NCBI GenBank assembly: GCA_902788605.1
Contig: CADAKX010000027.1
Coordinates: 1 to 64,000 of the forward strand
DNA: 64,000 nt
Direction: 5' to 3'
Origin: an uncultured Prevotellaceae bacterium
GTDB lineage: Bacteria; Bacteroidota; Bacteroidia; Bacteroidales; Bacteroidaceae
This document shows positions 1-64,000 of the stretch, in pieces. The notes under the pieces are model-generated. The model ran no database searches. It had not been told where the DNA came from and was given only the letters and a program-made list of their open reading frames with translations. Every line of letters begins with the position of its first letter. The first letter of the stretch is position 1. A program made the position numbers and the translations under genes.

Positions 1-62
1 TCGTTGAAACGTATCTGCAGCGGCACCACATTGTGAAACTCGTTATTACTTTCTTCTGCCAT
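1..62 (-). CDS. Probable acyl-CoA thioesterase, N-terminal fragment
   Basis: Only the first 20 or so codons are in the window; the gene runs off the left edge. The start ATG is at 62 and the visible peptide is MAEESNNEFHNVVPLQIRFN. The ending VPLQIRFN followed by an acidic residue resembles the start of the hotdog-fold acyl-CoA thioesterases of Bacteroidetes, where RFND-D--GHVNN usually follows, but the decisive part lies outside. A TATCTTTG-type -7 box lies just upstream on the same strand (96-103), which supports a real promoter and start. The family call is an inference from very little sequence. Confidence 0.45.
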   Translation of the reverse strand, partial: MAEESNNEFHNVVPLQIRFN

Positions 63-198
63 CTTATTAGGCTTAATCTCTGTATAAATCGGCTGCAAAG
101 ATACAAAAAGTTTTGGAAAGTTATACGGATTTAAAAATTATTTTTTATCTTTGAGACTTTGTCTCGAAAATACTTTCGTTCGAAAAACCAAAAAGCAT

Positions 199-229
199 TT
201 TGATTTTTGCTCACTTATTCGTATCTTTG
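199..229 (+). promoter_or_regulatory. Bacteroidetes-type promoter upstream of tRNA-like unit
   Basis: TTTG at 199-202 and TATCTTTG at 222-229 are separated by 19 bp, matching the Bacteroidetes -33/-7 consensus. No credible protein gene follows on the plus strand; the next features are the tRNA-like module and a terminator, so the promoter probably drives a short RNA. Confidence 0.55.
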
Positions 230-236
230 CAATCAG

Positions 237-500
237 ATTAGAAAATCGTTCCTTTAAAATGGAGGGAATAGGCATTCTCAAGCGAAGAGGATGTTTCCAA
301 ATTTGAAATTATGTAAATTACAACTCTGCGGAAATTCGTCGCAAAATTGGCGCAAAAGCAAAATGCAGAAACGCAAAATGCCGATAGATACAGGGGTTCT
401 AGGCAATTAGACAACTTGCTTATGATTCTGAATGTCGTGGGTTCGACTCCCACCGGGCACCCTCGAAAGAAGACATCGCTGAAAGGCAATGTCTTTTTTT
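237..500 (+). ncRNA. Candidate non-coding transcript with tRNA-like 3' module
   Basis: The unit is bounded by a good promoter (199-229) and an intrinsic terminator (470-500). At 437-461 there is a textbook tRNA T-arm (5-bp stem GTGGG/CCCAC around the loop TTCGACT) followed by CGGGCAC and C, as in an acceptor 3' strand. No matching 5' acceptor strand (GTGCCCG) and no convincing anticodon stem is found upstream, so it is not a normal tRNA. It may be a tRNA 3' remnant left by an integrated element, a degenerate tRNA, or a structured RNA with tRNA mimicry. Short reading frames crossing it look like shadows. Confidence 0.35.
470..500 (+). terminator. Intrinsic terminator
   Basis: The inverted repeat AGACATCGC/GGCAATGTCT with a short loop is followed by a run of seven T on the plus strand. 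It ends the tRNA-like unit and may also work weakly for the convergent glycosyltransferase operon that ends at 512. Confidence 0.7.
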
Positions 501-511
501 GTGTCTATTCA

Positions 512-1360
512 CTACTTTACCAAATTATCTGGCGAGTCCTGATAATGGTCAGTCTTGAAAAAGATACGGGTTATACCTTTCATCTGAATCTTCACATGAT
601 TCCAAAAACTCTTTATGAGCGACTCATGTCCAATTGTGCCATAACCGGTAATAGCGCGACAACGACGATCACGTACAAACACAATCTTGCCATACTTTTT
701 CAGGTTCAGCGCCATTGAACCATCCTCACCACGGATAATGTCCACACGATATGGTTCGTTACGTCCATAGTCAGCATTATAGGCAAAAACCAAGCCACGC
801 ACAGAGAGTTCCGGGCGTTTGAAATGCTGAATCCACAAGAAAAGGTCACGAGCCATCTCAAACATCTTCAGCCCTAAAGCAGAATGATTGGCATCAGGGA
901 AATAGCTCCATGTGGCAGACACACACGACACACCTGGTTTCAACAAGTGGTCGAGCATGATCTCATAATACTGTGGAGGGTATAGCGTATCACTATCCAC
1001 ATCAAAATAGAAACGACCCTTAGCATGCTGCAAGCCACAACGACGCGCATAGCCACAGGAATGCTGATATTCCGTATAATAAGGGATACCCGACTTCTCA
1101 TATATCTCAGCCGTACGGTCCTTCGAGTCATTATCAACACCGATAATCTCAACGGGATACTTACACTGTATCTCGCTGATAGCCCAGAGACACGCCTGCA
1201 GATGCGTTTCCTCGTTATAGCCTATCACCACAATACTGGCCAACGGCTCTGGACTTTGCAACGCAGCCAAACGCTGACGGGTGCCATCAATCACATCCTG
1301 AGGAACCTCGCTGAAAGGTTTCCCATAGATAGTCATGTATTTATCGTACCACTTTGTCAT
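512..1360 (-). CDS. Family 2 glycosyltransferase
   Basis: A 282-residue protein with a GT-A fold signature. A nucleotide-binding beta strand SIVVIGYNE lies near residues 42-50, VDNDSKDRT near 75-83, the metal-binding DVDSDT at about 120-125 and the catalytic-type GED at about 211-213. It would transfer a sugar from a nucleotide donor during surface polysaccharide synthesis, on the cytoplasmic side of the membrane. No transmembrane segment is evident. It is the last gene of a five-gene minus-strand operon, 7 nt after the preceding glycosyltransferase. Donor and acceptor cannot be read from the sequence. Confidence 0.85.
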   Translation of the reverse strand: MTKWYDKYMTIYGKPFSEVPQDVIDGTRQRLAALQSPEPLASIVVIGYNEETHLQACLWAISEIQCKYPVEIIGVDNDSKDRTAEIYEKSGIPYYTEYQHSCGYARRCGLQHAKGRFYFDVDSDTLYPPQYYEIMLDHLLKPGVSCVSATWSYFPDANHSALGLKMFEMARDLFLWIQHFKRPELSVRGLVFAYNADYGRNEPYRVDIIRGEDGSMALNLKKYGKIVFVRDRRCRAITGYGTIGHESLIKSFWNHVKIQMKGITRIFFKTDHYQDSPDNLVK

Positions 1361-1367
1361 AATAATA

Positions 1368-2531
1368 CTATTTTGAATCTAACACAGACAAATAAGCTCT
1401 CTCCCACTCTTTCATCACAACTTCCTTACTATATCTTGCAATAGATTGACGAGCTTTTCTTCCCATTTCCAGACGTTGTTTCTCATGAGTAATCATCCAA
1501 AGCATCTTTTCTGCAAGAGCCCTAACATTTCCGTCTTCTACAAGTAAGCCATCCACACCATCTTCAATGATATCCTCTGGACCATATTTGCAATTAAAAG
1601 CAACACACGGGATTCCACAAGACATAGCTTCTTCCAGCACGAGACAAAATCCTTCGTATCGTGAACTAAGAACAAAGAAATCACTTCTTTGATACTCTTC
1701 ATAGATATAATCAGTAGGACTATTTATATTAATTCGTCCTTCTAGATTGTAACGAGCAATTCTTTTTTCTAAAAGATCTTTTTCAGATCCTTCACCAAAA
1801 ATATCAATTGTCCATTCTGGACATTGATCGGCAATCATGGCAAAGGCATCAATTAGCATATCAAAACCTTTCTGTTCATGCAAACGACCTACACACAGAA
1901 TCCGATGATGACAATCAAGATGAGAAAGGACTGATTTAGGATAGTATGACAAAGGATTGGGAATTACGAACAATTTATCTGTATATCTGCGCCATTCTGA
2001 AGCATCGCCATTCGTTAGAGCAACAAGTAGTTTTGCACGTGATATATTTCCCAACATCCACTTGTCATATAATGAAGCAAGAAAATAAAGGATGCGGTAA
2101 TGACTATATTTATAAGCCAGACAATTAGAAAAGCAAGACACATGAGACTCAACCACATACGGAATATTCATGGATGGGCAAAGCCTGCCCAACATTCTAA
2201 TGACAAATGGAGTATAAGTGGTACAAACCACCAAGTCGGGTTTATGTTCACAAAGAAACGTACTTAATGCATTTTTTAAAGTCTTACGTTTTAAATACGA
2301 CAAGAGAACTCGCTTAATTCTAGGCATCCGATACAACGGAAAGAAACGTACATTCAGATCAACACGTTCTACACGTGGAGATAATGCGAATGCAAAAGGA
2401 TGATCTCCTTGTTCATAAGACATAGCCACAACATGATGTCCCTGACCAGCTAGCCAGTTCATTTTTTCTATCAACATACGCTCCGTCCCTGCTTTCTTGG
2501 CATAATGGGGAAATACATATACTATTCGCAT
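1368..2531 (-). CDS. Family 4 glycosyltransferase
   Basis: A GT-B retaining glycosyltransferase of about 387 residues. The N-terminal half has the acceptor-side motif KKAGTERML; the C-terminal half has ILCVGRLHEQKGFDML and the EX7E motif in YEGFCLVLEEAMSCG near residue 290. The start is set at ATG 2531 (MRIVYVFPHYAKK), 5 nt after the upstream gene's stop; the longer frame opens with a TTG that adds three residues. The gene is visibly AT-richer than the acyltransferase and GT genes of the plus-strand operon, which is common for exchangeable polysaccharide loci. It probably adds one sugar of an O-antigen, capsule or exopolysaccharide repeat; specificity is unknown. Confidence 0.87.
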   Translation of the reverse strand: MRIVYVFPHYAKKAGTERMLIEKMNWLAGQGHHVVAMSYEQGDHPFAFALSPRVERVDLNVRFFPLYRMPRIKRVLLSYLKRKTLKNALSTFLCEHKPDLVVCTTYTPFVIRMLGRLCPSMNIPYVVESHVSCFSNCLAYKYSHYRILYFLASLYDKWMLGNISRAKLLVALTNGDASEWRRYTDKLFVIPNPLSYYPKSVLSHLDCHHRILCVGRLHEQKGFDMLIDAFAMIADQCPEWTIDIFGEGSEKDLLEKRIARYNLEGRININSPTDYIYEEYQRSDFFVLSSRYEGFCLVLEEAMSCGIPCVAFNCKYGPEDIIEDGVDGLLVEDGNVRALAEKMLWMITHEKQRLEMGRKARQSIARYSKEVVMKEWERAYLSVLDSK

Positions 2532-2536
2532 CGAAA

Positions 2537-3571
2537 TCAAATTAAATGTTTAAATCTACCAACTATTTTGATTACAGAAACGGACACATAAGAAGGAAAA
2601 ACACCTAATATATAAAAGCACAAATTCTTCAACTTCCAAGAAGAGATTCCCAATAATTCATTCATCCGAAGAGGAGATTTTATCATGTCATGCAACTCAC
2701 AGGCCGTAAATGAAGGATGAATGACATCATGGTGTTTTAAAATATAACAAACCATATAAAACTCCGTCATCATTACTTTAAGGGTTCGCTTCAAGAAATA
2801 GCTTTTTGCAGCTATGCGAGCACCATTCTCTTTCAAATGTCCAATAGCATGAACTATATCGAGAACTTCCTGCTTACTAATGTGGTCGCGTTTTTGATTG
2901 TTTGATAATGTACCATAACGAGAATAATAATGATAAGTAACATCAGGGATAAAAACAGCACGTTGAATATATGTTGGTAAATCAATCGTCATATAAAAAT
3001 CTTCCCAGAAATTAATTATGGGAAAGCGCAAGTTATTCTCACGATAGATATTAATATCTATTAGGTATTTCCATACATTGGCAGAGATATTACCATACTT
3101 CTCGAAAGCATAGTTTGCAAAATCGTCTACCTTGACAAACAACATAAATTCATTGGTATTAGCAATAATCCTACGTTCAACACCATATTCTTCAATACGA
3201 TAGTGAGAGCCATATACGATTTGAGCTTGGTAAGTCTGTGCCGCAGAATATAACTGTTTTATTGCATGAGGAGGAAGGACATCGTCTGAATCCAAGAAAA
3301 AAAGATAACGACCAGAGGCCTCATCAATGATACGATTACGACCGTGGCCTATTCCCATGTTATAGGGTTGCGTAATCACACGGATATCACATCCACGAGG
3401 ATGCGATGTTTGTAATTCACGAACAATGGCCATTGAACCGTCGGTACCACGATCGTCCAACACAAGAAACTCAATGCTCTCAAAACTCTGATTCAAGGCC
3501 GACTCAAGAGTTTCTCGAATATAATTTTCTACATTATAGACTGGTATTCCGATTGTAACTTCATATTTCAT
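2537..3571 (-). CDS. Family 2 glycosyltransferase
   Basis: A 344-residue GT-A enzyme. The N-terminus carries VTIGIPVYNVENYIRETL and a DDRGTDGS donor loop near residues 39-46, and the metal-binding FLDSDD lies near residue 95. The C-terminal third is a helical region without clear domain identity, as in many capsule GT2 proteins. It sits between two GT4 genes in the same operon, 10 nt from its upstream neighbour. AT-rich composition matches the adjacent 1368-2531 gene. Confidence 0.87.
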   Translation of the reverse strand: MKYEVTIGIPVYNVENYIRETLESALNQSFESIEFLVLDDRGTDGSMAIVRELQTSHPRGCDIRVITQPYNMGIGHGRNRIIDEASGRYLFFLDSDDVLPPHAIKQLYSAAQTYQAQIVYGSHYRIEEYGVERRIIANTNEFMLFVKVDDFANYAFEKYGNISANVWKYLIDINIYRENNLRFPIINFWEDFYMTIDLPTYIQRAVFIPDVTYHYYSRYGTLSNNQKRDHISKQEVLDIVHAIGHLKENGARIAAKSYFLKRTLKVMMTEFYMVCYILKHHDVIHPSFTACELHDMIKSPLRMNELLGISSWKLKNLCFYILGVFPSYVSVSVIKIVGRFKHLI

Positions 3572-3581
3572 TTTTCTATTT

Positions 3582-4706
3582 CTAAAAAAAATTAATGGAA
3601 TCCAAGACTTTCTGCATCTGAATTTTCCAAGTAAGATGCTGGACAGAATTACGAATTTCTATCGGATGTAAATTAAAGCTGTCTACAAATTCAATTATCC
3701 TTTGAATATCAATAGGCGATTCATCTGCAGGAGCCTTTAATACGTATGGTTTCTGATCAAAATCAGAATCATTTTCACTATAGATAAAAGGAATGCCACG
3801 CGTAGCATATTCACGGTTCTTCAGAGTTTTTATATCAGTGATACCAGAACGATGACGTCCCAAAGAGCCGATAGCAAATTGACATTGGTCAAATACCTTA
3901 GTAAGTTCGTCACCAAAAAGCTGACCATGGAATATTATTTTATCCTGCAAATGATATTTTTCAATTAGAGGAAGAAAGGTCTTTTCCATATGATCAGGAT
4001 GTACACCTCCAACGATATGGAAATATACCTTTCGAGAGCCTTTATAACACCCAAGACCTGTTAACACGCGATCAAAAGCATGCCATGGATGTACTTCTGC
4101 CACACCAATAAGATGGAGTTCTGATGACTGATGGCCGATGACTGATGAATGATGGAGCGGGATACTATCAAAATCTACACCGTTGCTTATGCGGATAGTA
4201 CGTTGACCAAAAATACGCTCACAATCAGAAAAAGTCACAACAGCATCCATCTGCTTATACAAACTATCACGAAATAATTGATCAATCTTCAAACCTATGC
4301 GCATCTTCCACTCAAAGTGTTTAAACTCTTGATCATAGGGGTAAGTTGGAATCTCTGTGACAGAATGGACACCAGCCTTTTTTAGTTCCATAAAGAAACG
4401 AATGAGCCAGGGGTTTGCATTTTGGAAGCAACGAGCATATACCATTTCAATCTTCTCGCGGATGCAATAATCGTAGATACAGTAATAATCCGTTCGCTGA
4501 CGAATACCAGCCAACACGCCCCTCCCATAGTCTTTAATCACCAAATCGTCGACATATCGGCAACTATGTCCATTTGCTGAAAAGTCATAATAGCACAAGC
4601 GTACTTCGTGTCCGTTTTCTCTCAAGCCTTTAACCTGATAGTGTATTTTTTTCGAGATACCGCTATGAGGCGAAAAACCATGATAAACTAAAAATAATAT
4701 TCTCAT
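3582..4706 (-). CDS. Atypical GT4-like glycosyltransferase with repeat-derived linker
   Basis: A 374-residue protein with a GT-B layout: N-terminal MRILFLVYHGFSPHSGISKK, then a linker near residue 170 and a second Rossmann half with HLIGVAEVHPWHAFD. The usual EX7E motif is not recognisable; the equivalent region reads RSGITDIKTLKNREYATRG, so it may be a divergent or donor-atypical member. The linker segment HHSSVIGHQSSE is encoded by a GATGACTGATGG-type repeat (4121-4155). It is the second gene of the minus-strand operon, 3 nt after its upstream neighbour. Confidence 0.7.
   Translation of the reverse strand: MRILFLVYHGFSPHSGISKKIHYQVKGLRENGHEVRLCYYDFSANGHSCRYVDDLVIKDYGRGVLAGIRQRTDYYCIYDYCIREKIEMVYARCFQNANPWLIRFFMELKKAGVHSVTEIPTYPYDQEFKHFEWKMRIGLKIDQLFRDSLYKQMDAVVTFSDCERIFGQRTIRISNGVDFDSIPLHHSSVIGHQSSELHLIGVAEVHPWHAFDRVLTGLGCYKGSRKVYFHIVGGVHPDHMEKTFLPLIEKYHLQDKIIFHGQLFGDELTKVFDQCQFAIGSLGRHRSGITDIKTLKNREYATRGIPFIYSENDSDFDQKPYVLKAPADESPIDIQRIIEFVDSFNLHPIEIRNSVQHLTWKIQMQKVLDSINFF
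4121..4155. repeat. GATGACTGATG-type short repeat inside a coding region
   Basis: The plus strand reads as degenerate, partly overlapping copies of GATGACTGATGG. It is in frame in the glycosyltransferase of 3582-4706 and encodes a linker between its two Rossmann domains. A similar tract lies in the neighbouring GT4 gene (5241-5268) at the equivalent position. Confidence 0.6.
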
Positions 4707-4709
4707 AGC

Positions 4710-5858
4710 CTACAAACTTTCAAATAATACTTTCCAACGTTCAGCAATCCTATCGATACAGAAACGCTTCACATTTTCCACTCCAGCCTGCCCCATCGAA
4801 CATCTTAGGCGTTCATCATCAATTAGCCGAACTAGTGCATTAGCCAACGCCTGCACATTTCCATTCTCGACCAATAATCCATCAGTGCCATCTGTAATAA
4901 TACTACGAGGCCCCCACGGGCAGTCAAACGTCACAACGGGAAGTCCACACGCCATCGCCTCAGTTATTACCATACCAAAACCCTCGAAACGAGAACTGAG
5001 CACAAAAAGACTACTCTCCAAGTAAGCTTTTTCTACATCGTTGGTACGTTCATGCAATTGATATCGACACTTGTTCAACCCTAACGTTTGAGCCTGTTGC
5101 TCATAACTGCTTCTATCACCATCACCATAAACGTCCAATCGCCAACCATCAGTTCGTTTTTCCACCAACGCCCACGCCTGCAACAAAAGGTCGATACCTT
5201 TCTCATGAGAATAGCGGGCAATAGCAACGACACGTTTAAATGATTGATGGCTAATGTTTGATGGCTGAAGTGACAGAGGGTCAGGAATAACTTCCACGTT
5301 ATCCAACTCCATCCAGGCCTTTTGGTCTTTCTCAGTAAGCACCACCATTTTATCGAGTTTCTTCAGATGACTCAGCAGTTTTCCAGACCATATCTTGGAA
5401 AACAAGCGTTTTACAATGCCAGCCTGCTCAGAATTAAAGTTGCGATAATTAGCACGATTAATATGCAATTCACCAACCTTCTTACTACCATCATGTATAG
5501 AGTTGAGGAAATTGATTTCCCTACGCAACAGACTCACAGTAATATCTGGGTGCAGCCGCATCAATTGTTCACTAAGCAGTTTTTTGTATTTTCGTTGTTT
5601 ATTCAGATATACAAATATCTTTTTTAGGAAACTGCATGTCCACAACTCTTCGAAACCAATATTGAGATTGATAACCCGAATCTTATCTGACAACGGATAG
5701 AACAACGGTTTGTCCTTGCCTTCAGTCAGTATAATAGTAATATCATATCCAAAGTGCTCTGCAAAATAATTAGCCTTAAGTGTCAGTACACGTTCCACAC
5801 CGCCTGCCATATAAAGGGCTGGTGTAAGATATACTATTTTCAAAGGCTTTTGTTTCAT
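4710..5858 (-). CDS. Family 4 glycosyltransferase
   Basis: First gene of the minus-strand polysaccharide operon, 382 residues. GT-B features are the N-terminal VYLTPALYMAGGVERVL, the interdomain VVAIARYSHEKGIDLLLQAW and the EX7E motif in FEGFGMVITEAMACG near residue 300. Its best internal relative in this window is the 1368-2531 protein (shared GPxxII, DGVDGLLVENGN-type C-terminus), which suggests the two are paralogues. The interdomain segment SLQPSNISHQSFK is encoded by a TGATGGCTAATG-type repeat. A TATATTTG -7 box (5877-5884) lies just upstream. Confidence 0.88.
   Translation of the reverse strand: MKQKPLKIVYLTPALYMAGGVERVLTLKANYFAEHFGYDITIILTEGKDKPLFYPLSDKIRVINLNIGFEELWTCSFLKKIFVYLNKQRKYKKLLSEQLMRLHPDITVSLLRREINFLNSIHDGSKKVGELHINRANYRNFNSEQAGIVKRLFSKIWSGKLLSHLKKLDKMVVLTEKDQKAWMELDNVEVIPDPLSLQPSNISHQSFKRVVAIARYSHEKGIDLLLQAWALVEKRTDGWRLDVYGDGDRSSYEQQAQTLGLNKCRYQLHERTNDVEKAYLESSLFVLSSRFEGFGMVITEAMACGLPVVTFDCPWGPRSIITDGTDGLLVENGNVQALANALVRLIDDERLRCSMGQAGVENVKRFCIDRIAERWKVLFESL
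5241..5268. repeat. TGATTGATGGCTAATG-type repeat inside a GT4 gene
   Basis: A degenerate TGATGGCT tract is read in frame in the minus-strand GT4 gene and encodes the residues just before the second Rossmann domain. It matches the style and structural position of the tract at 4121-4155. Confidence 0.5.
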
Positions 5859-5876
5859 ATATAGAATTTAATGCCA

Positions 5877-5884
5877 CAAATATA
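5877..5884 (-). promoter_or_regulatory. -7 box of the minus-strand glycosyltransferase operon
   Basis: TATATTTG on the minus strand lies 19 bp upstream of the ATG at 5858. No exact TTTG is found at the -33 spacing. The box overlaps the first codons of a longer plus-strand reading frame, which argues that the plus-strand gene starts at 5913 instead. Confidence 0.45.
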
Positions 5885-5912
5885 CGGAGAAAATTTGGAA
5901 TTGTACGCAGAA

Positions 5913-7067
5913 ATGAAAAAACTATGCTTCCTAACCGATTCCATCTTCTCGATTGGCGGCGTACAACGAGTGACGGCAGTCATTGCCAAGCAATTGGCAA
6001 AGGACTATGACGTGACCATCGTGACGCGGGACAGACTGGAGGATAAGGACACTTCGCTCTATCATCTGGATGAAGCAGACATTCACTATCGTTTCTTTCA
6101 ATATCCAGAGACGCCGAAATGGAAGCAACTGATTTGCAAGGCTTATAGCTATCTGTATCGAAAGGTGCTGCCACAGACGCGGTTCACGTCAGGCCTCTAT
6201 GCCCACAGTTCTTTTCCTTCGGAGAAAAGGGAGGCATTGACACAGGAGTTACAGCAGGGGCAGTTTGATGTCATTATTGGTGTTCATGCACCTTTGGCCG
6301 TCAGACTAGTTGCATGCAAGAAGGAACTGGGCAACACGAAATTGATTGGATGGATTCACAACTCATACAAAGCACTATTTGGTGAAGGCTCACACTATCT
6401 GGGACCTGAACTACGCACGCATTATGAGTGGCAACTGGATAAACTCTACAAGACCGTTGTGCTGTGTCAGCATGATGCGCAGGAATATCATATCCCCACG
6501 AGCGTCATCTACAACCCACTGACATTGGTACCAGGAGCTCCGTCTGCAGGTGGTTCCAAGAAATTCCTGGCCATAGGACGTTTCTCACCCAAGCACAAGG
6601 GGTTCGACCTCTTGATTCAAGCATTCGCACTATTTGCCAAAGACAACAAGGATTGGGCGCTCGACATCGTGGGTGAAGGTGAAGAGGATATCTACTATCG
6701 CAGCCTCATCGCCAATAGTCGTTTGGAGGACAGGATTAAGATTCATCCCTTTACCAACGATATTCAAAGATACTACCATGAGGCACAGGTCTTTGTGCTC
6801 AGCTCCCGCTGGGAAGGACTACCACTGGTGCTTATCGAGGCAATGGCACACGGACTTCCCATCGTGTCGTCAGACTTGCCTATGAGTAAGGAAATCATGG
6901 GCGACTTTGCTCAATATTTCAAAAATGGCGATATCAATGACTTGGCCCGCCGTCTGGAGGAGGCTACCATGATTGACTGGCAACAGAGATCGGAAGAGGC
7001 ACTGACTATTGCGGCCAGATTTGACGTGAAGGCTATCGTAAAACAATGGAAAGACATCATCGAATAA
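5913..7067 (+). CDS. Family 4 glycosyltransferase
   Basis: A 384-residue GT-B enzyme, divergent from the minus-strand operon. The start at ATG 5913 (MKKLCFLTDSIFSIGGVQRV) fits the family N-terminus; an upstream in-frame ATG at 5871 would add 14 unrelated residues and overlap the divergent promoter. Motifs are SIGGVQRV near the N-terminus, FLAIGRFSPKHKGFDLL before the second domain, and the EX7E pair in WEGLPLVLIEAMAHG. It is the first gene of a three-gene operon (gap of 4 nt to the next) and likely adds a sugar to the same surface polysaccharide. Confidence 0.87.
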   Translation: MKKLCFLTDSIFSIGGVQRVTAVIAKQLAKDYDVTIVTRDRLEDKDTSLYHLDEADIHYRFFQYPETPKWKQLICKAYSYLYRKVLPQTRFTSGLYAHSSFPSEKREALTQELQQGQFDVIIGVHAPLAVRLVACKKELGNTKLIGWIHNSYKALFGEGSHYLGPELRTHYEWQLDKLYKTVVLCQHDAQEYHIPTSVIYNPLTLVPGAPSAGGSKKFLAIGRFSPKHKGFDLLIQAFALFAKDNKDWALDIVGEGEEDIYYRSLIANSRLEDRIKIHPFTNDIQRYYHEAQVFVLSSRWEGLPLVLIEAMAHGLPIVSSDLPMSKEIMGDFAQYFKNGDINDLARRLEEATMIDWQQRSEEALTIAARFDVKAIVKQWKDIIE

Positions 7068-7071
7068 AACA

Positions 7072-7662
7072 ATGAATAAAGAGGATTTCAGAACACAGAT
7101 AAAGGGGAGTCCAAAGGTCAAACAGCTACTGGACTACCTGATTATGAACCAACGAGACGCAAGGCCCCGATGGTACATCAGACTGCTGGCACCGCTCTAT
7201 CAGCATAGGGGCAAGGGTTCGAAAATCTATGGCAGCGTGAGAATGGACACCCCACCCTATAGACGGTTCGCGCTGGGGCAGCACAGTGTGGTGGAATCTT
7301 ACTCATGCATCAACAATGCGGTGGGCGACGTGGTGATAGGTGACCACACGCGCATCGGCATTCACAATACGATTATTGGGCCTGTGACCATTGGCAATCA
7401 CGTCAATCTGGCCCAGGGCATCACGGTTACAGCCCTCAACCACAACTTCGATGACACAACGAAAAGGATTGATGAACAGGGGATCGCTACCAAGCCCGTC
7501 GTCATTAGTGACGATGTATGGATTGGGGCTAATGCAGTGATTCTACCTGGAGTAACCATCGGCAGGCACGTTGTGGTGGCTGCTGGTGCCGTTGTCACCA
7601 AGGATGTGCCGGACAACACCATTGTGGGGGGCGTACCTGCAACTATTATCAAGAAGCTTTAG
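7072..7662 (+). CDS. Hexapeptide-repeat sugar acyltransferase (WbbJ/maltose acetyltransferase type)
   Basis: A 196-residue left-handed beta-helix protein. Residues from about 85 to 190 show repeated [VIL]-G-x4 hexads (VVIGDHTRIGIHNTIIG, WIGANAVILPGVTIG, VVAAGAVVTKDVPDN) and the NHNF loop that carries the catalytic histidine in XAT-type enzymes. It would transfer an acetyl group from acetyl-CoA to a sugar hydroxyl. Its position between two glycosyltransferases indicates O-acetylation of the polysaccharide or its lipid-linked precursor. The N-terminal 70 residues are family-variable. Confidence 0.85.
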   Translation: MNKEDFRTQIKGSPKVKQLLDYLIMNQRDARPRWYIRLLAPLYQHRGKGSKIYGSVRMDTPPYRRFALGQHSVVESYSCINNAVGDVVIGDHTRIGIHNTIIGPVTIGNHVNLAQGITVTALNHNFDDTTKRIDEQGIATKPVVISDDVWIGANAVILPGVTIGRHVVVAAGAVVTKDVPDNTIVGGVPATIIKKL

Positions 7663-7687
7663 TTAACTTAATAACGACAATAATACT

Positions 7688-8812
7688 ATGAAAATCGGCA
7701 TTGAAGCACAACGCATCTTCCGCAGCAACAAGCACGGCATGGACTATGTGGTGCTGCAGGAAATACTGCAGTTGCAACAGATGGATCATCAGAATGAATA
7801 CTATGTCTTTGTGAAACCTGGGCCCGACCGCTGTGTCGAGGACTCCAGAAAGGTACACGTGATCGAGATTGACACGCCAAGTTACCCGCTGTGGGAACAG
7901 TATGCTCTGCCCAAGGCGGCCAGGGAGATTGGAGTGGACATCCTGCATTGCACCAGTAACACTGCACCCATCCGATGCAAAATACCACTCATCCTAACCC
8001 TGCACGACATCATCTTCCTGGAGCCTCGAGACAAACAAAACAAGTCGTTGTATCAGAACATGGGATGGCTCTACCGCCGACTGGTGGTGCCCCGCATCCT
8101 GCACAAGTGCAAGCGCATTATCACCGTGAGCGAGTTTGAGAAGAACAATATCATCAGCAAACTTCATATACCGGAACGACGCATGGCCATGATATATAAT
8201 GGCTTCAACGAATGGTTTAAACCCGTGGACGACGTGGATGAGGTCTATAAGAGATATATGCCGGAAAAGGGGTTCTTGTTCTTCCTGGGCAACACAGACC
8301 CGAAAAAGAATACGGAGCGCACCTTGGTGGCCTACTCAAGATACTTGGAACGCTCTGAAGTAAAACGGCCGCTGCTGATGGCTGACCTCGACAAGGACTA
8401 TCTGAACGGCATCATCAGCCGCAACCACATAGAAAACATTCGTGAGAAGATTTTCATGCCAGGATATATCCAGAACAAGGACTTACCTTATATATATAAT
8501 AGTGCTTTTGCCTTTCTTTATACCTCTTTGCGAGAAAGTTTTGGCATCCCCTTGCTTGAGGCTATGGCCTGCGGAACACCGGTGATAACAAGTAACACCT
8601 CGTCAATGCCAGAGATTGGAGGCATCAACGCCATCCTGGTGAACCCAGAGAGTGCTGACGAGATTGCAGACATGCTGATTAAACTGGAGAACGACCCAAT
8701 GTTCTATCAGGAGAAAAAGGAATGGGGTATGGAAAGAGCCGAACTCTTCTCTTGGAGAAAGACGGCAGAACAACTGCTGGATCTTTATCAGGAGGTCTAT
8801 ATGGAAAGATAG
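7688..8812 (+). CDS. Family 4 glycosyltransferase (mannosyltransferase-like)
   Basis: A 374-residue GT-B enzyme starting MKIGIEAQRIFRSNKHGMD, the arrangement of GT4 mannosyl- or rhamnosyltransferases in which a GIEAxR segment is followed by an acceptor loop. The N-terminal domain includes ILHCTSNTAPIR and LTLHDIIFLE; the second domain has FLFFLGNTDPKKN and the donor-site EX7E in RESFGIPLLEAMACGTP near residue 285. It is the last gene of the plus-strand operon and faces the convergent gene at 8840-9196; no clear terminator hairpin lies in the 27 nt between them. Confidence 0.88.
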   Translation: MKIGIEAQRIFRSNKHGMDYVVLQEILQLQQMDHQNEYYVFVKPGPDRCVEDSRKVHVIEIDTPSYPLWEQYALPKAAREIGVDILHCTSNTAPIRCKIPLILTLHDIIFLEPRDKQNKSLYQNMGWLYRRLVVPRILHKCKRIITVSEFEKNNIISKLHIPERRMAMIYNGFNEWFKPVDDVDEVYKRYMPEKGFLFFLGNTDPKKNTERTLVAYSRYLERSEVKRPLLMADLDKDYLNGIISRNHIENIREKIFMPGYIQNKDLPYIYNSAFAFLYTSLRESFGIPLLEAMACGTPVITSNTSSMPEIGGINAILVNPESADEIADMLIKLENDPMFYQEKKEWGMERAELFSWRKTAEQLLDLYQEVYMER

Positions 8813-8839
8813 GCGAAGGCTGATCTTAATCGACAATAC

Positions 8840-9196
8840 TTAGAACTCGTCCCCGAACAGACTGAGCGAGAGATCCTGTTGAGGTTTGATCTCTTCCTGA
8901 GCCTCCTCAACATTGTTCTCCTCCTCACGGAATTCGAGCATCAACTGACGAGCATCAGCATTATTCTGAGTATTCAGGCGGTAATAGCCACGACGACCAG
9001 TACTCTCTATCAGGGAGAGAGACGACTTGGAATTCTTCAACAGATATTGCTGAACGAACTGCTTTACCTCCTGCAAATCAGGCTGGGTAAACAGGGTGCA
9101 GTTCATATTATAAACATGTTTGGCAAGCACTGACACGCTGATGCCACGCTCACCTACATCGGAAAGGATGTGCAATATCTGCTGTTCGTATGTCAT
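8840..9196 (-). CDS. Conserved hypothetical protein, winged-helix-like
   Basis: A 118-residue protein of unknown function. The first 75 residues (MTYEQQILHILSDVGERGISV... RRGYYRLN) look like a winged-helix fold: three helices, then a basic wing of beta strands. The C-terminal 40 residues are acidic and probably disordered. It follows the small protein at 9266-9583 on the same strand, but a terminator hairpin (9207-9239) lies between them, so it may be expressed by read-through or from a weak promoter. A DNA-binding role is inferred from fold appearance only. Confidence 0.6.
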   Translation of the reverse strand: MTYEQQILHILSDVGERGISVSVLAKHVYNMNCTLFTQPDLQEVKQFVQQYLLKNSKSSLSLIESTGRRGYYRLNTQNNADARQLMLEFREEENNVEEAQEEIKPQQDLSLSLFGDEF

Positions 9197-9206
9197 ATAT
9201 CACTAT

Positions 9207-9239
9207 AAAAAAGGTCGGTAAAACAGTGCTTACCGACCC
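9207..9239 (-). terminator. Intrinsic terminator
   Basis: On the minus strand GGTCGGTAA pairs with TTACCGACC around a short loop and is followed by six T. It ends the transcript of the 9266-9583 gene, only 10 nt before the next start. Confidence 0.75.
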
Positions 9240-9265
9240 TTTCTTATTGTTAAAATGCTCGTCTC

Positions 9266-9583
9266 TTAGGCAAGAACAACCTTGTTGTCCTCTGTGCTCA
9301 GGAGCTTACCCTCCTTGAACAGCCAACCGAGACCCAGCAAAGTCTCCTCTTCTGAAATCTTTGCAGCCTTGGCAATCTCCTTAACGGTGAGAGCCTTCTC
9401 TGCAGCTGCCAGTGTCTGATATACATCTCCAGCCTTAAAACCAATGTTCTCAGCATTTACTGCTACTGTGGCCTTGTCTGCCTTAACGGCTGCGACCTTC
9501 TTGGTTGTTGACTTCTTTGCTGCAGGAGCCTTAACTTCCTTTGTTTCAGCAGCCTTCTTTGTTGTAGCTTTCTTTTCTGCCAT
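9266..9583 (-). CDS. Winged-helix protein with Lys/Ala-rich N-terminal tail
   Basis: A 105-residue protein in two parts. Residues 1-40 are a low-complexity tail of K, A, T and E (MAEKKATTKKAAETKEVKAP), like eukaryotic H1 or bacterial histone-like tails. Residues 45-105 (AGDVYQTLAAAEKALTVKEIAK... LGWLFKEGKLLS) match the small winged helix-turn-helix domain formerly called DUF2582. The family occurs in Bacteroidetes and is thought to bind DNA. A TAATTTTG -7 box at 9633-9640 lies upstream and a strong terminator follows. The gene is downstream of aspS but separately promoted. Confidence 0.8.
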   Translation of the reverse strand: MAEKKATTKKAAETKEVKAPAAKKSTTKKVAAVKADKATVAVNAENIGFKAGDVYQTLAAAEKALTVKEIAKAAKISEEETLLGLGWLFKEGKLLSTEDNKVVLA

Positions 9584-9695
9584 AATACTTAAATATTAAT
9601 ACTATTGAAGTTGAATGTTCAAATTCTGTTGGCAAAATTACTACATTCTGTTAAGAAAACTAGCCAAAATCTGGTGGTTTCTACTATTTTTTTAA

Positions 9696-11456
9696 CTATT
9701 CTTGACGTAAGTCAATTTGTAATTGCAATTCCTCTAACTGCTTGGGATCGAGCTCTCCAGGTGCATCGAGCATCACATCACGACCGCTGTTGTTCTTGGG
9801 GAAGGCGATACAGTCGCGGATACTGTCAAGACCAGCCATGAGGCTCACGAAGCGATCGAGACCGAAGGCCAGACCTGCGTGAGGGGGTGCTCCATACTTG
9901 AAAGCGTTGATGAGGAAGCCGAACTGAGCCATGGCACGCTCGGGGGTGAAGCCCAGGATCTGGAACATCTTCTCCTGCAACTTACCATCGTGGATACGCA
10001 GTGAACCGCCACCAACCTCTACGCCATTGCAGACGAAGTCGTAGGCCACGGCACGCACCTTGGCAGGATCAGTGTCGAGCAAGGGGATATCATCGGGGTT
10101 GGGCATCGTGAACGGATGGTGGGTAGCCATGAGACGCTGCTCCTCGTCGCTCCACTCAAACAGGGGGAAGTCAACAATCCAAAGGCACACAAACTTATCC
10201 TTGTCGCGCAAGCCCAGACGGTCGCCCATCTCAAGACGCAATGTGCAAAGCTGAACACGGGTCTTGTTGGCATTGTCGCCACTGAGGATCAGCACCAGGT
10301 CACCATCCTTGGCACCCATTGCTTCTTTCACCTTCTGCCATACCTCGGGCTCATAGAACTTATCGATAGATGACTTCACAGTGCCATCGGCATTGAACTT
10401 CACATAAACCAGGCCCTTGGCACCCACCTGAGGACGCTTCACGAAGTCGGTGAGCTGATCAAGCTGCTTGCGGGTATAGTCTGCTGCACCAGGTACGCAG
10501 ATACCACCGATATAGTTGGCCTCGTTGAACACAGGGAACGTACCTGTGCCCTTCAAAACGTCCATCAGTTCCACGAACTCCATACCAAAACGAAGATCGG
10601 GCTTGTCGGAACCGAAGCGACGCATAGCCTCATGCCATGTCATACGCTGCAGGGCGGGCAACTCGATGCCACGGATTTCCTTGAACAGATGACGAGCCAG
10701 GTCCTCGAAGATCTGAAGCACATCTTCCTGCTCGACAAACGACATCTCGCAGTCAATCTGAGTGAACTCAGGTTGACGGTCGGCACGCAGGTCTTCATCA
10801 CGGAAGCACTTGGCAATCTGGAAATAGCGGTCGAAGCCTGATACCATCAACAACTGTTTCAAGGTCTGAGGACTCTGAGGAAGCGCATAGAACTGGCCAG
10901 GATTCATACGACTGGGCACCACGAAGTCACGTGCACCCTCGGGGGTAGAACCAATCAGGATTGGCGTCTCTACCTCGATGAAGTTCTGGGCATCGAGGAA
11001 GTTACGAATCAGGATGGTCATCTTGTGACGCAACTCAAGATTCTTGCGGACAGCTGAACGACGCAGATCCAGATAACGGTACTTCATGCGGATATCATCA
11101 CCACCATCGGTATTATCCTCAATGGTGAAGGGGGGAGTCAGACTCTCACTCAGGATATTCAGGTCGCTCACCATAATCTCAATATCGCCAGTGGGCATCT
11201 TGGGGTTCTTGGCCTGACGCTCGCAGACCTTACCCTTGACCTGAATACAGAACTCACGTCCCAATTTATTGGCACGGTCGCAAAGGGCCGTATCGCCAGA
11301 TTCATCAAACACCAACTGTGTGATTCCATAGCGGTCGCGCAAGTCGACGAAGGTCATACCTCCCATCTTACGAGTGCGCTGCACCCATCCTGCCAATGTT
11401 ACCTCTTGGCCGGCATCGGTGAGACGAAGCTCACCACAAGTTTTTGTTCTATACAT
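9696..11456 (-). CDS. aspS: Aspartyl-tRNA synthetase
   Basis: Charges tRNA-Asp with aspartate using ATP. The product is 586 residues, the bacterial length. It has an N-terminal OB fold ([21 protein letters not shown], residues about 20-40), the motif 2 region [18 protein letters not shown], a bacterial GAD insertion domain, and the motif 3 arginine in GLAFGLDR near the C-terminus. ATG 11456 ([11 protein letters not shown]) is chosen because the longer frame would begin upstream of the promoter -7 box TAACTTTG at 11487-11494. It is transcribed alone or with the following small genes. Confidence 0.97.
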
Positions 11457-11486
11457 TGTTTGTGATATGTTTTTTCTATTGAGGTG

Positions 11487-11494
11487 CAAAGTTA
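11487..11494 (-). promoter_or_regulatory. -7 box of aspS
   Basis: TAACTTTG on the minus strand, 31 bp upstream of the aspS ATG at 11456. The -33 element is not an exact TTTG. It places the transcription start inside the longer open frame and so supports the shorter AspS. Confidence 0.5.
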
Positions 11495-11544
11495 CATATT
11501 TTTCCGTAATAAACGGCATCTTTAACTGCTAAAAATTAAAAAGA

Positions 11545-13656
11545 TTACTCTTCCCAATGCAACACGGCACCATTACGGCATGCCGGGTCGGCTCCAGCAT
11601 AGTCCAAAGAATAGGGACTACCGGTGGTGGGACTCTTGCCCAGATAGCGATGATTGGTCAGCGAAAGAAGCATGAAGTCGTGGTTGAGATAGTCCTGCCA
11701 AAGGAACACCTCGGCCTCTTGCGGGTTATTGGTGAAACGCACGTCACCAGGCAAGCCCTCGCCATAGACCTTGACGTAGCGACCGTCGGCACACTGCAAG
11801 ACAACACGGCCCTGCTGACGATCTATCACGCGGAACTTGGTCTGGTCGCTCTTATCGCCAGCATGGGTGTCATAAAGTAAACCATGCTTCAAGGCAATGG
11901 CTGGGCGATTTGTGGCTTTATTGATAATGCGGATAGTCTTGCCATAAGGTATATTCCCACTGCGATCGGCACAAGGCTCTTCCACGGTGAAGTTATCAAA
12001 TTCAGCATAACCACCGTTCTGCCCCTTGACATTGAAAGCGAAGAGGGCATGGCGAGAGCCTTGGAAGGTAATAAGCTGATAGGTCAACGGCATCATGCGT
12101 CCCAAAGTCTGGAATGCTTTGCCGTCAGTAGAATAGGCATACTGGGCTTGGTCGTCATCGTACTCGCCAATGCAACGGAGCCAGATCTTGCCGTTGGGCA
12201 AACTGACGGGTACATCAATCGTGTCGTTGGTCATCTGTTCGAAACAACGCAAAGTGAGGTTCTTGCCATTCTTCACGATGCCAATCCACGAACAAGGCAC
12301 ATTGATATTACCAAGACCACAGACATCACCGTCTTTCATCCCTTTGACACCGAGTTCCACGGTAGTGATACTCTTGGGACCAATCACGCGCTGAGTCAAG
12401 GTGTTACGGGCCCACATCAACTGCTCGGCAGGCATCGCATTCAGACGTAACTTACCCCCCTTCAGACTCCACATCTTCTCCTCGGGATTATGGTTCCACT
12501 GCCACACTCGGCCCAACTGTTTTCCATTAAAATCCTCACAACGGTTGTAAGGGGCATGGGGTTGCGTTTGTTGCTGTGGCACAGCAACAGACGCAACAGC
12601 TGGCTTAAACCACGTGCGAGGGGCGCGCCCCAGATTTCCCTCCAAACCGACCATTGGCCAGCCATCCTTCCAAGTCATGGGCATCAGACATACCGTACGG
12701 CCAATGCTGTGGAAGTCCTGCATAAAGAGTGCCCACCACGAGCCATCGGTGGCCTGAACGATACCACCCTGATGGGCATTATCACAGCCTGTGGCATCAG
12801 AACCTGCCTTCGACACGCCAAACTTGGTGCCGTCCTCACCGATACGATACTTAGTACCACGAGGCACCTGTGTACGATCGGCGCCATGATAGCCATAGGT
12901 CTCGTCGGCCTGGATAACGCGGGTCTCGTAAGGTCCCCAGATACTCTTAGAACGTGAGCAGAGCGTACGGCCATTGGGGGAATAGTCGGTAGAGATCAGG
13001 TAGTACATACCATTTATCTTATAAATATGGTGTCCCTCGCCAATGCCATTACCCTCGGGGATAATCACACGGTCACTACCTTCCACAGGACCACTCATAT
13101 CGGGTTTCAACTCGGTGCAGTGTACCTCGCCATACTTATGAATGGCGTAAATCTTGCCATCGTCGTCAAAGAGCACGCCCAGGTCGTAGATATTACCCTG
13201 CATGTTATGATGCTTCCAAGGACCTTCGATCTTCTCACTGGTATAGCACTGCAGACCCTTGCCATTGACGTTTGAAAAGACATAGAACATGCCATTGGCA
13301 TAACGGATGCAGGGTGCCCAGATGCCCTGACCATAGATCTCCTGATGGTTTTTCAAGGCAAACTTATCATCGTTGAAGTCAAAACGGTCGAAGCAATAGC
13401 TAACGTTCTCCCAGTTCACCAGGTCCTTGGAATGAAGTATCACAAGTCCTGGAACAGAGTGCATGGTGGTACCCGCCAGATAGTAGTCGTCACCCACGCG
13501 GATGACATCGGGATCACTAAACTCGTCGTAAAACAGGGGATTGGTAAATGTGCCATTTCCATTGTCGGCAGTCCACGACGTGGTTTGGGCCGTAGCGTTC
13601 AACGTGGCGCAAGTCAACAGACCTGCACACCATAGTTTGAGGTTCTTCATTGTCAT
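11545..13656 (-). CDS. Secreted family 43 glycoside hydrolase
   Basis: About 703 residues with a signal peptide (MTMKNLKLWCAGLLTCATLNATAQ). The five-bladed GH43 propeller follows: DPDVIRVGDDYYLAGTT carries the general-base Asp, LFDDDGKIYAIH the pKa-modulating Asp region and GEGHHIYKINGMYYL the general-acid Glu. Then come a beta-sandwich domain of the GH43 C-terminal type (about residues 370-560) and a C-terminal beta-trefoil-like domain with W/Y-rich repeats, probably carbohydrate binding. Family activity is arabinofuranosidase or xylosidase; substrate not certain. The start is ATG 13656 (or 13650) because the -7 box (13684-13691) excludes the longer TTG-initiated frame. Divergent from a GH105 gene. 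Confidence 0.88.
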   Translation of the reverse strand: MTMKNLKLWCAGLLTCATLNATAQTTSWTADNGNGTFTNPLFYDEFSDPDVIRVGDDYYLAGTTMHSVPGLVILHSKDLVNWENVSYCFDRFDFNDDKFALKNHQEIYGQGIWAPCIRYANGMFYVFSNVNGKGLQCYTSEKIEGPWKHHNMQGNIYDLGVLFDDDGKIYAIHKYGEVHCTELKPDMSGPVEGSDRVIIPEGNGIGEGHHIYKINGMYYLISTDYSPNGRTLCSRSKSIWGPYETRVIQADETYGYHGADRTQVPRGTKYRIGEDGTKFGVSKAGSDATGCDNAHQGGIVQATDGSWWALFMQDFHSIGRTVCLMPMTWKDGWPMVGLEGNLGRAPRTWFKPAVASVAVPQQQTQPHAPYNRCEDFNGKQLGRVWQWNHNPEEKMWSLKGGKLRLNAMPAEQLMWARNTLTQRVIGPKSITTVELGVKGMKDGDVCGLGNINVPCSWIGIVKNGKNLTLRCFEQMTNDTIDVPVSLPNGKIWLRCIGEYDDDQAQYAYSTDGKAFQTLGRMMPLTYQLITFQGSRHALFAFNVKGQNGGYAEFDNFTVEEPCADRSGNIPYGKTIRIINKATNRPAIALKHGLLYDTHAGDKSDQTKFRVIDRQQGRVVLQCADGRYVKVYGEGLPGDVRFTNNPQEAEVFLWQDYLNHDFMLLSLTNHRYLGKSPTTGSPYSLDYAGADPACRNGAVLHWEE

Positions 13657-13683
13657 ATTGTAGTGATTGTCTTTATAATGCCA

Positions 13684-13715
13684 CAAAGGTACACCTTTTT
13701 ATTTAATCGCACAAG
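13684..13715 (-). promoter_or_regulatory. Promoter of the GH43 gene
   Basis: Minus-strand TACCTTTG at 13684-13691 with CTTG at 13712-13715, 20 bp further upstream. It drives the GH43 gene and shares the 163-bp intergenic region with the divergent GH105 promoter. Confidence 0.55.
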
Positions 13716-13762
13716 CACTTTGACTAAAAAACCGCCTACAAACAGCTAAAATCCTCATATTA

Positions 13763-13794
13763 TTTGGTGTTTTGCCGACTTATTCGTAACTTTG
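13763..13794 (+). promoter_or_regulatory. Promoter of the GH105 gene
   Basis: TTTG at 13763-13766 and TAACTTTG at 13787-13794 are 20 bp apart. The ATG follows 25 bp downstream. Confidence 0.65.
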
Positions 13795-13819
13795 CGGCAC
13801 AAAATCTAAAAACTAAAAC

Positions 13820-14968
13820 ATGATGAAAAAAATAGCTATCCTTTTGGAGGCCTTGATGATGGCGACAACCCTGTCGGCACAAAACGCAGCACAGCAGGTG
13901 CTGAGCACCACCCAGAAGGTGAATGACTACTTCATGGCAAAGTATGCCGACCCTACCCTACCCACAAACGTCAAAAAGGTGAGACCATCGAATCTGTGGA
14001 CGCGTGCCGTCTATTACGAAGGACTCATGGCTCTCAATGAAATAGACCCGCAACCTCGGTATATGGACTACACAGACCGATGGGCTGAGTTTCACCAATG
14101 GACGCCCAGAAACGGCGTCAAGACCTGTGATGCCGATGACCAGTGCTGCGAACAGACATACCTGATGCGCTATGAGGTGAACAAGAACGAGAAGATTCTG
14201 TCCACCACGCTGGAGAACCTGGACCAACAGATGCAAAGAGCCAATCCCAAGAACCAGTCTGTCTATGGCTGGTGGACATGGATTGACGCTATACAAATGG
14301 CGATGCCGGTATATATGCAGGTCTATAAGATGACGGGAGACGAGAAATACCGTGACCACGCCATGAAGATGTACCGCTGGAGCAGAAATGAATGTGGTGG
14401 AGGACTCTTCAACGAAAAGGATGGTCTATGGTGGCGCGACGCTGATTACGTGCCCCCCTACAAGGAGCCAGACGGCAAAGACTGCTATTGGAGTCGCGGC
14501 AATGGCTGGGTGTATGCGGCCTTGGTGCGTTGCATGAACCAACTGGACAAGAAAGACAAAGCCTACAAGGAACTGAAGAAGGACTTCCTGATGATGAGTG
14601 AAGGTCTGAAGAAGTGTCAGCGTGAGGATGGATTCTGGAATCCCAGCCTCGTGTCAACCAATTACGCCATGACAGAAACGAGTGGCACAGCACTCTTCCT
14701 CTATGGCATGTCATGGGGCATCCGCAACGGACTGCTCAAAGCAAAAGACTATCGTGAGGCCTGTGATCGTGCCTGGGCTGCAATGGCTAAAACCAGCGTG
14801 CACAATGATGGATTCCTGGGCTGGATGCAGGGCACAGGAAAAGACCCTTCGGATGGACAACCTCTGAGTTACACACGCATTCCTGACTTTGAGGATTATG
14901 GCACTGGATGCTTCCTATTGGGCGCAACGGAGTATTATAAACTACTAACTAAGTTTAAAAACTCCTAA
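13820..14968 (+). CDS. Secreted GH105 unsaturated rhamnogalacturonyl hydrolase (YteR-like)
   Basis: A 382-residue protein with a signal peptide (MMKKIAILLEALMMATTLSA). The alpha/alpha-barrel of GH105 is indicated by GWWTWIDAIQMAMPVY near residue 155 (catalytic Asp in the W-x-DA motif), the conserved WSRGNGWVYAAL near residue 224 and the C-terminal DFEDYGTGCFLL. The family removes the unsaturated galacturonyl residue from products of rhamnogalacturonan lyases or related oligosaccharides. Pairing with a divergent GH43 suggests a role in pectin side-chain degradation. The start may be the first or second of the tandem ATGs. Confidence 0.87.
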   Translation: MMKKIAILLEALMMATTLSAQNAAQQVLSTTQKVNDYFMAKYADPTLPTNVKKVRPSNLWTRAVYYEGLMALNEIDPQPRYMDYTDRWAEFHQWTPRNGVKTCDADDQCCEQTYLMRYEVNKNEKILSTTLENLDQQMQRANPKNQSVYGWWTWIDAIQMAMPVYMQVYKMTGDEKYRDHAMKMYRWSRNECGGGLFNEKDGLWWRDADYVPPYKEPDGKDCYWSRGNGWVYAALVRCMNQLDKKDKAYKELKKDFLMMSEGLKKCQREDGFWNPSLVSTNYAMTETSGTALFLYGMSWGIRNGLLKAKDYREACDRAWAAMAKTSVHNDGFLGWMQGTGKDPSDGQPLSYTRIPDFEDYGTGCFLLGATEYYKLLTKFKNS

Positions 14969-14997
14969 ATCGTCACAAGTCTTTATTAACTTTTTTG

Positions 14998-15005
14998 TAT
15001 TTTTG
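14998..15005 (+). promoter_or_regulatory. -7 box of the DUF1573 gene
   Basis: TATTTTTG about 62 bp upstream of the ATG at 15068. No exact TTTG lies at the usual -33 spacing, so support is partial. Confidence 0.35.
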
Positions 15006-15067
15006 CGTCAAATAAGTAGAAAAAAGACAGAAATAAGATATTAACGACAAATAAAATCATAAACGAT

Positions 15068-15454
15068 ATGAAGAAACTCATTCTCTTTACAATGATGCTT
15101 ATCTGCGGCATGACCGCAATGGCACAGAAGCCAGCGGAGATTAAGTTCGACACGCTGACACACGACTTCGGTAAGTTCTCAGAGAAGGACCCCGTGGTGA
15201 CCTACACCTTCAACTTCACAAATGTTGGTGAGCAGAATCTGGTTATTCATCAGTCCATGCCCTCATGCGGATGCACGGTGACAGAATATACCAAGGATCC
15301 TGTTAAACCCGGCGAGAAGGGACAGATTAAAGTGACTTACAACGGCACAGGCAAATTCCCCGGACACTTTAAGAAGTCTATCACCGTACGCACTAACGGA
15401 AAAGTGGAAATGACACGCATCTATATCGAAGGCGATATGGAAGAAGCAAAATAA
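15068..15454 (+). CDS. Secreted DUF1573 family protein
   Basis: A 128-residue protein with a cleavable signal peptide (MKKLILFTMMLICGMTAMAQ) and a single DUF1573 domain. The domain is an Ig-like beta sandwich typified by HDFGKFSEKDPVVTYTFNFTNVGEQNL, followed by PSCGCT and PGEKGQIKVTY. Such proteins are periplasmic or surface-associated and common in Bacteroidetes; their precise function is not established. Monocistronic, with a bidirectional terminator directly after it. Confidence 0.88.
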   Translation: MKKLILFTMMLICGMTAMAQKPAEIKFDTLTHDFGKFSEKDPVVTYTFNFTNVGEQNLVIHQSMPSCGCTVTEYTKDPVKPGEKGQIKVTYNGTGKFPGHFKKSITVRTNGKVEMTRIYIEGDMEEAK

Positions 15455-15465
15455 AGATAAACGAT

Positions 15466-15505
15466 ATAAAAAAGGCGGTGATCAATTGACCACCGCCTTT
15501 TTTTT
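15466..15505. terminator. Bidirectional intrinsic terminator
   Basis: AAAGGCGGTG and CACCGCCTTT (15471-15500) form a 10-bp stem with A-rich sequence before it and eight T after it. It separates the convergent DUF1573 gene and rny. Confidence 0.9.
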
Positions 15506-15513
15506 GTATGTCA

Positions 15514-17055
15514 TTACTTCGCGTAAGCAACAGATCTTGTTTCGCGAATCACTGTAATCTTAACCTGACCAGGATAGGTCATCTCATTCTGAATCTTGGT
15601 AGCAATCTCGCCACTCAGTGCCTCGGTCTCGGCATCATCCATCTTGTCGGCACCAACAATCACGCGCAACTCACGACCAGCCTGAATAGCGTAGGTCTTC
15701 GTCACACCAGGATAGCTCATGGCGATGGCCTCAAGGTCGTTCAGACGCTTGATATAAGCCTCGACAATCTCACGACGTGCACCAGGACGAGCACCACTGA
15801 TGGCATCACAAACCTGCACGATAGGAGCCAGCAAGGTCTGCATCTCCATCTCATCGTGGTGAGCACCGATGGCATTGCAGATATCGGGCTTCTCCTTGTA
15901 CTTCTCGGCAATCTTAGCGCCATAGAGTGCGTGAGGCATCTCGCTCTCCTCATCGGGCACCTTACCAATATCGTGGAGCAAGCCGGCACGCTTTGCTTTC
16001 TTAGGATTCAAACCAAGTTCTGAAGCCATCACTGCACAGAGGTTGGCTGTCTCGCGAGCATGCTGAAGCAGGTTCTGTCCGTAACTTGAACGATACTTCA
16101 TCTTACCGATGATACGTACCAGTTCGGGATGCAGACCGTGGATACCCAGGTCGATGGCAGTACGCTTACCAGTCTCGATAATCTCGTTGTCGAGCTGCTT
16201 CTTAACCTTGGCCACAACCTCCTCGATACGGGCAGGATGGATACGACCATCGCTTACCAACTGATGGAGAGCCAGGCGGCAAACCTCACGGCGAACGGGA
16301 TCGAAACCACTGATAACGATAGCCTCAGGTGTATCGTCAACCACGATTTCCACACCACAGGCGGCTTCCAAAGCACGGATGTTACGACCCTCACGACCAA
16401 TCACGCGGCCCTTCACATCGTCGTTCTCAATATGGAAGACAGACACACTATTCTCGATGGCTGTTTCTGTGGCCACACGCTGAATGGTCTGAATCACAAT
16501 CTTCTTGGCCTGGGCATTGGCATTGAGCTTCGCCTCGTCCATAATCTCATTGACATAGGCAGCAGCATCTGTACGGGCTTCATCCTTCATAGCTTCCACC
16601 AAGCGGTTCTTGGCTTCCTCGGCACTCAGTCCTGAGAGTTCCTCGAGCTTCTCGCGCTCTTTCTGCTGCATCTTGCCTAACTCGTCCTGCTTCAGGGCCA
16701 AGGCTTTCTTCTCGTTGTCAATGCGCTGCTGCTGGTTATCAAGTTCGTTCTTGCGACGTCCCAGTTCCTCTTGACGCTGGTTCAGAGAGATCTCACGCTG
16801 CTTCAGGCGATTCTCACTCTGCTGGATGTGCTGGTTGCGCTGCTGCACTTCCTTCTCCAGTTCACTTTTCTTGTTGAGGAACTTTTCCTTGACCTCCAAC
16901 AATTTCTTTTCTTTAATGACGTCTGCCTCCTTGGCGGCAGCATCAACCATGGCGTTGTATTTTCCCTTGATAACCTTCAGGAACACAACATATCCGCATC
17001 CCACACCCACAATGAGCGCGGCAACGGCTATTAAAATCACATAAGTAATGTCCAT
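15514..17055 (-). CDS. rny: Ribonuclease Y
   Basis: A membrane-anchored endoribonuclease that initiates mRNA decay; 513 residues, the family's usual length. In order: one N-terminal membrane helix (residues 5-25, [20 protein letters not shown]), a long charged coiled coil (about 30-190), a KH RNA-binding domain with [17 protein letters not shown] near 215, and an HD domain with the metal-binding GLLHDIGKV near 360 and GAHHDE near 395. It is the last gene of a minus-strand unit with the coiled-coil protein and zapA, and shares a terminator with the convergent DUF1573 gene. Confidence 0.97.
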
Positions 17056-17117
17056 AATAATATATATAGATTGTTAATATTCTCTCGAGATTGAGCGATC
17101 AGATGACTTTTCACTCA

Positions 17118-17423
17118 TCACTTGTCTGCTTTTAAGGCGTCCTCAATTTCGGAAGTCAACTTGGAGAGAATATTATCATAAGGCGTAGTGTCATTCTTCG
17201 CCTTCTCTTTTTCAAAACGCAAGGCTATCTCGATAAGCGTCATCAAGGCAATCGTATGATCGCTCTTGCGACCACGATAGACCTGTGCATAGGCACCATA
17301 GCGTTCTGTGATGAGTTTGGCGGCTGCACGATAGTACTCCTCATCCTCACGGTTGTGGAGCTTCATTGCGATTTCCTCGTCATAGACGTGCAACGTTATA
17401 TTGAGTACACTTTCCTCTGCCAT
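17118..17423 (-). CDS. zapA: Cell division protein ZapA
   Basis: A 101-residue FtsZ-associated protein. The N-terminal beta-rich half (LNITLHVYDEEIAMKLHNREDEEYYRAAAKLI) and the following long helix (TIALMTLIEIALRFEKEKA) match the small ZapA family, which crosslinks FtsZ protofilaments at the division ring. It lies 15 nt downstream of a coiled-coil protein gene and 62 nt upstream of rny. Confidence 0.85.
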   Translation of the reverse strand: MAEESVLNITLHVYDEEIAMKLHNREDEEYYRAAAKLITERYGAYAQVYRGRKSDHTIALMTLIEIALRFEKEKAKNDTTPYDNILSKLTSEIEDALKADK

Positions 17424-17438
17424 TTATCGTCTCTTCTG

Positions 17439-17735
17439 TTACTTCTCGTCCATCAGGACGTCGATACATTTATTGACCTCACGAATCATCTTTGCCACCC
17501 GTTCCTTGGCTCCATCCAAGTCACCATCGGTGATTTCCATCATTCGGGCCATCTTCAACGATTGATAGTCACGCTCTTGCTGAGCCAGCTTTGCCTCAAG
17601 CTGCTTGATGCGCTCTTCGCCCTCTTCAACCATCGCATAGAGGTCTGTATTCTCCTTTTTCAGCTCCTGAAACCGAAGAATCATCTGCCGTACACGGGTC
17701 TGGAACGTGGCTAAAACCTTCTCATTTTGAGTCAT
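17439..17735 (-). CDS. Small coiled-coil protein upstream of zapA
   Basis: A 98-residue protein, almost wholly a heptad-patterned coiled coil (residues 5-65, QTRVRQMILRFQELKKENTD... KQLEAKLAQQE). Length, coiled-coil character and adjacency to zapA suggest a ZapB-like division accessory, but sequence alone does not prove this. ATG 17735 (MTQNEKVLATF) is preferred: the longer frame begins inside the minus-strand -7 box TACTTTTG at 17754-17761. Confidence 0.65.
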   Translation of the reverse strand: MTQNEKVLATFQTRVRQMILRFQELKKENTDLYAMVEEGEERIKQLEAKLAQQERDYQSLKMARMMEITDGDLDGAKERVAKMIREVNKCIDVLMDEK

Positions 17736-17753
17736 GCCTATACTTTTATTCCA

Positions 17754-17761
17754 CAAAAGTA
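17754..17761 (-). promoter_or_regulatory. -7 box of the zapA-rny operon
   Basis: Minus-strand TACTTTTG, 18 bp upstream of the ATG at 17735. A -33 TTTG is not clear. Confidence 0.4.
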
Positions 17762-17814
17762 AACAAAAATAGTTAAAATGCTCACCTTTGTGCTACATAT
17801 TTAATATTTATTAA

Positions 17815-18438
17815 TCATTTCTCGTCTGTTTGTGGCTGCTTTTCCTTCTTTGCCAGCATCACAACACGGTAAACGAAATCAGTCGTCCACTTCTCTGAGA
17901 ATCCAAGACGTTTGTCGAGTTCACGCACAGACACCACGGTCTTCAGCACACCGGCATCCTTATAGTCGTTCTTGTTAAAGATGTCGTGAACGGTCTTTTC
18001 CGTTGCGGCATAGATGGCTTTCTTGAAGAAGCTGGGCAGACGAAGCTTAAACTTCATCAGGTTGCCAGACAGCATCATGATGTCCTGGATATATGACTGG
18101 AACTGCAGCAGATAGGTCTGCACATCCTGAATCTTCTTGCAACGGCGGTGGATGCTCTGGTCAATCTCCTTGAAGAACTGATCGTCCATCTCATAAAGCT
18201 CCTTCAGCATCTTCTTACAGCGGGCCTTCTCGCCAATACCCAGCTTACCACCCTGAGTGGGTATGCGAAGCGTGGTCTTGAACACACGCAGGTCGGGCAG
18301 TGCATTCAAGTTAGTAATACCCAAATCAGATGCCATTACAGCTTGAAAATATACACGGATAAGTGTCATGAAATCTTCCATGCCACCAACCTTTTGTTCC
18401 TCCTCCTTCTTACCTAGGATTTTGCTTATAAAACTCAT
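17815..18438 (-). CDS. Conserved Bacteroidales hypothetical protein
   Basis: A cytoplasmic, mostly helical protein of 207 residues with no recognised domain. Features are a basic start (MSFISKILGKKEEEQKVGG), a cysteine/lysine-rich helix near residue 75 (KARCKKMLKELYEMDDQFF) and an SIHRRCKKIQDVQTYLLQFQ helix. ATG 18438 is chosen because TAACTTTG (18470-18477, minus strand) leaves only a short leader. It is divergent from rfbA with the two -7 boxes about 20 bp apart. Confidence 0.6.
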   Translation of the reverse strand: MSFISKILGKKEEEQKVGGMEDFMTLIRVYFQAVMASDLGITNLNALPDLRVFKTTLRIPTQGGKLGIGEKARCKKMLKELYEMDDQFFKEIDQSIHRRCKKIQDVQTYLLQFQSYIQDIMMLSGNLMKFKLRLPSFFKKAIYAATEKTVHDIFNKNDYKDAGVLKTVVSVRELDKRLGFSEKWTTDFVYRVVMLAKKEKQPQTDEK

Positions 18439-18469
18439 TTCTTTAACGTTAAATTTCAATATTTGACTG

Positions 18470-18477
18470 CAAAGTTA
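18470..18477 (-). promoter_or_regulatory. -7 box of the 17815-18438 gene
   Basis: Minus-strand TAACTTTG, 31 bp upstream of the ATG at 18438; no exact -33 element. Confidence 0.4.
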
Positions 18478-18498
18478 CGAAATTATTCAAATATTTCG

Positions 18499-18506
18499 TA
18501 TATTTG
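18499..18506 (+). promoter_or_regulatory. -7 box of rfbA
   Basis: TATATTTG followed by GCACG, 30 bp upstream of the rfbA ATG. The -33 region is shared with the divergent gene and has no exact TTTG. Confidence 0.4.
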
Positions 18507-18536
18507 CACGCGAAAATGTATTAAAAGAAAGAAAAA

Positions 18537-19412
18537 ATGAAAGGTATTGTATTAGCGGGAGGCAGCGGAACACGTCTCTACCCCATCACGAAGGGCATCT
18601 CAAAGCAGTTGATTCCCATCTTCGACAAGCCCATGATTTATTATCCGGTATCAGCACTGATGCTGGCTGGCATACGTGATATTCTCATCATTTCTACCCC
18701 ACACGATCTGCCTGGATTCAAGCGTCTGCTGGGCGACGGACACGAGCTGGGTGTTCGTTTTGAGTATGCCGAGCAGCCTTCACCCGACGGACTGGCCCAG
18801 GCATTCATCATCGGTGAGAAATTTATTGGTGACGACTGTGCTTGCCTCGTATTGGGCGATAATATTTTCTATGGTTCGGGCTTCAGTGGCCTACTCCGCG
18901 AGAGTGTTGAGAATGCCGAGAAAAACGGTCTGGCTACGGTCTTTGGCTATTATGTCAACGATCCAGAGCGCTATGGCGTGGCAGAGTTTGACAAGGACGG
19001 TAACTGCCTGAGCATCGAAGAAAAGCCTCAGAAGCCTAAGTCCAACTACGCCGTGGTGGGTTTGTATTTCTATCCCAACAGCGTGGTGAACATTGCCAAG
19101 AACATCAAGCCCAGCGCTCGCGGAGAGTTGGAAATTACCACCGTCAATCAGGAATACCTGGCACAGAAGAAACTGAAGGTGCAGACCTTGCAGCGTGGCT
19201 TCGCTTGGCTCGACACGGGTACGCATGACTCTTTGGCGGAAGCCAGCACCTTTATCGAGGTCATCGAGAAGCGTCAGGGGCTGAAGGTGGCTTGTCTGGA
19301 GGAGATTGCCTATAAGAAAGGTTGGATTGACAAAGAACAAATAAAAGAACTGGCCAAGCCGATGTTGAAAAACGGCTATGGCCAGTACTTGATGCAACTC
19401 GCAGAAGACTAG
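18537..19412 (+). CDS. rfbA: Glucose-1-phosphate thymidylyltransferase
   Basis: Makes dTDP-glucose from dTTP and glucose-1-phosphate, the first step of dTDP-rhamnose and related sugar synthesis. The product has 291 residues as is usual. The nucleotide-binding [18 protein letters not shown] opens the protein, [12 protein letters not shown] follows, and the substrate loop VLGDNIFYG lies near residue 110, with [15 protein letters not shown] and [13 protein letters not shown] further on. rfbB, rfbC and rfbD are not adjacent. It plausibly supplies donors for the glycosyltransferases at the left end of the window, though it is not linked to them. Confidence 0.96.
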
Positions 19413-19435
19413 TCTGCTACGTTGTTTATCCTATA

Positions 19436-19473
19436 GAAGGAAGGTCTTACTTAACAAAGACCTTCCTTTTTTC
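19436..19473 (+). terminator. Intrinsic terminator of rfbA
   Basis: GGAAGGTCTT and AAGACCTTCC form a 10-bp stem followed by six T. It overlaps the last codons of the convergent protease gene that ends at 19447. Confidence 0.8.
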
Positions 19474-22017
19474 TTGTCCCTGACGGATGATATAGAAGCC
19501 GGGCTTGGTCATGTTCTGCACACGACGCCCATCAAGGGTAAAGATGCTTCTCTGCTGAGTGTCGTTCTCTGTCTGAAGAATACCATTGATAATCTGCGAC
19601 TCCTCCGGACTCTTCACCAAAGCCAACTCATAAAGAATCTTTCCATTGCTGACTGTATTCAGCAGAATACCTGTCACATCGAACTTCTTGCCTGCATAGC
19701 TCTTGGGCATAGTCAATTGATTCTTAGTGAGGCCAAAGGTATTATAGACTCGAATTGAGACAGAATCTCCCATGAGGAATACGCCCTTAAGACCTTCTAC
19801 AGTGGTGCTCTTCATCTCAGCACCTGCAATCGTCACCAAGTCAGAATAGTAGGATTTATTCACTTGATCGACAGCAAGGACATGGGGTTCTGCAGCGTCA
19901 CCCTCTATAACGCTGATGTTGGCACTATTGTCCACACCTTCATCAGCCAGCAACTGAGCAATCTCATTGGCCACACTGGGCTTACCAGCAATGAATCCAT
20001 TCAACACATCATTGGCCTTGACGTTCAAACCAGTATTCACGAGTGCTATGCTACCCACGAAGTCACGGACATAGATATCCTGATCATGCACATAGAGCAC
20101 CTGGGCATCGGCAAGCAACAGTTTTCCGAACTCGCCATCCTCAACGGTCTTGACAGCTCCGATATTGGCATACTCTGTCAATTCACTCACCGTAATCTGA
20201 CAAGTGGCTTTCAGCGCATCGTTACCATTAGCAATCACCGTGATGTTAGCAGTACCCACGCCAACAGCTGTCACCACGCCATTCTCATCAACAGTAGCCA
20301 CAGCCTCATTGTCAGAAGACCAAGCCAGCGTACAAGGTGCTGTCTCCGGATAGCACTCCACCTCAAGCTTATAGCTTAAGCCCACGTGCATCTCTGCCGT
20401 CTCAAGCATTTTCACACTGGTGAGGATGTTGACATCAATCACATCAAAGGTAATCACGCCATTCGTCTCCTTGATATTCTCAAGACCAAAGGGAGACTCC
20501 TTGCCTTTCCAAGTCTTCAGATTGGCGGGTGATGTCTGGTTATTCAACTTCTTCACCTTCTTGGTGCCAGGGAATGGGTCTGAATCGGTATCGCCAGATT
20601 TACTTCCTCCAGCACGCAGCAACTCGAAATAGTTATGCGAAGGGTTCGCATTGACCCTATTGTCAGTCCAGACTTGCGTATTCGTAGAGTCAACGCGGAA
20701 CACCAGCATACCATGTCCTGGTACATATTTGTTCCACTTATCTTTCTGACGGTTCTCCAAAAGGAAATACTCCTTCTTTTCACGGGTATTCAGTCTCAGG
20801 CCCGTATTCGTTGACACATTCTGGAGCGTGTAAGAACCAACGTTATCAATCACTTCTGGCGTAGCGAAGCCAACAGCATATCGCTCATAGAGCGAATAAC
20901 CAACGGGCGTACGACTGTAATTATGGTAACTGCCTCCGGACATGATATCCCACTCTCCAGGATGATGACTTTCGCCACCCGATTCTTCATAATCAGTATC
21001 ATAGGCGTCCATCAAGCCAAGCACATGACTAAACTCATGACAGATGGTGCCAATGCCATCAATAATGGCATATCCCTGCTGTTCCCATCCATACAGTTCG
21101 GTGGAACAAGCATAGCGTCCCAATCGGACACCATCTTTCCACACCCAGTCATAGGTCTGAGGATTGTACACAGAACTGGCATGCGGCCAGATATAACGCT
21201 CATCGTTTCCGCCATAGTTAGAACCATAACCAGCAAAGATAAAATAGATCATGTCGACCATGCCGTCATTATCACGATCATAGTCCTTGAAATTTACCTT
21301 TGAATCTGCAGCTTTGACAGCATCATTAATCAGCTGAGCTGCATTCTTAACGCCATTAGCATAATACTGATTTCTGTTCACCTTGACGGGACCTACTACA
21401 TCAAATTCGGGTTTAAACAGGCCACACGAGATATCATTAAAATAGTCGTGAACACTACCTGTGAAAGGATACTGAGAACTGAAACCACCGTATTCTTCGG
21501 CATTCGCAATATCATTGGCTATGGTAGCGTAGTCCTCGCGTGAGAAGCTCTTGTCACTAAACTCCACCAGAATAATCAGGCCACGGAAATTGTTATAGTC
21601 ATACTGGGGGGCACGTTTCACGACTGCTTGACGAGCCTGAGCACGACGAGTCAACTCCCTACTCTTCTCTTCGCTCACGGCCTTCGTCATCTTCGGTGTC
21701 TGGTATTTATTAACACCAGCCAGATAGGCCTTTTCTGAAGAAGTACGCTCACTGGCATCGTGAGCCACAAAACGTGTGGGGGTCAACTGTCCATCCTTCA
21801 GTTCGGCATAGACATATCGATTCTGCGCATCCTTCACCACAGAATAGCCATCTGTGGTGGTATTAAAATGCAGATACTCGTCGCCATGTAATCTAATGGT
21901 TACGGTTGTTCCGTCGGGCTGTTTCATCTTCACAGCCCCTTTTTGTGCTGGCACAGCCAATGCACATTGAATACCTAAGGCAATGGCAAATGTCAAAGAA
22001 ATTATTGTCTTTTTCAT
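19447..22017 (-). CDS. Secreted M6-family metalloprotease with Big2 domain and C-terminal sorting-like tail
   Basis: About 856 residues. ATG 22017 gives a signal peptide (MKKTIISLTFAIALGIQCALA). A propeptide-like region is followed by the catalytic domain with the zinc motif HEFSHVLGLMDAYD near residue 320 and GEWDIMSGG after it, typical of immune-inhibitor-A-like M6 peptidases. A bacterial Ig-like domain (WSSDNEAVATVDENGVVTAVG) lies near residue 580. The C-terminus ends FTLDGRRVQNMTKPGFYIIR... KVFVK, resembling a type IX secretion-type tail. It probably degrades extracellular protein. The promoter is at 22038-22069. Confidence 0.87.
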   Translation of the reverse strand: MKKTIISLTFAIALGIQCALAVPAQKGAVKMKQPDGTTVTIRLHGDEYLHFNTTTDGYSVVKDAQNRYVYAELKDGQLTPTRFVAHDASERTSSEKAYLAGVNKYQTPKMTKAVSEEKSRELTRRAQARQAVVKRAPQYDYNNFRGLIILVEFSDKSFSREDYATIANDIANAEEYGGFSSQYPFTGSVHDYFNDISCGLFKPEFDVVGPVKVNRNQYYANGVKNAAQLINDAVKAADSKVNFKDYDRDNDGMVDMIYFIFAGYGSNYGGNDERYIWPHASSVYNPQTYDWVWKDGVRLGRYACSTELYGWEQQGYAIIDGIGTICHEFSHVLGLMDAYDTDYEESGGESHHPGEWDIMSGGSYHNYSRTPVGYSLYERYAVGFATPEVIDNVGSYTLQNVSTNTGLRLNTREKKEYFLLENRQKDKWNKYVPGHGMLVFRVDSTNTQVWTDNRVNANPSHNYFELLRAGGSKSGDTDSDPFPGTKKVKKLNNQTSPANLKTWKGKESPFGLENIKETNGVITFDVIDVNILTSVKMLETAEMHVGLSYKLEVECYPETAPCTLAWSSDNEAVATVDENGVVTAVGVGTANITVIANGNDALKATCQITVSELTEYANIGAVKTVEDGEFGKLLLADAQVLYVHDQDIYVRDFVGSIALVNTGLNVKANDVLNGFIAGKPSVANEIAQLLADEGVDNSANISVIEGDAAEPHVLAVDQVNKSYYSDLVTIAGAEMKSTTVEGLKGVFLMGDSVSIRVYNTFGLTKNQLTMPKSYAGKKFDVTGILLNTVSNGKILYELALVKSPEESQIINGILQTENDTQQRSIFTLDGRRVQNMTKPGFYIIRQGQEKRKVFVK

Positions 22018-22037
22018 AAATCTAGTATTTGAGTTCG

Positions 22038-22069
22038 CAAAGGTAACACTTTTTTTCAATATAACCAAG
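22038..22069 (-). promoter_or_regulatory. Promoter of the M6 protease gene
   Basis: Minus-strand TACCTTTG (22038-22045) and CTTG (22066-22069), 20 bp apart. The palindrome array starts about 80 bp further upstream. Confidence 0.55.
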
Positions 22070-22149
22070 TACTATCTCAATTTGTTTAGTCTAAAATAGC
22101 TATTTTTAAGGAGATAGAAACATAGAAAGAGTACATATCAATTCTTTTT

Positions 22150-22223
22150 TCACGACGTGAAAATAAATAATCACGCCGTGAAATAATAAAATCACGTCGT
22201 GGTTTTAGTTAATCACGACGTGA
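22150..22223. repeat. Array of four 11-bp palindromes at exact 21-bp period
   Basis: Copies start at 22150, 22171, 22192 and 22213: TCACGACGTGA, TCACGCCGTGA, TCACGTCGTGG and TCACGACGTGA. Variation is confined to the central base and one end base, while the 10-bp AT-rich spacers differ. The exact 21-bp step is two helical turns, so all sites face the same side of the DNA. This looks like cooperative operator sites for a dimeric regulator. The last two sites overlap a plus-strand promoter (22203-22234). Confidence 0.85.
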
Positions 22224-22234
22224 TTATAACTTTG
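22203..22234 (+). promoter_or_regulatory. Possible plus-strand promoter overlapping the palindrome array
   Basis: TAACTTTG at 22227-22234 with TTTT/TTTA at 22203-22207 about 19 bp upstream. A transcript from here would run antisense into the 3' end of the 22315-24381 gene. Confidence 0.4.
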
Positions 22235-22263
22235 ATACGTTATATCGAATCTTTTATAATACG

Positions 22264-22291
22264 AAAAAAGGGAAGACCCTATGGCCTTCCC
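22264..22291 (-). terminator. Intrinsic terminator of the SusC/SusD operon
   Basis: On the minus strand GGGAAG pairs with CTTCCC and is followed by six T, shortly after the stop at 22315. Confidence 0.75.
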
Positions 22292-22314
22292 TTCTATATA
22301 GTCAGTGAAATAAA

Positions 22315-24381
22315 TTACTTCACGATGAACTTCTTGCCGTCGCGAACAACAAGACCCTTCTTGCCGTTAACCTGGCGACCGCTCAGGTCATAGGTCTTAC
22401 CGTTGGCAACCTTAGAGGTTACAACAGTCTGTACGCCCTCAGTAGCACCCTGAGAAACAGTAACCTCAAGCTTAGCACCACGCTGAGCAAATACGAACTT
22501 ACCAGTACGGCCAGATACACCCTCGGGCAGAGCTTCAGCAGTAAAGGTCAAATCGAAGCCCCATGCTTCATCTGTATAAGACTCGTTTGCGATATTCACC
22601 TCTACCCAATCAGGATAATCCTCATTCTCTAGCCAAAGCATGGTAGTTTTATTTTCATTATCATCAAACGTACAGAACATAGGATAGATGCCATCAACAC
22701 GGGCAGTACCACCTTCAGCAGGAATCACCAAATCGGTAGGATTCTCTGTGTGCAGATAACCATAAGTGGCATTATTGAAGCCAACTAGGCATACACCTGT
22801 GTTACTCCAACCAGCACCTCTGTACTCAGTTTCTCCTGAAACAATTGCATAGGTAGAAGAATAACCTGTAGTCAGTGATGATGAAACGATAATAGGTCTG
22901 CCAGAGAAGGTCTCATTGTCCCAACCATCAATTACAATAGCAAATTCCTCATCAAGAAGGAGATAGTCAAGATCAGAAGTCATACCAAACTCATCCTCAA
23001 CATAGAAGCTATTAAAATTAACACGGGTAAACAAGGAACCAGTTTCAACTTCCTTATCGCAATCAGACTGAGCAATAACCTCGCCCAAAGAGAACACACC
23101 GTTCACATCACGATGAGCCTTGCAGATCTTAGCTGTCATGTTCAGCTCTTTTCCTGAAGCAACAGCAAACTGATAAATGGCAATGTTAACACCCGTAAAG
23201 TAGAGAGGTGCTGAGGGCTTTCCCTGATAGTAAATCATAGCAGAACAACCTGCAGGATTCAAAAGAGAAAGTTCGTTAGCAGAATTAGCTTTTGTGAAAG
23301 TACAGGTAGGAGAGCTGCCATCATCCCATGAATCGGCATCACCACCTGCCGTCCATACGCCCTCATTCCATGCAAAGGGAGTAGAAGAAGCGCCTTGGTA
23401 AGTAGAAACAAGTGTAGCAGGAGAATAGTAGCCAGTTGTTACAGGGAATGTGAAATCCTTGGCTGAACCGGTAATAGCATCTGCAGTTGGAACAAACTGC
23501 TTAGCTGCAGCATCATACTCAACGGCCTGAACAGACCATGCGTATGAATCGCAGTCGATGTCTGTTCTATTCGTCAAAGTAATATTTGTAAAAGCAGGCA
23601 TCAACACATTATCATAGTAATTACCATTCACGTTACATCCGGGATGCAAGAAGAATGACTCGGGTTCATAGCCGGCAACAGGAGTTACTACCTGACCCTC
23701 CATAAAATATTTCACCTTCTCAATATCCAAGACCAAGCCAAGATATGGGCCATCCTTCAAAAGGCTGAATTCATTGGCAGAGAAAGCAGAGTAAGCAATA
23801 TCCTCACCCTCAATAGTGTTGAGAGAGCCATCTTCACCCAAGGTCAATACAATTGAACCATCTTCAGATGTCCAGCTATGAATAAAATAGTAGATCTTTT
23901 CACCAGTCTGTGACTCACCACTTACAACGCACTGAGGAGCAACAGTAAGTGTATTTCCTGAAACTTCGCACTTAACAGCGATCGCTTCCAAAGAACTCCA
24001 TTCTGAAGGCAGGGGAATCATGTCAATCAAATATGTAGTACCTTTTTCTACAGCTGTTTGCATCACCCATTTTGCAGGCTCCTGCGTCTGGTAATTACGA
24101 CCAGTTCCATTGTAAACACCCTGCAAGGCTGCTGCTTTACGAGGAGTCGATGAGCTGATATTATTGGTAGCAGCCAACTTCACAAAATTAGTAGCAGGTG
24201 CAGCCTTCTTTACATATTGGCTGATACCAGCAGCAACAGGTTTGTTCACATAGGTTTTCATGGTACCTTTGTTCACAACTTGTGTTCTTGACTTAGCAGG
24301 CATATTCTGTCTGCCAAGAGTCTGAGCTACTGACGAGCCCGCCAGCAGTACAGCAATTGAGAAAAGGAAAAATTTCTTCAT
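22315..24381 (-). CDS. Secreted protein of unknown function with C-terminal sorting-like tail
   Basis: A 688-residue protein with a signal peptide (MKKFFLFSIAVLLAGSSVAQ). The body is beta-rich with no recognised enzyme motif. A BACON- or Ig-like segment precedes the end (DLVIPAEGGTARVDG near 560, to KLEVTVSQG), and the C-terminus is YDLSGRQVNGKKGLVVRDGKKFIVK-like, resembling type IX secretion tails. It is the last gene of the SusC/SusD operon, 41 nt after the DUF4302 gene. A surface ligand-binding or cargo role is an inference from context. Confidence 0.7.
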   Translation of the reverse strand: MKKFFLFSIAVLLAGSSVAQTLGRQNMPAKSRTQVVNKGTMKTYVNKPVAAGISQYVKKAAPATNFVKLAATNNISSSTPRKAAALQGVYNGTGRNYQTQEPAKWVMQTAVEKGTTYLIDMIPLPSEWSSLEAIAVKCEVSGNTLTVAPQCVVSGESQTGEKIYYFIHSWTSEDGSIVLTLGEDGSLNTIEGEDIAYSAFSANEFSLLKDGPYLGLVLDIEKVKYFMEGQVVTPVAGYEPESFFLHPGCNVNGNYYDNVLMPAFTNITLTNRTDIDCDSYAWSVQAVEYDAAAKQFVPTADAITGSAKDFTFPVTTGYYSPATLVSTYQGASSTPFAWNEGVWTAGGDADSWDDGSSPTCTFTKANSANELSLLNPAGCSAMIYYQGKPSAPLYFTGVNIAIYQFAVASGKELNMTAKICKAHRDVNGVFSLGEVIAQSDCDKEVETGSLFTRVNFNSFYVEDEFGMTSDLDYLLLDEEFAIVIDGWDNETFSGRPIIVSSSLTTGYSSTYAIVSGETEYRGAGWSNTGVCLVGFNNATYGYLHTENPTDLVIPAEGGTARVDGIYPMFCTFDDNENKTTMLWLENEDYPDWVEVNIANESYTDEAWGFDLTFTAEALPEGVSGRTGKFVFAQRGAKLEVTVSQGATEGVQTVVTSKVANGKTYDLSGRQVNGKKGLVVRDGKKFIVK

Positions 24382-24422
24382 AATTAATATAATTTATAAA
24401 GTTAATAATGTTCCAATGAATG

Positions 24423-25752
24423 TTATTTTGCACAATTAAAGGTCAGACCTCCTGAAAGAGAAGTAAACTTAGCACCAGTAGGAAGGAAATAGTCATTGGG
24501 CACTACATCATATGTTCCAACGTAATACTTCGCCATCTCCACTGCAAGAGTATACATGTCGGCAGCCTTCTTAACAATGGCATCCATGTTCTTATCGCAA
24601 GCAGGTTCTTCTGCCATAGACATGTCAAACTGTCCGTATTTCAAACGAGCTAGCGCCATCTCAAGACCTACAGTATTGGTCTTCGTCTTTTGTGCGTTGG
24701 TATAGAAGGTCATAACCAAACCACTAACTGCGCCACCGCCAGTACTCTTACCCAGACCTACACTTTTAAGTGACCAACGAGAATCAAACTTTTTAATTTC
24801 AGTATCAATCTGAGATAATAATGATTTCTGCTCGTCAGTATACTCTGTGTCGTCAAAGTTCCATATATCGGTTCTTGACACCATATATTTATCCCAGCAA
24901 GCAACCACCTTTACCTTGCCATCTTCATTCAGAAGGCAAGTTGAGTCACTGCTCATCTTAAACTCCTGGAATGCAGCATCTGCGAGAGAATCGGGACGCT
25001 CCAGACGGAAACGTCTTCTTCTGCAAAGGATCAGTAATGCGCTCACCATAAACAAACAGGCCTTTGTAAAGATCAGCAAAGTACATCGTATCCTTGTCAT
25101 TGATTACATAATGACTTGGCAGTGTAGAAGTAGCAATATGATTCTTCATTGCCTTTGTGTCAGCAATATACTGCTGCCAAGGACGATCACAGGGAATCAG
25201 ACGGCTGATAGCGCCATGACGCTCGCCATAGAACTGCATTTCATCATCAGTCAGTTTCTTGAGAACCAGGTTCTGGTCACCATACATACCCTCACCATCG
25301 TTAACAAGCGAACCTGGAGCCTTGGAGGGATCTACAGGATCAACAAAAACGGTAAGAATGTCGTTCCATGTATTGAATGACAGCACAGAACCTTCCTCAG
25401 AAAGCATATCATAGTAACTGTTACTCTCAGTATACTTATTGGCATTGCCATTACGCAGGAACCTGTGGTCGCTGGCCAATGTTACAGCACCATTCTTATA
25501 GAAACGACCAAAGAGGTTGAAGCCCTCAAAGTTGTAGTCATCAGTACCAGAGACGAAATACTGGATAACCCAGCCATTCTTGTCTGCTGCACTCTGCTCA
25601 ACCAAACGGTTCTTAATATTCTCATTCTGATGAGTGACACGCAACGAAGCACTCTCATCAAAATACTCATCCTGCTCAAACGAGCAACTGGTCGTGAGAG
25701 CCGTAGCCATCATGAAGGCCGGAAGCGTGAGAAATATTTTCTTATATGTCAT
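24423..25752 (-). pseudogene. DUF4302 lipoprotein, frameshifted
   Basis: Two overlapping frames encode one protein. The first (from ATG 25752) has a lipoprotein signal with TTSCSFEQDEYFDESASLR, then DUF4302-type sequence up to ITDPLQKKTF. The second continues with RLERPDSLADAAFQEF to a stop at 24423. Joining them needs removal of one base in the TTT at 25009-25011, giving about 442 residues. The change may be a real mutation, a sequencing error or, less likely, +1 slippage at TTT-CCG. DUF4302 proteins accompany SusC/SusD pairs with zinc metallopeptidases; their function is unknown. Confidence 0.75.
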
Positions 25753-25780
25753 AATTGTCTTTCTTTCTGTGATTCAACGT

Positions 25781-27016
25781 TTATTTCAGGTCATAAATGG
25801 TCACATTGTCCTTGACGAAGTCGTTCACCTTATCCTGGCGCAAGCGAACCTCATTGCGGATTTTGAACAGGTCAAGCCCCCATTTCTCCTTATACCATTT
25901 CTGAGCAATCTGCAATTTCTTCAGAATGGCATTAATACCAGCAGCCTTATCCTCAACATCATCCTTTACCCATTTATCAAGATAATCTCTGAAAGAAGTA
26001 AAAGTAGCTACTTTCTCGAACTTCAAAGTGGCCTCGCTCTTTTCACGAGCTTCACTCAAATGGAAATCTGGTACATAACGACCAGTCTCCGTATACTCTT
26101 TTTCATTGTCTGCCTTAGATAACTCCTTGTAAATAGAGAAGTTATTCCAAACCTTATTTGGATTATAAAAATCACGAATACCAAGAGAATCAATCAACTC
26201 ATACACAGCTTCTTTGTCACCAGCTTTCACGCCACCATTCAAACAGGCTTCAATAATCGTGGTCATCCAACGATAGTCTGTATCAGTGATGGTGCAAGAC
26301 AGAGTCTCCACAAAGTCCTCATAGGTCGCAGAAGAACCATAGTGGGTCAGATAACCCAGCATGTGAGTCTCGATAGAGTCACGCTTCTGCCAGTCACGTG
26401 GCTGATAAGTTCCAGAAGTAACCTGACCAAAGGCAACAGGATAACTCTTTGTCTGGTGCAGAATATGTGAGAACTCATGGTGCATCACATGGAACTGGTC
26501 CTTGTTCAACTGGTCCATATCCACATCCGTGTAAGGAGTCTCAGGAGTCCAGTACTTCATGTTGTTCACATTAATCAGCGTGATCTTCACACCTGCCGAT
26601 GCATAACCCAGCGTCTCAGTACCTGTTGAAGGAGCATAAGCAGCAGAGCCGATATAGTGGAACATACGGGGACCATACTTCTTCATGAAATCCTCGCCAC
26701 CATATTTATTATATACATCATAGAACAGATACTTAATGAAGTGACTCAGCAACTGTGACTTCTTGTAGTCAGCAGGGGTGAGCTGATAATCCATGTTAGA
26801 TGCAGGGAGATTAAACTTATACTGAATCTCCGTATTATAAGGCACCACGAAGTTGTCGTAAAGCCACTGGTCAAACGGAGCTGTTGCTGATGTGGTATCA
26901 ACAGCACCAACAGTCGTATCAAAGATGGTGCTTGTGAAGTCATCATCATTGCTACATGACGACATGGTTAAACCCATGCTGGTAGCCAGGAAGAAATATA
27001 ATATCTTTTTCATCAT
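25781..27016 (-). CDS. SusD-linked putative zinc metallopeptidase lipoprotein
   Basis: A 411-residue lipoprotein (MMKKILYFFLATSMGLTMSSCSNDD, lipobox cysteine near 22). The zinc-binding motif HHEFSHILHQ lies near residue 180 and a downstream ED-rich helix with DFVETLSC may supply the third ligand. This matches the putative zinc-binding metallopeptidase family found next to SusC/SusD pairs in Bacteroidales. It lies 10 nt after susD and is followed by the DUF4302 gene. It probably cleaves a protein or peptide on the cell surface; the substrate is unknown. Confidence 0.83.
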   Translation of the reverse strand: MMKKILYFFLATSMGLTMSSCSNDDDFTSTIFDTTVGAVDTTSATAPFDQWLYDNFVVPYNTEIQYKFNLPASNMDYQLTPADYKKSQLLSHFIKYLFYDVYNKYGGEDFMKKYGPRMFHYIGSAAYAPSTGTETLGYASAGVKITLINVNNMKYWTPETPYTDVDMDQLNKDQFHVMHHEFSHILHQTKSYPVAFGQVTSGTYQPRDWQKRDSIETHMLGYLTHYGSSATYEDFVETLSCTITDTDYRWMTTIIEACLNGGVKAGDKEAVYELIDSLGIRDFYNPNKVWNNFSIYKELSKADNEKEYTETGRYVPDFHLSEAREKSEATLKFEKVATFTSFRDYLDKWVKDDVEDKAAGINAILKKLQIAQKWYKEKWGLDLFKIRNEVRLRQDKVNDFVKDNVTIYDLK

Positions 27017-27026
27017 TATCTACTTT

Positions 27027-28754
27027 TTATTTTGACTGAAAAGGAAAAGGCTTCGTCTCAAGTGCATGAGTCTGATAACCACCGCCACCAGAACCACCAG
27101 AAGCACCTGTTGTACGGTTTGAAGGATAACCTGCTTCCATCACATTATTAGGAACCTGAAGCACACGGCGAGCATCGTTGTAGGTCAAAGAGTCTGTATG
27201 AATCTCATCCTCGTTGGCACCACGGTAGTGGTGATAAACGGTGATACCATAACGCTTGATATCATACCAACGCAAGCCCTCAAACATAGTCTCAATACGA
27301 CGGAAGTGCAGGATACAATCAAGTACTGCCAAATCATCGCCTGTCAGAACCTTCTCAAAGCCCATCTCTGCAGGATGAATAGCGCTGACATAATCATCGT
27401 GCTTACCATCATGAGCATACTTGCCCTTAATTCCTGATAAACTCAAAGCACTCGTTACACCATGATAGGTTGTCCAGAAGCCAAGGTCTTGGATAGCACC
27501 AGCCTGATCTCCCTTATAGAGCTTTGCTTCAGCACGGCAAAGCAGTGTCTCATCGGCAGTAAACGGCTGATAGAGCATGTGAACATATCCAATACCAGCA
27601 ATCTTGTCGGTATACTCGAAATACTCGTAAACGCGGAACAACCAAACGCCAAATTCCTGACCACCGAAGATAAACAGGTTACTGTCGAAGGCGGGCAACT
27701 GACCACTCCAGTTTGGACCACCACCATCGATGAGTGACTTCAACGTTGAAGGAACAGTCCACTCACGTCCATCATTATCAGTAAACTTTTTACCATTATT
27801 GATAGCGAAACGACATGCAGACAACATACGGTCCTGAACAGAGTATGTAGACTGAATCAAGAAGTTACAGGGAGCCTGATGATCATTAAACCAGTTCAAA
27901 CGAGAGTCCATCGTGTTGGTATTAATGGTATTCCACTTACGCAACATAGATGAAGGATTAGTGCCTAATGCCTGATCAGCATAGTGGATAACCTTATCGT
28001 AGTTACGCTTGTAGAGATAGAAGCGGGCTGCGAAGGCATTTACTGCATTACGATTAAAGTGGTATGCAGGAACCTTATACTTAGAGTCATCAATCAAGTC
28101 AATACCCTCAAGAAGGTCCTTCTCAATCAAGTCGTAGGTTTCCTTGACACTGTGCAGGTACTCAGAAGTACTATAGTCCACATGTACGGTGGTCTCTGGC
28201 TTGGTCACATAAGGAATACCACGATCAGCAGCACTCTTCGTTTCATCCTTGTAAGCCTCGGCAAAAGTGTTCACCAAGACGAAGTGCAGGTAAGCACGAA
28301 GAACATGAGCCTCACCCCAAGAATGAGACAGTTCCAAATCATGAGCAGGATCCTCACTCATCTCCAGCATAGCCTGAATAGCGTGGTTACATACAGAGAT
28401 ACCTGCATAATAGGTCTCCCACACCTGGTTAGGCGTATCCTGCTCACCCATGGAATAGTTATTGATGTCCTTCCACTGGTAAGCCTCCTCATGCCACTTG
28501 CTTCTGGCATCGTTGTGAGTGGCGGGAACCACCACGTTGTCATCAATATAGTTATCACCAGAAAGCTCACACAACAGAGCAGGTGTCTCTTCAGGATATG
28601 CCGACACCAGCAGCATGCTCACCTTTTCTGGGCTATCAATCTCGGTACGGTTATCAGGCACCTCGTCCAATGCGTCGAAGCAAGAGGTAAGACTTGCTGC
28701 CGTCATCAAAAGGGCGATGGCCTTAACACCATTATATATATAGTTCTTTTTCAT
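27027..28754 (-). CDS. SusD/RagB family outer-membrane nutrient-binding lipoprotein
   Basis: A 575-residue surface lipoprotein with lipobox LTSCFDALDEVPDNRTEIDS near residue 25. The helical TPR-like SusD fold is indicated by LSHSWGEAHVLRAYLHFVLVNTFAEAY, the RGIPYVTKPE loop and the C-terminal FRRIETMFEGLRWYDIKRYG. It captures substrate and closes over the SusC transporter encoded 23 nt upstream. No glycoside hydrolase accompanies the pair, so the ligand may be peptide-like. Confidence 0.95.
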   Translation of the reverse strand: MKKNYIYNGVKAIALLMTAASLTSCFDALDEVPDNRTEIDSPEKVSMLLVSAYPEETPALLCELSGDNYIDDNVVVPATHNDARSKWHEEAYQWKDINNYSMGEQDTPNQVWETYYAGISVCNHAIQAMLEMSEDPAHDLELSHSWGEAHVLRAYLHFVLVNTFAEAYKDETKSAADRGIPYVTKPETTVHVDYSTSEYLHSVKETYDLIEKDLLEGIDLIDDSKYKVPAYHFNRNAVNAFAARFYLYKRNYDKVIHYADQALGTNPSSMLRKWNTINTNTMDSRLNWFNDHQAPCNFLIQSTYSVQDRMLSACRFAINNGKKFTDNDGREWTVPSTLKSLIDGGGPNWSGQLPAFDSNLFIFGGQEFGVWLFRVYEYFEYTDKIAGIGYVHMLYQPFTADETLLCRAEAKLYKGDQAGAIQDLGFWTTYHGVTSALSLSGIKGKYAHDGKHDDYVSAIHPAEMGFEKVLTGDDLAVLDCILHFRRIETMFEGLRWYDIKRYGITVYHHYRGANEDEIHTDSLTYNDARRVLQVPNNVMEAGYPSNRTTGASGGSGGGGYQTHALETKPFPFQSK

Positions 28755-28777
28755 AATTAGTTTAATTCTGATTTAGT

Positions 28778-31700
28778 TTAGAAACCCAAACGTACTGTTG
28801 CCGTAAACTGCTTAGAGATAGGCGAAGCCACACCACCAGAGTTAACAAACTCAGGATCCTGACCATTCAAGTCCTTGTCGGCATAGAGCAGACAGAGGTT
28901 GGTGGCGGCGAGCTTCACTGAAGCAGTGCTCAAGAAACCGCTCTTTGCAAGCCACTGCTGAGGCAGTGTGTAGGTGAGTGCCAATTCCTTCAGACGAACG
29001 AAGTCACCCTTGGCGATACGTGCTGTAGAATAGTTGTAAGCATTGTAAGCCTGAGAAAGAGTGGTAGAACCATAGCGATCATACTGGCTACGTGAAGCAA
29101 TCACAGGGATGTTGGTCACAAGCTCATCGCCAGGAGCCATCCAACGGTTCTTGAAGTCACGAGGCAGAGACGACAGGTCTGAGTAGCTTGAACGGAACAC
29201 AGGATCCAGACGAACCACATTACCACCAGAATAGGTAATGAACACATCGAGGTTCAACTTACCAGCCTTGTTGAAGGTATAGCTGAATGAGTTGTTGAAT
29301 GAACCATACCAAGTAGGATCGGTAGGACCTTCATAAACCAGATACTTTGTAATATCCTTGGTCTCCTGGAAGTTCACGTCACCCATTGTAGAAACACCCT
29401 TCTCATTGATTACCTTAGGCAGACCCTCTGAGGTCAGACCATCAAACTGATAGCTGAAGAGTGCACGAACGGGATAACCCTCAACACCATAACCAGTACC
29501 GGTTACCAGGTCAACCACACGACCTGCGGTCTTCAGGTTGGTAATCTCATTCTTAGCCTTTGAATAAACCAGATCAGAAGTCCACTTAAAGTTAGCAGTC
29601 TGGATATTTACGGTAGAAAGACCGAGCTCAACACCATTTGACTTCATGTCAGCCACGTTGGCATACTTAAAGGTTTCGCCACCGCCACCCTGAGTAAAGG
29701 TCTGACCAATCAGGTCGAAGTTATTACGCCAGTAAACATCAGCTGTAACAGCGATACGGTTGTTAAAGAAGCCCAGATCCACACCGAAGTTGAACTCATG
29801 CTTTTTCTCGAAGGTCAACTCTGTGTTGGCAATCTGATAGATATAAATCTCTGGCTCACGTGTAGAAGTGGTAGGACGCCATCTGTTACGAGTCTTATAG
29901 ATAGCGGTAGCATTGGTTACCCAAGAAGGACCTGTATCAGCAGTCAGAGAGTAGCTGGTACGGAACTTAACCTGTGACAACCAGCTTGAGAACTGCTGCA
30001 TAAAAGGCTCGCTGGTCATATCATAGCTGGCACTGACGTTCCAAGTAGGCAACCAACGAGAAGAGGTAGCCTTACCCAGACGGTTGGTACCCTCATAACG
30101 CAGAGTACCGTTGATGGTATAGCGCTGCAACAGGTTGTAAGCCAACTGACCATAGAAAGCCAGTGTGTTGTTCTGTGTAAAGTTCTCACTGAAGTAATCA
30201 GTATTCTCCAGGTTCATCTGCTTCATCCACAGATAAGGTGTATCAGTGATGCCACCGTAATCATAACGATAGCCCCAACCAGTCCAAGTATTAGCAGTAC
30301 GACGAACCTTTGACAGCTCTGTACCTGCCAGCGCATTAATCTGGTGCTTATCATTGAAGTTGCCACGATACTCAGCCATTGCACGATAGAAGTAAGAACG
30401 CATCACGTCGTCGTTCTGATACTTGATACCGCCATTGGGCAGGATAGAAACAGGCAGAGCCAAATCATCATCAGGATCAGTGAACAGCAAGTTGTTAGAG
30501 TCACGGATGGTAGAGTTATCGTCCGTAGCATCAACACCTGCACGATAAGCATTGGCCTGGTTTGACTTGTCCATCACATTGTGGTGACGACGGGTGTGAG
30601 ACACACGGGTAGAGAGCAGACCACTCAAAGTCAAGCTGTTCTCCTCAGTCTGAATAGGCTTATACTCAACCTCACCACGATACATCAACTCATTCACCGT
30701 AATATCGTTGTAGTTGTACTCCAACTCATCAAAGATATTAAAGCCGGTATAGAAACGAGTATACTGGGTATTGGGATCCAAGCAACGACTGGTATTCAAA
30801 GCATAGCTGAAGGGGTTGATATCAAAGTCACGCTTCACCTCACCAGTCACCACGTCGGTGGTCTGATTCAGAGAACCAGGAGCCTCCTGAGAACGATGGC
30901 TTCCCTGAGCTGCCAACTTAACAGTCAGGTTCTTACGAACATCATAAGAGGTATTGGCATTGAAGGTGTAACGTCTCACCTTGCTACGATTAACATACAG
31001 ACCAGGGTCGTTCATCAACGACATAGACAAATAGGTCTGAGACTTCTCGGTACCATTAGACACTGAAACAGAGTGGTTCTGTGTAACAGCACTTGAGAAG
31101 AGCAAATCAAACCAGTCAGTATTACGGAACTCAGCCTCCTGCAAATAAGCATTGCGAGCAGCTTCTGTATTCACCAAACCGAACTTACCAGAAGTCTGAT
31201 CGTAGTTGCGGAGCTGCTGGAACATATAGCCATAAACACCTGTATTCTGAGCATTGGCCATTGTCTCAATCTGCAACCAGCCCTTATCAGCCATCTCCTT
31301 GTAAACACCCATCATCTCCTGAGAGTTCATGATGTTGTAGTCACGATAGCTGGGCTTCAGGCGAGTAGAGAACTCACCAGTATAGTTCACCGAAGCACGA
31401 CCTTTGGTACCACGCTTGGTGGTGATAACGATCACACCAGCCATTGCGCGCGCGCCATATATAGAGGTAGCACTACCGTCCTTCAGGATGGTGAATGACT
31501 CGATATCGTCTGAGTTCAGACCTGCCACAGCAGAAGAAATCAGCGTCTTGGCATCACCAGACGACAACTCATCTGCCGACACATCGACGTTATCCTCATA
31601 AATCACATTATCGATAACCCAAAGAGGCTTTGAGTTACCATAGATAGAGGTAGCACCACGTACGCGAATCTTTGGTGCAGCACCAAATGCACCGCTCACA

Positions 31701-32149
31701 TTGGTCACCTGCACACCTGCAACACGACCTTCCAACGAGCGGCTCACATCGGCCATACCAGAAAGTTTAGCCTTGTCGGCATCGATTTTCGAAGCAGAAC
31801 CTGTAAACATACGCTTATCCTGCTTGATCACACCTGTTACCACAACCTCTTCAATCATCTTTGAATCCGAGACCATCGTAACCTTCATGCCGTTCTTCGG
31901 TGTCAGGCGCTGTGCCTTATAACCGATGTAACTAAACTCCAGCTTTTTACCTGCTGGCACATTAATGGTAAACACACCATCAATGTTGGTAGTAACACCC
32001 TGACTACTACCGGCCACTTTCACAGTGGCACCGATAATCGGCTCTCCGTCATCCTGTGAGATAACCGTACCTGTAATCTTGTTTTGCGCTATTGACACTC
32101 CAATAGAGAGCAACAGACACAACAAGAATGCTGTTAATCTTTTCTCCAT
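28778..32149 (-). CDS. SusC/RagA family TonB-linked outer-membrane transporter
   Basis: A 1123-residue TonB-dependent transporter. In order: signal peptide (residues 1-21), carboxypeptidase-regulatory-like domain (GTVISQDDGEPIIGATVKV... YKAQRL), TonB box EEVVVTG near residue 105, plug domain (LEGRVAGVQVTNVSGAFGA... SIYGARAMAGVIVITTKRG), and a 22-stranded barrel ending with an aromatic residue (VRLGF). It imports a large ligand with the SusD protein using TonB energy. It is the first gene of a five-gene operon, with a promoter-like -7 box at 32262-32269. Confidence 0.97.
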   Translation of the reverse strand: MEKRLTAFLLCLLLSIGVSIAQNKITGTVISQDDGEPIIGATVKVAGSSQGVTTNIDGVFTINVPAGKKLEFSYIGYKAQRLTPKNGMKVTMVSDSKMIEEVVVTGVIKQDKRMFTGSASKIDADKAKLSGMADVSRSLEGRVAGVQVTNVSGAFGAAPKIRVRGATSIYGNSKPLWVIDNVIYEDNVDVSADELSSGDAKTLISSAVAGLNSDDIESFTILKDGSATSIYGARAMAGVIVITTKRGTKGRASVNYTGEFSTRLKPSYRDYNIMNSQEMMGVYKEMADKGWLQIETMANAQNTGVYGYMFQQLRNYDQTSGKFGLVNTEAARNAYLQEAEFRNTDWFDLLFSSAVTQNHSVSVSNGTEKSQTYLSMSLMNDPGLYVNRSKVRRYTFNANTSYDVRKNLTVKLAAQGSHRSQEAPGSLNQTTDVVTGEVKRDFDINPFSYALNTSRCLDPNTQYTRFYTGFNIFDELEYNYNDITVNELMYRGEVEYKPIQTEENSLTLSGLLSTRVSHTRRHHNVMDKSNQANAYRAGVDATDDNSTIRDSNNLLFTDPDDDLALPVSILPNGGIKYQNDDVMRSYFYRAMAEYRGNFNDKHQINALAGTELSKVRRTANTWTGWGYRYDYGGITDTPYLWMKQMNLENTDYFSENFTQNNTLAFYGQLAYNLLQRYTINGTLRYEGTNRLGKATSSRWLPTWNVSASYDMTSEPFMQQFSSWLSQVKFRTSYSLTADTGPSWVTNATAIYKTRNRWRPTTSTREPEIYIYQIANTELTFEKKHEFNFGVDLGFFNNRIAVTADVYWRNNFDLIGQTFTQGGGGETFKYANVADMKSNGVELGLSTVNIQTANFKWTSDLVYSKAKNEITNLKTAGRVVDLVTGTGYGVEGYPVRALFSYQFDGLTSEGLPKVINEKGVSTMGDVNFQETKDITKYLVYEGPTDPTWYGSFNNSFSYTFNKAGKLNLDVFITYSGGNVVRLDPVFRSSYSDLSSLPRDFKNRWMAPGDELVTNIPVIASRSQYDRYGSTTLSQAYNAYNYSTARIAKGDFVRLKELALTYTLPQQWLAKSGFLSTASVKLAATNLCLLYADKDLNGQDPEFVNSGGVASPISKQFTATVRLGF

Positions 32150-32418
32150 AAAGTTAACTAATACTTTTCAATCTTTTTTCGTTCTTATGTTTTTTTTCCT
32201 ATTTTCACTAGTTTATGGTTCTTTTGAAACCACATTTCTACACTTTTTAATTTTCGAACTGCAAAAGTAATACATTTTTTTTAATTTCAACTATTTTTTT
32301 ATTAAAAACGCATTTTAAACGCATTTTTTTTACTTTTATCATGTTAAAAACGACAATATTTCATAAAAACGGCTATTTTTGCAACAAATATTCAAATCGC
32401 AATGCGGACAAATAGAAC
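32150..32418. other. AT-rich leader and promoter region of susC
   Basis: A roughly 270-bp, very T/A-rich intergenic stretch. It holds the probable susC -7 box and a leader of about 100 nt. No open frame, repeat or structured RNA is evident apart from the rplT terminator at its far end. Confidence 0.4.
32262..32269 (-). promoter_or_regulatory. -7 box of the susC operon
   Basis: Minus-strand TACTTTTG with a weak GTTG 18 bp upstream (32288-32291). It implies a 5' leader of about 100 nt, common for susC genes. Confidence 0.4.
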
Positions 32419-32454
32419 AAAAAAAAAGAGAGAATGTGCTTCAGCACACTCTCC
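32419..32454 (-). terminator. Intrinsic terminator of infC-rpmI-rplT
   Basis: On the minus strand GAGAGTGTGCT and AGCACATTCTCTC form a hairpin with a two-base loop, followed by a long T run. Confidence 0.8.
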
Positions 32455-32480
32455 CTTGATCATTCTCAAAAAGAATCTTT

Positions 32481-32825
32481 TTACTTCACCTTTTCAACGA
32501 TAGCCTTGAAAGCCTCGGGGTTGTTCAGGGCGAGGTCAGCGAGAACCTTACGGTTAATCTCGATGCCAGCCTTTGACAGGGCACCCATCAGCTTAGAATA
32601 GCTCATACCCTCCAGACGAGCGGCAGCGTTGATACGCTGAATCCACAGTGCGCGGAAGTTACGCTTCTTATTACGACGATCGCGATAAGCGTAGGTCAGA
32701 CCCTTCTCCCAGGTATTCTTCGCTACTGTCCAAACATTCTTGCGGGCACCAAAGTAACCGCGAGTAAGTTTCAGGATTCTCTTACGTTTTGCTCTTGATG
32801 CAACGTGATTTACTGATCTTGGCAT
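32481..32825 (-). CDS. rplT: 50S ribosomal protein L20
   Basis: A 114-residue 23S rRNA-binding protein required for early 50S assembly. The sequence [20 protein letters not shown] and the following [14 protein letters not shown]... [14 protein letters not shown] are typical of L20. It is the last gene of infC-rpmI-rplT, 36 nt after the damaged rpmI, and is followed by a strong terminator. Confidence 0.98.
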
Positions 32826-32861
32826 AGTTTCTTTACTTTAAATGTTAGACAATAGGGTTAA

Positions 32862-33025
32862 TTAACGGAGACACAACAGGTCACGAACCTGCTTCATGTT
32901 GGTCTGATCAACGATTGTTGAACCTACCAAGTTACGCTTCTGCTTCTTGGTCTTCTTAGTCAGAATGTGACTGTGGTAAGCGTGATGTCTCTTAACCTTA
33001 CCTGTACCGTCTTTACTTTTGGCAT
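32862..33025 (-). pseudogene. rpmI: Ribosomal protein L35 gene with 34-nt internal deletion
   Basis: The ATG at 33025 opens MPKVKT, exactly the L35 start, but the frame then breaks. The rest of L35 (GTGKVKRHHAYHSHILTKKT to VRDLLCLR and stop TAA at 32862-32864) is intact in the frame beginning GGT at 33006-33008. The span is 164 nt where 65 codons plus stop need 198, so 34 nt (codons 7-17) are missing at the junction 33008/33009. No usable alternative start in the intact frame is evident. It is either a real lesion or an assembly deletion. Confidence 0.85.
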
Positions 33026-33121
33026 TGTTTTTAATTTTTAAATTGTTATTAATAATCGGCAGCTACGCATATACCGGGCGCGCCACCCTTCTTTTCTAAT
33101 CGATAATAGACAACGGATAAT

Positions 33122-33823
33122 TTAATCCTCTGTCTCTGTCAGTTTCTTCAGCGCATCAGCACTAATCTTAGCATTAGCAAACAAACCACCATTAGTAGGT
33201 GCCTCTACGTCTACCTCTGCCTGAACTTTCTGATTCTTCAGCTCTTTCTGCTCAGCTTCGATTGCTTCGCGGTCACGAGCCTGCTGACTCTTCTTTGCTA
33301 CGCCAGCCTTTTTGGGAGCCAGATAGAGGAACATCTTCTTTCCTTCAAGACTTGGCATTGACTCAACCTTACCAACTTCCTCCAGGTCATTTGCAAAACG
33401 CAGCAACAGAACTTCGCCTTGTTCCTTGAACAGAATGCTACGTCCACGGAAGAACACATACGCACGAACCTTATTACCTTCCTCAAGGAATTCTCTTGCG
33501 TGCTTCAGCTTGAACTGATAGTCGTGCTCGTCGGTCTGAGGTCCGAAACGGATTTCCTTCACCTCCACCTTCACCTGCTTGGCCTTCATCTCCTTAGCAC
33601 GCTTCTTCTGCTGGTAGAGGAACTTAGAATAGTCAATGAGACGACACACAGGGGGATTGGCGTTAGGCGAAATCTCGACAAGGTCTACACCCTGCTGACG
33701 AGCCATATCCAATGCTTCTCTTGTAGGCATCACCGTGGATCCGCTTTCGCCTACAATGCGGACCTCTCGTACACGAATCTGTTCGTTGACGCGGTATTGA
33801 TTCTGTTTTTTGTCTGTCTTCAT
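33122..33823 (-). CDS. infC: Translation initiation factor IF-3
   Basis: A 233-residue factor that prevents premature 50S joining and proofreads the start codon and initiator tRNA. The N-domain starts [16 protein letters not shown], the linker contains [20 protein letters not shown], and the C-domain carries [31 protein letters not shown] 50-residue charged extension after KKAGVAKK is typical of Bacteroidetes. The start is an ordinary ATG, unlike the AUU of enterobacterial infC. It is the first gene of the operon with a strong promoter at 33849-33879. Confidence 0.97.
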
Positions 33824-33848
33824 TAAGCTATTTTAAGCAAATCGGCTG

Positions 33849-33879
33849 CAAAGGTACAACAAATCAGCGAAATAGCAAA
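33849..33879 (-). promoter_or_regulatory. Promoter of infC-rpmI-rplT
   Basis: Minus-strand TTTG (33876-33879) and TACCTTTG (33849-33856), spaced 19 bp: a full consensus match. Confidence 0.7.
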
Positions 33880-33919
33880 ACTTTTTGACTTATTTTTTTC
33901 TATTTCACAAAAAATAGTG

Positions 33920-33927
33920 TACCTTTG
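33920..33927 (+). promoter_or_regulatory. -7 box of aroB
   Basis: TACCTTTG followed by GCACG, 24 bp upstream of the aroB ATG; the -33 element is not exact. Confidence 0.45.
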
Positions 33928-33951
33928 CACGTGCGAAACGACACATTAACA

Positions 33952-35001
33952 ATGGAGAAGCAGAAAGTAATCATCAGCAAACAGTTGGAACAGGAACTCC
34001 ATGAGGCCATCGCCGCATGTCACCCAGACCACATTTTCATCTTGACAGACAACACCACCAAGGAGTTATGCCTGCCTGTAGTCAGGAACTACGATTACCT
34101 TACTGGAGTCAAGACTATTACCATCGAAGCTGGTGACACTCATAAAGACTTAGAATCTATCAGTCATGTTTGGAGTGAACTACAGAGGATGGGAGCTACC
34201 CGCCACTCGCTCATGATCAACCTCGCAGGAGGTATGGTGACCGACCTTGGTGGCTTTGCGGCATCCACCTTCAAGCGTGGCATTCATTTTATCAACATTC
34301 CTACCACCCTACTCTCAATGGTCGATGCTTCTGTGGGAGGAAAGACTGGTATCAACTTCGGTGGACTGAAAAATGAGATTGGCGTCTTCAACAATGCCGA
34401 TTGCGTGATTCTTGATACGACTTTCCTTCAGACACTTGACGAAGAAAACATCTTTTCTGGTTATGCCGAAATGCTGAAGCATGGTCTCATCTCTACAGAA
34501 GAGCATTGGAGCGAACTGATGAACTTCAACATCGAAAAGCCTAATCTCAAGGAACTAGGCCTTTTGGTGGCCAAGAGCGTACAGGTGAAAGAACGTATCG
34601 TGACCGAAGACCCCACAGAGAAAGGCATCCGCAAGGCACTGAACCTAGGTCATACCGTAGGCCATGCATTCGAGTCATTGGCATTGCAGCGCAGACCTGT
34701 TCTTCATGGTTACGCCGTAGCATGGGGCTTGGTATGCGAACTCTATCTCAGCGTGGCAAAGACGGAATTCCCCGTAGACAAGATGCGTCAGATGACACAT
34801 TTTGTCTTCGACCACTACGGACGTATGCCCATCACTTGCGACGACTACCCCACCCTGCTGGAACTGATGACGCACGACAAGAAGAACACGGGAAGCAGCA
34901 TCAACTTCACCCTGCTTGGCGGCATTGGAGACATCCGTATCAACCAGACAGCAACAAAAGAAGAGATAGAGGAAGCTTTAGACTTCTACCGCGAGGGATA
35001 A
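33952..35001 (+). CDS. aroB: 3-dehydroquinate synthase
   Basis: Converts DAHP to 3-dehydroquinate in the shikimate pathway, using NAD and a divalent metal. The product has 349 residues. Family motifs are the NAD loop GGMVTDLGGFAASTFKRG, DASVGGKTGIN, the metal-binding AEMLKHGLI and LGHTVGHAFE, and the C-terminal KKNTGSSINFTLL. The start is ATG 33952 (MEKQKVIIS), because the longer frame begins inside the -7 box. Shikimate-derived chorismate feeds the menaquinone genes encoded next to it, though aroB is convergent with them. Confidence 0.96.
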   Translation: MEKQKVIISKQLEQELHEAIAACHPDHIFILTDNTTKELCLPVVRNYDYLTGVKTITIEAGDTHKDLESISHVWSELQRMGATRHSLMINLAGGMVTDLGGFAASTFKRGIHFINIPTTLLSMVDASVGGKTGINFGGLKNEIGVFNNADCVILDTTFLQTLDEENIFSGYAEMLKHGLISTEEHWSELMNFNIEKPNLKELGLLVAKSVQVKERIVTEDPTEKGIRKALNLGHTVGHAFESLALQRRPVLHGYAVAWGLVCELYLSVAKTEFPVDKMRQMTHFVFDHYGRMPITCDDYPTLLELMTHDKKNTGSSINFTLLGGIGDIRINQTATKEEIEEALDFYREG

Positions 35002-35002
35002 G

Positions 35003-35037
35003 ATAATGCTTAATTCATCATGCTTAATGCATAATTC
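35003..35037. repeat. AT-rich TGCTTAATGCATAAT-type filler repeat at the aroB/menE junction
   Basis: Tandem, degenerate copies of ATGCTTAAT followed by GCATAATTC. On the minus strand it encodes the last residues of MenE (NYALSMMN and stop). Similar ATGCTTAAT strings are common extragenic filler in Bacteroidetes genomes. Confidence 0.45.
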
Positions 35038-35981
35038 TCTGCTTCCTTGCGAGCAGGCTTTCCTGTTTCTGTCATGGGCAGCCTATCGATATGCAAGAAA
35101 CATCGTGGCTGCCAGTATTTGGGCAACACCCGTTCGCAAACCCCACGCAAGACATCCATATCATTCGATTCGGTGAGCAAGACCACTTGTTCACCGAATT
35201 TCTTATCAGCCCGTTTCGTTATCATAAATGCAGAGGATACATGAGGACGCAGCAAACGCTCCACCTCCTCAATCTGAATTTTGATACCCCCCGAACAGAT
35301 GACGTTATCCTTGCGTCCCAAGATGCGGAAGCCCTTGTCCGACAACTCAGCGATATCATTGGTCACCAAACGTCCTTCGTGCACAGCAGGAGCATCGATA
35401 GCCAGACAACCTTCCTCTGTTAGAGACAGACTCACGCCCTCAAAAGGTGTATACCACTCGCTGGCCTCATCACCATTCAAGCGACGCAAGGCAATATGCG
35501 ACAGCGTCTCAGTCATGCCATACGTACTCCACACAGCATTTGGAAACGATTTCAGTTCTTTTGCCAAGGCATCATCAATAGCGCCGCCACCAATAATCAG
35601 ATGCTTTATCTGCATCAAGCGCTCTCGTTCTTCTGGCACCTGCAAGGTGTTATAGACCTGCATCGGCACCATCGCCGCAAAATCCACAGGTTCCTTCATT
35701 GTTGCCAGCGGGTTTCCACTAGGCTTCACGGTGATTAACCTTAGGCCACAGGTGAGTGAACGCACCACCATCATCTTGCCTGCGATATAGTCGAGCGACA
35801 TGCAGAGCAAAGCCGTATCACCCGCCTTTAATCCCAAGAAGTCACACGTGATACGTGCCGAAGCCTCCATGCGTCGTTTCTCCACAAGCATCGGCTTTGG
35901 CTTACCCGTTGACCCGCTGGTATGAACCAGCACCGTGGGGCTATCGTTGCGCCATTCGTCTAGGAATTCTTCGAGATCCAT
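35010..35981 (-). CDS. menE: o-Succinylbenzoate-CoA ligase
   Basis: Activates o-succinylbenzoate to its CoA thioester in menaquinone synthesis. The product has 323 residues and is short for the superfamily because the N-terminal subdomain is reduced: the protein begins only about 20 residues before the ATP-binding HTSGSTGKPK. Further motifs are STYGMTETLSH (A5) near residue 150, the adenylate-binding GRKDNVICSGGIKI near 230 and TGKPARK near the end. It overlaps menC by 22 nt. The C-terminal eight residues are encoded by the filler repeat at 35003-35037 and look added. Confidence 0.9.
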   Translation of the reverse strand: MDLEEFLDEWRNDSPTVLVHTSGSTGKPKPMLVEKRRMEASARITCDFLGLKAGDTALLCMSLDYIAGKMMVVRSLTCGLRLITVKPSGNPLATMKEPVDFAAMVPMQVYNTLQVPEERERLMQIKHLIIGGGAIDDALAKELKSFPNAVWSTYGMTETLSHIALRRLNGDEASEWYTPFEGVSLSLTEEGCLAIDAPAVHEGRLVTNDIAELSDKGFRILGRKDNVICSGGIKIQIEEVERLLRPHVSSAFMITKRADKKFGEQVVLLTESNDMDVLRGVCERVLPKYWQPRCFLHIDRLPMTETGKPARKEAENYALSMMN

Positions 35982-37000
35982 AGCTTATCACCCCTGATTT
36001 CCAAAGGCATGGGAATATTATCCGTAAAGAGCTGTCCTGTTCCTAGTCCTTGCGGAAAGGAGATATCCGAGCCATAGACCTCACTGCAGAAATGTGCGAT
36101 GGCATTCAGTCCCACATTACTCTCCAAGGCAGAAGTAATCCACGAACCGACACCTTCCTCACGAGCTATATCTATCCACTCCCTACAGCCCATCATTCCA
36201 CCATGCAGCGAAGGCTTCAAAACAATATAGGCCGGTTTGATGATACGCAGCAACTGACGTTTCGTCTCTGGGTCGTTTACGCCAATGAGCTCTTCATCAA
36301 GAGCGATAGGCAATGGCGCATCACGACAGAGTTCTGCCATCTTGGCCCACTGTTTCTGTTTGATGGGCTGTTCGATGCTATGGATAGCATATTGCGACAG
36401 CAGCTCCAGATGATAAAGAGCCTCATCGGGCTTAAAACCGCCATTAGCATCCAGTCGCAGTTCCACTTCGTGATGCGAGAAGCGCTGACGAATACGCTTC
36501 ACGAGATCGAGTTCATGGTCAAAGTCAATGGCACCAACCTTCAGTTTGACACAACGGAAGCCTTGAGCCAACTTCTCCTCCATACGTTTCAGCATCTCTT
36601 CATACGACCCCATCCACACCAGTCCGTTGATGGGAATGCCTTGCTCGCCACGCGCAAAAGGGGTATCGAAGAGGACACCTCTTCCATCTTCCTTATTACA
36701 TCTTACGTCAAGCATCGCCGTCTCCAATCCGAACAGCATGGAGGGATAGTCACGCATCTCCTCATAAGGAATCTCGCCCGTCTGTTCCAAGCAGTCACAG
36801 AAGTCACGCAACACCTTATTATATATATAGGGGTCCAAAGCATCACAACTCAGGTCGGGCAATGGAGCACACTCACCTATTCCGACAGACGAACCATCGG
36901 ACACGCGAACTAGCCAAATGCGACGCTCTGTATAGACACCACGACTCGTTCCTGCCGGCTGCTTGAAATGGAGCACCCGCTCCTCAATCTCTATCTTCAT
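35960..37000 (-). CDS. menC: o-Succinylbenzoate synthase
   Basis: An enolase-superfamily dehydratase that forms o-succinylbenzoate from SHCHC. The 346-residue protein has the N-terminal capping domain, then the barrel with the catalytic lysine pair in [16 protein letters not shown] and metal ligands in [16 protein letters not shown] and ALDEELIG, and the far-side KPSLHGG. It overlaps menB by 4 nt (ATGA) and menE by 22 nt, so the three genes are translationally coupled. Confidence 0.94.
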
Positions 37001-37854
37001 GGAATCTGGGGATATTGGTCAAAGTTGGGCTTACGCTTCTCCAAGAATGCCTTTCCACCCTCTTGTGCTTCATCCAGGAAGTAATACAGCATGGTGCAGT
37101 CGCCTGCCAACTGCTGAATGCCAGCCTGTCCATCAAGTTCTGCATTCAGACCAGCCTTAACCATACGCAAGGCGATAGGCGAACGCTCCATCATCGTCTC
37201 TGCCCAACTCACGCACTCATCCTCCAGATGTTCAATGGGCACAACCTTATTGACCATACCCATCTCCTCTGCCTCCTTGGCCGAATACTGGCGACACATG
37301 AACCAGATCTCGCGGGCTTTCTTCTGTCCCACGATACGAGCCAGATACGAAGAGCCGAAGCCAGCATCAAACGAGCCCACCTTGGGACCTGTCTGACCGA
37401 AGATAGCATTCTCAGAAGCAATGGTCAAGTCGCACACCAGATGGAGCACATGACCGCCACCAATAGCATAGCCATTCACCATGGCGATGACAGGCTTGGG
37501 CAGACGACGAATCTGCATCTGCACATCGAGTACTGAGAGACGGGGCACACCCTCATCATCGATATAGCCACCACGACCCTTCACATGCATATCACCTCCA
37601 GAGCAGAAAGCATGCTTCACATCGGCGAGGGACTTTCCTTCAGGCACCTCACTCATGGCACCCGTCAGCAGTACCACACGAATGCGCTGCAACTCACGAC
37701 ACTGTGCGAAAGCCTGACTCAGTTCCAACGTCGTCTTTGGCGTAAAGGCATTGCGATAGCGCGGACGGTTAATGGTTATCTTGGCAATGCCGTTATACTC
37801 TTCGAAGAGAATCTCCTCGAACTTACGAATCTCTCTCCATTCTCTTTGTGCCAT
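36997..37854 (-). CDS. menB: 1,4-Dihydroxy-2-naphthoyl-CoA synthase
   Basis: A crotonase-fold enzyme that closes the naphthoquinone ring in menaquinone synthesis. 285 residues. The oxyanion-hole region [17 protein letters not shown], the [18 protein letters not shown] loop and [21 protein letters not shown] are diagnostic. A slightly longer loop ([15 protein letters not shown]) precedes HAFCSGGD. It lies 24 nt after greA and overlaps menC by 4 nt. Confidence 0.96.
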
Positions 37855-37878
37855 ATCTGTATTCCTCTTTTTTATTGA

Positions 37879-38343
37879 TTACAATGTAATATTCTCTATG
37901 CGAAGCTTCATCATGCCGGCAGGCACACGCACTTCCACCTCATCACCAACACGCTTGCCCAGTAATGCCTGGGCAATGGGTGACTTGATAGAAATCTTTC
38001 CCTCACGGAGATTAGCCTCATGAGGACTGACAATCGTATAGGTCATGCGACTATTGGTATTCATGTTCGTCATCTCCACCTTGCAGAGCAGTCCCACACT
38101 ACCATCGCCAAGCAGAGACTTATTGATGACACGTGCATTCTCCAGTACCCTCTGACGGAAACGTATCTGACTCAGCAAGCGGCCTTGTTCGCGCTTGGCT
38201 GCATGATATTCAAAGTTCTCGCTGAGGTCACCCTTGTCGCGAGCCTCGGCAATAGCATCTCTCACCAGGGGCAGTTCCACTGTTTCCAGGTGATGGAGTT
38301 CAGCCACGAGCTTGTCGTAGCCTTCTTGTGACATATATTCCAT
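37879..38343 (-). CDS. greA: Transcription elongation factor GreA
   Basis: A 154-residue secondary-channel factor that rescues backtracked RNA polymerase. The N-terminal coiled coil (MSQEGYDKLVAELHHLETVE... RDAIAEARDKGDLSENFEYHAAKREQ) has the catalytic acidic tip, and the C-terminal FKBP-like domain includes SPIAQALLGKRVGDEVEV. Start MEYMSQ at 38343. It heads the minus-strand unit greA-menB-menC-menE and is divergent from the nucleoside kinase. Confidence 0.95.
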   Translation of the reverse strand: MEYMSQEGYDKLVAELHHLETVELPLVRDAIAEARDKGDLSENFEYHAAKREQGRLLSQIRFRQRVLENARVINKSLLGDGSVGLLCKVEMTNMNTNSRMTYTIVSPHEANLREGKISIKSPIAQALLGKRVGDEVEVRVPAGMMKLRIENITL

Positions 38344-38375
38344 AACGTATCTTCTATGCTGTTTTAAAGTCGATG

Positions 38376-38405
38376 CAAAATTAGCAAAAAAATCGCAATT
38401 CCAAG
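38376..38405 (-). promoter_or_regulatory. Promoter of greA-menBCE
   Basis: Minus-strand TAATTTTG (38376-38383) and CTTG (38402-38405), 18 bp apart. It is close to the divergent kinase promoter. Confidence 0.5.
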
Positions 38406-38411
38406 TACATA

Positions 38412-38443
38412 TTTGGAAGATTCGCAGAAAGTTTGTATCTTTG
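38412..38443 (+). promoter_or_regulatory. Promoter of the nucleoside kinase gene
   Basis: TTTG at 38412-38415 and TATCTTTG at 38436-38443, spaced 20 bp. The ATG at 38465 follows closely. Confidence 0.65.
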
Positions 38444-38464
38444 CAGCAAAATCTTATCTACGCT

Positions 38465-40144
38465 ATGCTTCAAATACGCTGCAAGAATAACAATGTAACG
38501 AAGAGCTTTCCCGAGGGAACTTCGTTGCTCGATGTCTATCAGGAGTTTGCCGATGACATCAAACTGCCCTACCCCGTTGTTTCTGCTAAAGTGAACAATG
38601 CCTCGCAAGGACTAAAGTTCCGACTCTACCAGAACCGTGACGTAGAGTTTCTGGACGCTCGCGAGGGCAGTGGACATCGTGTCTATGTGCGCTCATTGAG
38701 TTTTGTACTCTACAAAGCCACACAAGACATCTTCCCTGGCTCAAAACTCTTCATCGAGCACTCGCTCTGTCGCGGTTATTACTGCAACTTCAAGAAGAAA
38801 GACGGAGGTTCTCTGACAGACGAAGACGTAGATCAGATCAAGCAACGGATGCAGGAGATCATCAATCTCGACATGCCCTTCCGCCGTACAGAAGCCACCA
38901 ACGAGGAGGCCATCCGCGTGTTCCAGGAGCGTGGTTTCTCTGATAAAGTCAAACTACTGGAGACTAGCGGACATATCTACTCCGACTATTACACACTGGG
39001 CGACACCGTAGACTATTACTACGGACCGTTAGTGCCATCCACCAGCTATCTGAAGATATGGGGACTGGAGCGCTATGAGCAAGGATTGTTGCTGCGTGTG
39101 CCCGATTGGAACAATCCCAACCAGTTGGCCGAGAAAGTGGCACAGCCCAAAACCTTCGAGATGTTTGCCGAGAAGACCCGCTGGGATATCATCATGCGAC
39201 TGAGTAATGCCGGCGACGTCAATAAAGCCATCATGCGTGGCCACGCTTCCGAACTAATTCAGGTATCAGAAGCCTTGCAGGAAAAGAAGATTGTGCAGAT
39301 TGCCGAGGAGATTGAACGCCGATTCCATCGTGAGGAGAATCCCGTCAAGATGGTACTCATCACAGGCCCTTCGTCATCAGGCAAGACGACGTTCTGCAAA
39401 CGACTGAGCGTACAACTGCTGGCCTGTGGCTTGCGTCCTGTATCGTTCTCCACAGACGATTATTTTGTGAATCGTGTGGATACGCCCAAACTGCCTAATG
39501 GTGACTATGACTTCGACAATATCGAAACCGTAGAGTATTCATTGCTGGAGGACCATCTCTTACGACTGATGCAGGGCGAGCGCGTAGAGATTCCTGAATA
39601 CAACTTCGTCACTGGCAAACGCGAGTGGAATGGCAAGAAACTCAAACTCTCCAACGACACCGTACTGATTATCGAGGGTATCCATGCGTTGAACCCATTG
39701 CTCACGAAGAAGATTCCCGATTCGCTGAAATACAAGATCTACATCTCAGCCCTGACCAGCATCTCACTGGATGACCACAACTGGATTCCTGTGCGTGATA
39801 ACCGACTGCTTCGCCGCATCATCCGCGACTATAACAAAGGGGCATTCACCGCCCAAGAGACCATCGCTCAGTGGAAGAACGTGTGTGAGGCCGAGGACAA
39901 ATGGATCTTCCCCTTCCAGGAAAGTGCCGATGTAATGTTCAACTCGGCTCTTAACATCGAATTTGCTGTGCTGCGTATTCACGCTGAACTTATCCTTGCC
40001 TCAGTTCCCAAGAACTGTCCTGAGTATGCCGAGGCGCATCGCCTGATGAAGTTCATCCATTTCTTCCTGCCTGTCAGCGACAAGGAGATTCCACCCACCT
40101 CTATTATGCGTGAGTTTGTGGGAGGCTCAAGCTTCAAATATTAA
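38465..40144 (+). CDS. TGS-domain nucleoside (uridine-type) kinase
   Basis: A 559-residue two-part protein. The N-terminal region has a TGS-like domain (residues 1-60, MLQIRCKNNNVTKSFPEGTS) and a threonyl-tRNA-synthetase second-domain-like segment (FIEHSLCRGYYCNF, GHIYSDYY). The C-terminal half is a P-loop kinase of the uridine kinase/phosphoribulokinase family with GPSSSGKTTF, STDDYFVNR, and EGIHALNP. It probably phosphorylates a nucleoside or related substrate. The start is ATG 38465; the longer frame begins with a TTG inside the promoter. Its 3' end overlaps the convergent menD by 11 nt. Confidence 0.88.
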   Translation: MLQIRCKNNNVTKSFPEGTSLLDVYQEFADDIKLPYPVVSAKVNNASQGLKFRLYQNRDVEFLDAREGSGHRVYVRSLSFVLYKATQDIFPGSKLFIEHSLCRGYYCNFKKKDGGSLTDEDVDQIKQRMQEIINLDMPFRRTEATNEEAIRVFQERGFSDKVKLLETSGHIYSDYYTLGDTVDYYYGPLVPSTSYLKIWGLERYEQGLLLRVPDWNNPNQLAEKVAQPKTFEMFAEKTRWDIIMRLSNAGDVNKAIMRGHASELIQVSEALQEKKIVQIAEEIERRFHREENPVKMVLITGPSSSGKTTFCKRLSVQLLACGLRPVSFSTDDYFVNRVDTPKLPNGDYDFDNIETVEYSLLEDHLLRLMQGERVEIPEYNFVTGKREWNGKKLKLSNDTVLIIEGIHALNPLLTKKIPDSLKYKIYISALTSISLDDHNWIPVRDNRLLRRIIRDYNKGAFTAQETIAQWKNVCEAEDKWIFPFQESADVMFNSALNIEFAVLRIHAELILASVPKNCPEYAEAHRLMKFIHFFLPVSDKEIPPTSIMREFVGGSSFKY

Positions 40145-41618
40145 GAACTTCCAACACCATCGGACGAGAGAATTCGGAAGAGAGCAACAGGTCGATTCCG
40201 CGTTGCATCTCTTCTGTTGTTGTGGCTTGCTGATAGTAGATATCATTCTGCTGACAGATGCCTTCGGCTGTGGCATGATGCTCTGCTGCCACGTATTTGT
40301 CGCGAGCAGGACTCTTTTCCAAACCAGGCAGTATATCAAAGATGCCACCCTTGCCATTATTCAGCAGGAGAATGCGGAGGTTGCCACGCAGGTTCTGGTT
40401 CCACAAGGCGTTTTGGTCATAGAAGAAGCTCAGGTCGCCAATCACGCAGAACACCTTTTCATCCGTCACACACGAGAAGCCTGCCGCTGTTGACAGCGAA
40501 CCTTCGATGCCATTCACGCCACGATTACAATAGACGGGTGTCTTTGAGTAAGTGTTTGCCAAGCGGATAGCCATGCTGTTGGCATAATGCACAATGTTTG
40601 CCCCACGTTTTTGCTCAAAGTATTTCACGACAGCAGCTGACGAGTAAGGCGGCTCATTGGCTACCACCTGCTGACGTATCTGTGCCAACAGCGCCTCCCA
40701 TTTCTGCACAAAGGGATGTGGCGTCTCCTCCAGGTTAGAGCGAACCATATCAGCCACCACGTCACCATCGCCCTGAACGACATGTGTCAGATTCATAAAC
40801 GTATCTGCCACCTCGCCCTCGCTATTGACCACCCATGTCTCTTTCGCCTTCCGCAAGAAATGCTTCAGACGCTTACTGACGATAGAGCCCCCTGTATAGA
40901 GTACGAAGTCTGGTATATAATCAACATCATCGCCTATCTGGACGACAGCCTCATCCATCAGCGGATTCATGGGTTGTCCGGCAATAAGCATCGGACGTTT
41001 GGCCTGCATGAACATCCTGCACACATGACTCAATGTCACATTTGAGATGTCAGCAGGCAACAACTCTATCTTTCGTTCTTTGGGAAGATCGGGTGTTGAG
41101 AAGTCGAATAGTGGCTCCGTGATGGGCACGTTAATATGCACAGGCCCATGCTTCACCATCAGCGCCTCGTTAATCAGTCGGTTGCAGTACCAGCGAGTGT
41201 CTTCATCATGAGGCTCTGGCAGCGAGACAGCCTTCTTGACAAAGCATCCCAAAGCATCAGGTTGCGGCAGTGTCTGTCCATCGAGTTGGTCTATCCACTG
41301 CTGCGGACGGTCTGCACTGACAACCACCAACGAGCGATGCTGGTAATAAGCCTCGGCCACAGCAGGATAAAGATTCAGTAAGGCTGTGCCCGAAGTGACA
41401 CATACCACCACCGGCTCTTTCAAGGCCTGCGTCATGCCCAGGGCATAGAAGCCTGCGGAACGCTCATCCGTCACAGGGTAGCACTGGATATCAGGACATT
41501 CATTCAAGTTATGAACGATAGGTGCGTTCCTACTGCCAGGACACACCACCGCATGATGAATACCGTGAGCCACCAACAAGCTCGTCAATATATTAACATT
41601 CTGCTTACTACTATACAT
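40134..41618 (-). CDS. menD: SEPHCHC synthase (MenD), shortened middle domain
   Basis: A ThDP-dependent enzyme joining isochorismate and 2-oxoglutarate. 494 residues, against about 550 for the family. The N-terminal domain (PGSRNAP, DERSAGFYALGMTQ, TSGTA) and the C-terminal ThDP-binding segment (GDLSFFYDQNALWN... LLLNNGKGGIF) are complete. In the middle domain, LIAGQPMNPLMDEAVVQIGDD runs straight into PDFVLYTGGSIVSKR, where relatives have roughly 40-50 more residues. The shortening is in frame. It is the last gene of ROK-menI-menF-menD and overlaps the convergent kinase gene by 11 nt. Confidence 0.92.
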   Translation of the reverse strand: MYSSKQNVNILTSLLVAHGIHHAVVCPGSRNAPIVHNLNECPDIQCYPVTDERSAGFYALGMTQALKEPVVVCVTSGTALLNLYPAVAEAYYQHRSLVVVSADRPQQWIDQLDGQTLPQPDALGCFVKKAVSLPEPHDEDTRWYCNRLINEALMVKHGPVHINVPITEPLFDFSTPDLPKERKIELLPADISNVTLSHVCRMFMQAKRPMLIAGQPMNPLMDEAVVQIGDDVDYIPDFVLYTGGSIVSKRLKHFLRKAKETWVVNSEGEVADTFMNLTHVVQGDGDVVADMVRSNLEETPHPFVQKWEALLAQIRQQVVANEPPYSSAAVVKYFEQKRGANIVHYANSMAIRLANTYSKTPVYCNRGVNGIEGSLSTAAGFSCVTDEKVFCVIGDLSFFYDQNALWNQNLRGNLRILLLNNGKGGIFDILPGLEKSPARDKYVAAEHHATAEGICQQNDIYYQQATTTEEMQRGIDLLLSSEFSRPMVLEVLNI

Positions 41619-41658
41619 GAATCTATTCGTCTGTTATGATGTCTTTAAACAAAAACAG

Positions 41659-42756
41659 TTATTCTGTCAACACCCGCCGCATGGTTTCGAGTTTAGCCTC
41701 CGTCTCCTGCCATTCCTGTTCCTCAATGCTGTCCTTCAAGAGTCCGCCCCCAGCAAACATCCGATACTGGCTATCAGTAATCTGCATACAGCGTAGAGAC
41801 ACAAAGAGGTGTGTTTGAGGTTTCTTGCCTAGCAAGCATCCTTCAGGCAAGCGGAGGTTGAGAGGGCCCATAAAGCCACTATAATAGAGACGAGGCGTAT
41901 GCTCGTTTTCAAGGATAAACTCATAAGTCGCCTGCTTGGGCAATCCACAGACAGCAGGTGTAGGATGCAATCGCTGAAGGACATCACCCACCCCAGCACT
42001 CTCCAGCAGGCCAAAGGTGAAGTCGCTACGCAGGTGTACCAGGTTTGCTGCGCGCACCGTTCGAGGTCCTTCCTCGCAGATATCCGTGGCAAACTGTTCC
42101 AGACAGTCCCTCAGATAAGTAGCCACATAGCGCTGTTCCTGGATATTCTTCGTACTCCATGTTGCATGTTCACCCTCACCGTTCAGGTCCTCGTCCCGCA
42201 GTTTCATCGTGCCAGCCAGCGCAATCGTACGCCATTGATTATCGACGCCCTCAAGCAGTATCTCAGGTGTTGCTGTGAGCCACATACCACTCTGAGGCGT
42301 ATAGACCAACGAGATAAACATACGTGGGTACATCTCGCATGCCCGCTGAAACAAAGTTAAAGGCTCATCTCCGTCTGCCTCCTGTTCTGCGCAACGACTT
42401 AACACCAACTTACTGAAACGTCCGTCGGACAGACCTGCAAAGAAACGCTTAAAGTCATCGGAATAGGTATCGCGATTGAGAAACGTCGTTTCTCGAGCAG
42501 AGAAAGGTCGTTTCTCTGCCAGCGAAAGGTCGTTTCTCTTTAAAACGCACTCACGATATGAAGGATATGCCTGAATGATATCAGGACGGATAAGCACCAA
42601 CGGGCAGGTGTCGCTAATAGAAAAAGGGGCCACCACGAAGCCTGTTTGTCCGTTAAGTGCCTCGTAAGATGGCAACTCCAATGGTTCGTCCTCGGCTTGA
42701 GCCACCAACGTCACCTCTTTCTCATATGGCAATCTATAGAGAGCAAATCCCGTCAT
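41659..42756 (-). CDS. menF: Isochorismate synthase
   Basis: Converts chorismate to isochorismate, the entry into menaquinone synthesis. 365 residues. The C-terminal chorismate-binding domain has GRFSKLVLSRCAE, LVYTPQSGMWLTATPEILL, TIALAGTMK and the C-terminal YYSGFMGPLNL with FVSLRCMQI and AGGGLLKDS. It overlaps menI by 4 nt (ATGA) and is followed 40 nt later by menD. Confidence 0.93.
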   Translation of the reverse strand: MTGFALYRLPYEKEVTLVAQAEDEPLELPSYEALNGQTGFVVAPFSISDTCPLVLIRPDIIQAYPSYRECVLKRNDLSLAEKRPFSARETTFLNRDTYSDDFKRFFAGLSDGRFSKLVLSRCAEQEADGDEPLTLFQRACEMYPRMFISLVYTPQSGMWLTATPEILLEGVDNQWRTIALAGTMKLRDEDLNGEGEHATWSTKNIQEQRYVATYLRDCLEQFATDICEEGPRTVRAANLVHLRSDFTFGLLESAGVGDVLQRLHPTPAVCGLPKQATYEFILENEHTPRLYYSGFMGPLNLRLPEGCLLGKKPQTHLFVSLRCMQITDSQYRMFAGGGLLKDSIEEQEWQETEAKLETMRRVLTE

Positions 42757-43163
42757 TTCTGTTTGATAATGTAGTTAGTAACACGTACGTTGGAAATCAA
42801 ATCACCTGTCGTATCCTTGATATCCACGTTCCACACGTGGAGTGTAGTACCCTTGTGCAGCATACGCGCATAGGCCGTCACTGTGTCGCCTTCGGCCACT
42901 GCCTTCACATGACTACCACTAACCTCGATTCCCACACAGGCACAACCCGGACAGAGGGCCGACGACCCCACACCAGCCACATTCTCGGCCAATGCCAGCG
43001 AGGCGCCGCCACTCAAGAATCCGAAAGGCTGTCGGTTACGTTCATCCACTTTCATACGAGCCATACAAGTATCGTCCTCGGGAGTGGAGATAAACTCCAT
43101 CCCGAGGGCGGTACTCAGATTTGGCTTTGCTTCTATAATGTCTTTTATTCTGTCTACGTTCAT
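42753..43163 (-). CDS. menI: Hotdog-fold thioesterase, probable DHNA-CoA thioesterase
   Basis: A 136-residue PaaI-type single hotdog domain. The catalytic region FGFLSGGASLALAENVAG carries the usual glycine-rich loop and the Glu/Asp-equivalent position, and VGIEVSGSHVKAV is the second conserved strand. Its position, coupled to menF by a 4-nt overlap, makes hydrolysis of 1,4-dihydroxy-2-naphthoyl-CoA the likely role. The substrate is inferred from context. Confidence 0.85.
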   Translation of the reverse strand: MNVDRIKDIIEAKPNLSTALGMEFISTPEDDTCMARMKVDERNRQPFGFLSGGASLALAENVAGVGSSALCPGCACVGIEVSGSHVKAVAEGDTVTAYARMLHKGTTLHVWNVDIKDTTGDLISNVRVTNYIIKQK

Positions 43164-43172
43164 TCTTTTTTG

Positions 43173-44153
43173 TTAGATAAACAGCGAGTATTCCTTCACG
43201 TTCCAAGCCAAGGCACTGGCACCCAGCACATCACGCTCCTGTTCATTCAGATTAGATGTCAGAAACTTCACCTTACCTTTGACGTTATGGAATACATGTT
43301 CTTCAAACGATGCGTAAGTAGGTTCAATAAGCCATTTGCCGGCATGAGCAATACCACCAGCTATGATGATAGCCTCGGGATTCAGGATTGAAGCATAATT
43401 AGCCAATCCCACGCCCAGGATCTCACCTGTATGGCGGAACACCTCAATAGCCAACTCATCACCTTTCTCACAGCATTCAAATATATCTTTTGGTGTCTGG
43501 ATATCCATCTCGCGCATCATCGAAGGACGCGGGTCTGACTCCAGCAGTTCTTTAGCAGTCCTTACGACACCACGAGAACCCGTATAAGCCTCCAGACAGC
43601 CCTTGTTGCCGCAGCCACACAAACGGCCACCAGGTGCAACACACGTATGACCGACCTCACCTGAGAAGCCCTCAGAACCGAGGAAAGCCTGTCCATTGAT
43701 AAAGATACAGCTACCCACACCATGACCTAGATTGACAAAGAGGAAGTCACGCAAACCATGCGCACTACCAAAGACATACTCGCCTAACGCTCTCACATGT
43801 GCATCATTGCCCAAAGCCACAGCCAAGCCCAGTCTGTCGCGCAGCATTGCAGCCATGGGTATCTGTCCCTTCCAACTCATGTTGGGAGAATGCTCGATAC
43901 ATCCAGAACGGAAATTTCCACTGGGAGAGCTGATTCCGACAGAACGGATGGACTCATATCCACCGTTATTCTCAACCAACTCGACAATGCGGTCACTCAA
44001 GAACGTGACGTAATCGTTAACATTAGGGAAGTCAGTCGTAGGAAAACTGTCCTTCGCGATAATGTTACCACGCACATCAACAATGGCATAGTCGGTCTCG
44101 TCGATCGACATACCGACGCCAACGACTCTGGTCTTTATCATGTTCTGTATCAT
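43173..44153 (-). CDS. ROK family sugar kinase
   Basis: A 326-residue ROK protein (glucokinase-like), with no N-terminal helix-turn-helix, so an enzyme and not a repressor. Motifs are the phosphate-1 loop GVGMSIDETDYAIVDVRG, the catalytic GNDAHVRALGEY near residue 130, the GHGVGSCIF loop, the ROK zinc signature CGCGNKGCLEAY near 190 and IIIAGGIAHAGK near 280. It may phosphorylate glucose or another hexose. It heads the men operon with 9 nt to menI, an unexplained pairing. A second ATG at 44141 is possible. Confidence 0.87.
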   Translation of the reverse strand: MIQNMIKTRVVGVGMSIDETDYAIVDVRGNIIAKDSFPTTDFPNVNDYVTFLSDRIVELVENNGGYESIRSVGISSPSGNFRSGCIEHSPNMSWKGQIPMAAMLRDRLGLAVALGNDAHVRALGEYVFGSAHGLRDFLFVNLGHGVGSCIFINGQAFLGSEGFSGEVGHTCVAPGGRLCGCGNKGCLEAYTGSRGVVRTAKELLESDPRPSMMREMDIQTPKDIFECCEKGDELAIEVFRHTGEILGVGLANYASILNPEAIIIAGGIAHAGKWLIEPTYASFEEHVFHNVKGKVKFLTSNLNEQERDVLGASALAWNVKEYSLFI

Positions 44154-44184
44154 AGACTAATAGACTAAATTCCTAAAGATTGGG

Positions 44185-44215
44185 CAAAAATAGCAAATAA
44201 TTTGTTAAAAGCAAA
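44185..44215 (-). promoter_or_regulatory. Promoter of ROK-menI-menF-menD
   Basis: Minus-strand TTTG (44212-44215) and TATTTTTG (44185-44192), spaced 19 bp: full consensus. It begins the transcript that covers the ROK kinase and the first menaquinone genes. Confidence 0.65.
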
Positions 44216-44256
44216 GGATTCTTCCATTTTTTTTATTCATTTCAACAATTATTTCT

Positions 44257-44264
44257 TAATTTTG
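44257..44264 (+). promoter_or_regulatory. -7 box of the 44312-45313 gene
   Basis: TAATTTTG followed by GCGG, 47 bp upstream of the ATG. The -33 region is T-rich without an exact match. Confidence 0.4.
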
Positions 44265-44311
44265 CGGTCGAAATCAGAATTTCACAACCATTTTAACAAA
44301 AACGACAAGTC

Positions 44312-45313
44312 ATGAGAAAGCTTCTTACAAGCATCTTTGCCTGCCTGGCAGGAACACTCACAATGAGTGCTATCGAGGACAACACCGTTGAGGTTATCTT
44401 CAATGGTACTTCGGCAACCGTAAACATTGCCAATAACATCAGTAGTTATGTCACCAATCAGAGCGGTAGTAGTTCGCATGTCAAGTTGGTGCAGAGCGAA
44501 TCATTCTCAGGCATCAATGCCAGTGCAGACAATGAAGACGGTGAGATTATCTATGTACTTTCAGGTAGCACCAGCAATGGTGAGTTCTATCTCGAGGGAG
44601 CTTTCAAGTGCACAGTAGAATTAAGCGGTGTTTCCATCACCAACCCCAGCGGCCCTGCCATCAATGTTCAGAATGGCAAGCGTGTGTCGGTCAGCATCAA
44701 GAAAAGTACGACCAACACCTTGACAGACGGTGCCAACGAGGATTATAACGGCGCTTTCCACAGCAAGGGTCACACCAAGTTCAAGGGCAAGGGCACCCTC
44801 AATGTCGTTGGCAACAGCAAGCACGGCATCTACAGCAAGGAGTATCTGGAGATCAAGAACTGCAATATCAATATCACCAAGGCCGTCAAAGACGGTATCC
44901 ACTGCAAGGAGTATTTCTTCATGGAAAGTGGAAACGTGAGTATCAGTGGTGCTGGCGACGACGGCATCCAGGTCGAGTTGAGCGGCAATGCCTCTACAGG
45001 TGCCATGCCCCAACATGAGGAAGAGGATTCAGGCAACTTCTATATGGCTAATGGCACACTGACCATCAGCAACTACGAAGGCAAAGCTATCGTGGCCGAT
45101 GGTACTATCACCTATAGCGGTGGCACCCAGAACTTCGACACCAGCGACACCAAGATCTTGGCTGGCATCGAGGATATCCAGGCCAGCAAGCCTTCACGTA
45201 TCCAGGATGGCATCTATGACCTTCAGGGCCGCAAACTGCAGGCTGCTCCTCAGCACAGATGCATCTATATCATCGTAGAAAACGGACAAGCAAAAAAAGT
45301 AATTCGAAAATAA
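44312..45313 (+). CDS. Secreted Cthe_2159/DUF4353-like carbohydrate-binding protein
   Basis: A 333-residue protein with a signal peptide (MRKLLTSIFACLAGTLTMSA). The body is a beta-helix of the Cthe_2159 type with repeated turns: GKGTLNVVGNSKHGIYSKE, LEIKNCNINITKAVKDGI and VSISGAGDDGIQVE. Family members bind acidic polysaccharides such as polygalacturonate. The C-terminus (IYDLQGRKL... IYIIVENGQAKKVIRK) has the form of a type IX secretion-type tail. It is followed 13 nt later by dsbD. Confidence 0.83.
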   Translation: MRKLLTSIFACLAGTLTMSAIEDNTVEVIFNGTSATVNIANNISSYVTNQSGSSSHVKLVQSESFSGINASADNEDGEIIYVLSGSTSNGEFYLEGAFKCTVELSGVSITNPSGPAINVQNGKRVSVSIKKSTTNTLTDGANEDYNGAFHSKGHTKFKGKGTLNVVGNSKHGIYSKEYLEIKNCNINITKAVKDGIHCKEYFFMESGNVSISGAGDDGIQVELSGNASTGAMPQHEEEDSGNFYMANGTLTISNYEGKAIVADGTITYSGGTQNFDTSDTKILAGIEDIQASKPSRIQDGIYDLQGRKLQAAPQHRCIYIIVENGQAKKVIRK

Positions 45314-45326
45314 CTAGACAATCACA

Positions 45327-47348
45327 GTGAAACGATTTTATGTTCTTCTCGTTGCTGCCATCCTGACGTTGGCAGCAAAGGCTCAAATGGCCGATCCCGT
45401 ACACTTCAGTTCCGAACTAAAGATGCTCTCAGACAATGAGGCCGAGATTATCTTCAAAGCCGTCATCGACCCAGGTTGGCACGTCTACTCCACCGACCTT
45501 GGCAACGATGGGCCCGTGGAGGCCACCTTCAACGCAGACAAGATGGAAGGTGCCGAGCGCGTGGGAAAGTTGAAACCCGTAGGCAAAGAAATTAAGAAGT
45601 ACGACCCGCTGTTCGGCATGGAACTGCGTTATTTTGAGCAGACGGCTGTCTTCAAGCAGAAGATTCGTTTTACCCAGTCACACTACGACATCGACTGCTA
45701 TCTGGAGTATGGTGCCTGCAACGATGAGAGTTGCATGCCGCCCACTCAGGTTACGTTCCGCAAGAAGGGTGATATCGAACTGGCAAAGGGCGCCACTTCC
45801 AACGAGGTTTTCAAGGAGATTGAGGCCACACCCGAAGAGCATGTGCAAGACACCACCTCTACCGACACTGTTGCTGTAGCTGCCACGACAAGTGCTCCCA
45901 GCGACACAGACCTTTGGCAACCCGTTGTCGAGGAACTGCAAAGCATGAGCGAGGGTGTCAGCATTGCAGACAAGTCACTGCTCTATATCCTGCTCATGGG
46001 TTTCATTGGCGGACTGCTGGCTGTCTGCATGCCCTGCATCTGGCCCATCATCCCCATGACAGTCAGCTTCTTCCTGAAGCGCTCCAAGGACGACAAAAGC
46101 AAGGGTATCCGCGATGCTGTCACCTATGGCATTAGCATCATCATCATTTATCTGACACTGGGTCTCTGCGTCACAGCCATCTTTGGCAGCGACACACTCA
46201 ACGCCATGTCCACCAATGCGGTGTTCAACATCTTCCTGTTCCTGCTGCTCGTGGTCTTCGCCCTGTCGTTCTTTGGCTGGTTTGAGATCAAGTTACCTGA
46301 GAGCTGGGCCAACAGCGTCGACACCAAGGCATCGGCCACCAGCGGTCTCATCAGCATCTTCCTCATGGCCTTCACCCTAGTGCTGGTATCTTTCTCGTGC
46401 ACAGCCCCCATCATCGGACTGCTGCTCGTCGAGACAACCACCAGTGGCAACTGGCTGGCACCAGCCCTGGGCATGCTGGGCTTCGCAGTAGCACTGGCCC
46501 TTCCATTCACCCTCTTTGCCCTTTTCCCCTCATGGCTCAAGCAGGCTCCGAAGTCGGGCTCATGGATGAACACCATTAAGGTGGTGTTGGGCTTCGTAGA
46601 GTTGGCCTTTGCCCTGAAGTTCTTCTCTGTGGCCGACTTGGCCTATGGTTGGCATCTGCTAGACCGCGAGGTATTCCTCTCACTTTGGATTGTTATCTTC
46701 GGTCTGTTGGGCGCCTATCTCTGTGGTTGGTTGAAATTCCCTTCCGACGAGATGAATGGCGAGAGCAAGCCCATGCCCGTGGTTTGCATCATGGGCGGAC
46801 TCGTCTCTCTGGCCTTCGCTGTCTATATGGTTCCTGGCTTGTGGGGTGCTCCTTGCAAGGCCGTCAGTGCCTTTGCACCTCCCATGAACACACAGGACTT
46901 CAACCTCTACACCAGGACTGTTGAGGCTCGCTTCACAGACTTCGAGCAAGGCATGGCCGCAGCCAAGGCTGAAGGCAAGCCCGTACTCATCGACTTCACT
47001 GGCTTTGGCTGTGTGAACTGCCGCAAGATGGAGGCCTCAGTCTGGACCGACCCTCAGGTGGCCGACCTCATCACCAAGGACTATGTGCTCATCTCACTCT
47101 ATGTCGACGACAAGACACCTCTTGCAGAACCTATCACCATTACTGACGAGAAGGGTGAGATCAAGATGCTTCGCACCGTTGGTGCTAAATGGAGTTACCT
47201 GCAGAGCCATAAGTTCGGTGCCAACGCACAGCCCTACTACGTCATCCTCGACAACGACGGCAAGCCTCTCTGCGGCAGTCGTGCCTACAAGGAAGATGTT
47301 GCCGAGTACGTACAGTTCCTGAAAGAGGGACTGAGCCAATACAAGTAA
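45327..47348 (+). CDS. dsbD: Thiol:disulfide interchange protein DsbD
   Basis: Carries electrons from the cytoplasm across the inner membrane to periplasmic thiol proteins. 673 residues. GTG start at 45327, confirmed by the signal peptide MKRFYVLLVAAILTLAAKAQ. In order: DsbD-alpha domain with the CNDESC cysteine pair near residue 133, about eight membrane helices with the redox cysteines in VCMPCIWPIIP and FSCTAPIIG, and a C-terminal thioredoxin domain with GFGCVNCRKME near residue 555. It reads in the same direction as the preceding secreted protein. A bidirectional terminator follows. Confidence 0.93.
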   Translation: MKRFYVLLVAAILTLAAKAQMADPVHFSSELKMLSDNEAEIIFKAVIDPGWHVYSTDLGNDGPVEATFNADKMEGAERVGKLKPVGKEIKKYDPLFGMELRYFEQTAVFKQKIRFTQSHYDIDCYLEYGACNDESCMPPTQVTFRKKGDIELAKGATSNEVFKEIEATPEEHVQDTTSTDTVAVAATTSAPSDTDLWQPVVEELQSMSEGVSIADKSLLYILLMGFIGGLLAVCMPCIWPIIPMTVSFFLKRSKDDKSKGIRDAVTYGISIIIIYLTLGLCVTAIFGSDTLNAMSTNAVFNIFLFLLLVVFALSFFGWFEIKLPESWANSVDTKASATSGLISIFLMAFTLVLVSFSCTAPIIGLLLVETTTSGNWLAPALGMLGFAVALALPFTLFALFPSWLKQAPKSGSWMNTIKVVLGFVELAFALKFFSVADLAYGWHLLDREVFLSLWIVIFGLLGAYLCGWLKFPSDEMNGESKPMPVVCIMGGLVSLAFAVYMVPGLWGAPCKAVSAFAPPMNTQDFNLYTRTVEARFTDFEQGMAAAKAEGKPVLIDFTGFGCVNCRKMEASVWTDPQVADLITKDYVLISLYVDDKTPLAEPITITDEKGEIKMLRTVGAKWSYLQSHKFGANAQPYYVILDNDGKPLCGSRAYKEDVAEYVQFLKEGLSQYK

Positions 47349-47349
47349 C

Positions 47350-47385
47350 AAAAAAGTGAGCTGCTCATTGCAGCTCACTTTATCT
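47350..47385. terminator. Bidirectional intrinsic terminator
   Basis: AAAGTGAGCTGC and GCAGCTCACTTT form a 12-bp stem with a five-base loop. It separates the convergent dsbD and GH2 genes and overlaps the end of the GH2 gene. Confidence 0.85.
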
Positions 47386-50329
47386 TTGGTTTCAACTCAT
47401 CAGGCGAGTCGTTAGTAAACATATTCACTTGCGGCGCCCGTTTGGTATAGAAGTCTCGGATGGTCTGAACATCCAGCACCAGCGACGGATTAAAGTCGCT
47501 GCTCTGCATATAGTCAAGAATAGCCTTGCGCATCTGGCGAGCCACGATGCGATGCTCCAAGTCACTGCTGATGTCCATCGTGGTCATCAGCAGTTTTCCT
47601 TTCAGCACCTTTGCCTCGACCACCATACCTAACTTACGGCTGACATGCCATGTATCGATAGGCTGGATGGGCGACTGATAATCCTTGGGCAATTCCATCA
47701 GGTTCATCACCTGCGCCTTGTTCAGCAGTTCCCACCAGTTCAGGTTACTCCAATCATCAGTGGGGAAGCCATACTTAAACAACGGATGTTCCTTGTTGAT
47801 ATAGGCACCAGTGGTATGAGGTGGACGCATCTTAAACCACGACGTATTCCAGAACACAGGCAGATAGTGCTGCACCACATCGTTGCCCAGCATCACCTTT
47901 TCTGCCGCCGTCAATAGCACAGTGCCTCCTTTTCTTAGTGCCTTCAAGCATTTTTCATCGAGCGAATCAGATACAACTATCTGGGTTTCAGCAAGCAACG
48001 AGCCACTCGTAGATTCCAAAGAATCTGGATAAACCCAGAAATCCCAATGGTTCATAATCGCATTTTCCAGTTGCACGTCAAGGGTCAACTTCGTTGGTTT
48101 ATTCACACCACCAAGTGGGAAATTAATTCCTTTTAGCAAAGCATTCTTTCCAACAAACACAGTATCAATCTTCATATCGCCCGATGTAAGAACACGAAGC
48201 GAGTCGTCCGAAATTTGATAATGAAGATTGACAGAAGAGAAGCGTCCATAGAATGCATTATAGATATCCAGCGGCACATCAAGCGTTTCATTATTCGTAT
48301 AAACAAACTTGGGGAAACGCGCCAACACCACCACCGAATTACAGAACTCACGCCAATCGCGAGCCGTGCAATAGCCCTTCTCACGCCAATGCACGTTCAG
48401 CGGTCCCACCAAGGCTGTGCCCTGTCCACTATAATCATTCAGTCCCAGCAACTGAAAACCAGCATAGTCCTTTGTGCGCAGGTTGCGCTCAATCTCATAT
48501 TTATAGCAAAGCGTCTGCAGTTTACCACTGGCCATCAGGAATTTTTCAGCCATCTGCTCCATGCCATTGTCACGCAACAGATCGCGAAATATCTCAAAGT
48601 TGCGAGGCTTGTAAATACCCGTATACTGCGACATCTCCTTGAAATCAGGGAAAGCACACCATTGTCCCTGCTCATGCGCTATGATGGGCGACAGATTATT
48701 ATCCGTTCCTTTATAGTTGCGAGGACGCAGGATGCCAGCCAAATAATCATCCGCCGACTGAGGCGCACGACTATCCCAGTCCAACCCACGGGCGCCACCC
48801 TTCACATGATACTCCGACCCATTGTCCCAGGCCCATCCTCCACCGACAGAGGCACCACAATACACCTTCGTATCATCATACTTATGCATCTGCTTCACCC
48901 AGTCGTTGCAATAGGTCACCCAGTCGCCAGCCGGCTCATTACCCGCCGCCATCATCACAAACGATGGATGATGCCCATATTCGTCCACAATGCGTTTCGA
49001 TTCCTCCAACAGATACTGGTCAATCTTCTGTCCGCGACGCAACCTCACACCATGATTAGGCCATGAGGGGCCCTCTGGTTGCAGATAGATACCCACACGG
49101 TCGGCAGCAGCAAAGGCAGCCTCTGGTGGACAATAGCTATGGAAGCGCACATGGTTCAACCCATATTCCTTGCATTTCTTGAACAGATACAGCCATTCCT
49201 CCTCATCAGTAGGCGGAAAGCCTGTCTCAGGAAAGCAACAGTTCTCCACTGTGCCACGCAAGAACAAGGGACGCTGGTTAATAAACATCTGGCGATCTCT
49301 GATGCTGATCTCCCTGAAACCTACGAGCGTCTCCACCACATCCTCGCCAGCCTCAATAGTCAGTCGATAGAGGTTCGGATGAAACTCGTCCCACACTTCA
49401 ATATCCGTATAGATAGGAAGTTCGGCCGTAATCTCATTCCCCACTGCATCCATCGAGCAGCCACCAATCACCTTTCCAGCTTTAGGTCCAAACGCATATC
49501 TCAGCGTCAGATTCACCACATACTGATACTGGGGCATCAGTTGCAGCCCATCCGTATGGTTTTCCAACAGCACCTTTATCCTACCCACCTTTTGCCATTT
49601 CGTTCCTCCAGAAACCAATCGGCCATTCTTATACGCATCAGGCAGGGCTACCTTGACACTGTCCATCTTCACGCGGATACCCTTCAAATTCAGTTTCTTC
49701 CATTGTGCCTGTAGCTCCATTCTGCCAGCAATACCATTCCAATTGCCCTGCGTCTGGTCGGTCACGCTGTGCGAGTCTTGTCCCACACACACGTTCTCTA
49801 TACCGTTATACACACAGATCACAATCTCGTTGCGTGCACCCTTCCTGATATACCTCGTCACATCATAGCGATGAGGCACCGACAGCGACATCTGATGGCC
49901 CACAGCATGTCCATTCACAAAGACCGTCGTCTCAATATGTGGACGCTCCAGAAACAGCGTGATGCGCTGGTCAGTCCAGTCCTGCGGCACATAGACCGTA
50001 CGTCTGTACCACGCCTTGCCCACATAGTGTTTCTCTGGCGTCAGAAAAAATGGAAACTTCATCTGCCCTTTCTGTCTATAGGGCTCCATATAGGGATTGA
50101 AGTAATACGACGAATCATAGAGCGAGCCCGTCCACTGAGTGTGGACATCCACGTCATCGCCCTTGCCGTTGGTCAGCATCGAGCCTGGCAGCATCACAAA
50201 GTCTGTGTATCGTGCCGAATCACCGATGGCGAAGTCCCACATTCCCGCCAGACTGATGATTTGCTGGGCAGTCACATGAGCTGCAGTCATCAGCCAACAG
50301 CCAATCAAAATACCTAAGAATCGCTTCAT
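47375..50329 (-). CDS. Secreted family 2 glycoside hydrolase
   Basis: A 984-residue enzyme with a signal peptide (MKRFLGILIGCWLMTAAHVTAQ). GH2 domain order: sugar-binding jelly roll (YVGKAWYRRTVYVP, LERPHIETTVFVNG), Ig-like domain, then the TIM barrel with FLRGTVENCCFPETG, the acid/base Glu in AAGNEPAGDW near residue 455 and the probable nucleophile in IIAHEQGQW near residue 540. The long C-terminal part is family-variable. Family activities include beta-galactosidase, glucuronidase and arabinosidase; the exact one cannot be read. It is the last gene of the operon, 3 nt after the GH35 gene. Confidence 0.88.
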   Translation of the reverse strand: MKRFLGILIGCWLMTAAHVTAQQIISLAGMWDFAIGDSARYTDFVMLPGSMLTNGKGDDVDVHTQWTGSLYDSSYYFNPYMEPYRQKGQMKFPFFLTPEKHYVGKAWYRRTVYVPQDWTDQRITLFLERPHIETTVFVNGHAVGHQMSLSVPHRYDVTRYIRKGARNEIVICVYNGIENVCVGQDSHSVTDQTQGNWNGIAGRMELQAQWKKLNLKGIRVKMDSVKVALPDAYKNGRLVSGGTKWQKVGRIKVLLENHTDGLQLMPQYQYVVNLTLRYAFGPKAGKVIGGCSMDAVGNEITAELPIYTDIEVWDEFHPNLYRLTIEAGEDVVETLVGFREISIRDRQMFINQRPLFLRGTVENCCFPETGFPPTDEEEWLYLFKKCKEYGLNHVRFHSYCPPEAAFAAADRVGIYLQPEGPSWPNHGVRLRRGQKIDQYLLEESKRIVDEYGHHPSFVMMAAGNEPAGDWVTYCNDWVKQMHKYDDTKVYCGASVGGGWAWDNGSEYHVKGGARGLDWDSRAPQSADDYLAGILRPRNYKGTDNNLSPIIAHEQGQWCAFPDFKEMSQYTGIYKPRNFEIFRDLLRDNGMEQMAEKFLMASGKLQTLCYKYEIERNLRTKDYAGFQLLGLNDYSGQGTALVGPLNVHWREKGYCTARDWREFCNSVVVLARFPKFVYTNNETLDVPLDIYNAFYGRFSSVNLHYQISDDSLRVLTSGDMKIDTVFVGKNALLKGINFPLGGVNKPTKLTLDVQLENAIMNHWDFWVYPDSLESTSGSLLAETQIVVSDSLDEKCLKALRKGGTVLLTAAEKVMLGNDVVQHYLPVFWNTSWFKMRPPHTTGAYINKEHPLFKYGFPTDDWSNLNWWELLNKAQVMNLMELPKDYQSPIQPIDTWHVSRKLGMVVEAKVLKGKLLMTTMDISSDLEHRIVARQMRKAILDYMQSSDFNPSLVLDVQTIRDFYTKRAPQVNMFTNDSPDELKPKIK

Positions 50330-50332
50330 ATA

Positions 50333-52366
50333 TTAATCCTTGACATATTGTATTTCTATTCTTTCCACGCCCTCGCCAAGAGTCTTATTAGCCTCTTTTG
50401 GCAGATAGACAGGCGCATCCTTCTGCAAAGGCAGGATGCGCAACTCCAGTTCCTTGGTGTCCTGAGACAGGCGCCACAAACCATACAGGAACGGCCGACC
50501 ATACTGGAAATGGTCTGCTATCAGTTTTCCGTTGGCATAAAGGCGGGCGCAGTCACCCTGGTAATCGAACTTCATCAGAGGTTCTTTGGCTCCAGCAGGC
50601 AGTTCTGGGAGTGTTATCCGATAGACCGCAGCCTGATCGAAGTCCTCATCAGAGGGCTCTTCTGCCACGCGCTGCGCACCCATCGATATCTTTCTAAGCG
50701 GTCCTGCCTCTTTGATCTTTCGAATCGTAGCAAGGTCTGTCATCACTATTGGTTCTGGCTCCAAGAACAATCTCTCAGCCTCAACACAGTCCAACAGATA
50801 GAGATTGCCATAGACAGGCTTTTCTGTGCCACGAACCTTCACGTTCTTCAGCACTTTACCATTCTGCATACAGATAGTGGTGGGGATACCTGGTATCTGC
50901 ATCAGATAGATTTTTCCATCACGCTTTGCCACCAGTTGAGCCGTTGCATACTTGATGCCGTCAACATTCACAGGGAAGATAGCCATACAACCAGCAGGAA
51001 TAGACAGCTTGGGAAGGGTGACGCCACACGCTTTCAACACCACATTCTTCTTGACAGAGAGGTTCTGCAGGCGTTCGTAGTTATTAATAAAGATATAGCC
51101 ACTGTTTCCTTTTGAACGAACAGCCCAGCGCAGATGACTGTCATCACCCTTCTTGATATCCTGCGGAGCAGGGAACGATGCCTCCATCTCGGCCAGTGTC
51201 TCGCCCCAGTCCTGCATAAACAGATGTAGGGGACGCAGCATATAGTAATGCACGTTCTTCTGTCCAAACTCGCCCAAGGGTGCCTGGAAGTCATAGTTCT
51301 TCACAGGCATATCGTTGTAGTTGGTGCCCTTGGTACGCTGATTCTCGTTCAGATAGGTCTTGCCCTCTGGGTTCGTACCACCATGATACATATAATAGCC
51401 CAATAGGTTAGAGCCAGAGCCGAGTTTCACCAGCGCCATCGAATAGGCATCCTCAGGATAGACATAAGGCCTACGGTGATAGGCCTGCATCATACCACCT
51501 CCCAACTCACACGTAAAATAGGGATACGACTCGTCTCCGTCGTTCACCTTAGCCCTCTGTTTTCCCAACTGCTCTGTAGCTATCGCCGTTGACGAGCGAA
51601 AGGCCTTGAAGTTGAAAGCCTTATAGTAGTTGCCATCGGTCTCACCCAGTGTGCGGTCCCAGAAGCCATCAGCATAGTCGCCATACAAAGGAATCATCTC
51701 ACCGAAAGGTACAGGCGTTGCCAATTCAGGCCAACCGGTACGGGTATAGAACGGCAGGTCGAAGCCAATCTTCTGAGCAATATGTTTCAGGTCCATCAGG
51801 TATTCGCCACGTCCACGATACTCATTATCAAACTGCGCCGCAATGACGGGACCACCATCCTTCCACTGAAGACCTTGCACTTGTGAAAAAATCTGGCGAT
51901 AGAGTGTTTCCGCGTAACTCAGGAATACAGGATTCCGGTCGCGAAGCTTACAGCCCTTCTCAAACATCCAGTCGGGTATGCCGCCATTGCGCACCTCGCC
52001 ATGACAGAACGGGCCCATGCGCAGAATCACAGGCATCTGTTCCTCCGAACATATCTCCAGAAAGCGGCGCAGATTGCGTTGGCCATCCCAACGGAAGATG
52101 CCCTCTTCCTCCTCCACATGATTCCAGAACACATAGGTGGCAATCATCGTCACCCCACCCTCTTTCATCTTCTTCACCTCCTGTCGCCATTCATCAGCAG
52201 GGATACGGCTATAGTGCACCTCGCCCATCACTGGCACGACACGATGTCCGTCGATAATCAGACTCAGCCTGTCCCACTTCACATCGCGCTGTGCCTCAGT
52301 GGCAATGCTTGTCATCATTAGGGCGGCCACAGCCACCAATCTCACTAGTTTCATAGTAGTTTGCAT
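50333..52366 (-). CDS. Secreted family 35 glycoside hydrolase (beta-galactosidase type)
   Basis: A 677-residue enzyme with a signal peptide (from MQTTMKLVRLVAVAALMMT; a start at 52354 is also possible). The GH35 barrel starts GEVHYSRIPADEWRQEVKKM and has YVFWNHVEEEEGIF, the acid/base Glu in QFDNEYRG near residue 185 and the probable nucleophile in TCELGGGM near residue 290. The family removes terminal beta-galactose. It lies 9 nt after the DUF5107 gene. The substrate is likely a plant or host galactoside that the MFS porter takes up once hydrolysed. Confidence 0.9.
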   Translation of the reverse strand: MQTTMKLVRLVAVAALMMTSIATEAQRDVKWDRLSLIIDGHRVVPVMGEVHYSRIPADEWRQEVKKMKEGGVTMIATYVFWNHVEEEEGIFRWDGQRNLRRFLEICSEEQMPVILRMGPFCHGEVRNGGIPDWMFEKGCKLRDRNPVFLSYAETLYRQIFSQVQGLQWKDGGPVIAAQFDNEYRGRGEYLMDLKHIAQKIGFDLPFYTRTGWPELATPVPFGEMIPLYGDYADGFWDRTLGETDGNYYKAFNFKAFRSSTAIATEQLGKQRAKVNDGDESYPYFTCELGGGMMQAYHRRPYVYPEDAYSMALVKLGSGSNLLGYYMYHGGTNPEGKTYLNENQRTKGTNYNDMPVKNYDFQAPLGEFGQKNVHYYMLRPLHLFMQDWGETLAEMEASFPAPQDIKKGDDSHLRWAVRSKGNSGYIFINNYERLQNLSVKKNVVLKACGVTLPKLSIPAGCMAIFPVNVDGIKYATAQLVAKRDGKIYLMQIPGIPTTICMQNGKVLKNVKVRGTEKPVYGNLYLLDCVEAERLFLEPEPIVMTDLATIRKIKEAGPLRKISMGAQRVAEEPSDEDFDQAAVYRITLPELPAGAKEPLMKFDYQGDCARLYANGKLIADHFQYGRPFLYGLWRLSQDTKELELRILPLQKDAPVYLPKEANKTLGEGVERIEIQYVKD

Positions 52367-52375
52367 ATCATTTGT

Positions 52376-55300
52376 TTATAGTAGTTGATACCGGATAAGC
52401 GAACGCAAGGCCTGCGCCCCCATATGATTGATGTCCATCGACTCCACCTCACTCAGATAGCGGTTGCCACGTTCAGAATCACCCATACCATAGTAGCCCA
52501 GAGCCAACATATAGAGACAGTGGATACGGTTCTGTTTGTCGAGGTCGCCATCCCATATCAGCAGGTCGGGCAGCGACACGGCAAAGTAGTCCATCGTCTG
52601 GTGCTCAAAGAGATGCTGTTTGCCATAATTAATGAGCTTATGCAACAGACCGCGCGCCTTGTCCTCCTGCCCAAGTTTGCGATAGCACAGGGCGGCATAG
52701 AAAATCTTGTCGGGCTTCGCATCGTTGTAGTACATCGCAGCTGCGGGCTCTGTGGGACCAGCGGTACCTTCCTCATAACGTCCCAACAGATAAAGGAAAT
52801 CATTATCCTGCGCGCCATAGAGTTTACCCTCACCCAGGTGGGGCGGGAAGACCAAACACTCCTCCAGCAACAGTTTCGCCTTTTCGTTCTCACCACGGGC
52901 AAGTGCTTGTTTAGCGAGTTCTAATCGGCACAACTGGTACTGCCCACTCACCTTGCCTTCGCCGCCTTCCCACGGATGGAACTGGCGGGCATCGAGCAGA
53001 TGCATCGCCTCTTCATAGCGTCCCAATTGGTTAAGCAGCGTGATTTCTTCCAGCACCAGATCATCGCGCTGGGCAATCATCTGCGGATATTTCTGTAGGA
53101 AGTCCAAGCGTTCCTGATGCGGTTTCTGCATACGCTTATAGAGTTGATCCAACTCCATCAGCACGCGAGCATCCGTCTCGTCAAGATGGAAGGCCTTCTC
53201 CATGTATGCCACCGCCTCTTCTGGCTTATTCTGTTTGTTGAAGCGGACCAACGCTAGGTTACGCCATACGGTGGGGAACCTAGGATTGAGTTTTGCCGAC
53301 AGTTCCCAGTTCTCAATGGCAAGGTCATACTGACGCTTATCGTAGTAGAGGCAACCCAGATAATAGGGAGCCTTTGCTCCAGTGGGATTCTGGATTTTTG
53401 CTTTCTCCAAAGCCACCACAGCCTCCAGACGATTGGGGAAGCAGAGGTATGGCGATACAGTCTCTGCATGTTTGCAGTCACCCATATAATAATAACTCAT
53501 TGGAGTCACAGCACCCTCACTCTCAGCGATTTTCCAGACAGCCTTGGCGTCTTCGCTCAGACCCGCCTGCTCATATTCCAAGGCCAATTCTTCGTAATTC
53601 TCGCCACTCTTTCGCATCAGCATGGTCAGCGTATCTTCACCAGTCAGCAGATACTTCTCATAACGACAACCATAATTAAAATGGTCCACCAAAAGACTCT
53701 TCTCTATCCATGTCAGCGCCTCAGCCTTGCGTCCCAGTTTTCTGAGGACAACAGCCATGAGTGCTCGTGCCTGATGATTGCAAGCATTGAAAATCAGACT
53801 ACGGTTCAACTCATCCAATGCATCATCATAGCGGCCTTGCGCCACACTGATTCTTGCCGCCTCGAAATAGCCGGCATCGGCCCATGCCTTGTTCCAGGTC
53901 GATTTCCAGAAAAAGTCATAGGCCTCGTCCCAACGGCCTTGATACTTCAAGGCAAGGGCAAGGTTAAAGATAGCCTCACCATCATAAGGATTCGGATTGC
54001 GTTTCTGCCATATCTTCACAGCCTTACGGAGATAGCTCTCTGCCTTGTCAAAGCGTCCACGGCGCAAGTACCATAGTCCTGTCTGATTCAGACAGCGCAC
54101 ATCATTGGGATCACGACGAAGTGCCTCCTCATAATAGTCCAGCGCGCTCCAGGTGGCATGGCGATATTGCTCCAAGTGCAGACCCGTCAGATAGAGTTGA
54201 TCGTTGGTTTTCGTATCCTGAGGCGACAGGGCTGCCTCTGCGGCATCAGGTATCGGACGTATCTCGTCGGATTCAGCCTGCCACGACAGTTTTCCTACAG
54301 AGAACAGCAAATCCTGCAATCGAACTGCTGGACACGCCACTGTTTGAACATAGACCTCCTCTGGCGAGAGCGTTACCATCTGGTCAAAATAGGTCTCTCC
54401 TTTCTTGTTTCTAAGCCACACACGCGCCGACTGTTTCGACGTAGCCAATACCTTGAGGCACACGCCATTCTCCATTTCTTCGATATTCAAGACGAAGTCC
54501 TTTGAGGCCTGTTTTACAATACCAATCTCACGATACGGCATGAAATACTGCGTAAACTGCTTCTCCTCATAGGGCATCAGCCATGTGAAGTCGGGCTGGT
54601 TCTCCGTATAGACGCCTGCCATTAACTCAATATAAGGACGGAAGCCTGTGCGTATAGACCCTTCAGGTATGCCATCAGTCTCTGTGGCATTGTCTGTCAG
54701 GTTTCGGTCCCATGCTCGACCAAAGTCGCCATTACCCCAAGTCCATTGTTTCTTGCCAGGCGAGAAGTGATGACTGGCCACATGGAGCATACCGCCTTTA
54801 GTGTCGTTCTCATAGCCACCCTCGAAGTTATATTTTGAGTTGACAGCCATATAGCTCGTAGGCACCTTGATATTCTTATAGTTCGAGATATCTACGCCTG
54901 CGGAATAGTCCATCTTGTAGTAAGTACCCGTAGCAATAGGAAAGCTCGACACCGCACGCTTACCATGGTCAAACACTGCATTGACATCTGGTGGGAACAC
55001 GCTCTGGTAATCGTCGTTCACCTCTACGGCAGGGTTTGCCCACCAGAGGAAAGTCTGAGGCAACGACGTACGGTTGCTGACGCGTCCCTGTATCTCCAGA
55101 TAGGCGCAACCGGGACGAAGCGTAAAGCCTGCCATGCCCTTCTGGTGGAACATACGTTCCATCTCGTTCACCCATACCGTCACACTGCCATCTTCGTTCT
55201 CCACAATGTCGCAGTCCACAGGCAGATAGGTTGACGGACGGTGGTGCTGGGGCCAGTTAAACTCGATGCCACCACTGATCCAGGGACCAGTCAATCCCAC

Positions 55301-55663
55301 CAACGCGGGTTTGATGACGTGGTTATAATAGACGAAGTGGCGCTGCTTGATCTTGTCGTACGCCATTTGGATACGTCCACCCAGTTCGGGCATCACCATC
55401 ACCTTGATATATTCGTTCTCCAGGAACACCACCTTCCACTCGTGTGGCGTGGGTTTATTGGCTATCGACTCGATGACAGGATACGGATAGACCACGCCAC
55501 TGGACCCCTGATAGACTCTTTTTTCCAGGAATATCGGGTTCTTCTCGGCCTTTCCTATTTCATAGGTAGGTATGGTAACTATTTCTCTCCAGGCTTTTAC
55601 GGACTCTCCCCCAACCCTCCCTGTGAGGGAGGGAGCGGTTACCTTATTGTGTTTTACGTTCAT
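52376..55663 (-). CDS. DUF5107-TPR protein with REP-like insertion at the N-terminus
   Basis: A 1095-residue cytoplasmic-looking protein. Residues about 22-360 form a DUF5107 domain (VYQGSSGVVYPYPVIE, PELGGRIQMAYDKI, GPWISGGIEFNWPQHH), a galactose-mutarotase-like beta fold; residues about 480-1090 hold tetratricopeptide repeats. The family accompanies sugar transport and hydrolase genes; its reaction is not established. The segment APSLTGRVGGES, before the usual start region KAWREIVTIPTYEIG, is encoded by a REP-like element (55601-55638) and looks inserted. It lies between the MFS porter and GH35. Confidence 0.85.
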   Translation of the reverse strand: MNVKHNKVTAPSLTGRVGGESVKAWREIVTIPTYEIGKAEKNPIFLEKRVYQGSSGVVYPYPVIESIANKPTPHEWKVVFLENEYIKVMVMPELGGRIQMAYDKIKQRHFVYYNHVIKPALVGLTGPWISGGIEFNWPQHHRPSTYLPVDCDIVENEDGSVTVWVNEMERMFHQKGMAGFTLRPGCAYLEIQGRVSNRTSLPQTFLWWANPAVEVNDDYQSVFPPDVNAVFDHGKRAVSSFPIATGTYYKMDYSAGVDISNYKNIKVPTSYMAVNSKYNFEGGYENDTKGGMLHVASHHFSPGKKQWTWGNGDFGRAWDRNLTDNATETDGIPEGSIRTGFRPYIELMAGVYTENQPDFTWLMPYEEKQFTQYFMPYREIGIVKQASKDFVLNIEEMENGVCLKVLATSKQSARVWLRNKKGETYFDQMVTLSPEEVYVQTVACPAVRLQDLLFSVGKLSWQAESDEIRPIPDAAEAALSPQDTKTNDQLYLTGLHLEQYRHATWSALDYYEEALRRDPNDVRCLNQTGLWYLRRGRFDKAESYLRKAVKIWQKRNPNPYDGEAIFNLALALKYQGRWDEAYDFFWKSTWNKAWADAGYFEAARISVAQGRYDDALDELNRSLIFNACNHQARALMAVVLRKLGRKAEALTWIEKSLLVDHFNYGCRYEKYLLTGEDTLTMLMRKSGENYEELALEYEQAGLSEDAKAVWKIAESEGAVTPMSYYYMGDCKHAETVSPYLCFPNRLEAVVALEKAKIQNPTGAKAPYYLGCLYYDKRQYDLAIENWELSAKLNPRFPTVWRNLALVRFNKQNKPEEAVAYMEKAFHLDETDARVLMELDQLYKRMQKPHQERLDFLQKYPQMIAQRDDLVLEEITLLNQLGRYEEAMHLLDARQFHPWEGGEGKVSGQYQLCRLELAKQALARGENEKAKLLLEECLVFPPHLGEGKLYGAQDNDFLYLLGRYEEGTAGPTEPAAAMYYNDAKPDKIFYAALCYRKLGQEDKARGLLHKLINYGKQHLFEHQTMDYFAVSLPDLLIWDGDLDKQNRIHCLYMLALGYYGMGDSERGNRYLSEVESMDINHMGAQALRSLIRYQLL
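55601..55638. repeat. REP-like G/C-rich palindrome, copy 1
   Basis: GACTCTCCCCCAACCC is followed by CTCCCT-gtg-AGGGAG. It is read in frame in the N-terminus of the DUF5107 protein. It forms an inverted pair with the copy at 55704-55738. Confidence 0.7.
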
Positions 55664-55698
55664 CTTGATTATATATTTGCTTTAGTGATTTATACTAT

Positions 55699-57027
55699 CT
55701 ATTCCCCTCCATTTAGAGAGGGGTTAGGGGTGGATTCTACCAGTTCTTTCTCCAATTGTTCTAAAGTCTTACCCTTAGTCTCTGGACAGTATCGCCAGAG
55801 GAAGATAAAGGCGCACACACAGATGCCGCTATAAATCCAGAATGTCCCACTGGAGCCAAGGGCAGCGTTCATCGATGGAAACGAGAACGTCAGCGTACAA
55901 CAGCCCACCCACAAGGCAAACGTACAGGTGGCCATCGCCACACCACGAATGCGGTTGGGGAATATTTCGGCCAGCAACGTCCATGTCACGGGACCCAGCG
56001 TCATCGCATAGACCGAAATGGCCGTGACTACCAGGCAGACCATAGCGAAGCCTTTCACCTCCAAGAAGTAGCAGGTGCCCAGCGTCAGATAGATCAGTCC
56101 CAGTCCGCCAGCACCAATCAGCATCAGCGTCCTACGTCCCCACTTCTCGATGGTATAGAGGGCCACAAAGGTGAAGGCCACATTGGCAATGCCCGTAATA
56201 ACGATATCGATAAACATGCCGTCCACATCATAGCCAGCACCCGTAAAAATCTCTTGTGCATAGTTAAAAATCACGTTCGTGCCACACCACTGCTGGAACA
56301 CGGCAATGAAGAGACCCAGCAGCAACACCCGTCCATACTTACCCTGCAGCAATTCACGCAGTCTTGCTTCCTTCCCTATACGCTGCGACATTATCGCAGC
56401 CTTCATCTGCAAATACACCGGGCTCTCCGGGATAAAGAAGCTCATCACCAAAAACAGCGCTGCAGGCACCGTCTCGGCCCAGAACATCCAGCGCCATCCC
56501 CACTCTACATTCCACGCCATGTTCTCTGCAACGCTGGTGTCTCTTGCCAGCAGCATATTGACAATCTGCGCACCAAGAATTCCCAGCACAATGGTCATTT
56601 GGTTCAGACTCACCATACGGCCACGAATCTCTGTGGGACTCACCTCAGCGATATACATTGGCGACAAGGCCGACGCCACGCCAATGCCCACCCCACCGAT
56701 AAAGCGGGCGATATTAAACAGGGAGAAATCATTGAAGAGACCAGTGCCCACTGCCGACAAGGTGAATAGCACTGCCGCCGTTGTCAAGAGAGGCTTTCGC
56801 CCATAGCGATCGGCCAATGCACCTGCCACCATGGCGCCCACCAGACAGCCCACCAAGGCCGTCGACATAGCCACGCCCTGCATCACTGGCGACTCAGAGA
56901 TACCAAAGAAGAGTTCGTAAAAAGGCTTTGCGCCTCCTATCACCACCCAGTCGTAGCCAAAGAGCAGACCGCCCATGGCCGACACCGAGCAGATGAAATA
57001 GATAAACGATTGACGATTGTTCTGCAT
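55699..57027 (-). CDS. MFS sugar porter (XylE/GLUT-like)
   Basis: A 442-residue inner-membrane transporter with 12 predicted helices. Sugar-porter signatures are GGLLFGYDWVVIGGAK in helix 1, DRYGRKPLL, SEIRG-like PTEIRGRMVS, PESPVYLQ, and the C-terminal PETKGKTLEQLEKELV. It probably imports a hexose or pentose by proton symport. The last residues (ESTPNPSLNGGE) are encoded by the second REP-like copy (55704-55738) and look added. It lies 9 nt after the SGNH hydrolase gene. Confidence 0.92.
   Translation of the reverse strand: MQNNRQSFIYFICSVSAMGGLLFGYDWVVIGGAKPFYELFFGISESPVMQGVAMSTALVGCLVGAMVAGALADRYGRKPLLTTAAVLFTLSAVGTGLFNDFSLFNIARFIGGVGIGVASALSPMYIAEVSPTEIRGRMVSLNQMTIVLGILGAQIVNMLLARDTSVAENMAWNVEWGWRWMFWAETVPAALFLVMSFFIPESPVYLQMKAAIMSQRIGKEARLRELLQGKYGRVLLLGLFIAVFQQWCGTNVIFNYAQEIFTGAGYDVDGMFIDIVITGIANVAFTFVALYTIEKWGRRTLMLIGAGGLGLIYLTLGTCYFLEVKGFAMVCLVVTAISVYAMTLGPVTWTLLAEIFPNRIRGVAMATCTFALWVGCCTLTFSFPSMNAALGSSGTFWIYSGICVCAFIFLWRYCPETKGKTLEQLEKELVESTPNPSLNGGE
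55704..55738. repeat. REP-like G/C-rich palindrome, copy 2
   Basis: CCCCTCCATTTAGAGAGGGG followed by TTAGGGGTGGATTC, the same pattern as copy 1 but in inverted orientation. It encodes the C-terminal tail of the MFS porter. Confidence 0.65.
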
Positions 57028-57036
57028 GGCGTATCC

Positions 57037-57711
57037 TTATTTCAGGGCTTCCACAATCTGATCGGCAATCTGCTGCATACCCTTCACCGAGGGATGACCG
57101 GCCTTCTTGTCGATAGCCTGCAGCTCGATGCACTTCACGCCATAATGTTCGCAGATGGTCTTCGACGATTCTGTCACCTCCTGACTCAATCCATCGTTCA
57201 GCAGGAAGTAGATGCTGCTCTTGGCATAGTGCTCCTTCATCCAGCCCAACATATAGGCCATGGCCGGACGGAAGCTCCACAGGTCGTCCTTTGTGATATT
57301 CTCATACTTAAACTCACCAATGGGTGCATGCGCCCAACTGTCGTTTGTGGCACCGAAGATAAAGATGACATCGGGATTGCCGCCAAGGTTGTCCATACGC
57401 TTGGTAAACGAGCGGTCGCTATAGTCGGCCTTGTTATAACCCGTGTTACAGATGGTCGAGCCGCTATACGAATTGTTCATCAGCAGCGTCCATCTCTGAC
57501 GCTTGGTCAGCAGTGTCCACCATGTCTGGTCCACACTGTTCACATCAGTCTGATTCGGATTATTCTGTTTGAAATACCAAATAGCATTCCCCTCAGGTAT
57601 AGCCCCTTCAAATGTTGAATACGAGTCGCCAAGCACGGCCATGCTCTTGGTCTGAGCGCCCGCTACCAAGCACATCAGCAGCAGAATCGTTAGTAATATT
57701 CCCTTTTTCAT
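57037..57711 (-). CDS. Secreted SGNH/GDSL-family hydrolase
   Basis: A 224-residue protein with a signal peptide (MKKGILLTILLLMCLVAGAQ). The SGNH blocks are visible: block I AVLGDSYSTFEG with the catalytic Ser, block III FGATNDSWA and block V GHPSVKG with the catalytic His. Such enzymes often remove acetyl or other acyl groups from polysaccharides. The start is ATG 57711, as the -7 box at 57745-57752 excludes the longer frame. First gene of the MFS-DUF5107-GH35-GH2 operon. Confidence 0.88.
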   Translation of the reverse strand: MKKGILLTILLLMCLVAGAQTKSMAVLGDSYSTFEGAIPEGNAIWYFKQNNPNQTDVNSVDQTWWTLLTKRQRWTLLMNNSYSGSTICNTGYNKADYSDRSFTKRMDNLGGNPDVIFIFGATNDSWAHAPIGEFKYENITKDDLWSFRPAMAYMLGWMKEHYAKSSIYFLLNDGLSQEVTESSKTICEHYGVKCIELQAIDKKAGHPSVKGMQQIADQIVEALK

Positions 57712-57744
57712 CTTTGTTTTTAGTTTGTTTTTTATTTCGACATG

Positions 57745-57752
57745 CAAAGTTA
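57745..57752 (-). promoter_or_regulatory. -7 box of the SGNH-MFS-DUF5107-GH35-GH2 operon
   Basis: Minus-strand TAACTTTG, 33 bp upstream of the ATG at 57711. The -33 region lacks an exact TTTG. Confidence 0.45.
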
Positions 57753-57906
57753 CAAAAAAAGCTTGTAAAAGCGAAGCGATTTTGGAAGATTAACGCAATT
57801 CAGCCTGAAAATAAAGGCAAAGAGGGGAAGAACGTGGAAGTTCAAAAATAGGGACAACGCAAAATTGGGAGGATTGGTGAAGGAGTTAGGTTTCTAAATC
57901 GTAACC

Positions 57907-57999
57907 TCATTTAGCCATCTCCTTCATCTTTACAACGAAGCTATTGAAGCTTGTCAGCAGTTCCTCGTAGGTACTGCGCTCAATTGATATTACTTCCAT
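57907..57999 (-). pseudogene. 30-codon stub resembling the N-terminus of an HTH/excisionase protein
   Basis: From ATG 57999 the frame reads MEVISIERSTYEELLTSFNS and stops after KMKEMAK. MEVxxIER-x-Y/F-E is the usual start of the helix-turn-helix (excisionase-like) proteins carried by Bacteroidetes integrative elements, which continue into a MerR-like DNA-binding domain. That domain is absent here. A -7 box TACCTTTG at 58028-58035 (minus strand) lies directly upstream, so the stub may be expressed. Read as a decayed remnant marking an old mobile element; a genuine small protein cannot be excluded. Confidence 0.5.
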
Positions 58000-58435
58000 A
58001 TTTTGTTTAGTTTTTGTAATTTGCGCACAAAGGTACATTATGATTTCCAGATAGACCCTTTCTGATAATTCTCTATTGTGAAATAACACTTCAGGGAAAC
58101 AAAAACCTAATGCCTGCCGAGCTTGCTCATCAGAAATCAGACAAGCATCTTTGTGTGGCATTCCATAGAAAAGTGCGTATTAGGCTACACCCTTCTAAGG
58201 AACCAGTTTGCGGCATTGCAAGCAAGAATCTGTGCTGAATGTTGCCATGTCAAGAGAATAAATCAAAGCAATATGGAGATAGTACGCAATAACAGGCTAA
58301 TAAATGATATCGTAAATGTTTCGTGCTAGATAACCAACAAGGAATGAAAAGCAGGACGGTTCTGAATTTTCCGAGTTATTCTGCTTGACTTATTACTCCC
58401 ATTATTTTTGGAGTATTACAAAAAAATATCAAGGT

Positions 58436-58470
58436 CGGACACATTATGTCCGTCGTCCCCCAGATCTTTG
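58436..58470 (+). promoter_or_regulatory. Operator-like inverted repeat and -7-like box upstream of the YaaW island
   Basis: CGGACA and TGTCCG (58436-58441 and 58447-58452) are a perfect inverted repeat around CATTA. They lie where the -33 contact of the GATCTTTG box (58463-58470) would be. A second inverted repeat, TACTCC/GGAGTA, is at 58394-58415. The arrangement suggests repression of the island. Confidence 0.45.
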
Positions 58471-58501
58471 CACCCAGAAACTTAAAATAGAGGGTAAAGA
58501 T

Positions 58502-59239
58502 ATGAAACAAGACAAAGATTTAGTGTTCTTGGCTAGATGCCAGAATGATGACCTTCGCACGTTGTGTGATATTCTCACCTATAATAATAAAGGTGAGATA
58601 AGACTGAGTGAGCAACTGACAAATACAGACGCCTATCTCAACTGCTATCCAGACAGAATGAACCTGATGGCGGCAGAGATTGCGGAAGAGTTGCGAAAGT
58701 TTGGTAGTAATACTATAAGAACAATCTGTAGAAAAGGAGAAGCAGACAGTTACGAGACTATAGTACGACGAGTGTGTAAAAAGATGAGCGTAAAGGTGGA
58801 TGACTGCGATAACACCCAAACTATGGAGTATGAACTGCTAACCACGATCTGTGAACAGACTACCAGCAAACTATCTGATGAAGAACTTAGAAAACTGGCT
58901 GACAAGGCTGGTATTCCCCACAAGAGTTTGAACCATCAAATGCTTGTAACTACCATTTTGTTTGCCATCCGCAGAAACACTTATTTGCTGACAGAGATGA
59001 TCTATTATGTTACGTCGCGAATTGCCAGTATGCTGTTAGGTCGCTGGATTGGCATGATGGGTATGAGCGCTGTCAGTCGATATTTGGGAATGGCAGCAGG
59101 CCCTATAGGATGGACTCTTTTGGCTGGTTGGACTATTAGCGATATTGCCTCGCCTGCTTATCGTGTAATGATTCCAGCTGTTATCATGGTGGCTTCTATG
59201 CGCTTCCGTCAGAATGTATTTTTACCCCAAAAGATATAG
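58502..59239 (+). CDS. YaaW/UPF0174 (DUF3944) family protein
   Basis: A 245-residue protein whose N-terminus (MKQDKDLVFLARCQNDDLRT... YNNKGEIRLSEQL) matches E. coli YaaW: a D-L-x-F-L start, then LT-N-KG-RLS. The middle region (AAEIAEELRKFGSNTI, YETIVRRVCKKM) and the C-terminal hydrophobic stretch with AGPIGWTLLAGW and SPAYRVMIPAVI also fit YaaW. One or two membrane segments are likely near the C-terminus. The function of the family is unknown. ATG 58502 is chosen, since a longer frame would cross the promoter and operator. First gene of the island; the M48-type peptidase gene follows after 5 nt. Confidence 0.85.
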   Translation: MKQDKDLVFLARCQNDDLRTLCDILTYNNKGEIRLSEQLTNTDAYLNCYPDRMNLMAAEIAEELRKFGSNTIRTICRKGEADSYETIVRRVCKKMSVKVDDCDNTQTMEYELLTTICEQTTSKLSDEELRKLADKAGIPHKSLNHQMLVTTILFAIRRNTYLLTEMIYYVTSRIASMLLGRWIGMMGMSAVSRYLGMAAGPIGWTLLAGWTISDIASPAYRVMIPAVIMVASMRFRQNVFLPQKI

Positions 59240-59244
59240 GTATT

Positions 59245-60042
59245 ATGCAAGCAAAGGACATTATGCATCCAGAGGATGCCAAAGCGTTACAAGTGCTCCG
59301 TAAGCTAAAGGGATTCGATGAACTTATCAGACTCTCGATGGAATATGGCTATGAGCAGCTTTATCGTGGTGAGAACCTTGGTATGTTGCTGAAAGTTAAT
59401 ACAGAAAATTACCCTTTACTCTTTCAAACCTTCAAAGAAGTTGTGAAGACTGTTGGTATTCGAGAGCCTGAGCTCTATATCTACAACGATCCTGTGATGA
59501 ATGCCTATACCTATGGCGAAACCAATACGTTCATAGCATTAAGCAGTTCATTAGTTGAGCGAATGAATATCAACGAATTGCGTTGCGTCATTGCCCATGA
59601 GTGTGGGCATATCCTATGCCAACACACTTTATATAATACATTGCTGCGAACCATCCACGAGCTAGGCTATTGGCTGCAGTTGTTGTCGTATGCCACTTTA
59701 GGACCAACCTTGATGGCAATGCAATACTGGAGCCGCAAGAGTGAATTATCTGCTGATCGTTGTGCTGCAGTTGTAGTGGGTGAGCGCACATTCCAGATGA
59801 CAATGCTAAAACTCACTTGTGGAATGAAGGAGATAAAGGGTAGTCCCTATCAGCTTGTTGAGCAGGCACGTGAGTACCATCGCCTTGAAAAATCTTCATG
59901 GCTAGACCGCATTCAGCAGAACTGCCGAGTTGCCTTTTACACCCATCCCCAAATGGTGAATCGTGCCTGGGAGATAGACCGCTGGAAAAACTCCTGGCAA
60001 TACAGAAGTCTTAGAGAGAAAATACAAGAAAAGAATAATTAA
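59245..60042 (+). CDS. M48-type metallopeptidase
   Basis: A 265-residue protein with the zinc motif HECGHILCQH near residue 119 and the third-ligand region SELSADRCAA near residue 170, the HExxH...E/SAD arrangement of M48 peptidases. A preceding TYGETNTFIALSSSL segment matches the substrate-strand region of the family. Membrane helices are few or absent, unlike HtpX, so it is a soluble or peripherally bound type. It lies 5 nt after the YaaW gene and 12 nt before the next gene, so is almost certainly co-transcribed. Confidence 0.85.
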   Translation: MQAKDIMHPEDAKALQVLRKLKGFDELIRLSMEYGYEQLYRGENLGMLLKVNTENYPLLFQTFKEVVKTVGIREPELYIYNDPVMNAYTYGETNTFIALSSSLVERMNINELRCVIAHECGHILCQHTLYNTLLRTIHELGYWLQLLSYATLGPTLMAMQYWSRKSELSADRCAAVVVGERTFQMTMLKLTCGMKEIKGSPYQLVEQAREYHRLEKSSWLDRIQQNCRVAFYTHPQMVNRAWEIDRWKNSWQYRSLREKIQEKNN

Positions 60043-60054
60043 CTCCGAAGTATT

Positions 60055-60621
60055 ATGAAAATGATAAACTTGAATAGCATTAAGAGTTATTGTGAACGCT
60101 TTTGGTTCACTCCCAATGTGGTAAATCTGCGAATTGCGCTGATGGATTACTTTCGCCAGGAAGGTATAAAGTGTAAATTAGAGGATGGCCATGTGAATTT
60201 TGACTATGGTGATTTCGAGTTCAATGCAGTATTCAAATTATATGATAATTATGTAGAATGTATCATAGAATCGGATTGTGAAGATGAAGATTATCAGAAT
60301 TTAGAGGGTAAAGAAAAGGCTCTTTTGGCCGATCGGGTAAATATCGATCAGGATAATCGCTGTGTTGTTAAAGCATACAACGATGTAGTTGAAGTTGAAA
60401 CCTTCTTCTATTTTACGAATACAAAGATGATGCTGGAAATATTCTGTGAGCGGTTAAACGAGCTTGTAAGTAGCCTAAGACAGCTGGATGAGATTTTGTC
60501 AGGTTTGAAAAAAGAGTCCAGAGAAATCAAACCACGAAGAATAGGTTTCTATATAGAAACTGACGACGGTGAAGAGTCTGAGGAAGAAGATGATTTCGCA
60601 ATAGTTGCAAAAGCAAGATAA
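60055..60621 (+). CDS. Small acidic alpha/beta protein, possibly YbjN-like
   Basis: A 188-residue protein with no clear domain match by eye. The N-terminal 150 residues alternate helices and strands (IALMDYFRQEGIKCKLEDGHVNF, EFNAVFKLYDNYVECIIE), resembling the YbjN or secretion-chaperone fold. The C-terminus is highly acidic (DDGEESEEEDDF). A chaperone or adaptor role in the island is a guess. It lies in tight order after the M48 gene and 6 nt before a small membrane protein gene. Confidence 0.55.
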   Translation: MKMINLNSIKSYCERFWFTPNVVNLRIALMDYFRQEGIKCKLEDGHVNFDYGDFEFNAVFKLYDNYVECIIESDCEDEDYQNLEGKEKALLADRVNIDQDNRCVVKAYNDVVEVETFFYFTNTKMMLEIFCERLNELVSSLRQLDEILSGLKKESREIKPRRIGFYIETDDGEESEEEDDFAIVAKAR

Positions 60622-60627
60622 AAAACT

Positions 60628-60864
60628 ATGAAATTAGATATTGTAACAAAAGGAATCCCATTCCTCCACATGACTGTTGTTGCAGTTATGGTGTTGGTTG
60701 GTGTCCCTAGAATTTTTACTTATACTTCGTTGTTTTGGGTTTATTGTGCTATTATGTCAATACCTCTTACCGAAGAAGAGTTATACTTAGAATTCCCCCC
60801 CTTATGGCGATACAGACATCTGTTTGGTTTAGGAGTTTGCTTTTTGATTTCACAGAATGCATAA
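60628..60864 (+). CDS. Small membrane protein
   Basis: A 78-residue protein with two or three hydrophobic segments (FLHMTVVAVMVLVGVP, IFTYTSLFWVYCAIMSI and FGLGVCFLI) joined by an acidic loop. No family is recognised. It closes the first transcription block of the island, 6 nt after the acidic protein gene. Small size lowers confidence. Confidence 0.5.
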   Translation: MKLDIVTKGIPFLHMTVVAVMVLVGVPRIFTYTSLFWVYCAIMSIPLTEEELYLEFPPLWRYRHLFGLGVCFLISQNA

Positions 60865-60903
60865 TAGAAAAATTCACTTAGTAATAAAAAAAGGAATAAA
60901 AAC

Positions 60904-60935
60904 CTTGGATGTTTAAGTAAAATACCCTATATTTG
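60904..60935 (+). promoter_or_regulatory. Internal promoter of the island
   Basis: CTTG at 60904-60907 and TATATTTG at 60928-60935, 20 bp apart. It would start a transcript with a leader of about 150 nt before the ATG at 61100. A weak hairpin (GAGGA... CTCCTC) lies early in the leader. No open frame is seen in the 235-bp gap. Confidence 0.55.
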
Positions 60936-61099
60936 CCCAAACATTCTAAGAGGAAACGAGCGTCTCCTCAATTTGATATATTACACGACAGGCTGAAAAG
61001 CATTGTTATAGGTGAATATTCTATTACTAAGCAAGTCTATAGGAAGGATAAAGATTCTTTTCTTGTCGCAAAGGTATAAAACGTAAAACTATAAGAATT

Positions 61100-62665
61100 A
61101 TGATTGAAAAATCTAAAATGAGCAAGAAGAAAAAACGAGGCTCAAAATATGACAGTATTTCAAAAGTTGCTATAGAAGGTGCTGCAACAGAAACAGTACA
61201 GCTTTATGGTGCTGCGGGTAAAGAGCATCTTGTTGCTTATTCTGGGATTGACAACGAAAAAAGTGGTGGGGGAAAAATTTTGAAAAGAGGGCTAAAGAAA
61301 ATTGCCAAAAGCAAAGTTAATCCAAATTATAAGAAAACAAATCTCAAGCAGCAGGCAGGATTTGCTGCTGAAGAAAAATACCGCGCACGACAAAATGCGG
61401 AAAAAATCATAAAGGGTGAAAGCACACGATATACTAGAACAGACGATATTGGTTACCCTAACGATCCGCTACGTGACCATGTTCTATTAGATAGTGAAGG
61501 TGTGGAGATTCTTGGAACGGGCGAACAAATGAAATTCGTGGGAAGTTCACCAAAAGCATGTCTTGCCAAACTTAATTCTGCAAAATTTCAAAAATATATA
61601 GATGCAAACCTTAAAATTACCGTTCCAAGCGATTATTATGAAGGTATTTTGGAAGAAGCTGATAAAGAGATAGAAAAACTTGAAGGTCAGTTAAAGCGAG
61701 CTGAGTCAGTTGGTGACAAGGATTTGGCTGCTGAAAAACAAGCGAAGATAGACAATTTAAAAAAAATAAAAGCAAGTATCCGTAATAGTGGCATTTCTAA
61801 TAAAGAGGCATTGTTTGCTCGAACACATCCTAAACTATCAACTGCTATTGATATGGGTAAATTGGCTCATCGAGCTGGTATGAAGCAAGCCAAATATGGT
61901 GCTGCCATTGCTGGAAGTTTGTCATTAGTAAGCAATACAGTAGCAGTTATCAAAGGAAAGAAGCAGGTAGGCGATGCCGCAACAGAGCTAGCATTGACTA
62001 CTGGTAAAGGTGCTGCTCTCAGCTATGCGACAGCCTTCTCTGGTAGCATTGTTAAATCTTTTATGCAGAATTCTGGCAGCCAAATGGCAAGAACTTTATC
62101 AAAGACAAACATTGCTTCTACGATGGTAACGACCACATTAGAAACAGGAAAAACCATTCATAAATATATAAGAGGTGACATTAACGGTTTAGAGTGTTTG
62201 GAAGAATTAGGGCAAAAGGGAGTTAATCAAATCAGTGCGGCAATGTTTGCCGCAGCAGGTCAGGCACTTATACCAATTCCTGTTGTTGGTGCGATGGTTG
62301 GCTCTATGGTTGGTTATGCACTCTCCAATGCCTGTTATAAAGAGCTAAAAGATGCACTCCGGGAAGAAAAACTGGCCAAAGAAGAACGTATTAGAATTGA
62401 AGCAGAATGTGCCGAGGCAATCAGGATGATTCGCCAGTATCGCATAGAAATGAATGAATATGTTGATATGTATCTAACAGAACATATTCAGGTTTTTAAC
62501 AACGCTTTTGAACAGATGAATGAAGCTATTGGCAAGGATGGCCTCATTGACGATATTGAAGGGTTCATAGGTGCTAATAACCAAATCAGACAAGTTTTAG
62601 GCTATCAACCCGTCATAACAAGTTTAAGTGATTTAGATAACGAACAACATATATTTAAATTATAA
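61100..62665 (+). CDS. Glycine-zipper membrane protein with coiled coil, function unknown
   Basis: A 521-residue protein not matched to a named family. It has a very basic N-terminus (KKKKRGSKYDSI), a charged middle with a coiled coil near residues 185-235 (DKEIEKLEGQLKRAESVGDK), then hydrophobic, Gly/Ala-rich segments at about 265-335 and a strong glycine-zipper-like stretch near 385-410 (IPVVGAMVGSMVGYALSNA). A helical C-terminal domain follows (AEAIRMIRQYRIEMNEYVD). The layout suggests a membrane-inserting or pore-related protein. It has its own promoter and is followed 20 nt later by another glycine-rich protein gene. Confidence 0.6.
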   Translation: MIEKSKMSKKKKRGSKYDSISKVAIEGAATETVQLYGAAGKEHLVAYSGIDNEKSGGGKILKRGLKKIAKSKVNPNYKKTNLKQQAGFAAEEKYRARQNAEKIIKGESTRYTRTDDIGYPNDPLRDHVLLDSEGVEILGTGEQMKFVGSSPKACLAKLNSAKFQKYIDANLKITVPSDYYEGILEEADKEIEKLEGQLKRAESVGDKDLAAEKQAKIDNLKKIKASIRNSGISNKEALFARTHPKLSTAIDMGKLAHRAGMKQAKYGAAIAGSLSLVSNTVAVIKGKKQVGDAATELALTTGKGAALSYATAFSGSIVKSFMQNSGSQMARTLSKTNIASTMVTTTLETGKTIHKYIRGDINGLECLEELGQKGVNQISAAMFAAAGQALIPIPVVGAMVGSMVGYALSNACYKELKDALREEKLAKEERIRIEAECAEAIRMIRQYRIEMNEYVDMYLTEHIQVFNNAFEQMNEAIGKDGLIDDIEGFIGANNQIRQVLGYQPVITSLSDLDNEQHIFKL

Positions 62666-62685
62666 CCCTTTAAAACAATACAATT

Positions 62686-63681
62686 ATGCCATTCCCATTA
62701 ATTCCCGTTGCAATAGCAGTTCTAGCAGCAGGTGCTTTTGGTATCGGTAAGACAGTAAAAGCAGGTATTGACATCAAAAAAGCGAATAGAACTAACAAGG
62801 ATGCGAATTCAATTATTAAGAACGCCAAATGGCGTTTAAATACAAGTAGGCTTTCAAGTAGAGATGCTATTGAGAAGCTTGGAACTCAGAAACTGGAAAT
62901 TTTAGACAAAGGCATTAATCGCTTTGTCAAGTCTTTCGAGCAATTGCGTAATATAGAAATTGAGAACTCTATTGGGTTGCAAGAACTCAGCAAGTTTAAA
63001 ATGGACAAGCAATCATTTGCTGAACTTAAAGAAATGGGAGACTTTGCTACTTCTGTTTTAGGAGGAATGTCGGTTGGAACGTTGGGCGGTGCTATCACAG
63101 CTTTTGGTGCATGGGGAGCTGCTGGACAACTTGCTGCTGCATCAACAGGAACGCTTATTGCTAACCTAAGTGGTGCTGCTGCGACCAATGCGACTCTAGC
63201 ATTTTTTGGTGGAGGTTCATTAGCTGCTGGTGGTTTGGGCATTGCTGGTGGAACAATGGTGCTTGGTGGTATTGTTGCAGGGCCAGCCCTGGCTATTATG
63301 GGTTTAATTGTTGGAGCAAAAGCCAACACAGAAAAGGAGAAAGCATTAGCTAATTTAGCCACAGCACGTAAAACTGCAGAAGAATTAATTACAGCAAGTG
63401 ATGTCTGTATTGCAATACGCAAACGCTGCTACTTGTTCATTGAATTGTTGGAAAGATTAACGAATATGTTCAATCCTCTATTAGACCAAATGGAAACTGC
63501 TATCAATAATCATGGAGCAGACTATTCGTTATTTAATATTGAGGAAAAGAAAGCTGTAGCAGGCGCACTCTCGCTTGCTGGTACTATCAAGGCAGTTATT
63601 GACACACCAATTCTTAACAAGGATGGTAAACTTACAAATGAATCTGCACAAATAATTCGTGAAATAAACAAATCTATTTAA
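62686..63681 (+). CDS. Glycine-rich hydrophobic membrane protein, function unknown
   Basis: A 331-residue protein with a hydrophobic start (PLIPVAIAVLAAGAFGIG), a charged helical region to about residue 115, then a long Gly/Ala-rich hydrophobic block (about 120-215) with repeated GG pairs such as GGGSLAAGGLGIAGG and MVLGGIVAGPALAIMG. A helical C-terminal domain follows. The composition is typical of membrane-inserting glycine-zipper proteins. It lies between the 521-residue protein and a second YaaW gene (12 nt), in one operon. Confidence 0.6.
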   Translation: MPFPLIPVAIAVLAAGAFGIGKTVKAGIDIKKANRTNKDANSIIKNAKWRLNTSRLSSRDAIEKLGTQKLEILDKGINRFVKSFEQLRNIEIENSIGLQELSKFKMDKQSFAELKEMGDFATSVLGGMSVGTLGGAITAFGAWGAAGQLAAASTGTLIANLSGAAATNATLAFFGGGSLAAGGLGIAGGTMVLGGIVAGPALAIMGLIVGAKANTEKEKALANLATARKTAEELITASDVCIAIRKRCYLFIELLERLTNMFNPLLDQMETAINNHGADYSLFNIEEKKAVAGALSLAGTIKAVIDTPILNKDGKLTNESAQIIREINKSI

Positions 63682-63693
63682 AACTATAACATC

Positions 63694-64000
63694 ATGAGTA
63701 ACTATTTAGAAGACAAAGATTTGGAGTTCTTAAAGAATTGTCCAAATGAAGATTTGAAGGTTTTGGCCGATTTGTTGGTGTTTGACAAAGACGGAAAGAA
63801 ACGTTGGAATGAAAAACTATCAGAAAAAAAGTCTTATTTAGAAGGCTATCCTAACAATCTCAAAAATGCAGTTGACGATATTATTCTAGAATTACAATGC
63901 TATGGCGCTGACACCATTGCGTCTGCTGCCAGGGAAATCTTTGGAAAACATCCTGGTGTGCCTTACAGAGAGATTCTAATGGATGTATGCGACAAGAAAA
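63694..64000 (+). CDS. Second YaaW/UPF0174 (DUF3944) family protein, partial
   Basis: Starts at ATG 63694 with MSNYLEDKDLEFLKNCPNED and is cut by the window end after about 102 residues. DKDLEFLKNC, LLVFDKDGKKRWNEKLSE and LELQCYGADTI align with the first YaaW protein (58502-59239) and with E. coli YaaW. It is a diverged paralogue, so the island probably repeats its YaaW module or uses two subunits. Confidence 0.8.
   Translation, partial: MSNYLEDKDLEFLKNCPNEDLKVLADLLVFDKDGKKRWNEKLSEKKSYLEGYPNNLKNAVDDIILELQCYGADTIASAAREIFGKHPGVPYREILMDVCDKK

Follow-up and report, generated by a model that had tools for sequence, protein, structure and literature searches.

Do the two YaaW-family proteins, the M48 metallopeptidase, and the membrane-type proteins encoded at positions 58502–64000 of the window (the whole stretch of 64,000 nucleotides that was analysed) belong together, and do they serve membrane stress or defence? 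Seven intact plus-strand genes are packed in this region, on a contig that ends at position 65500, and the gaps between them are 5, 12, 6, 235, 20, and 12 bases in cluster order. The close-packed gene row described in the original prediction is therefore borne out, all listed genes being intact frames. The region is also AT-richer, as had been stated: its GC content is 0.393 versus 0.473 in the rest of the window, and none of the 107 overlapping 5.5-kb windows elsewhere in the stretch is as low, though one 2-kb window (2001–4000, 0.363) lies below the cluster mean. Contrarily, the mobile-element-like remnant said to lie upstream found no support, since the 84-residue frame at 57907–58161 matches no Pfam family and the tRNA search of the window found none. 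Horizontal transfer loses this argument but is better supported by another observation, because the DNA similarity to the locus of a near relative (L003) begins abruptly at window position 58409, with none detected farther upstream.

YaaW had been regarded as a family with no known function. This was wrong, because YaaW is the same protein as JukA, which serves as sensor in the published Juk system. JukA1 (YaaW/UPF0174/DUF3944; 58502–59239, plus strand, 245 residues) is a sensor-type protein that matches the PADLOC JukA model at 6e-46. The second YaaW protein seen at the window edge, JukA2 (plus strand, 63694–64461 on the contig, with the part to 64000 in the window), is encoded by a gene that is complete past 64000 and gives 255 residues; its PADLOC JukA value of 2.4e-22 was computed on the 102 residues inside the window. 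Judging from these two matches, the JukA-family sensor of Juk is present in the cluster. Both proteins match Pfam DUF3944 (2.6e-14 and 2.1e-16) and share 32% identity. A sequence search of JukA1 against solved structures gave no useful match, a hit at 3.6e-4 containing no individually passing stretch. In the accessible part of a review, Juk (jumbo phage killer) is described as an anti-jumbo-phage system of Pseudomonas aeruginosa composed of JukA and JukB, in which JukA is the infection sensor and recognises an early, membrane-associated phage structure. JukAB tested in PAO1 gave no protection against 15 phages, which the authors, in the part of their text available, attribute to the phage panel.

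The M48 metallopeptidase (59245–60042, plus strand, 265 residues; Pfam Peptidase_M48, 8.9e-22) starts 5 bases after JukA1. Its HECGH and ELSAD motifs are intact and correspond to the HExxH and the downstream Glu (ExxAD) of peptidase family M48; the motif counts refer to 116 sequences of at least 240 residues among the best 120 of 1003 homologues. HtpX is the nearest of the families scanned, but assignment as HtpX was rejected, since the HtpX models score 23.8–56.9 bits versus cut-offs of 245–422 and hydropathy gives no hydrophobic segment over the threshold used. The following gene encodes an acidic protein of 188 residues (60055–60621, plus strand; 41 Asp/Glu versus 24 Lys/Arg), a candidate adaptor. 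Its relatives also follow M48 in two other loci, L040 (tblastn, 8e-37) and L035 (2e-23), and in L046 a Pfam YbjN protein (1.7e-9) occupies its place. The next product is a small hydrophobic protein of 78 residues (60628–60864, plus strand) with hydrophobic segments within residues 5–36, for which tblastn at E 0.1 found no match in the seven other loci with JukA and M48.

JukA and M48 recur as a pair among the cluster's relatives. Of 399 genomes from this family, the window's included, 12 carry JukA, and in the order sample the window's genome alone does (1/295). Eight family genomes besides the window's carry a full-length JukA copy, and in six of these (G349, G473, G660, G354, G392, and G615) M48 lies directly downstream, at −10 to 17 bp from the end of the JukA domain; partial or broken JukA copies (G603, G404, G678, and a second place in G473) are left out of this count. 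M48 also directly follows JukA in L003, giving seven other genomes, or eight with the window's. In the JukA tree, built from the 28 of 29 places with more than 180 residues, all eight M48-linked JukA proteins including JukA1 form one branch with support of 98/99. Their M48 partners likewise form one branch (99/99) against seven other M48 proteins of the same phylum, which have no JukA beside them in the stretches fetched. Cluster-type M48 was found in 8 of 395 members of the phylum sample at E ≤ 1e-30, and the seven others are a separate group.

In viral contigs, fourteen JukA loci were found. A scan of selected frames, in which even the JukA genes of L078 and L086 escaped detection, showed neither M48 nor a relative of the 331-residue protein described below; an all-frame repeat over 13 of the 14 (L086 left out) again gave none of either. 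Viral contigs as a whole contained no M48 of the cluster type. Titles and abstract openings yielded no paper coupling JukA with an M48 peptidase, which is not proof of absence, and M48 does not occur in the available portion of the review text on Juk. The JukA-M48 pair may be new to science.

The second half of the cluster consists of two larger proteins and JukA2. The 521-residue protein (61100–62665, plus strand) matches PADLOC PDC-M09B at 1.7e-20, and the 331-residue protein (62686–63681, plus strand) matches PDC-M09A at 7.6e-24. The two homologues of the PADLOC pair PDC-M09 are adjacent, here in the order B-A; PDC presumably stands for phage defence candidate. The cluster had been called undescribed; this does not hold for the 521/331 pair, which is already listed in PADLOC as a candidate defence pair. 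A promoter-like site of the Bacteroidota type with one mismatch lies upstream of the 521-residue gene (60904–60935, plus strand), and such sites are not above chance (1 found versus 1.86 expected; 4 found versus 1.96 expected).

The N-terminal part of the 521-residue protein should be noted. Glu91, Asp126, and Gln143-x-Lys145 are invariant across 56 aligned rows, and the E-D-QxK motif occurs in 116 of the best 120 of 747 homologues. In the predicted structure (pLDDT 81.2), residues ~60–180 form an alpha-beta-beta-beta-alpha-beta domain, followed by long helices and, at 378–408, a hydrophobic segment rich in Gly. The PD-(D/E)XK core has the order alpha-beta-beta-beta-alpha-beta, with Asp and (D/E/Q)xK on neighbouring strands. 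Because the invariant residues and the modelled topology both fit this definition, we predict that the protein is a PD-(D/E)XK nuclease carried by a membrane stalk. The glycine-zipper membrane protein proposed originally is therefore an incomplete description, in which the nuclease-like N-terminal domain had been missed. The domain has no sequence relatives in Pfam or PDB, sequence searches of both large proteins against solved structures gave no useful match, and the fold searches with whole models returned nothing at E ≤ 0.001 and no evident PD-(D/E)XK nuclease in the best 50 matches of each. This predicted nuclease may be new to science.

In the model of the 331-residue protein, long helices (11–86 and 213–276) surround a Gly-rich hydrophobic region at ~128–214. 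The pLDDT is 65.1 and is poor precisely in the membrane region. Alpha pore-forming toxins (ClyA, Smh, Ahl, Xax) are long helical bundles with a hydrophobic head; weak fold matches to ClyA were found, and the protein is a candidate pore former. It also matches the PADLOC model LeoBC (3e-6), named after the bacterial dynamin LeoABC, but Pfam found no GTPase domain in it.

Of the seven other JukA-M48 loci, four (L003, L035, L040, and, weakly at E 1e-12, L046) also contain an M09A relative. Among 398 other genomes, 11 have JukA, 17 have M09A, and 4 have both (Fisher p 6e-4, relatedness uncorrected); the two counts were treated as one genome sample since the handles agree, and weak M09A matches in G288, G130, and G040 (E 4e-4 to 7e-4) were dropped from counting. 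The close 521-residue type accompanies JukA in one other locus, L003, and L035 encodes a remote relative that matches in its C-terminal part only (E 1e-7). On a Methylomonas plasmid, a short gene of the M09A type (1.1e-13) comes after JukA, and a plasmid search for M09A gave one record, from Azospirillum. No M09A relative was found in viral contigs, and no M09B in phages.

The two halves also occur apart. JukA-M48 is found without M09 in L057, L059, and the 3.7-kb contig of L056, and M09B-M09A is found without JukA in L010, L041, L042, and the 7.2-kb contig of L030. In comparison with L003, identity is 80.6% over the JukA1-M48 block and 86.5% over the M09B-M09A-JukA2 block, and no match at the DNA level joins the two. 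Because each pair exists without the other, the locus reads better as two tandem modules, JukA1-M48 and M09B-M09A-JukA2, and a joint mechanism is not forced.

The surroundings of the relatives point to defence. Four of ten chosen neighbour genes match defence models, and six match nothing. DruE, of Druantia, and Cas13b adjoin JukA-M48 loci, HerA lies near a broken JukA, and IetA lies near an M09 pair. WYL-type genes are found near JukA in L003, L035, L056, L059, L060, L061, and L062, and more weakly in L040 and L057, the identity being checked by Pfam for the L003 gene alone; the window and L046 show none, and in both cases the contig ends nearby. The cluster is likely a phage defence locus, and we give a probability of roughly 0.5 to its being two linked anti-phage modules, JukA1 with M48, and JukA2 likely with the predicted nuclease and the predicted pore former. 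JukA would sense an early, membrane-associated phage structure, by analogy with the published Juk system. M48, inherited with JukA1, would be recruited there and license the effectors by cleavage. Judging from models and motifs, the Gly-rich region of the 331-residue protein may then enter the membrane and the 521-residue protein may carry its nuclease-like domain to phage DNA, so that pore and nuclease would destroy it. A more specific scheme, in which JukA1 and M48 sense a membrane compartment built by the phage, and the nuclease, spanning the membrane and set free by the protease, is threaded through its partner's pore and cuts the phage DNA inside, where ordinary nucleases cannot reach, seems to us rather unlikely.

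The separate occurrence of the halves, together with their different identities to L003 and the lack of a DNA match between them, also suits two independent stacked systems, JukA1-M48, with M48 as an effector destroying phage or host proteins, and a protease-free nuclease and pore system of M09B-M09A-JukA2. This is a possible, tentative explanation; both blocks remain together in L003, and the M09A relatives at JukA-M48 loci, one of them weak, speak for a connection. The same separate occurrence bears on the proposal that M48 keeps the effectors at a low level until it is blocked by infection, whereupon they are released and kill the cell, as in toxin-antitoxin-like abortive infection. The protease does adjoin membrane-type proteins, and the two halves are separated by the promoter-like site, which is of a kind no commoner than chance predicts. 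However, M48 is not an obligatory antidote, because JukA-M48 exists without M09 and M09 without M48, and we consider this proposal improbable.

A housekeeping response to membrane stress, in the spirit of HtpX quality control, could draw on the nearness of M48 to HtpX, but the sparse distribution of JukA, the GC shift, the flanks that differ among the mapped loci, and the defence-gene and WYL-type neighbours make it very improbable; neither a conserved chromosomal position nor presence in most strains was seen. The originally proposed membrane stress or defence system thus stands as a defence candidate in which a protease adjoins proteins of membrane type, and its stress role is disfavoured. 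Many neighbours differ between loci, as would be expected of unrelated genes grouped by chance. Such a grouping is hardly credible here, because seven other genomes likewise have M48 immediately after JukA, with single supported branches for both proteins, which already contradicts it for this pair. Co-occurrence elsewhere, named in the original prediction as a check, is observed for JukA and M48, for M09A relatives at four JukA-M48 loci, and for the close 521-residue type in L003 only, so the refuting condition stated there did not overturn the prediction.

Among known systems, Juk shares with the cluster its sensor family and the placing of the sensor beside a candidate membrane-active effector. 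The cluster differs from Juk, as far as the available text describes it, in having two JukA paralogues, an M48 protease, and a predicted nuclease joined to a membrane stalk, and none of its seven proteins matches a model named JukB, the name of the pore-forming effector of Juk. PDC-M09 agrees in both proteins, which lie next to each other in the order B-A, but here the pair is joined to JukA2 and JukA1-M48. The PADLOC models BnzA and BnzB presumably represent the Bunzi (BnzAB) system; M09A relatives adjoin BnzB in L033 and L046, and in L046 and L060 BnzB is found close to JukA, whereas the seven window proteins have no BnzA or BnzB match at E ≤ 1. Protease-activated gasdermins are pore formers licensed by a caspase-like protease. 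The likeness to them is one of concept; the protease here is M48, and its cleavage of a pore former is a proposal.

If these readings are true, a fixed pair of JukA and a protease, together with a nuclease on a membrane stalk, would offer testable answers on how enzymes enter compartments that shield phage DNA, and proteolysis would be an addition to the Juk toolbox.

Seven genes, all on the plus strand, lie at 58502–64000 of the window, separated in order by gaps of 5, 12, 6, 235, 20, and 12 bases. The last gene is truncated by the window edge, but the contig extends to 65500 and contains it whole. Pfam assigns DUF3944 to genes 1 and 7 and Peptidase_M48 to gene 2, and the PADLOC library names genes 1 and 7 as JukA (JukA1 and JukA2), the 521-residue protein as PDC-M09B (M09B), and the 331-residue protein as PDC-M09A (M09A). 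The tight gene cluster of the original prediction is thus borne out. Its kind is already known from the Juk system, with its sensor JukA, and from the candidate pair PDC-M09, formed by M09B and M09A. Further AT-rich parts of the window are found at 1–6000 and 22001–26000 (GC 0.36–0.43); the products encoded at 512–3571 are glycosyltransferase-like, as judged by eye.

JukA occurs in 12 of the 399 same-family genomes. Full-length JukA is found in eight genomes, the window's own excluded, and four more JukA places are partial or broken. An M48 gene directly follows in six of the eight (G349, G473, G660, G354, G392, and G615), and G572 and G542 have none at that position. In a tree of 28 JukA sequences, the M48-linked JukAs of these six genomes, the window, and L003 (a locus of one Prevotellaceae MAG) fall together on one side of a branch supported at 98/99, and the two JukA2 proteins, from the window and L003, are placed elsewhere, close to a long-branched row. 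The eight JukA-linked M48s likewise form one branch (99/99) against seven further M48s from the phylum, none of which had a JukA nearby in the sequence stretches covered. HExxH and ExxAD are kept in all eight, and in 111 of 116 M48 homologues of at least 240 residues among the 120 best listed. From the recurrent adjacency, the single branches in both trees, and the kept motifs, we read JukA and M48 as co-inherited rather than grouped by chance. The gene 3′ of M48 differs by locus, being an acidic-protein relative (L035 and L040), a YbjN-family protein (L046), or, elsewhere, other small frames.

In M09B, Glu91, Asp126, Gln143, and Lys145 are invariant in 56 aligned rows, the window's own included, and the E...D...QxK motif is present in 116 homologues out of the 120 best listed. 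In the structure model (pLDDT 81.2, pTM 0.68), Glu91 lies within helix 75–105, Asp126 immediately ahead of strand 127–130, Gln143 on strand 142–144, and Lys145 at the strand end, followed by helices 151–158 and 161–168 and strand 172–175. Such an order of helices, strands, and residues is that of the PD-(D/E)XK core, and on this basis we predict M09B to be a nuclease. An analogous E...D...QxK arrangement is seen by eye in the two diverged M09B proteins of L041 and L042. Against the nuclease prediction, there is no sequence match in Pfam or PDB, and helices dominated the whole-model fold searches. The C-terminal half contains long helices along with a Gly-rich hydrophobic segment at 378–408.

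In the published Juk system, JukA is described as sensing an early membrane-associated phage structure. By analogy, JukA of the cluster would sense such a structure, JukA1 would recruit M48, and cleavage by M48 would license the effectors. JukA2 would recruit M09A and M09B; these would insert into the membrane and make phage DNA accessible to the nuclease-like domain. These three steps, sensing, licensing, and M09A/M09B action, are probably how the cluster works. The main rival explanation is that the two modules are independent and that M48 is an effector in its own right. L003 has the gene order JukA1-M48-M09B-M09A-JukA2; no counterpart of the acidic and small hydrophobic genes was matched there. 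DNA similarity between the window and L003 begins at window position 58409 and none was detected upstream, which fits transfer of the block. Identity is 80.6% in the JukA1-M48 block and 86.5% in the M09B-M09A-JukA2 block, with no DNA match between them, suggesting two modules with partly separate histories. Past JukA2, L003 has other genes and then a WYL-domain regulator. A 161-residue gene of no assigned function lies downstream of JukA2 at L002:8901–9386 and L003:11698–12183, and the genes separating it from JukA2 differ.

The partners of these genes look swappable. An M09A relative shares the locus with JukA-M48 in L003, L035, and L040, and weakly in L046. M09B-M09A occurs with no JukA match in L041, L042, and an Azospirillum plasmid, where the pair lies behind a WYL gene. 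On this plasmid the WYL gene, M09B, M09A, and an uncharacterized 309-residue gene (L010:10395–13949) have neighbors whose annotations are RecD-like helicase, DUF3320, and PD-(D/E)XK nuclease family. M09A relatives also adjoin BnzB (L033 and L046) or M40B (L034). Other partners recur: upstream of JukA, a 420-residue protein in L035 and L046 (78% identical) and a 377/375-residue protein in L040 and L057 (63%). A PDC-M40B-type protein is encoded in L059 and L035. Many listed 331-type proteins have 515–560 residues, with about 190 or more additional C-terminal residues (P0014, P0019, P0045, and P0114), suggesting exchangeable tails; the tail of P0014 contains Sel1 repeats, and those of P0019 and P0045 match no Pfam family clearly.

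In Methylomonas, JukA is followed by a short M09A-type gene, and on pO111-type E. coli plasmids and viral contigs JukA occurs without M48 or M09A. On one such plasmid (L051:4992–5744) and on the related viral contigs L074–L077, JukA adjoins a small gene, whose annotation in L051 is HTH regulator, so that an anti-phage sensor may reside on a phage-plasmid. Three further viral contigs (L079–L081) have near-identical JukA genes and neighbors that are phage-like by eye.

Four of 10 chosen neighbor genes matched defense models: DruE of Druantia in the JukA-M48 locus L040, Cas13b (L057:2776–6021) upstream of a JukA-M48 pair, HerA in L061, and IetA in the M09 locus L042. The other six had no defense-model match. 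In L061, genes of HerA type and WYL type accompany a JukA remnant broken by a stop (G603:C41:10074–10388). Regulators of the WYL type are found repeatedly near JukA, and a WYL family co-localizes with phage defense systems and islands, according to the title of a report (PMC9122601). Cas13 and Juk both act on nucleus-forming phages, as stated in a review. Family and context support reading the cluster, as originally proposed, as a candidate defense system, and little favors the membrane-stress alternative. Within this known kind of system, the conserved pairing of JukA with M48 and a nuclease-like M09B may be new.
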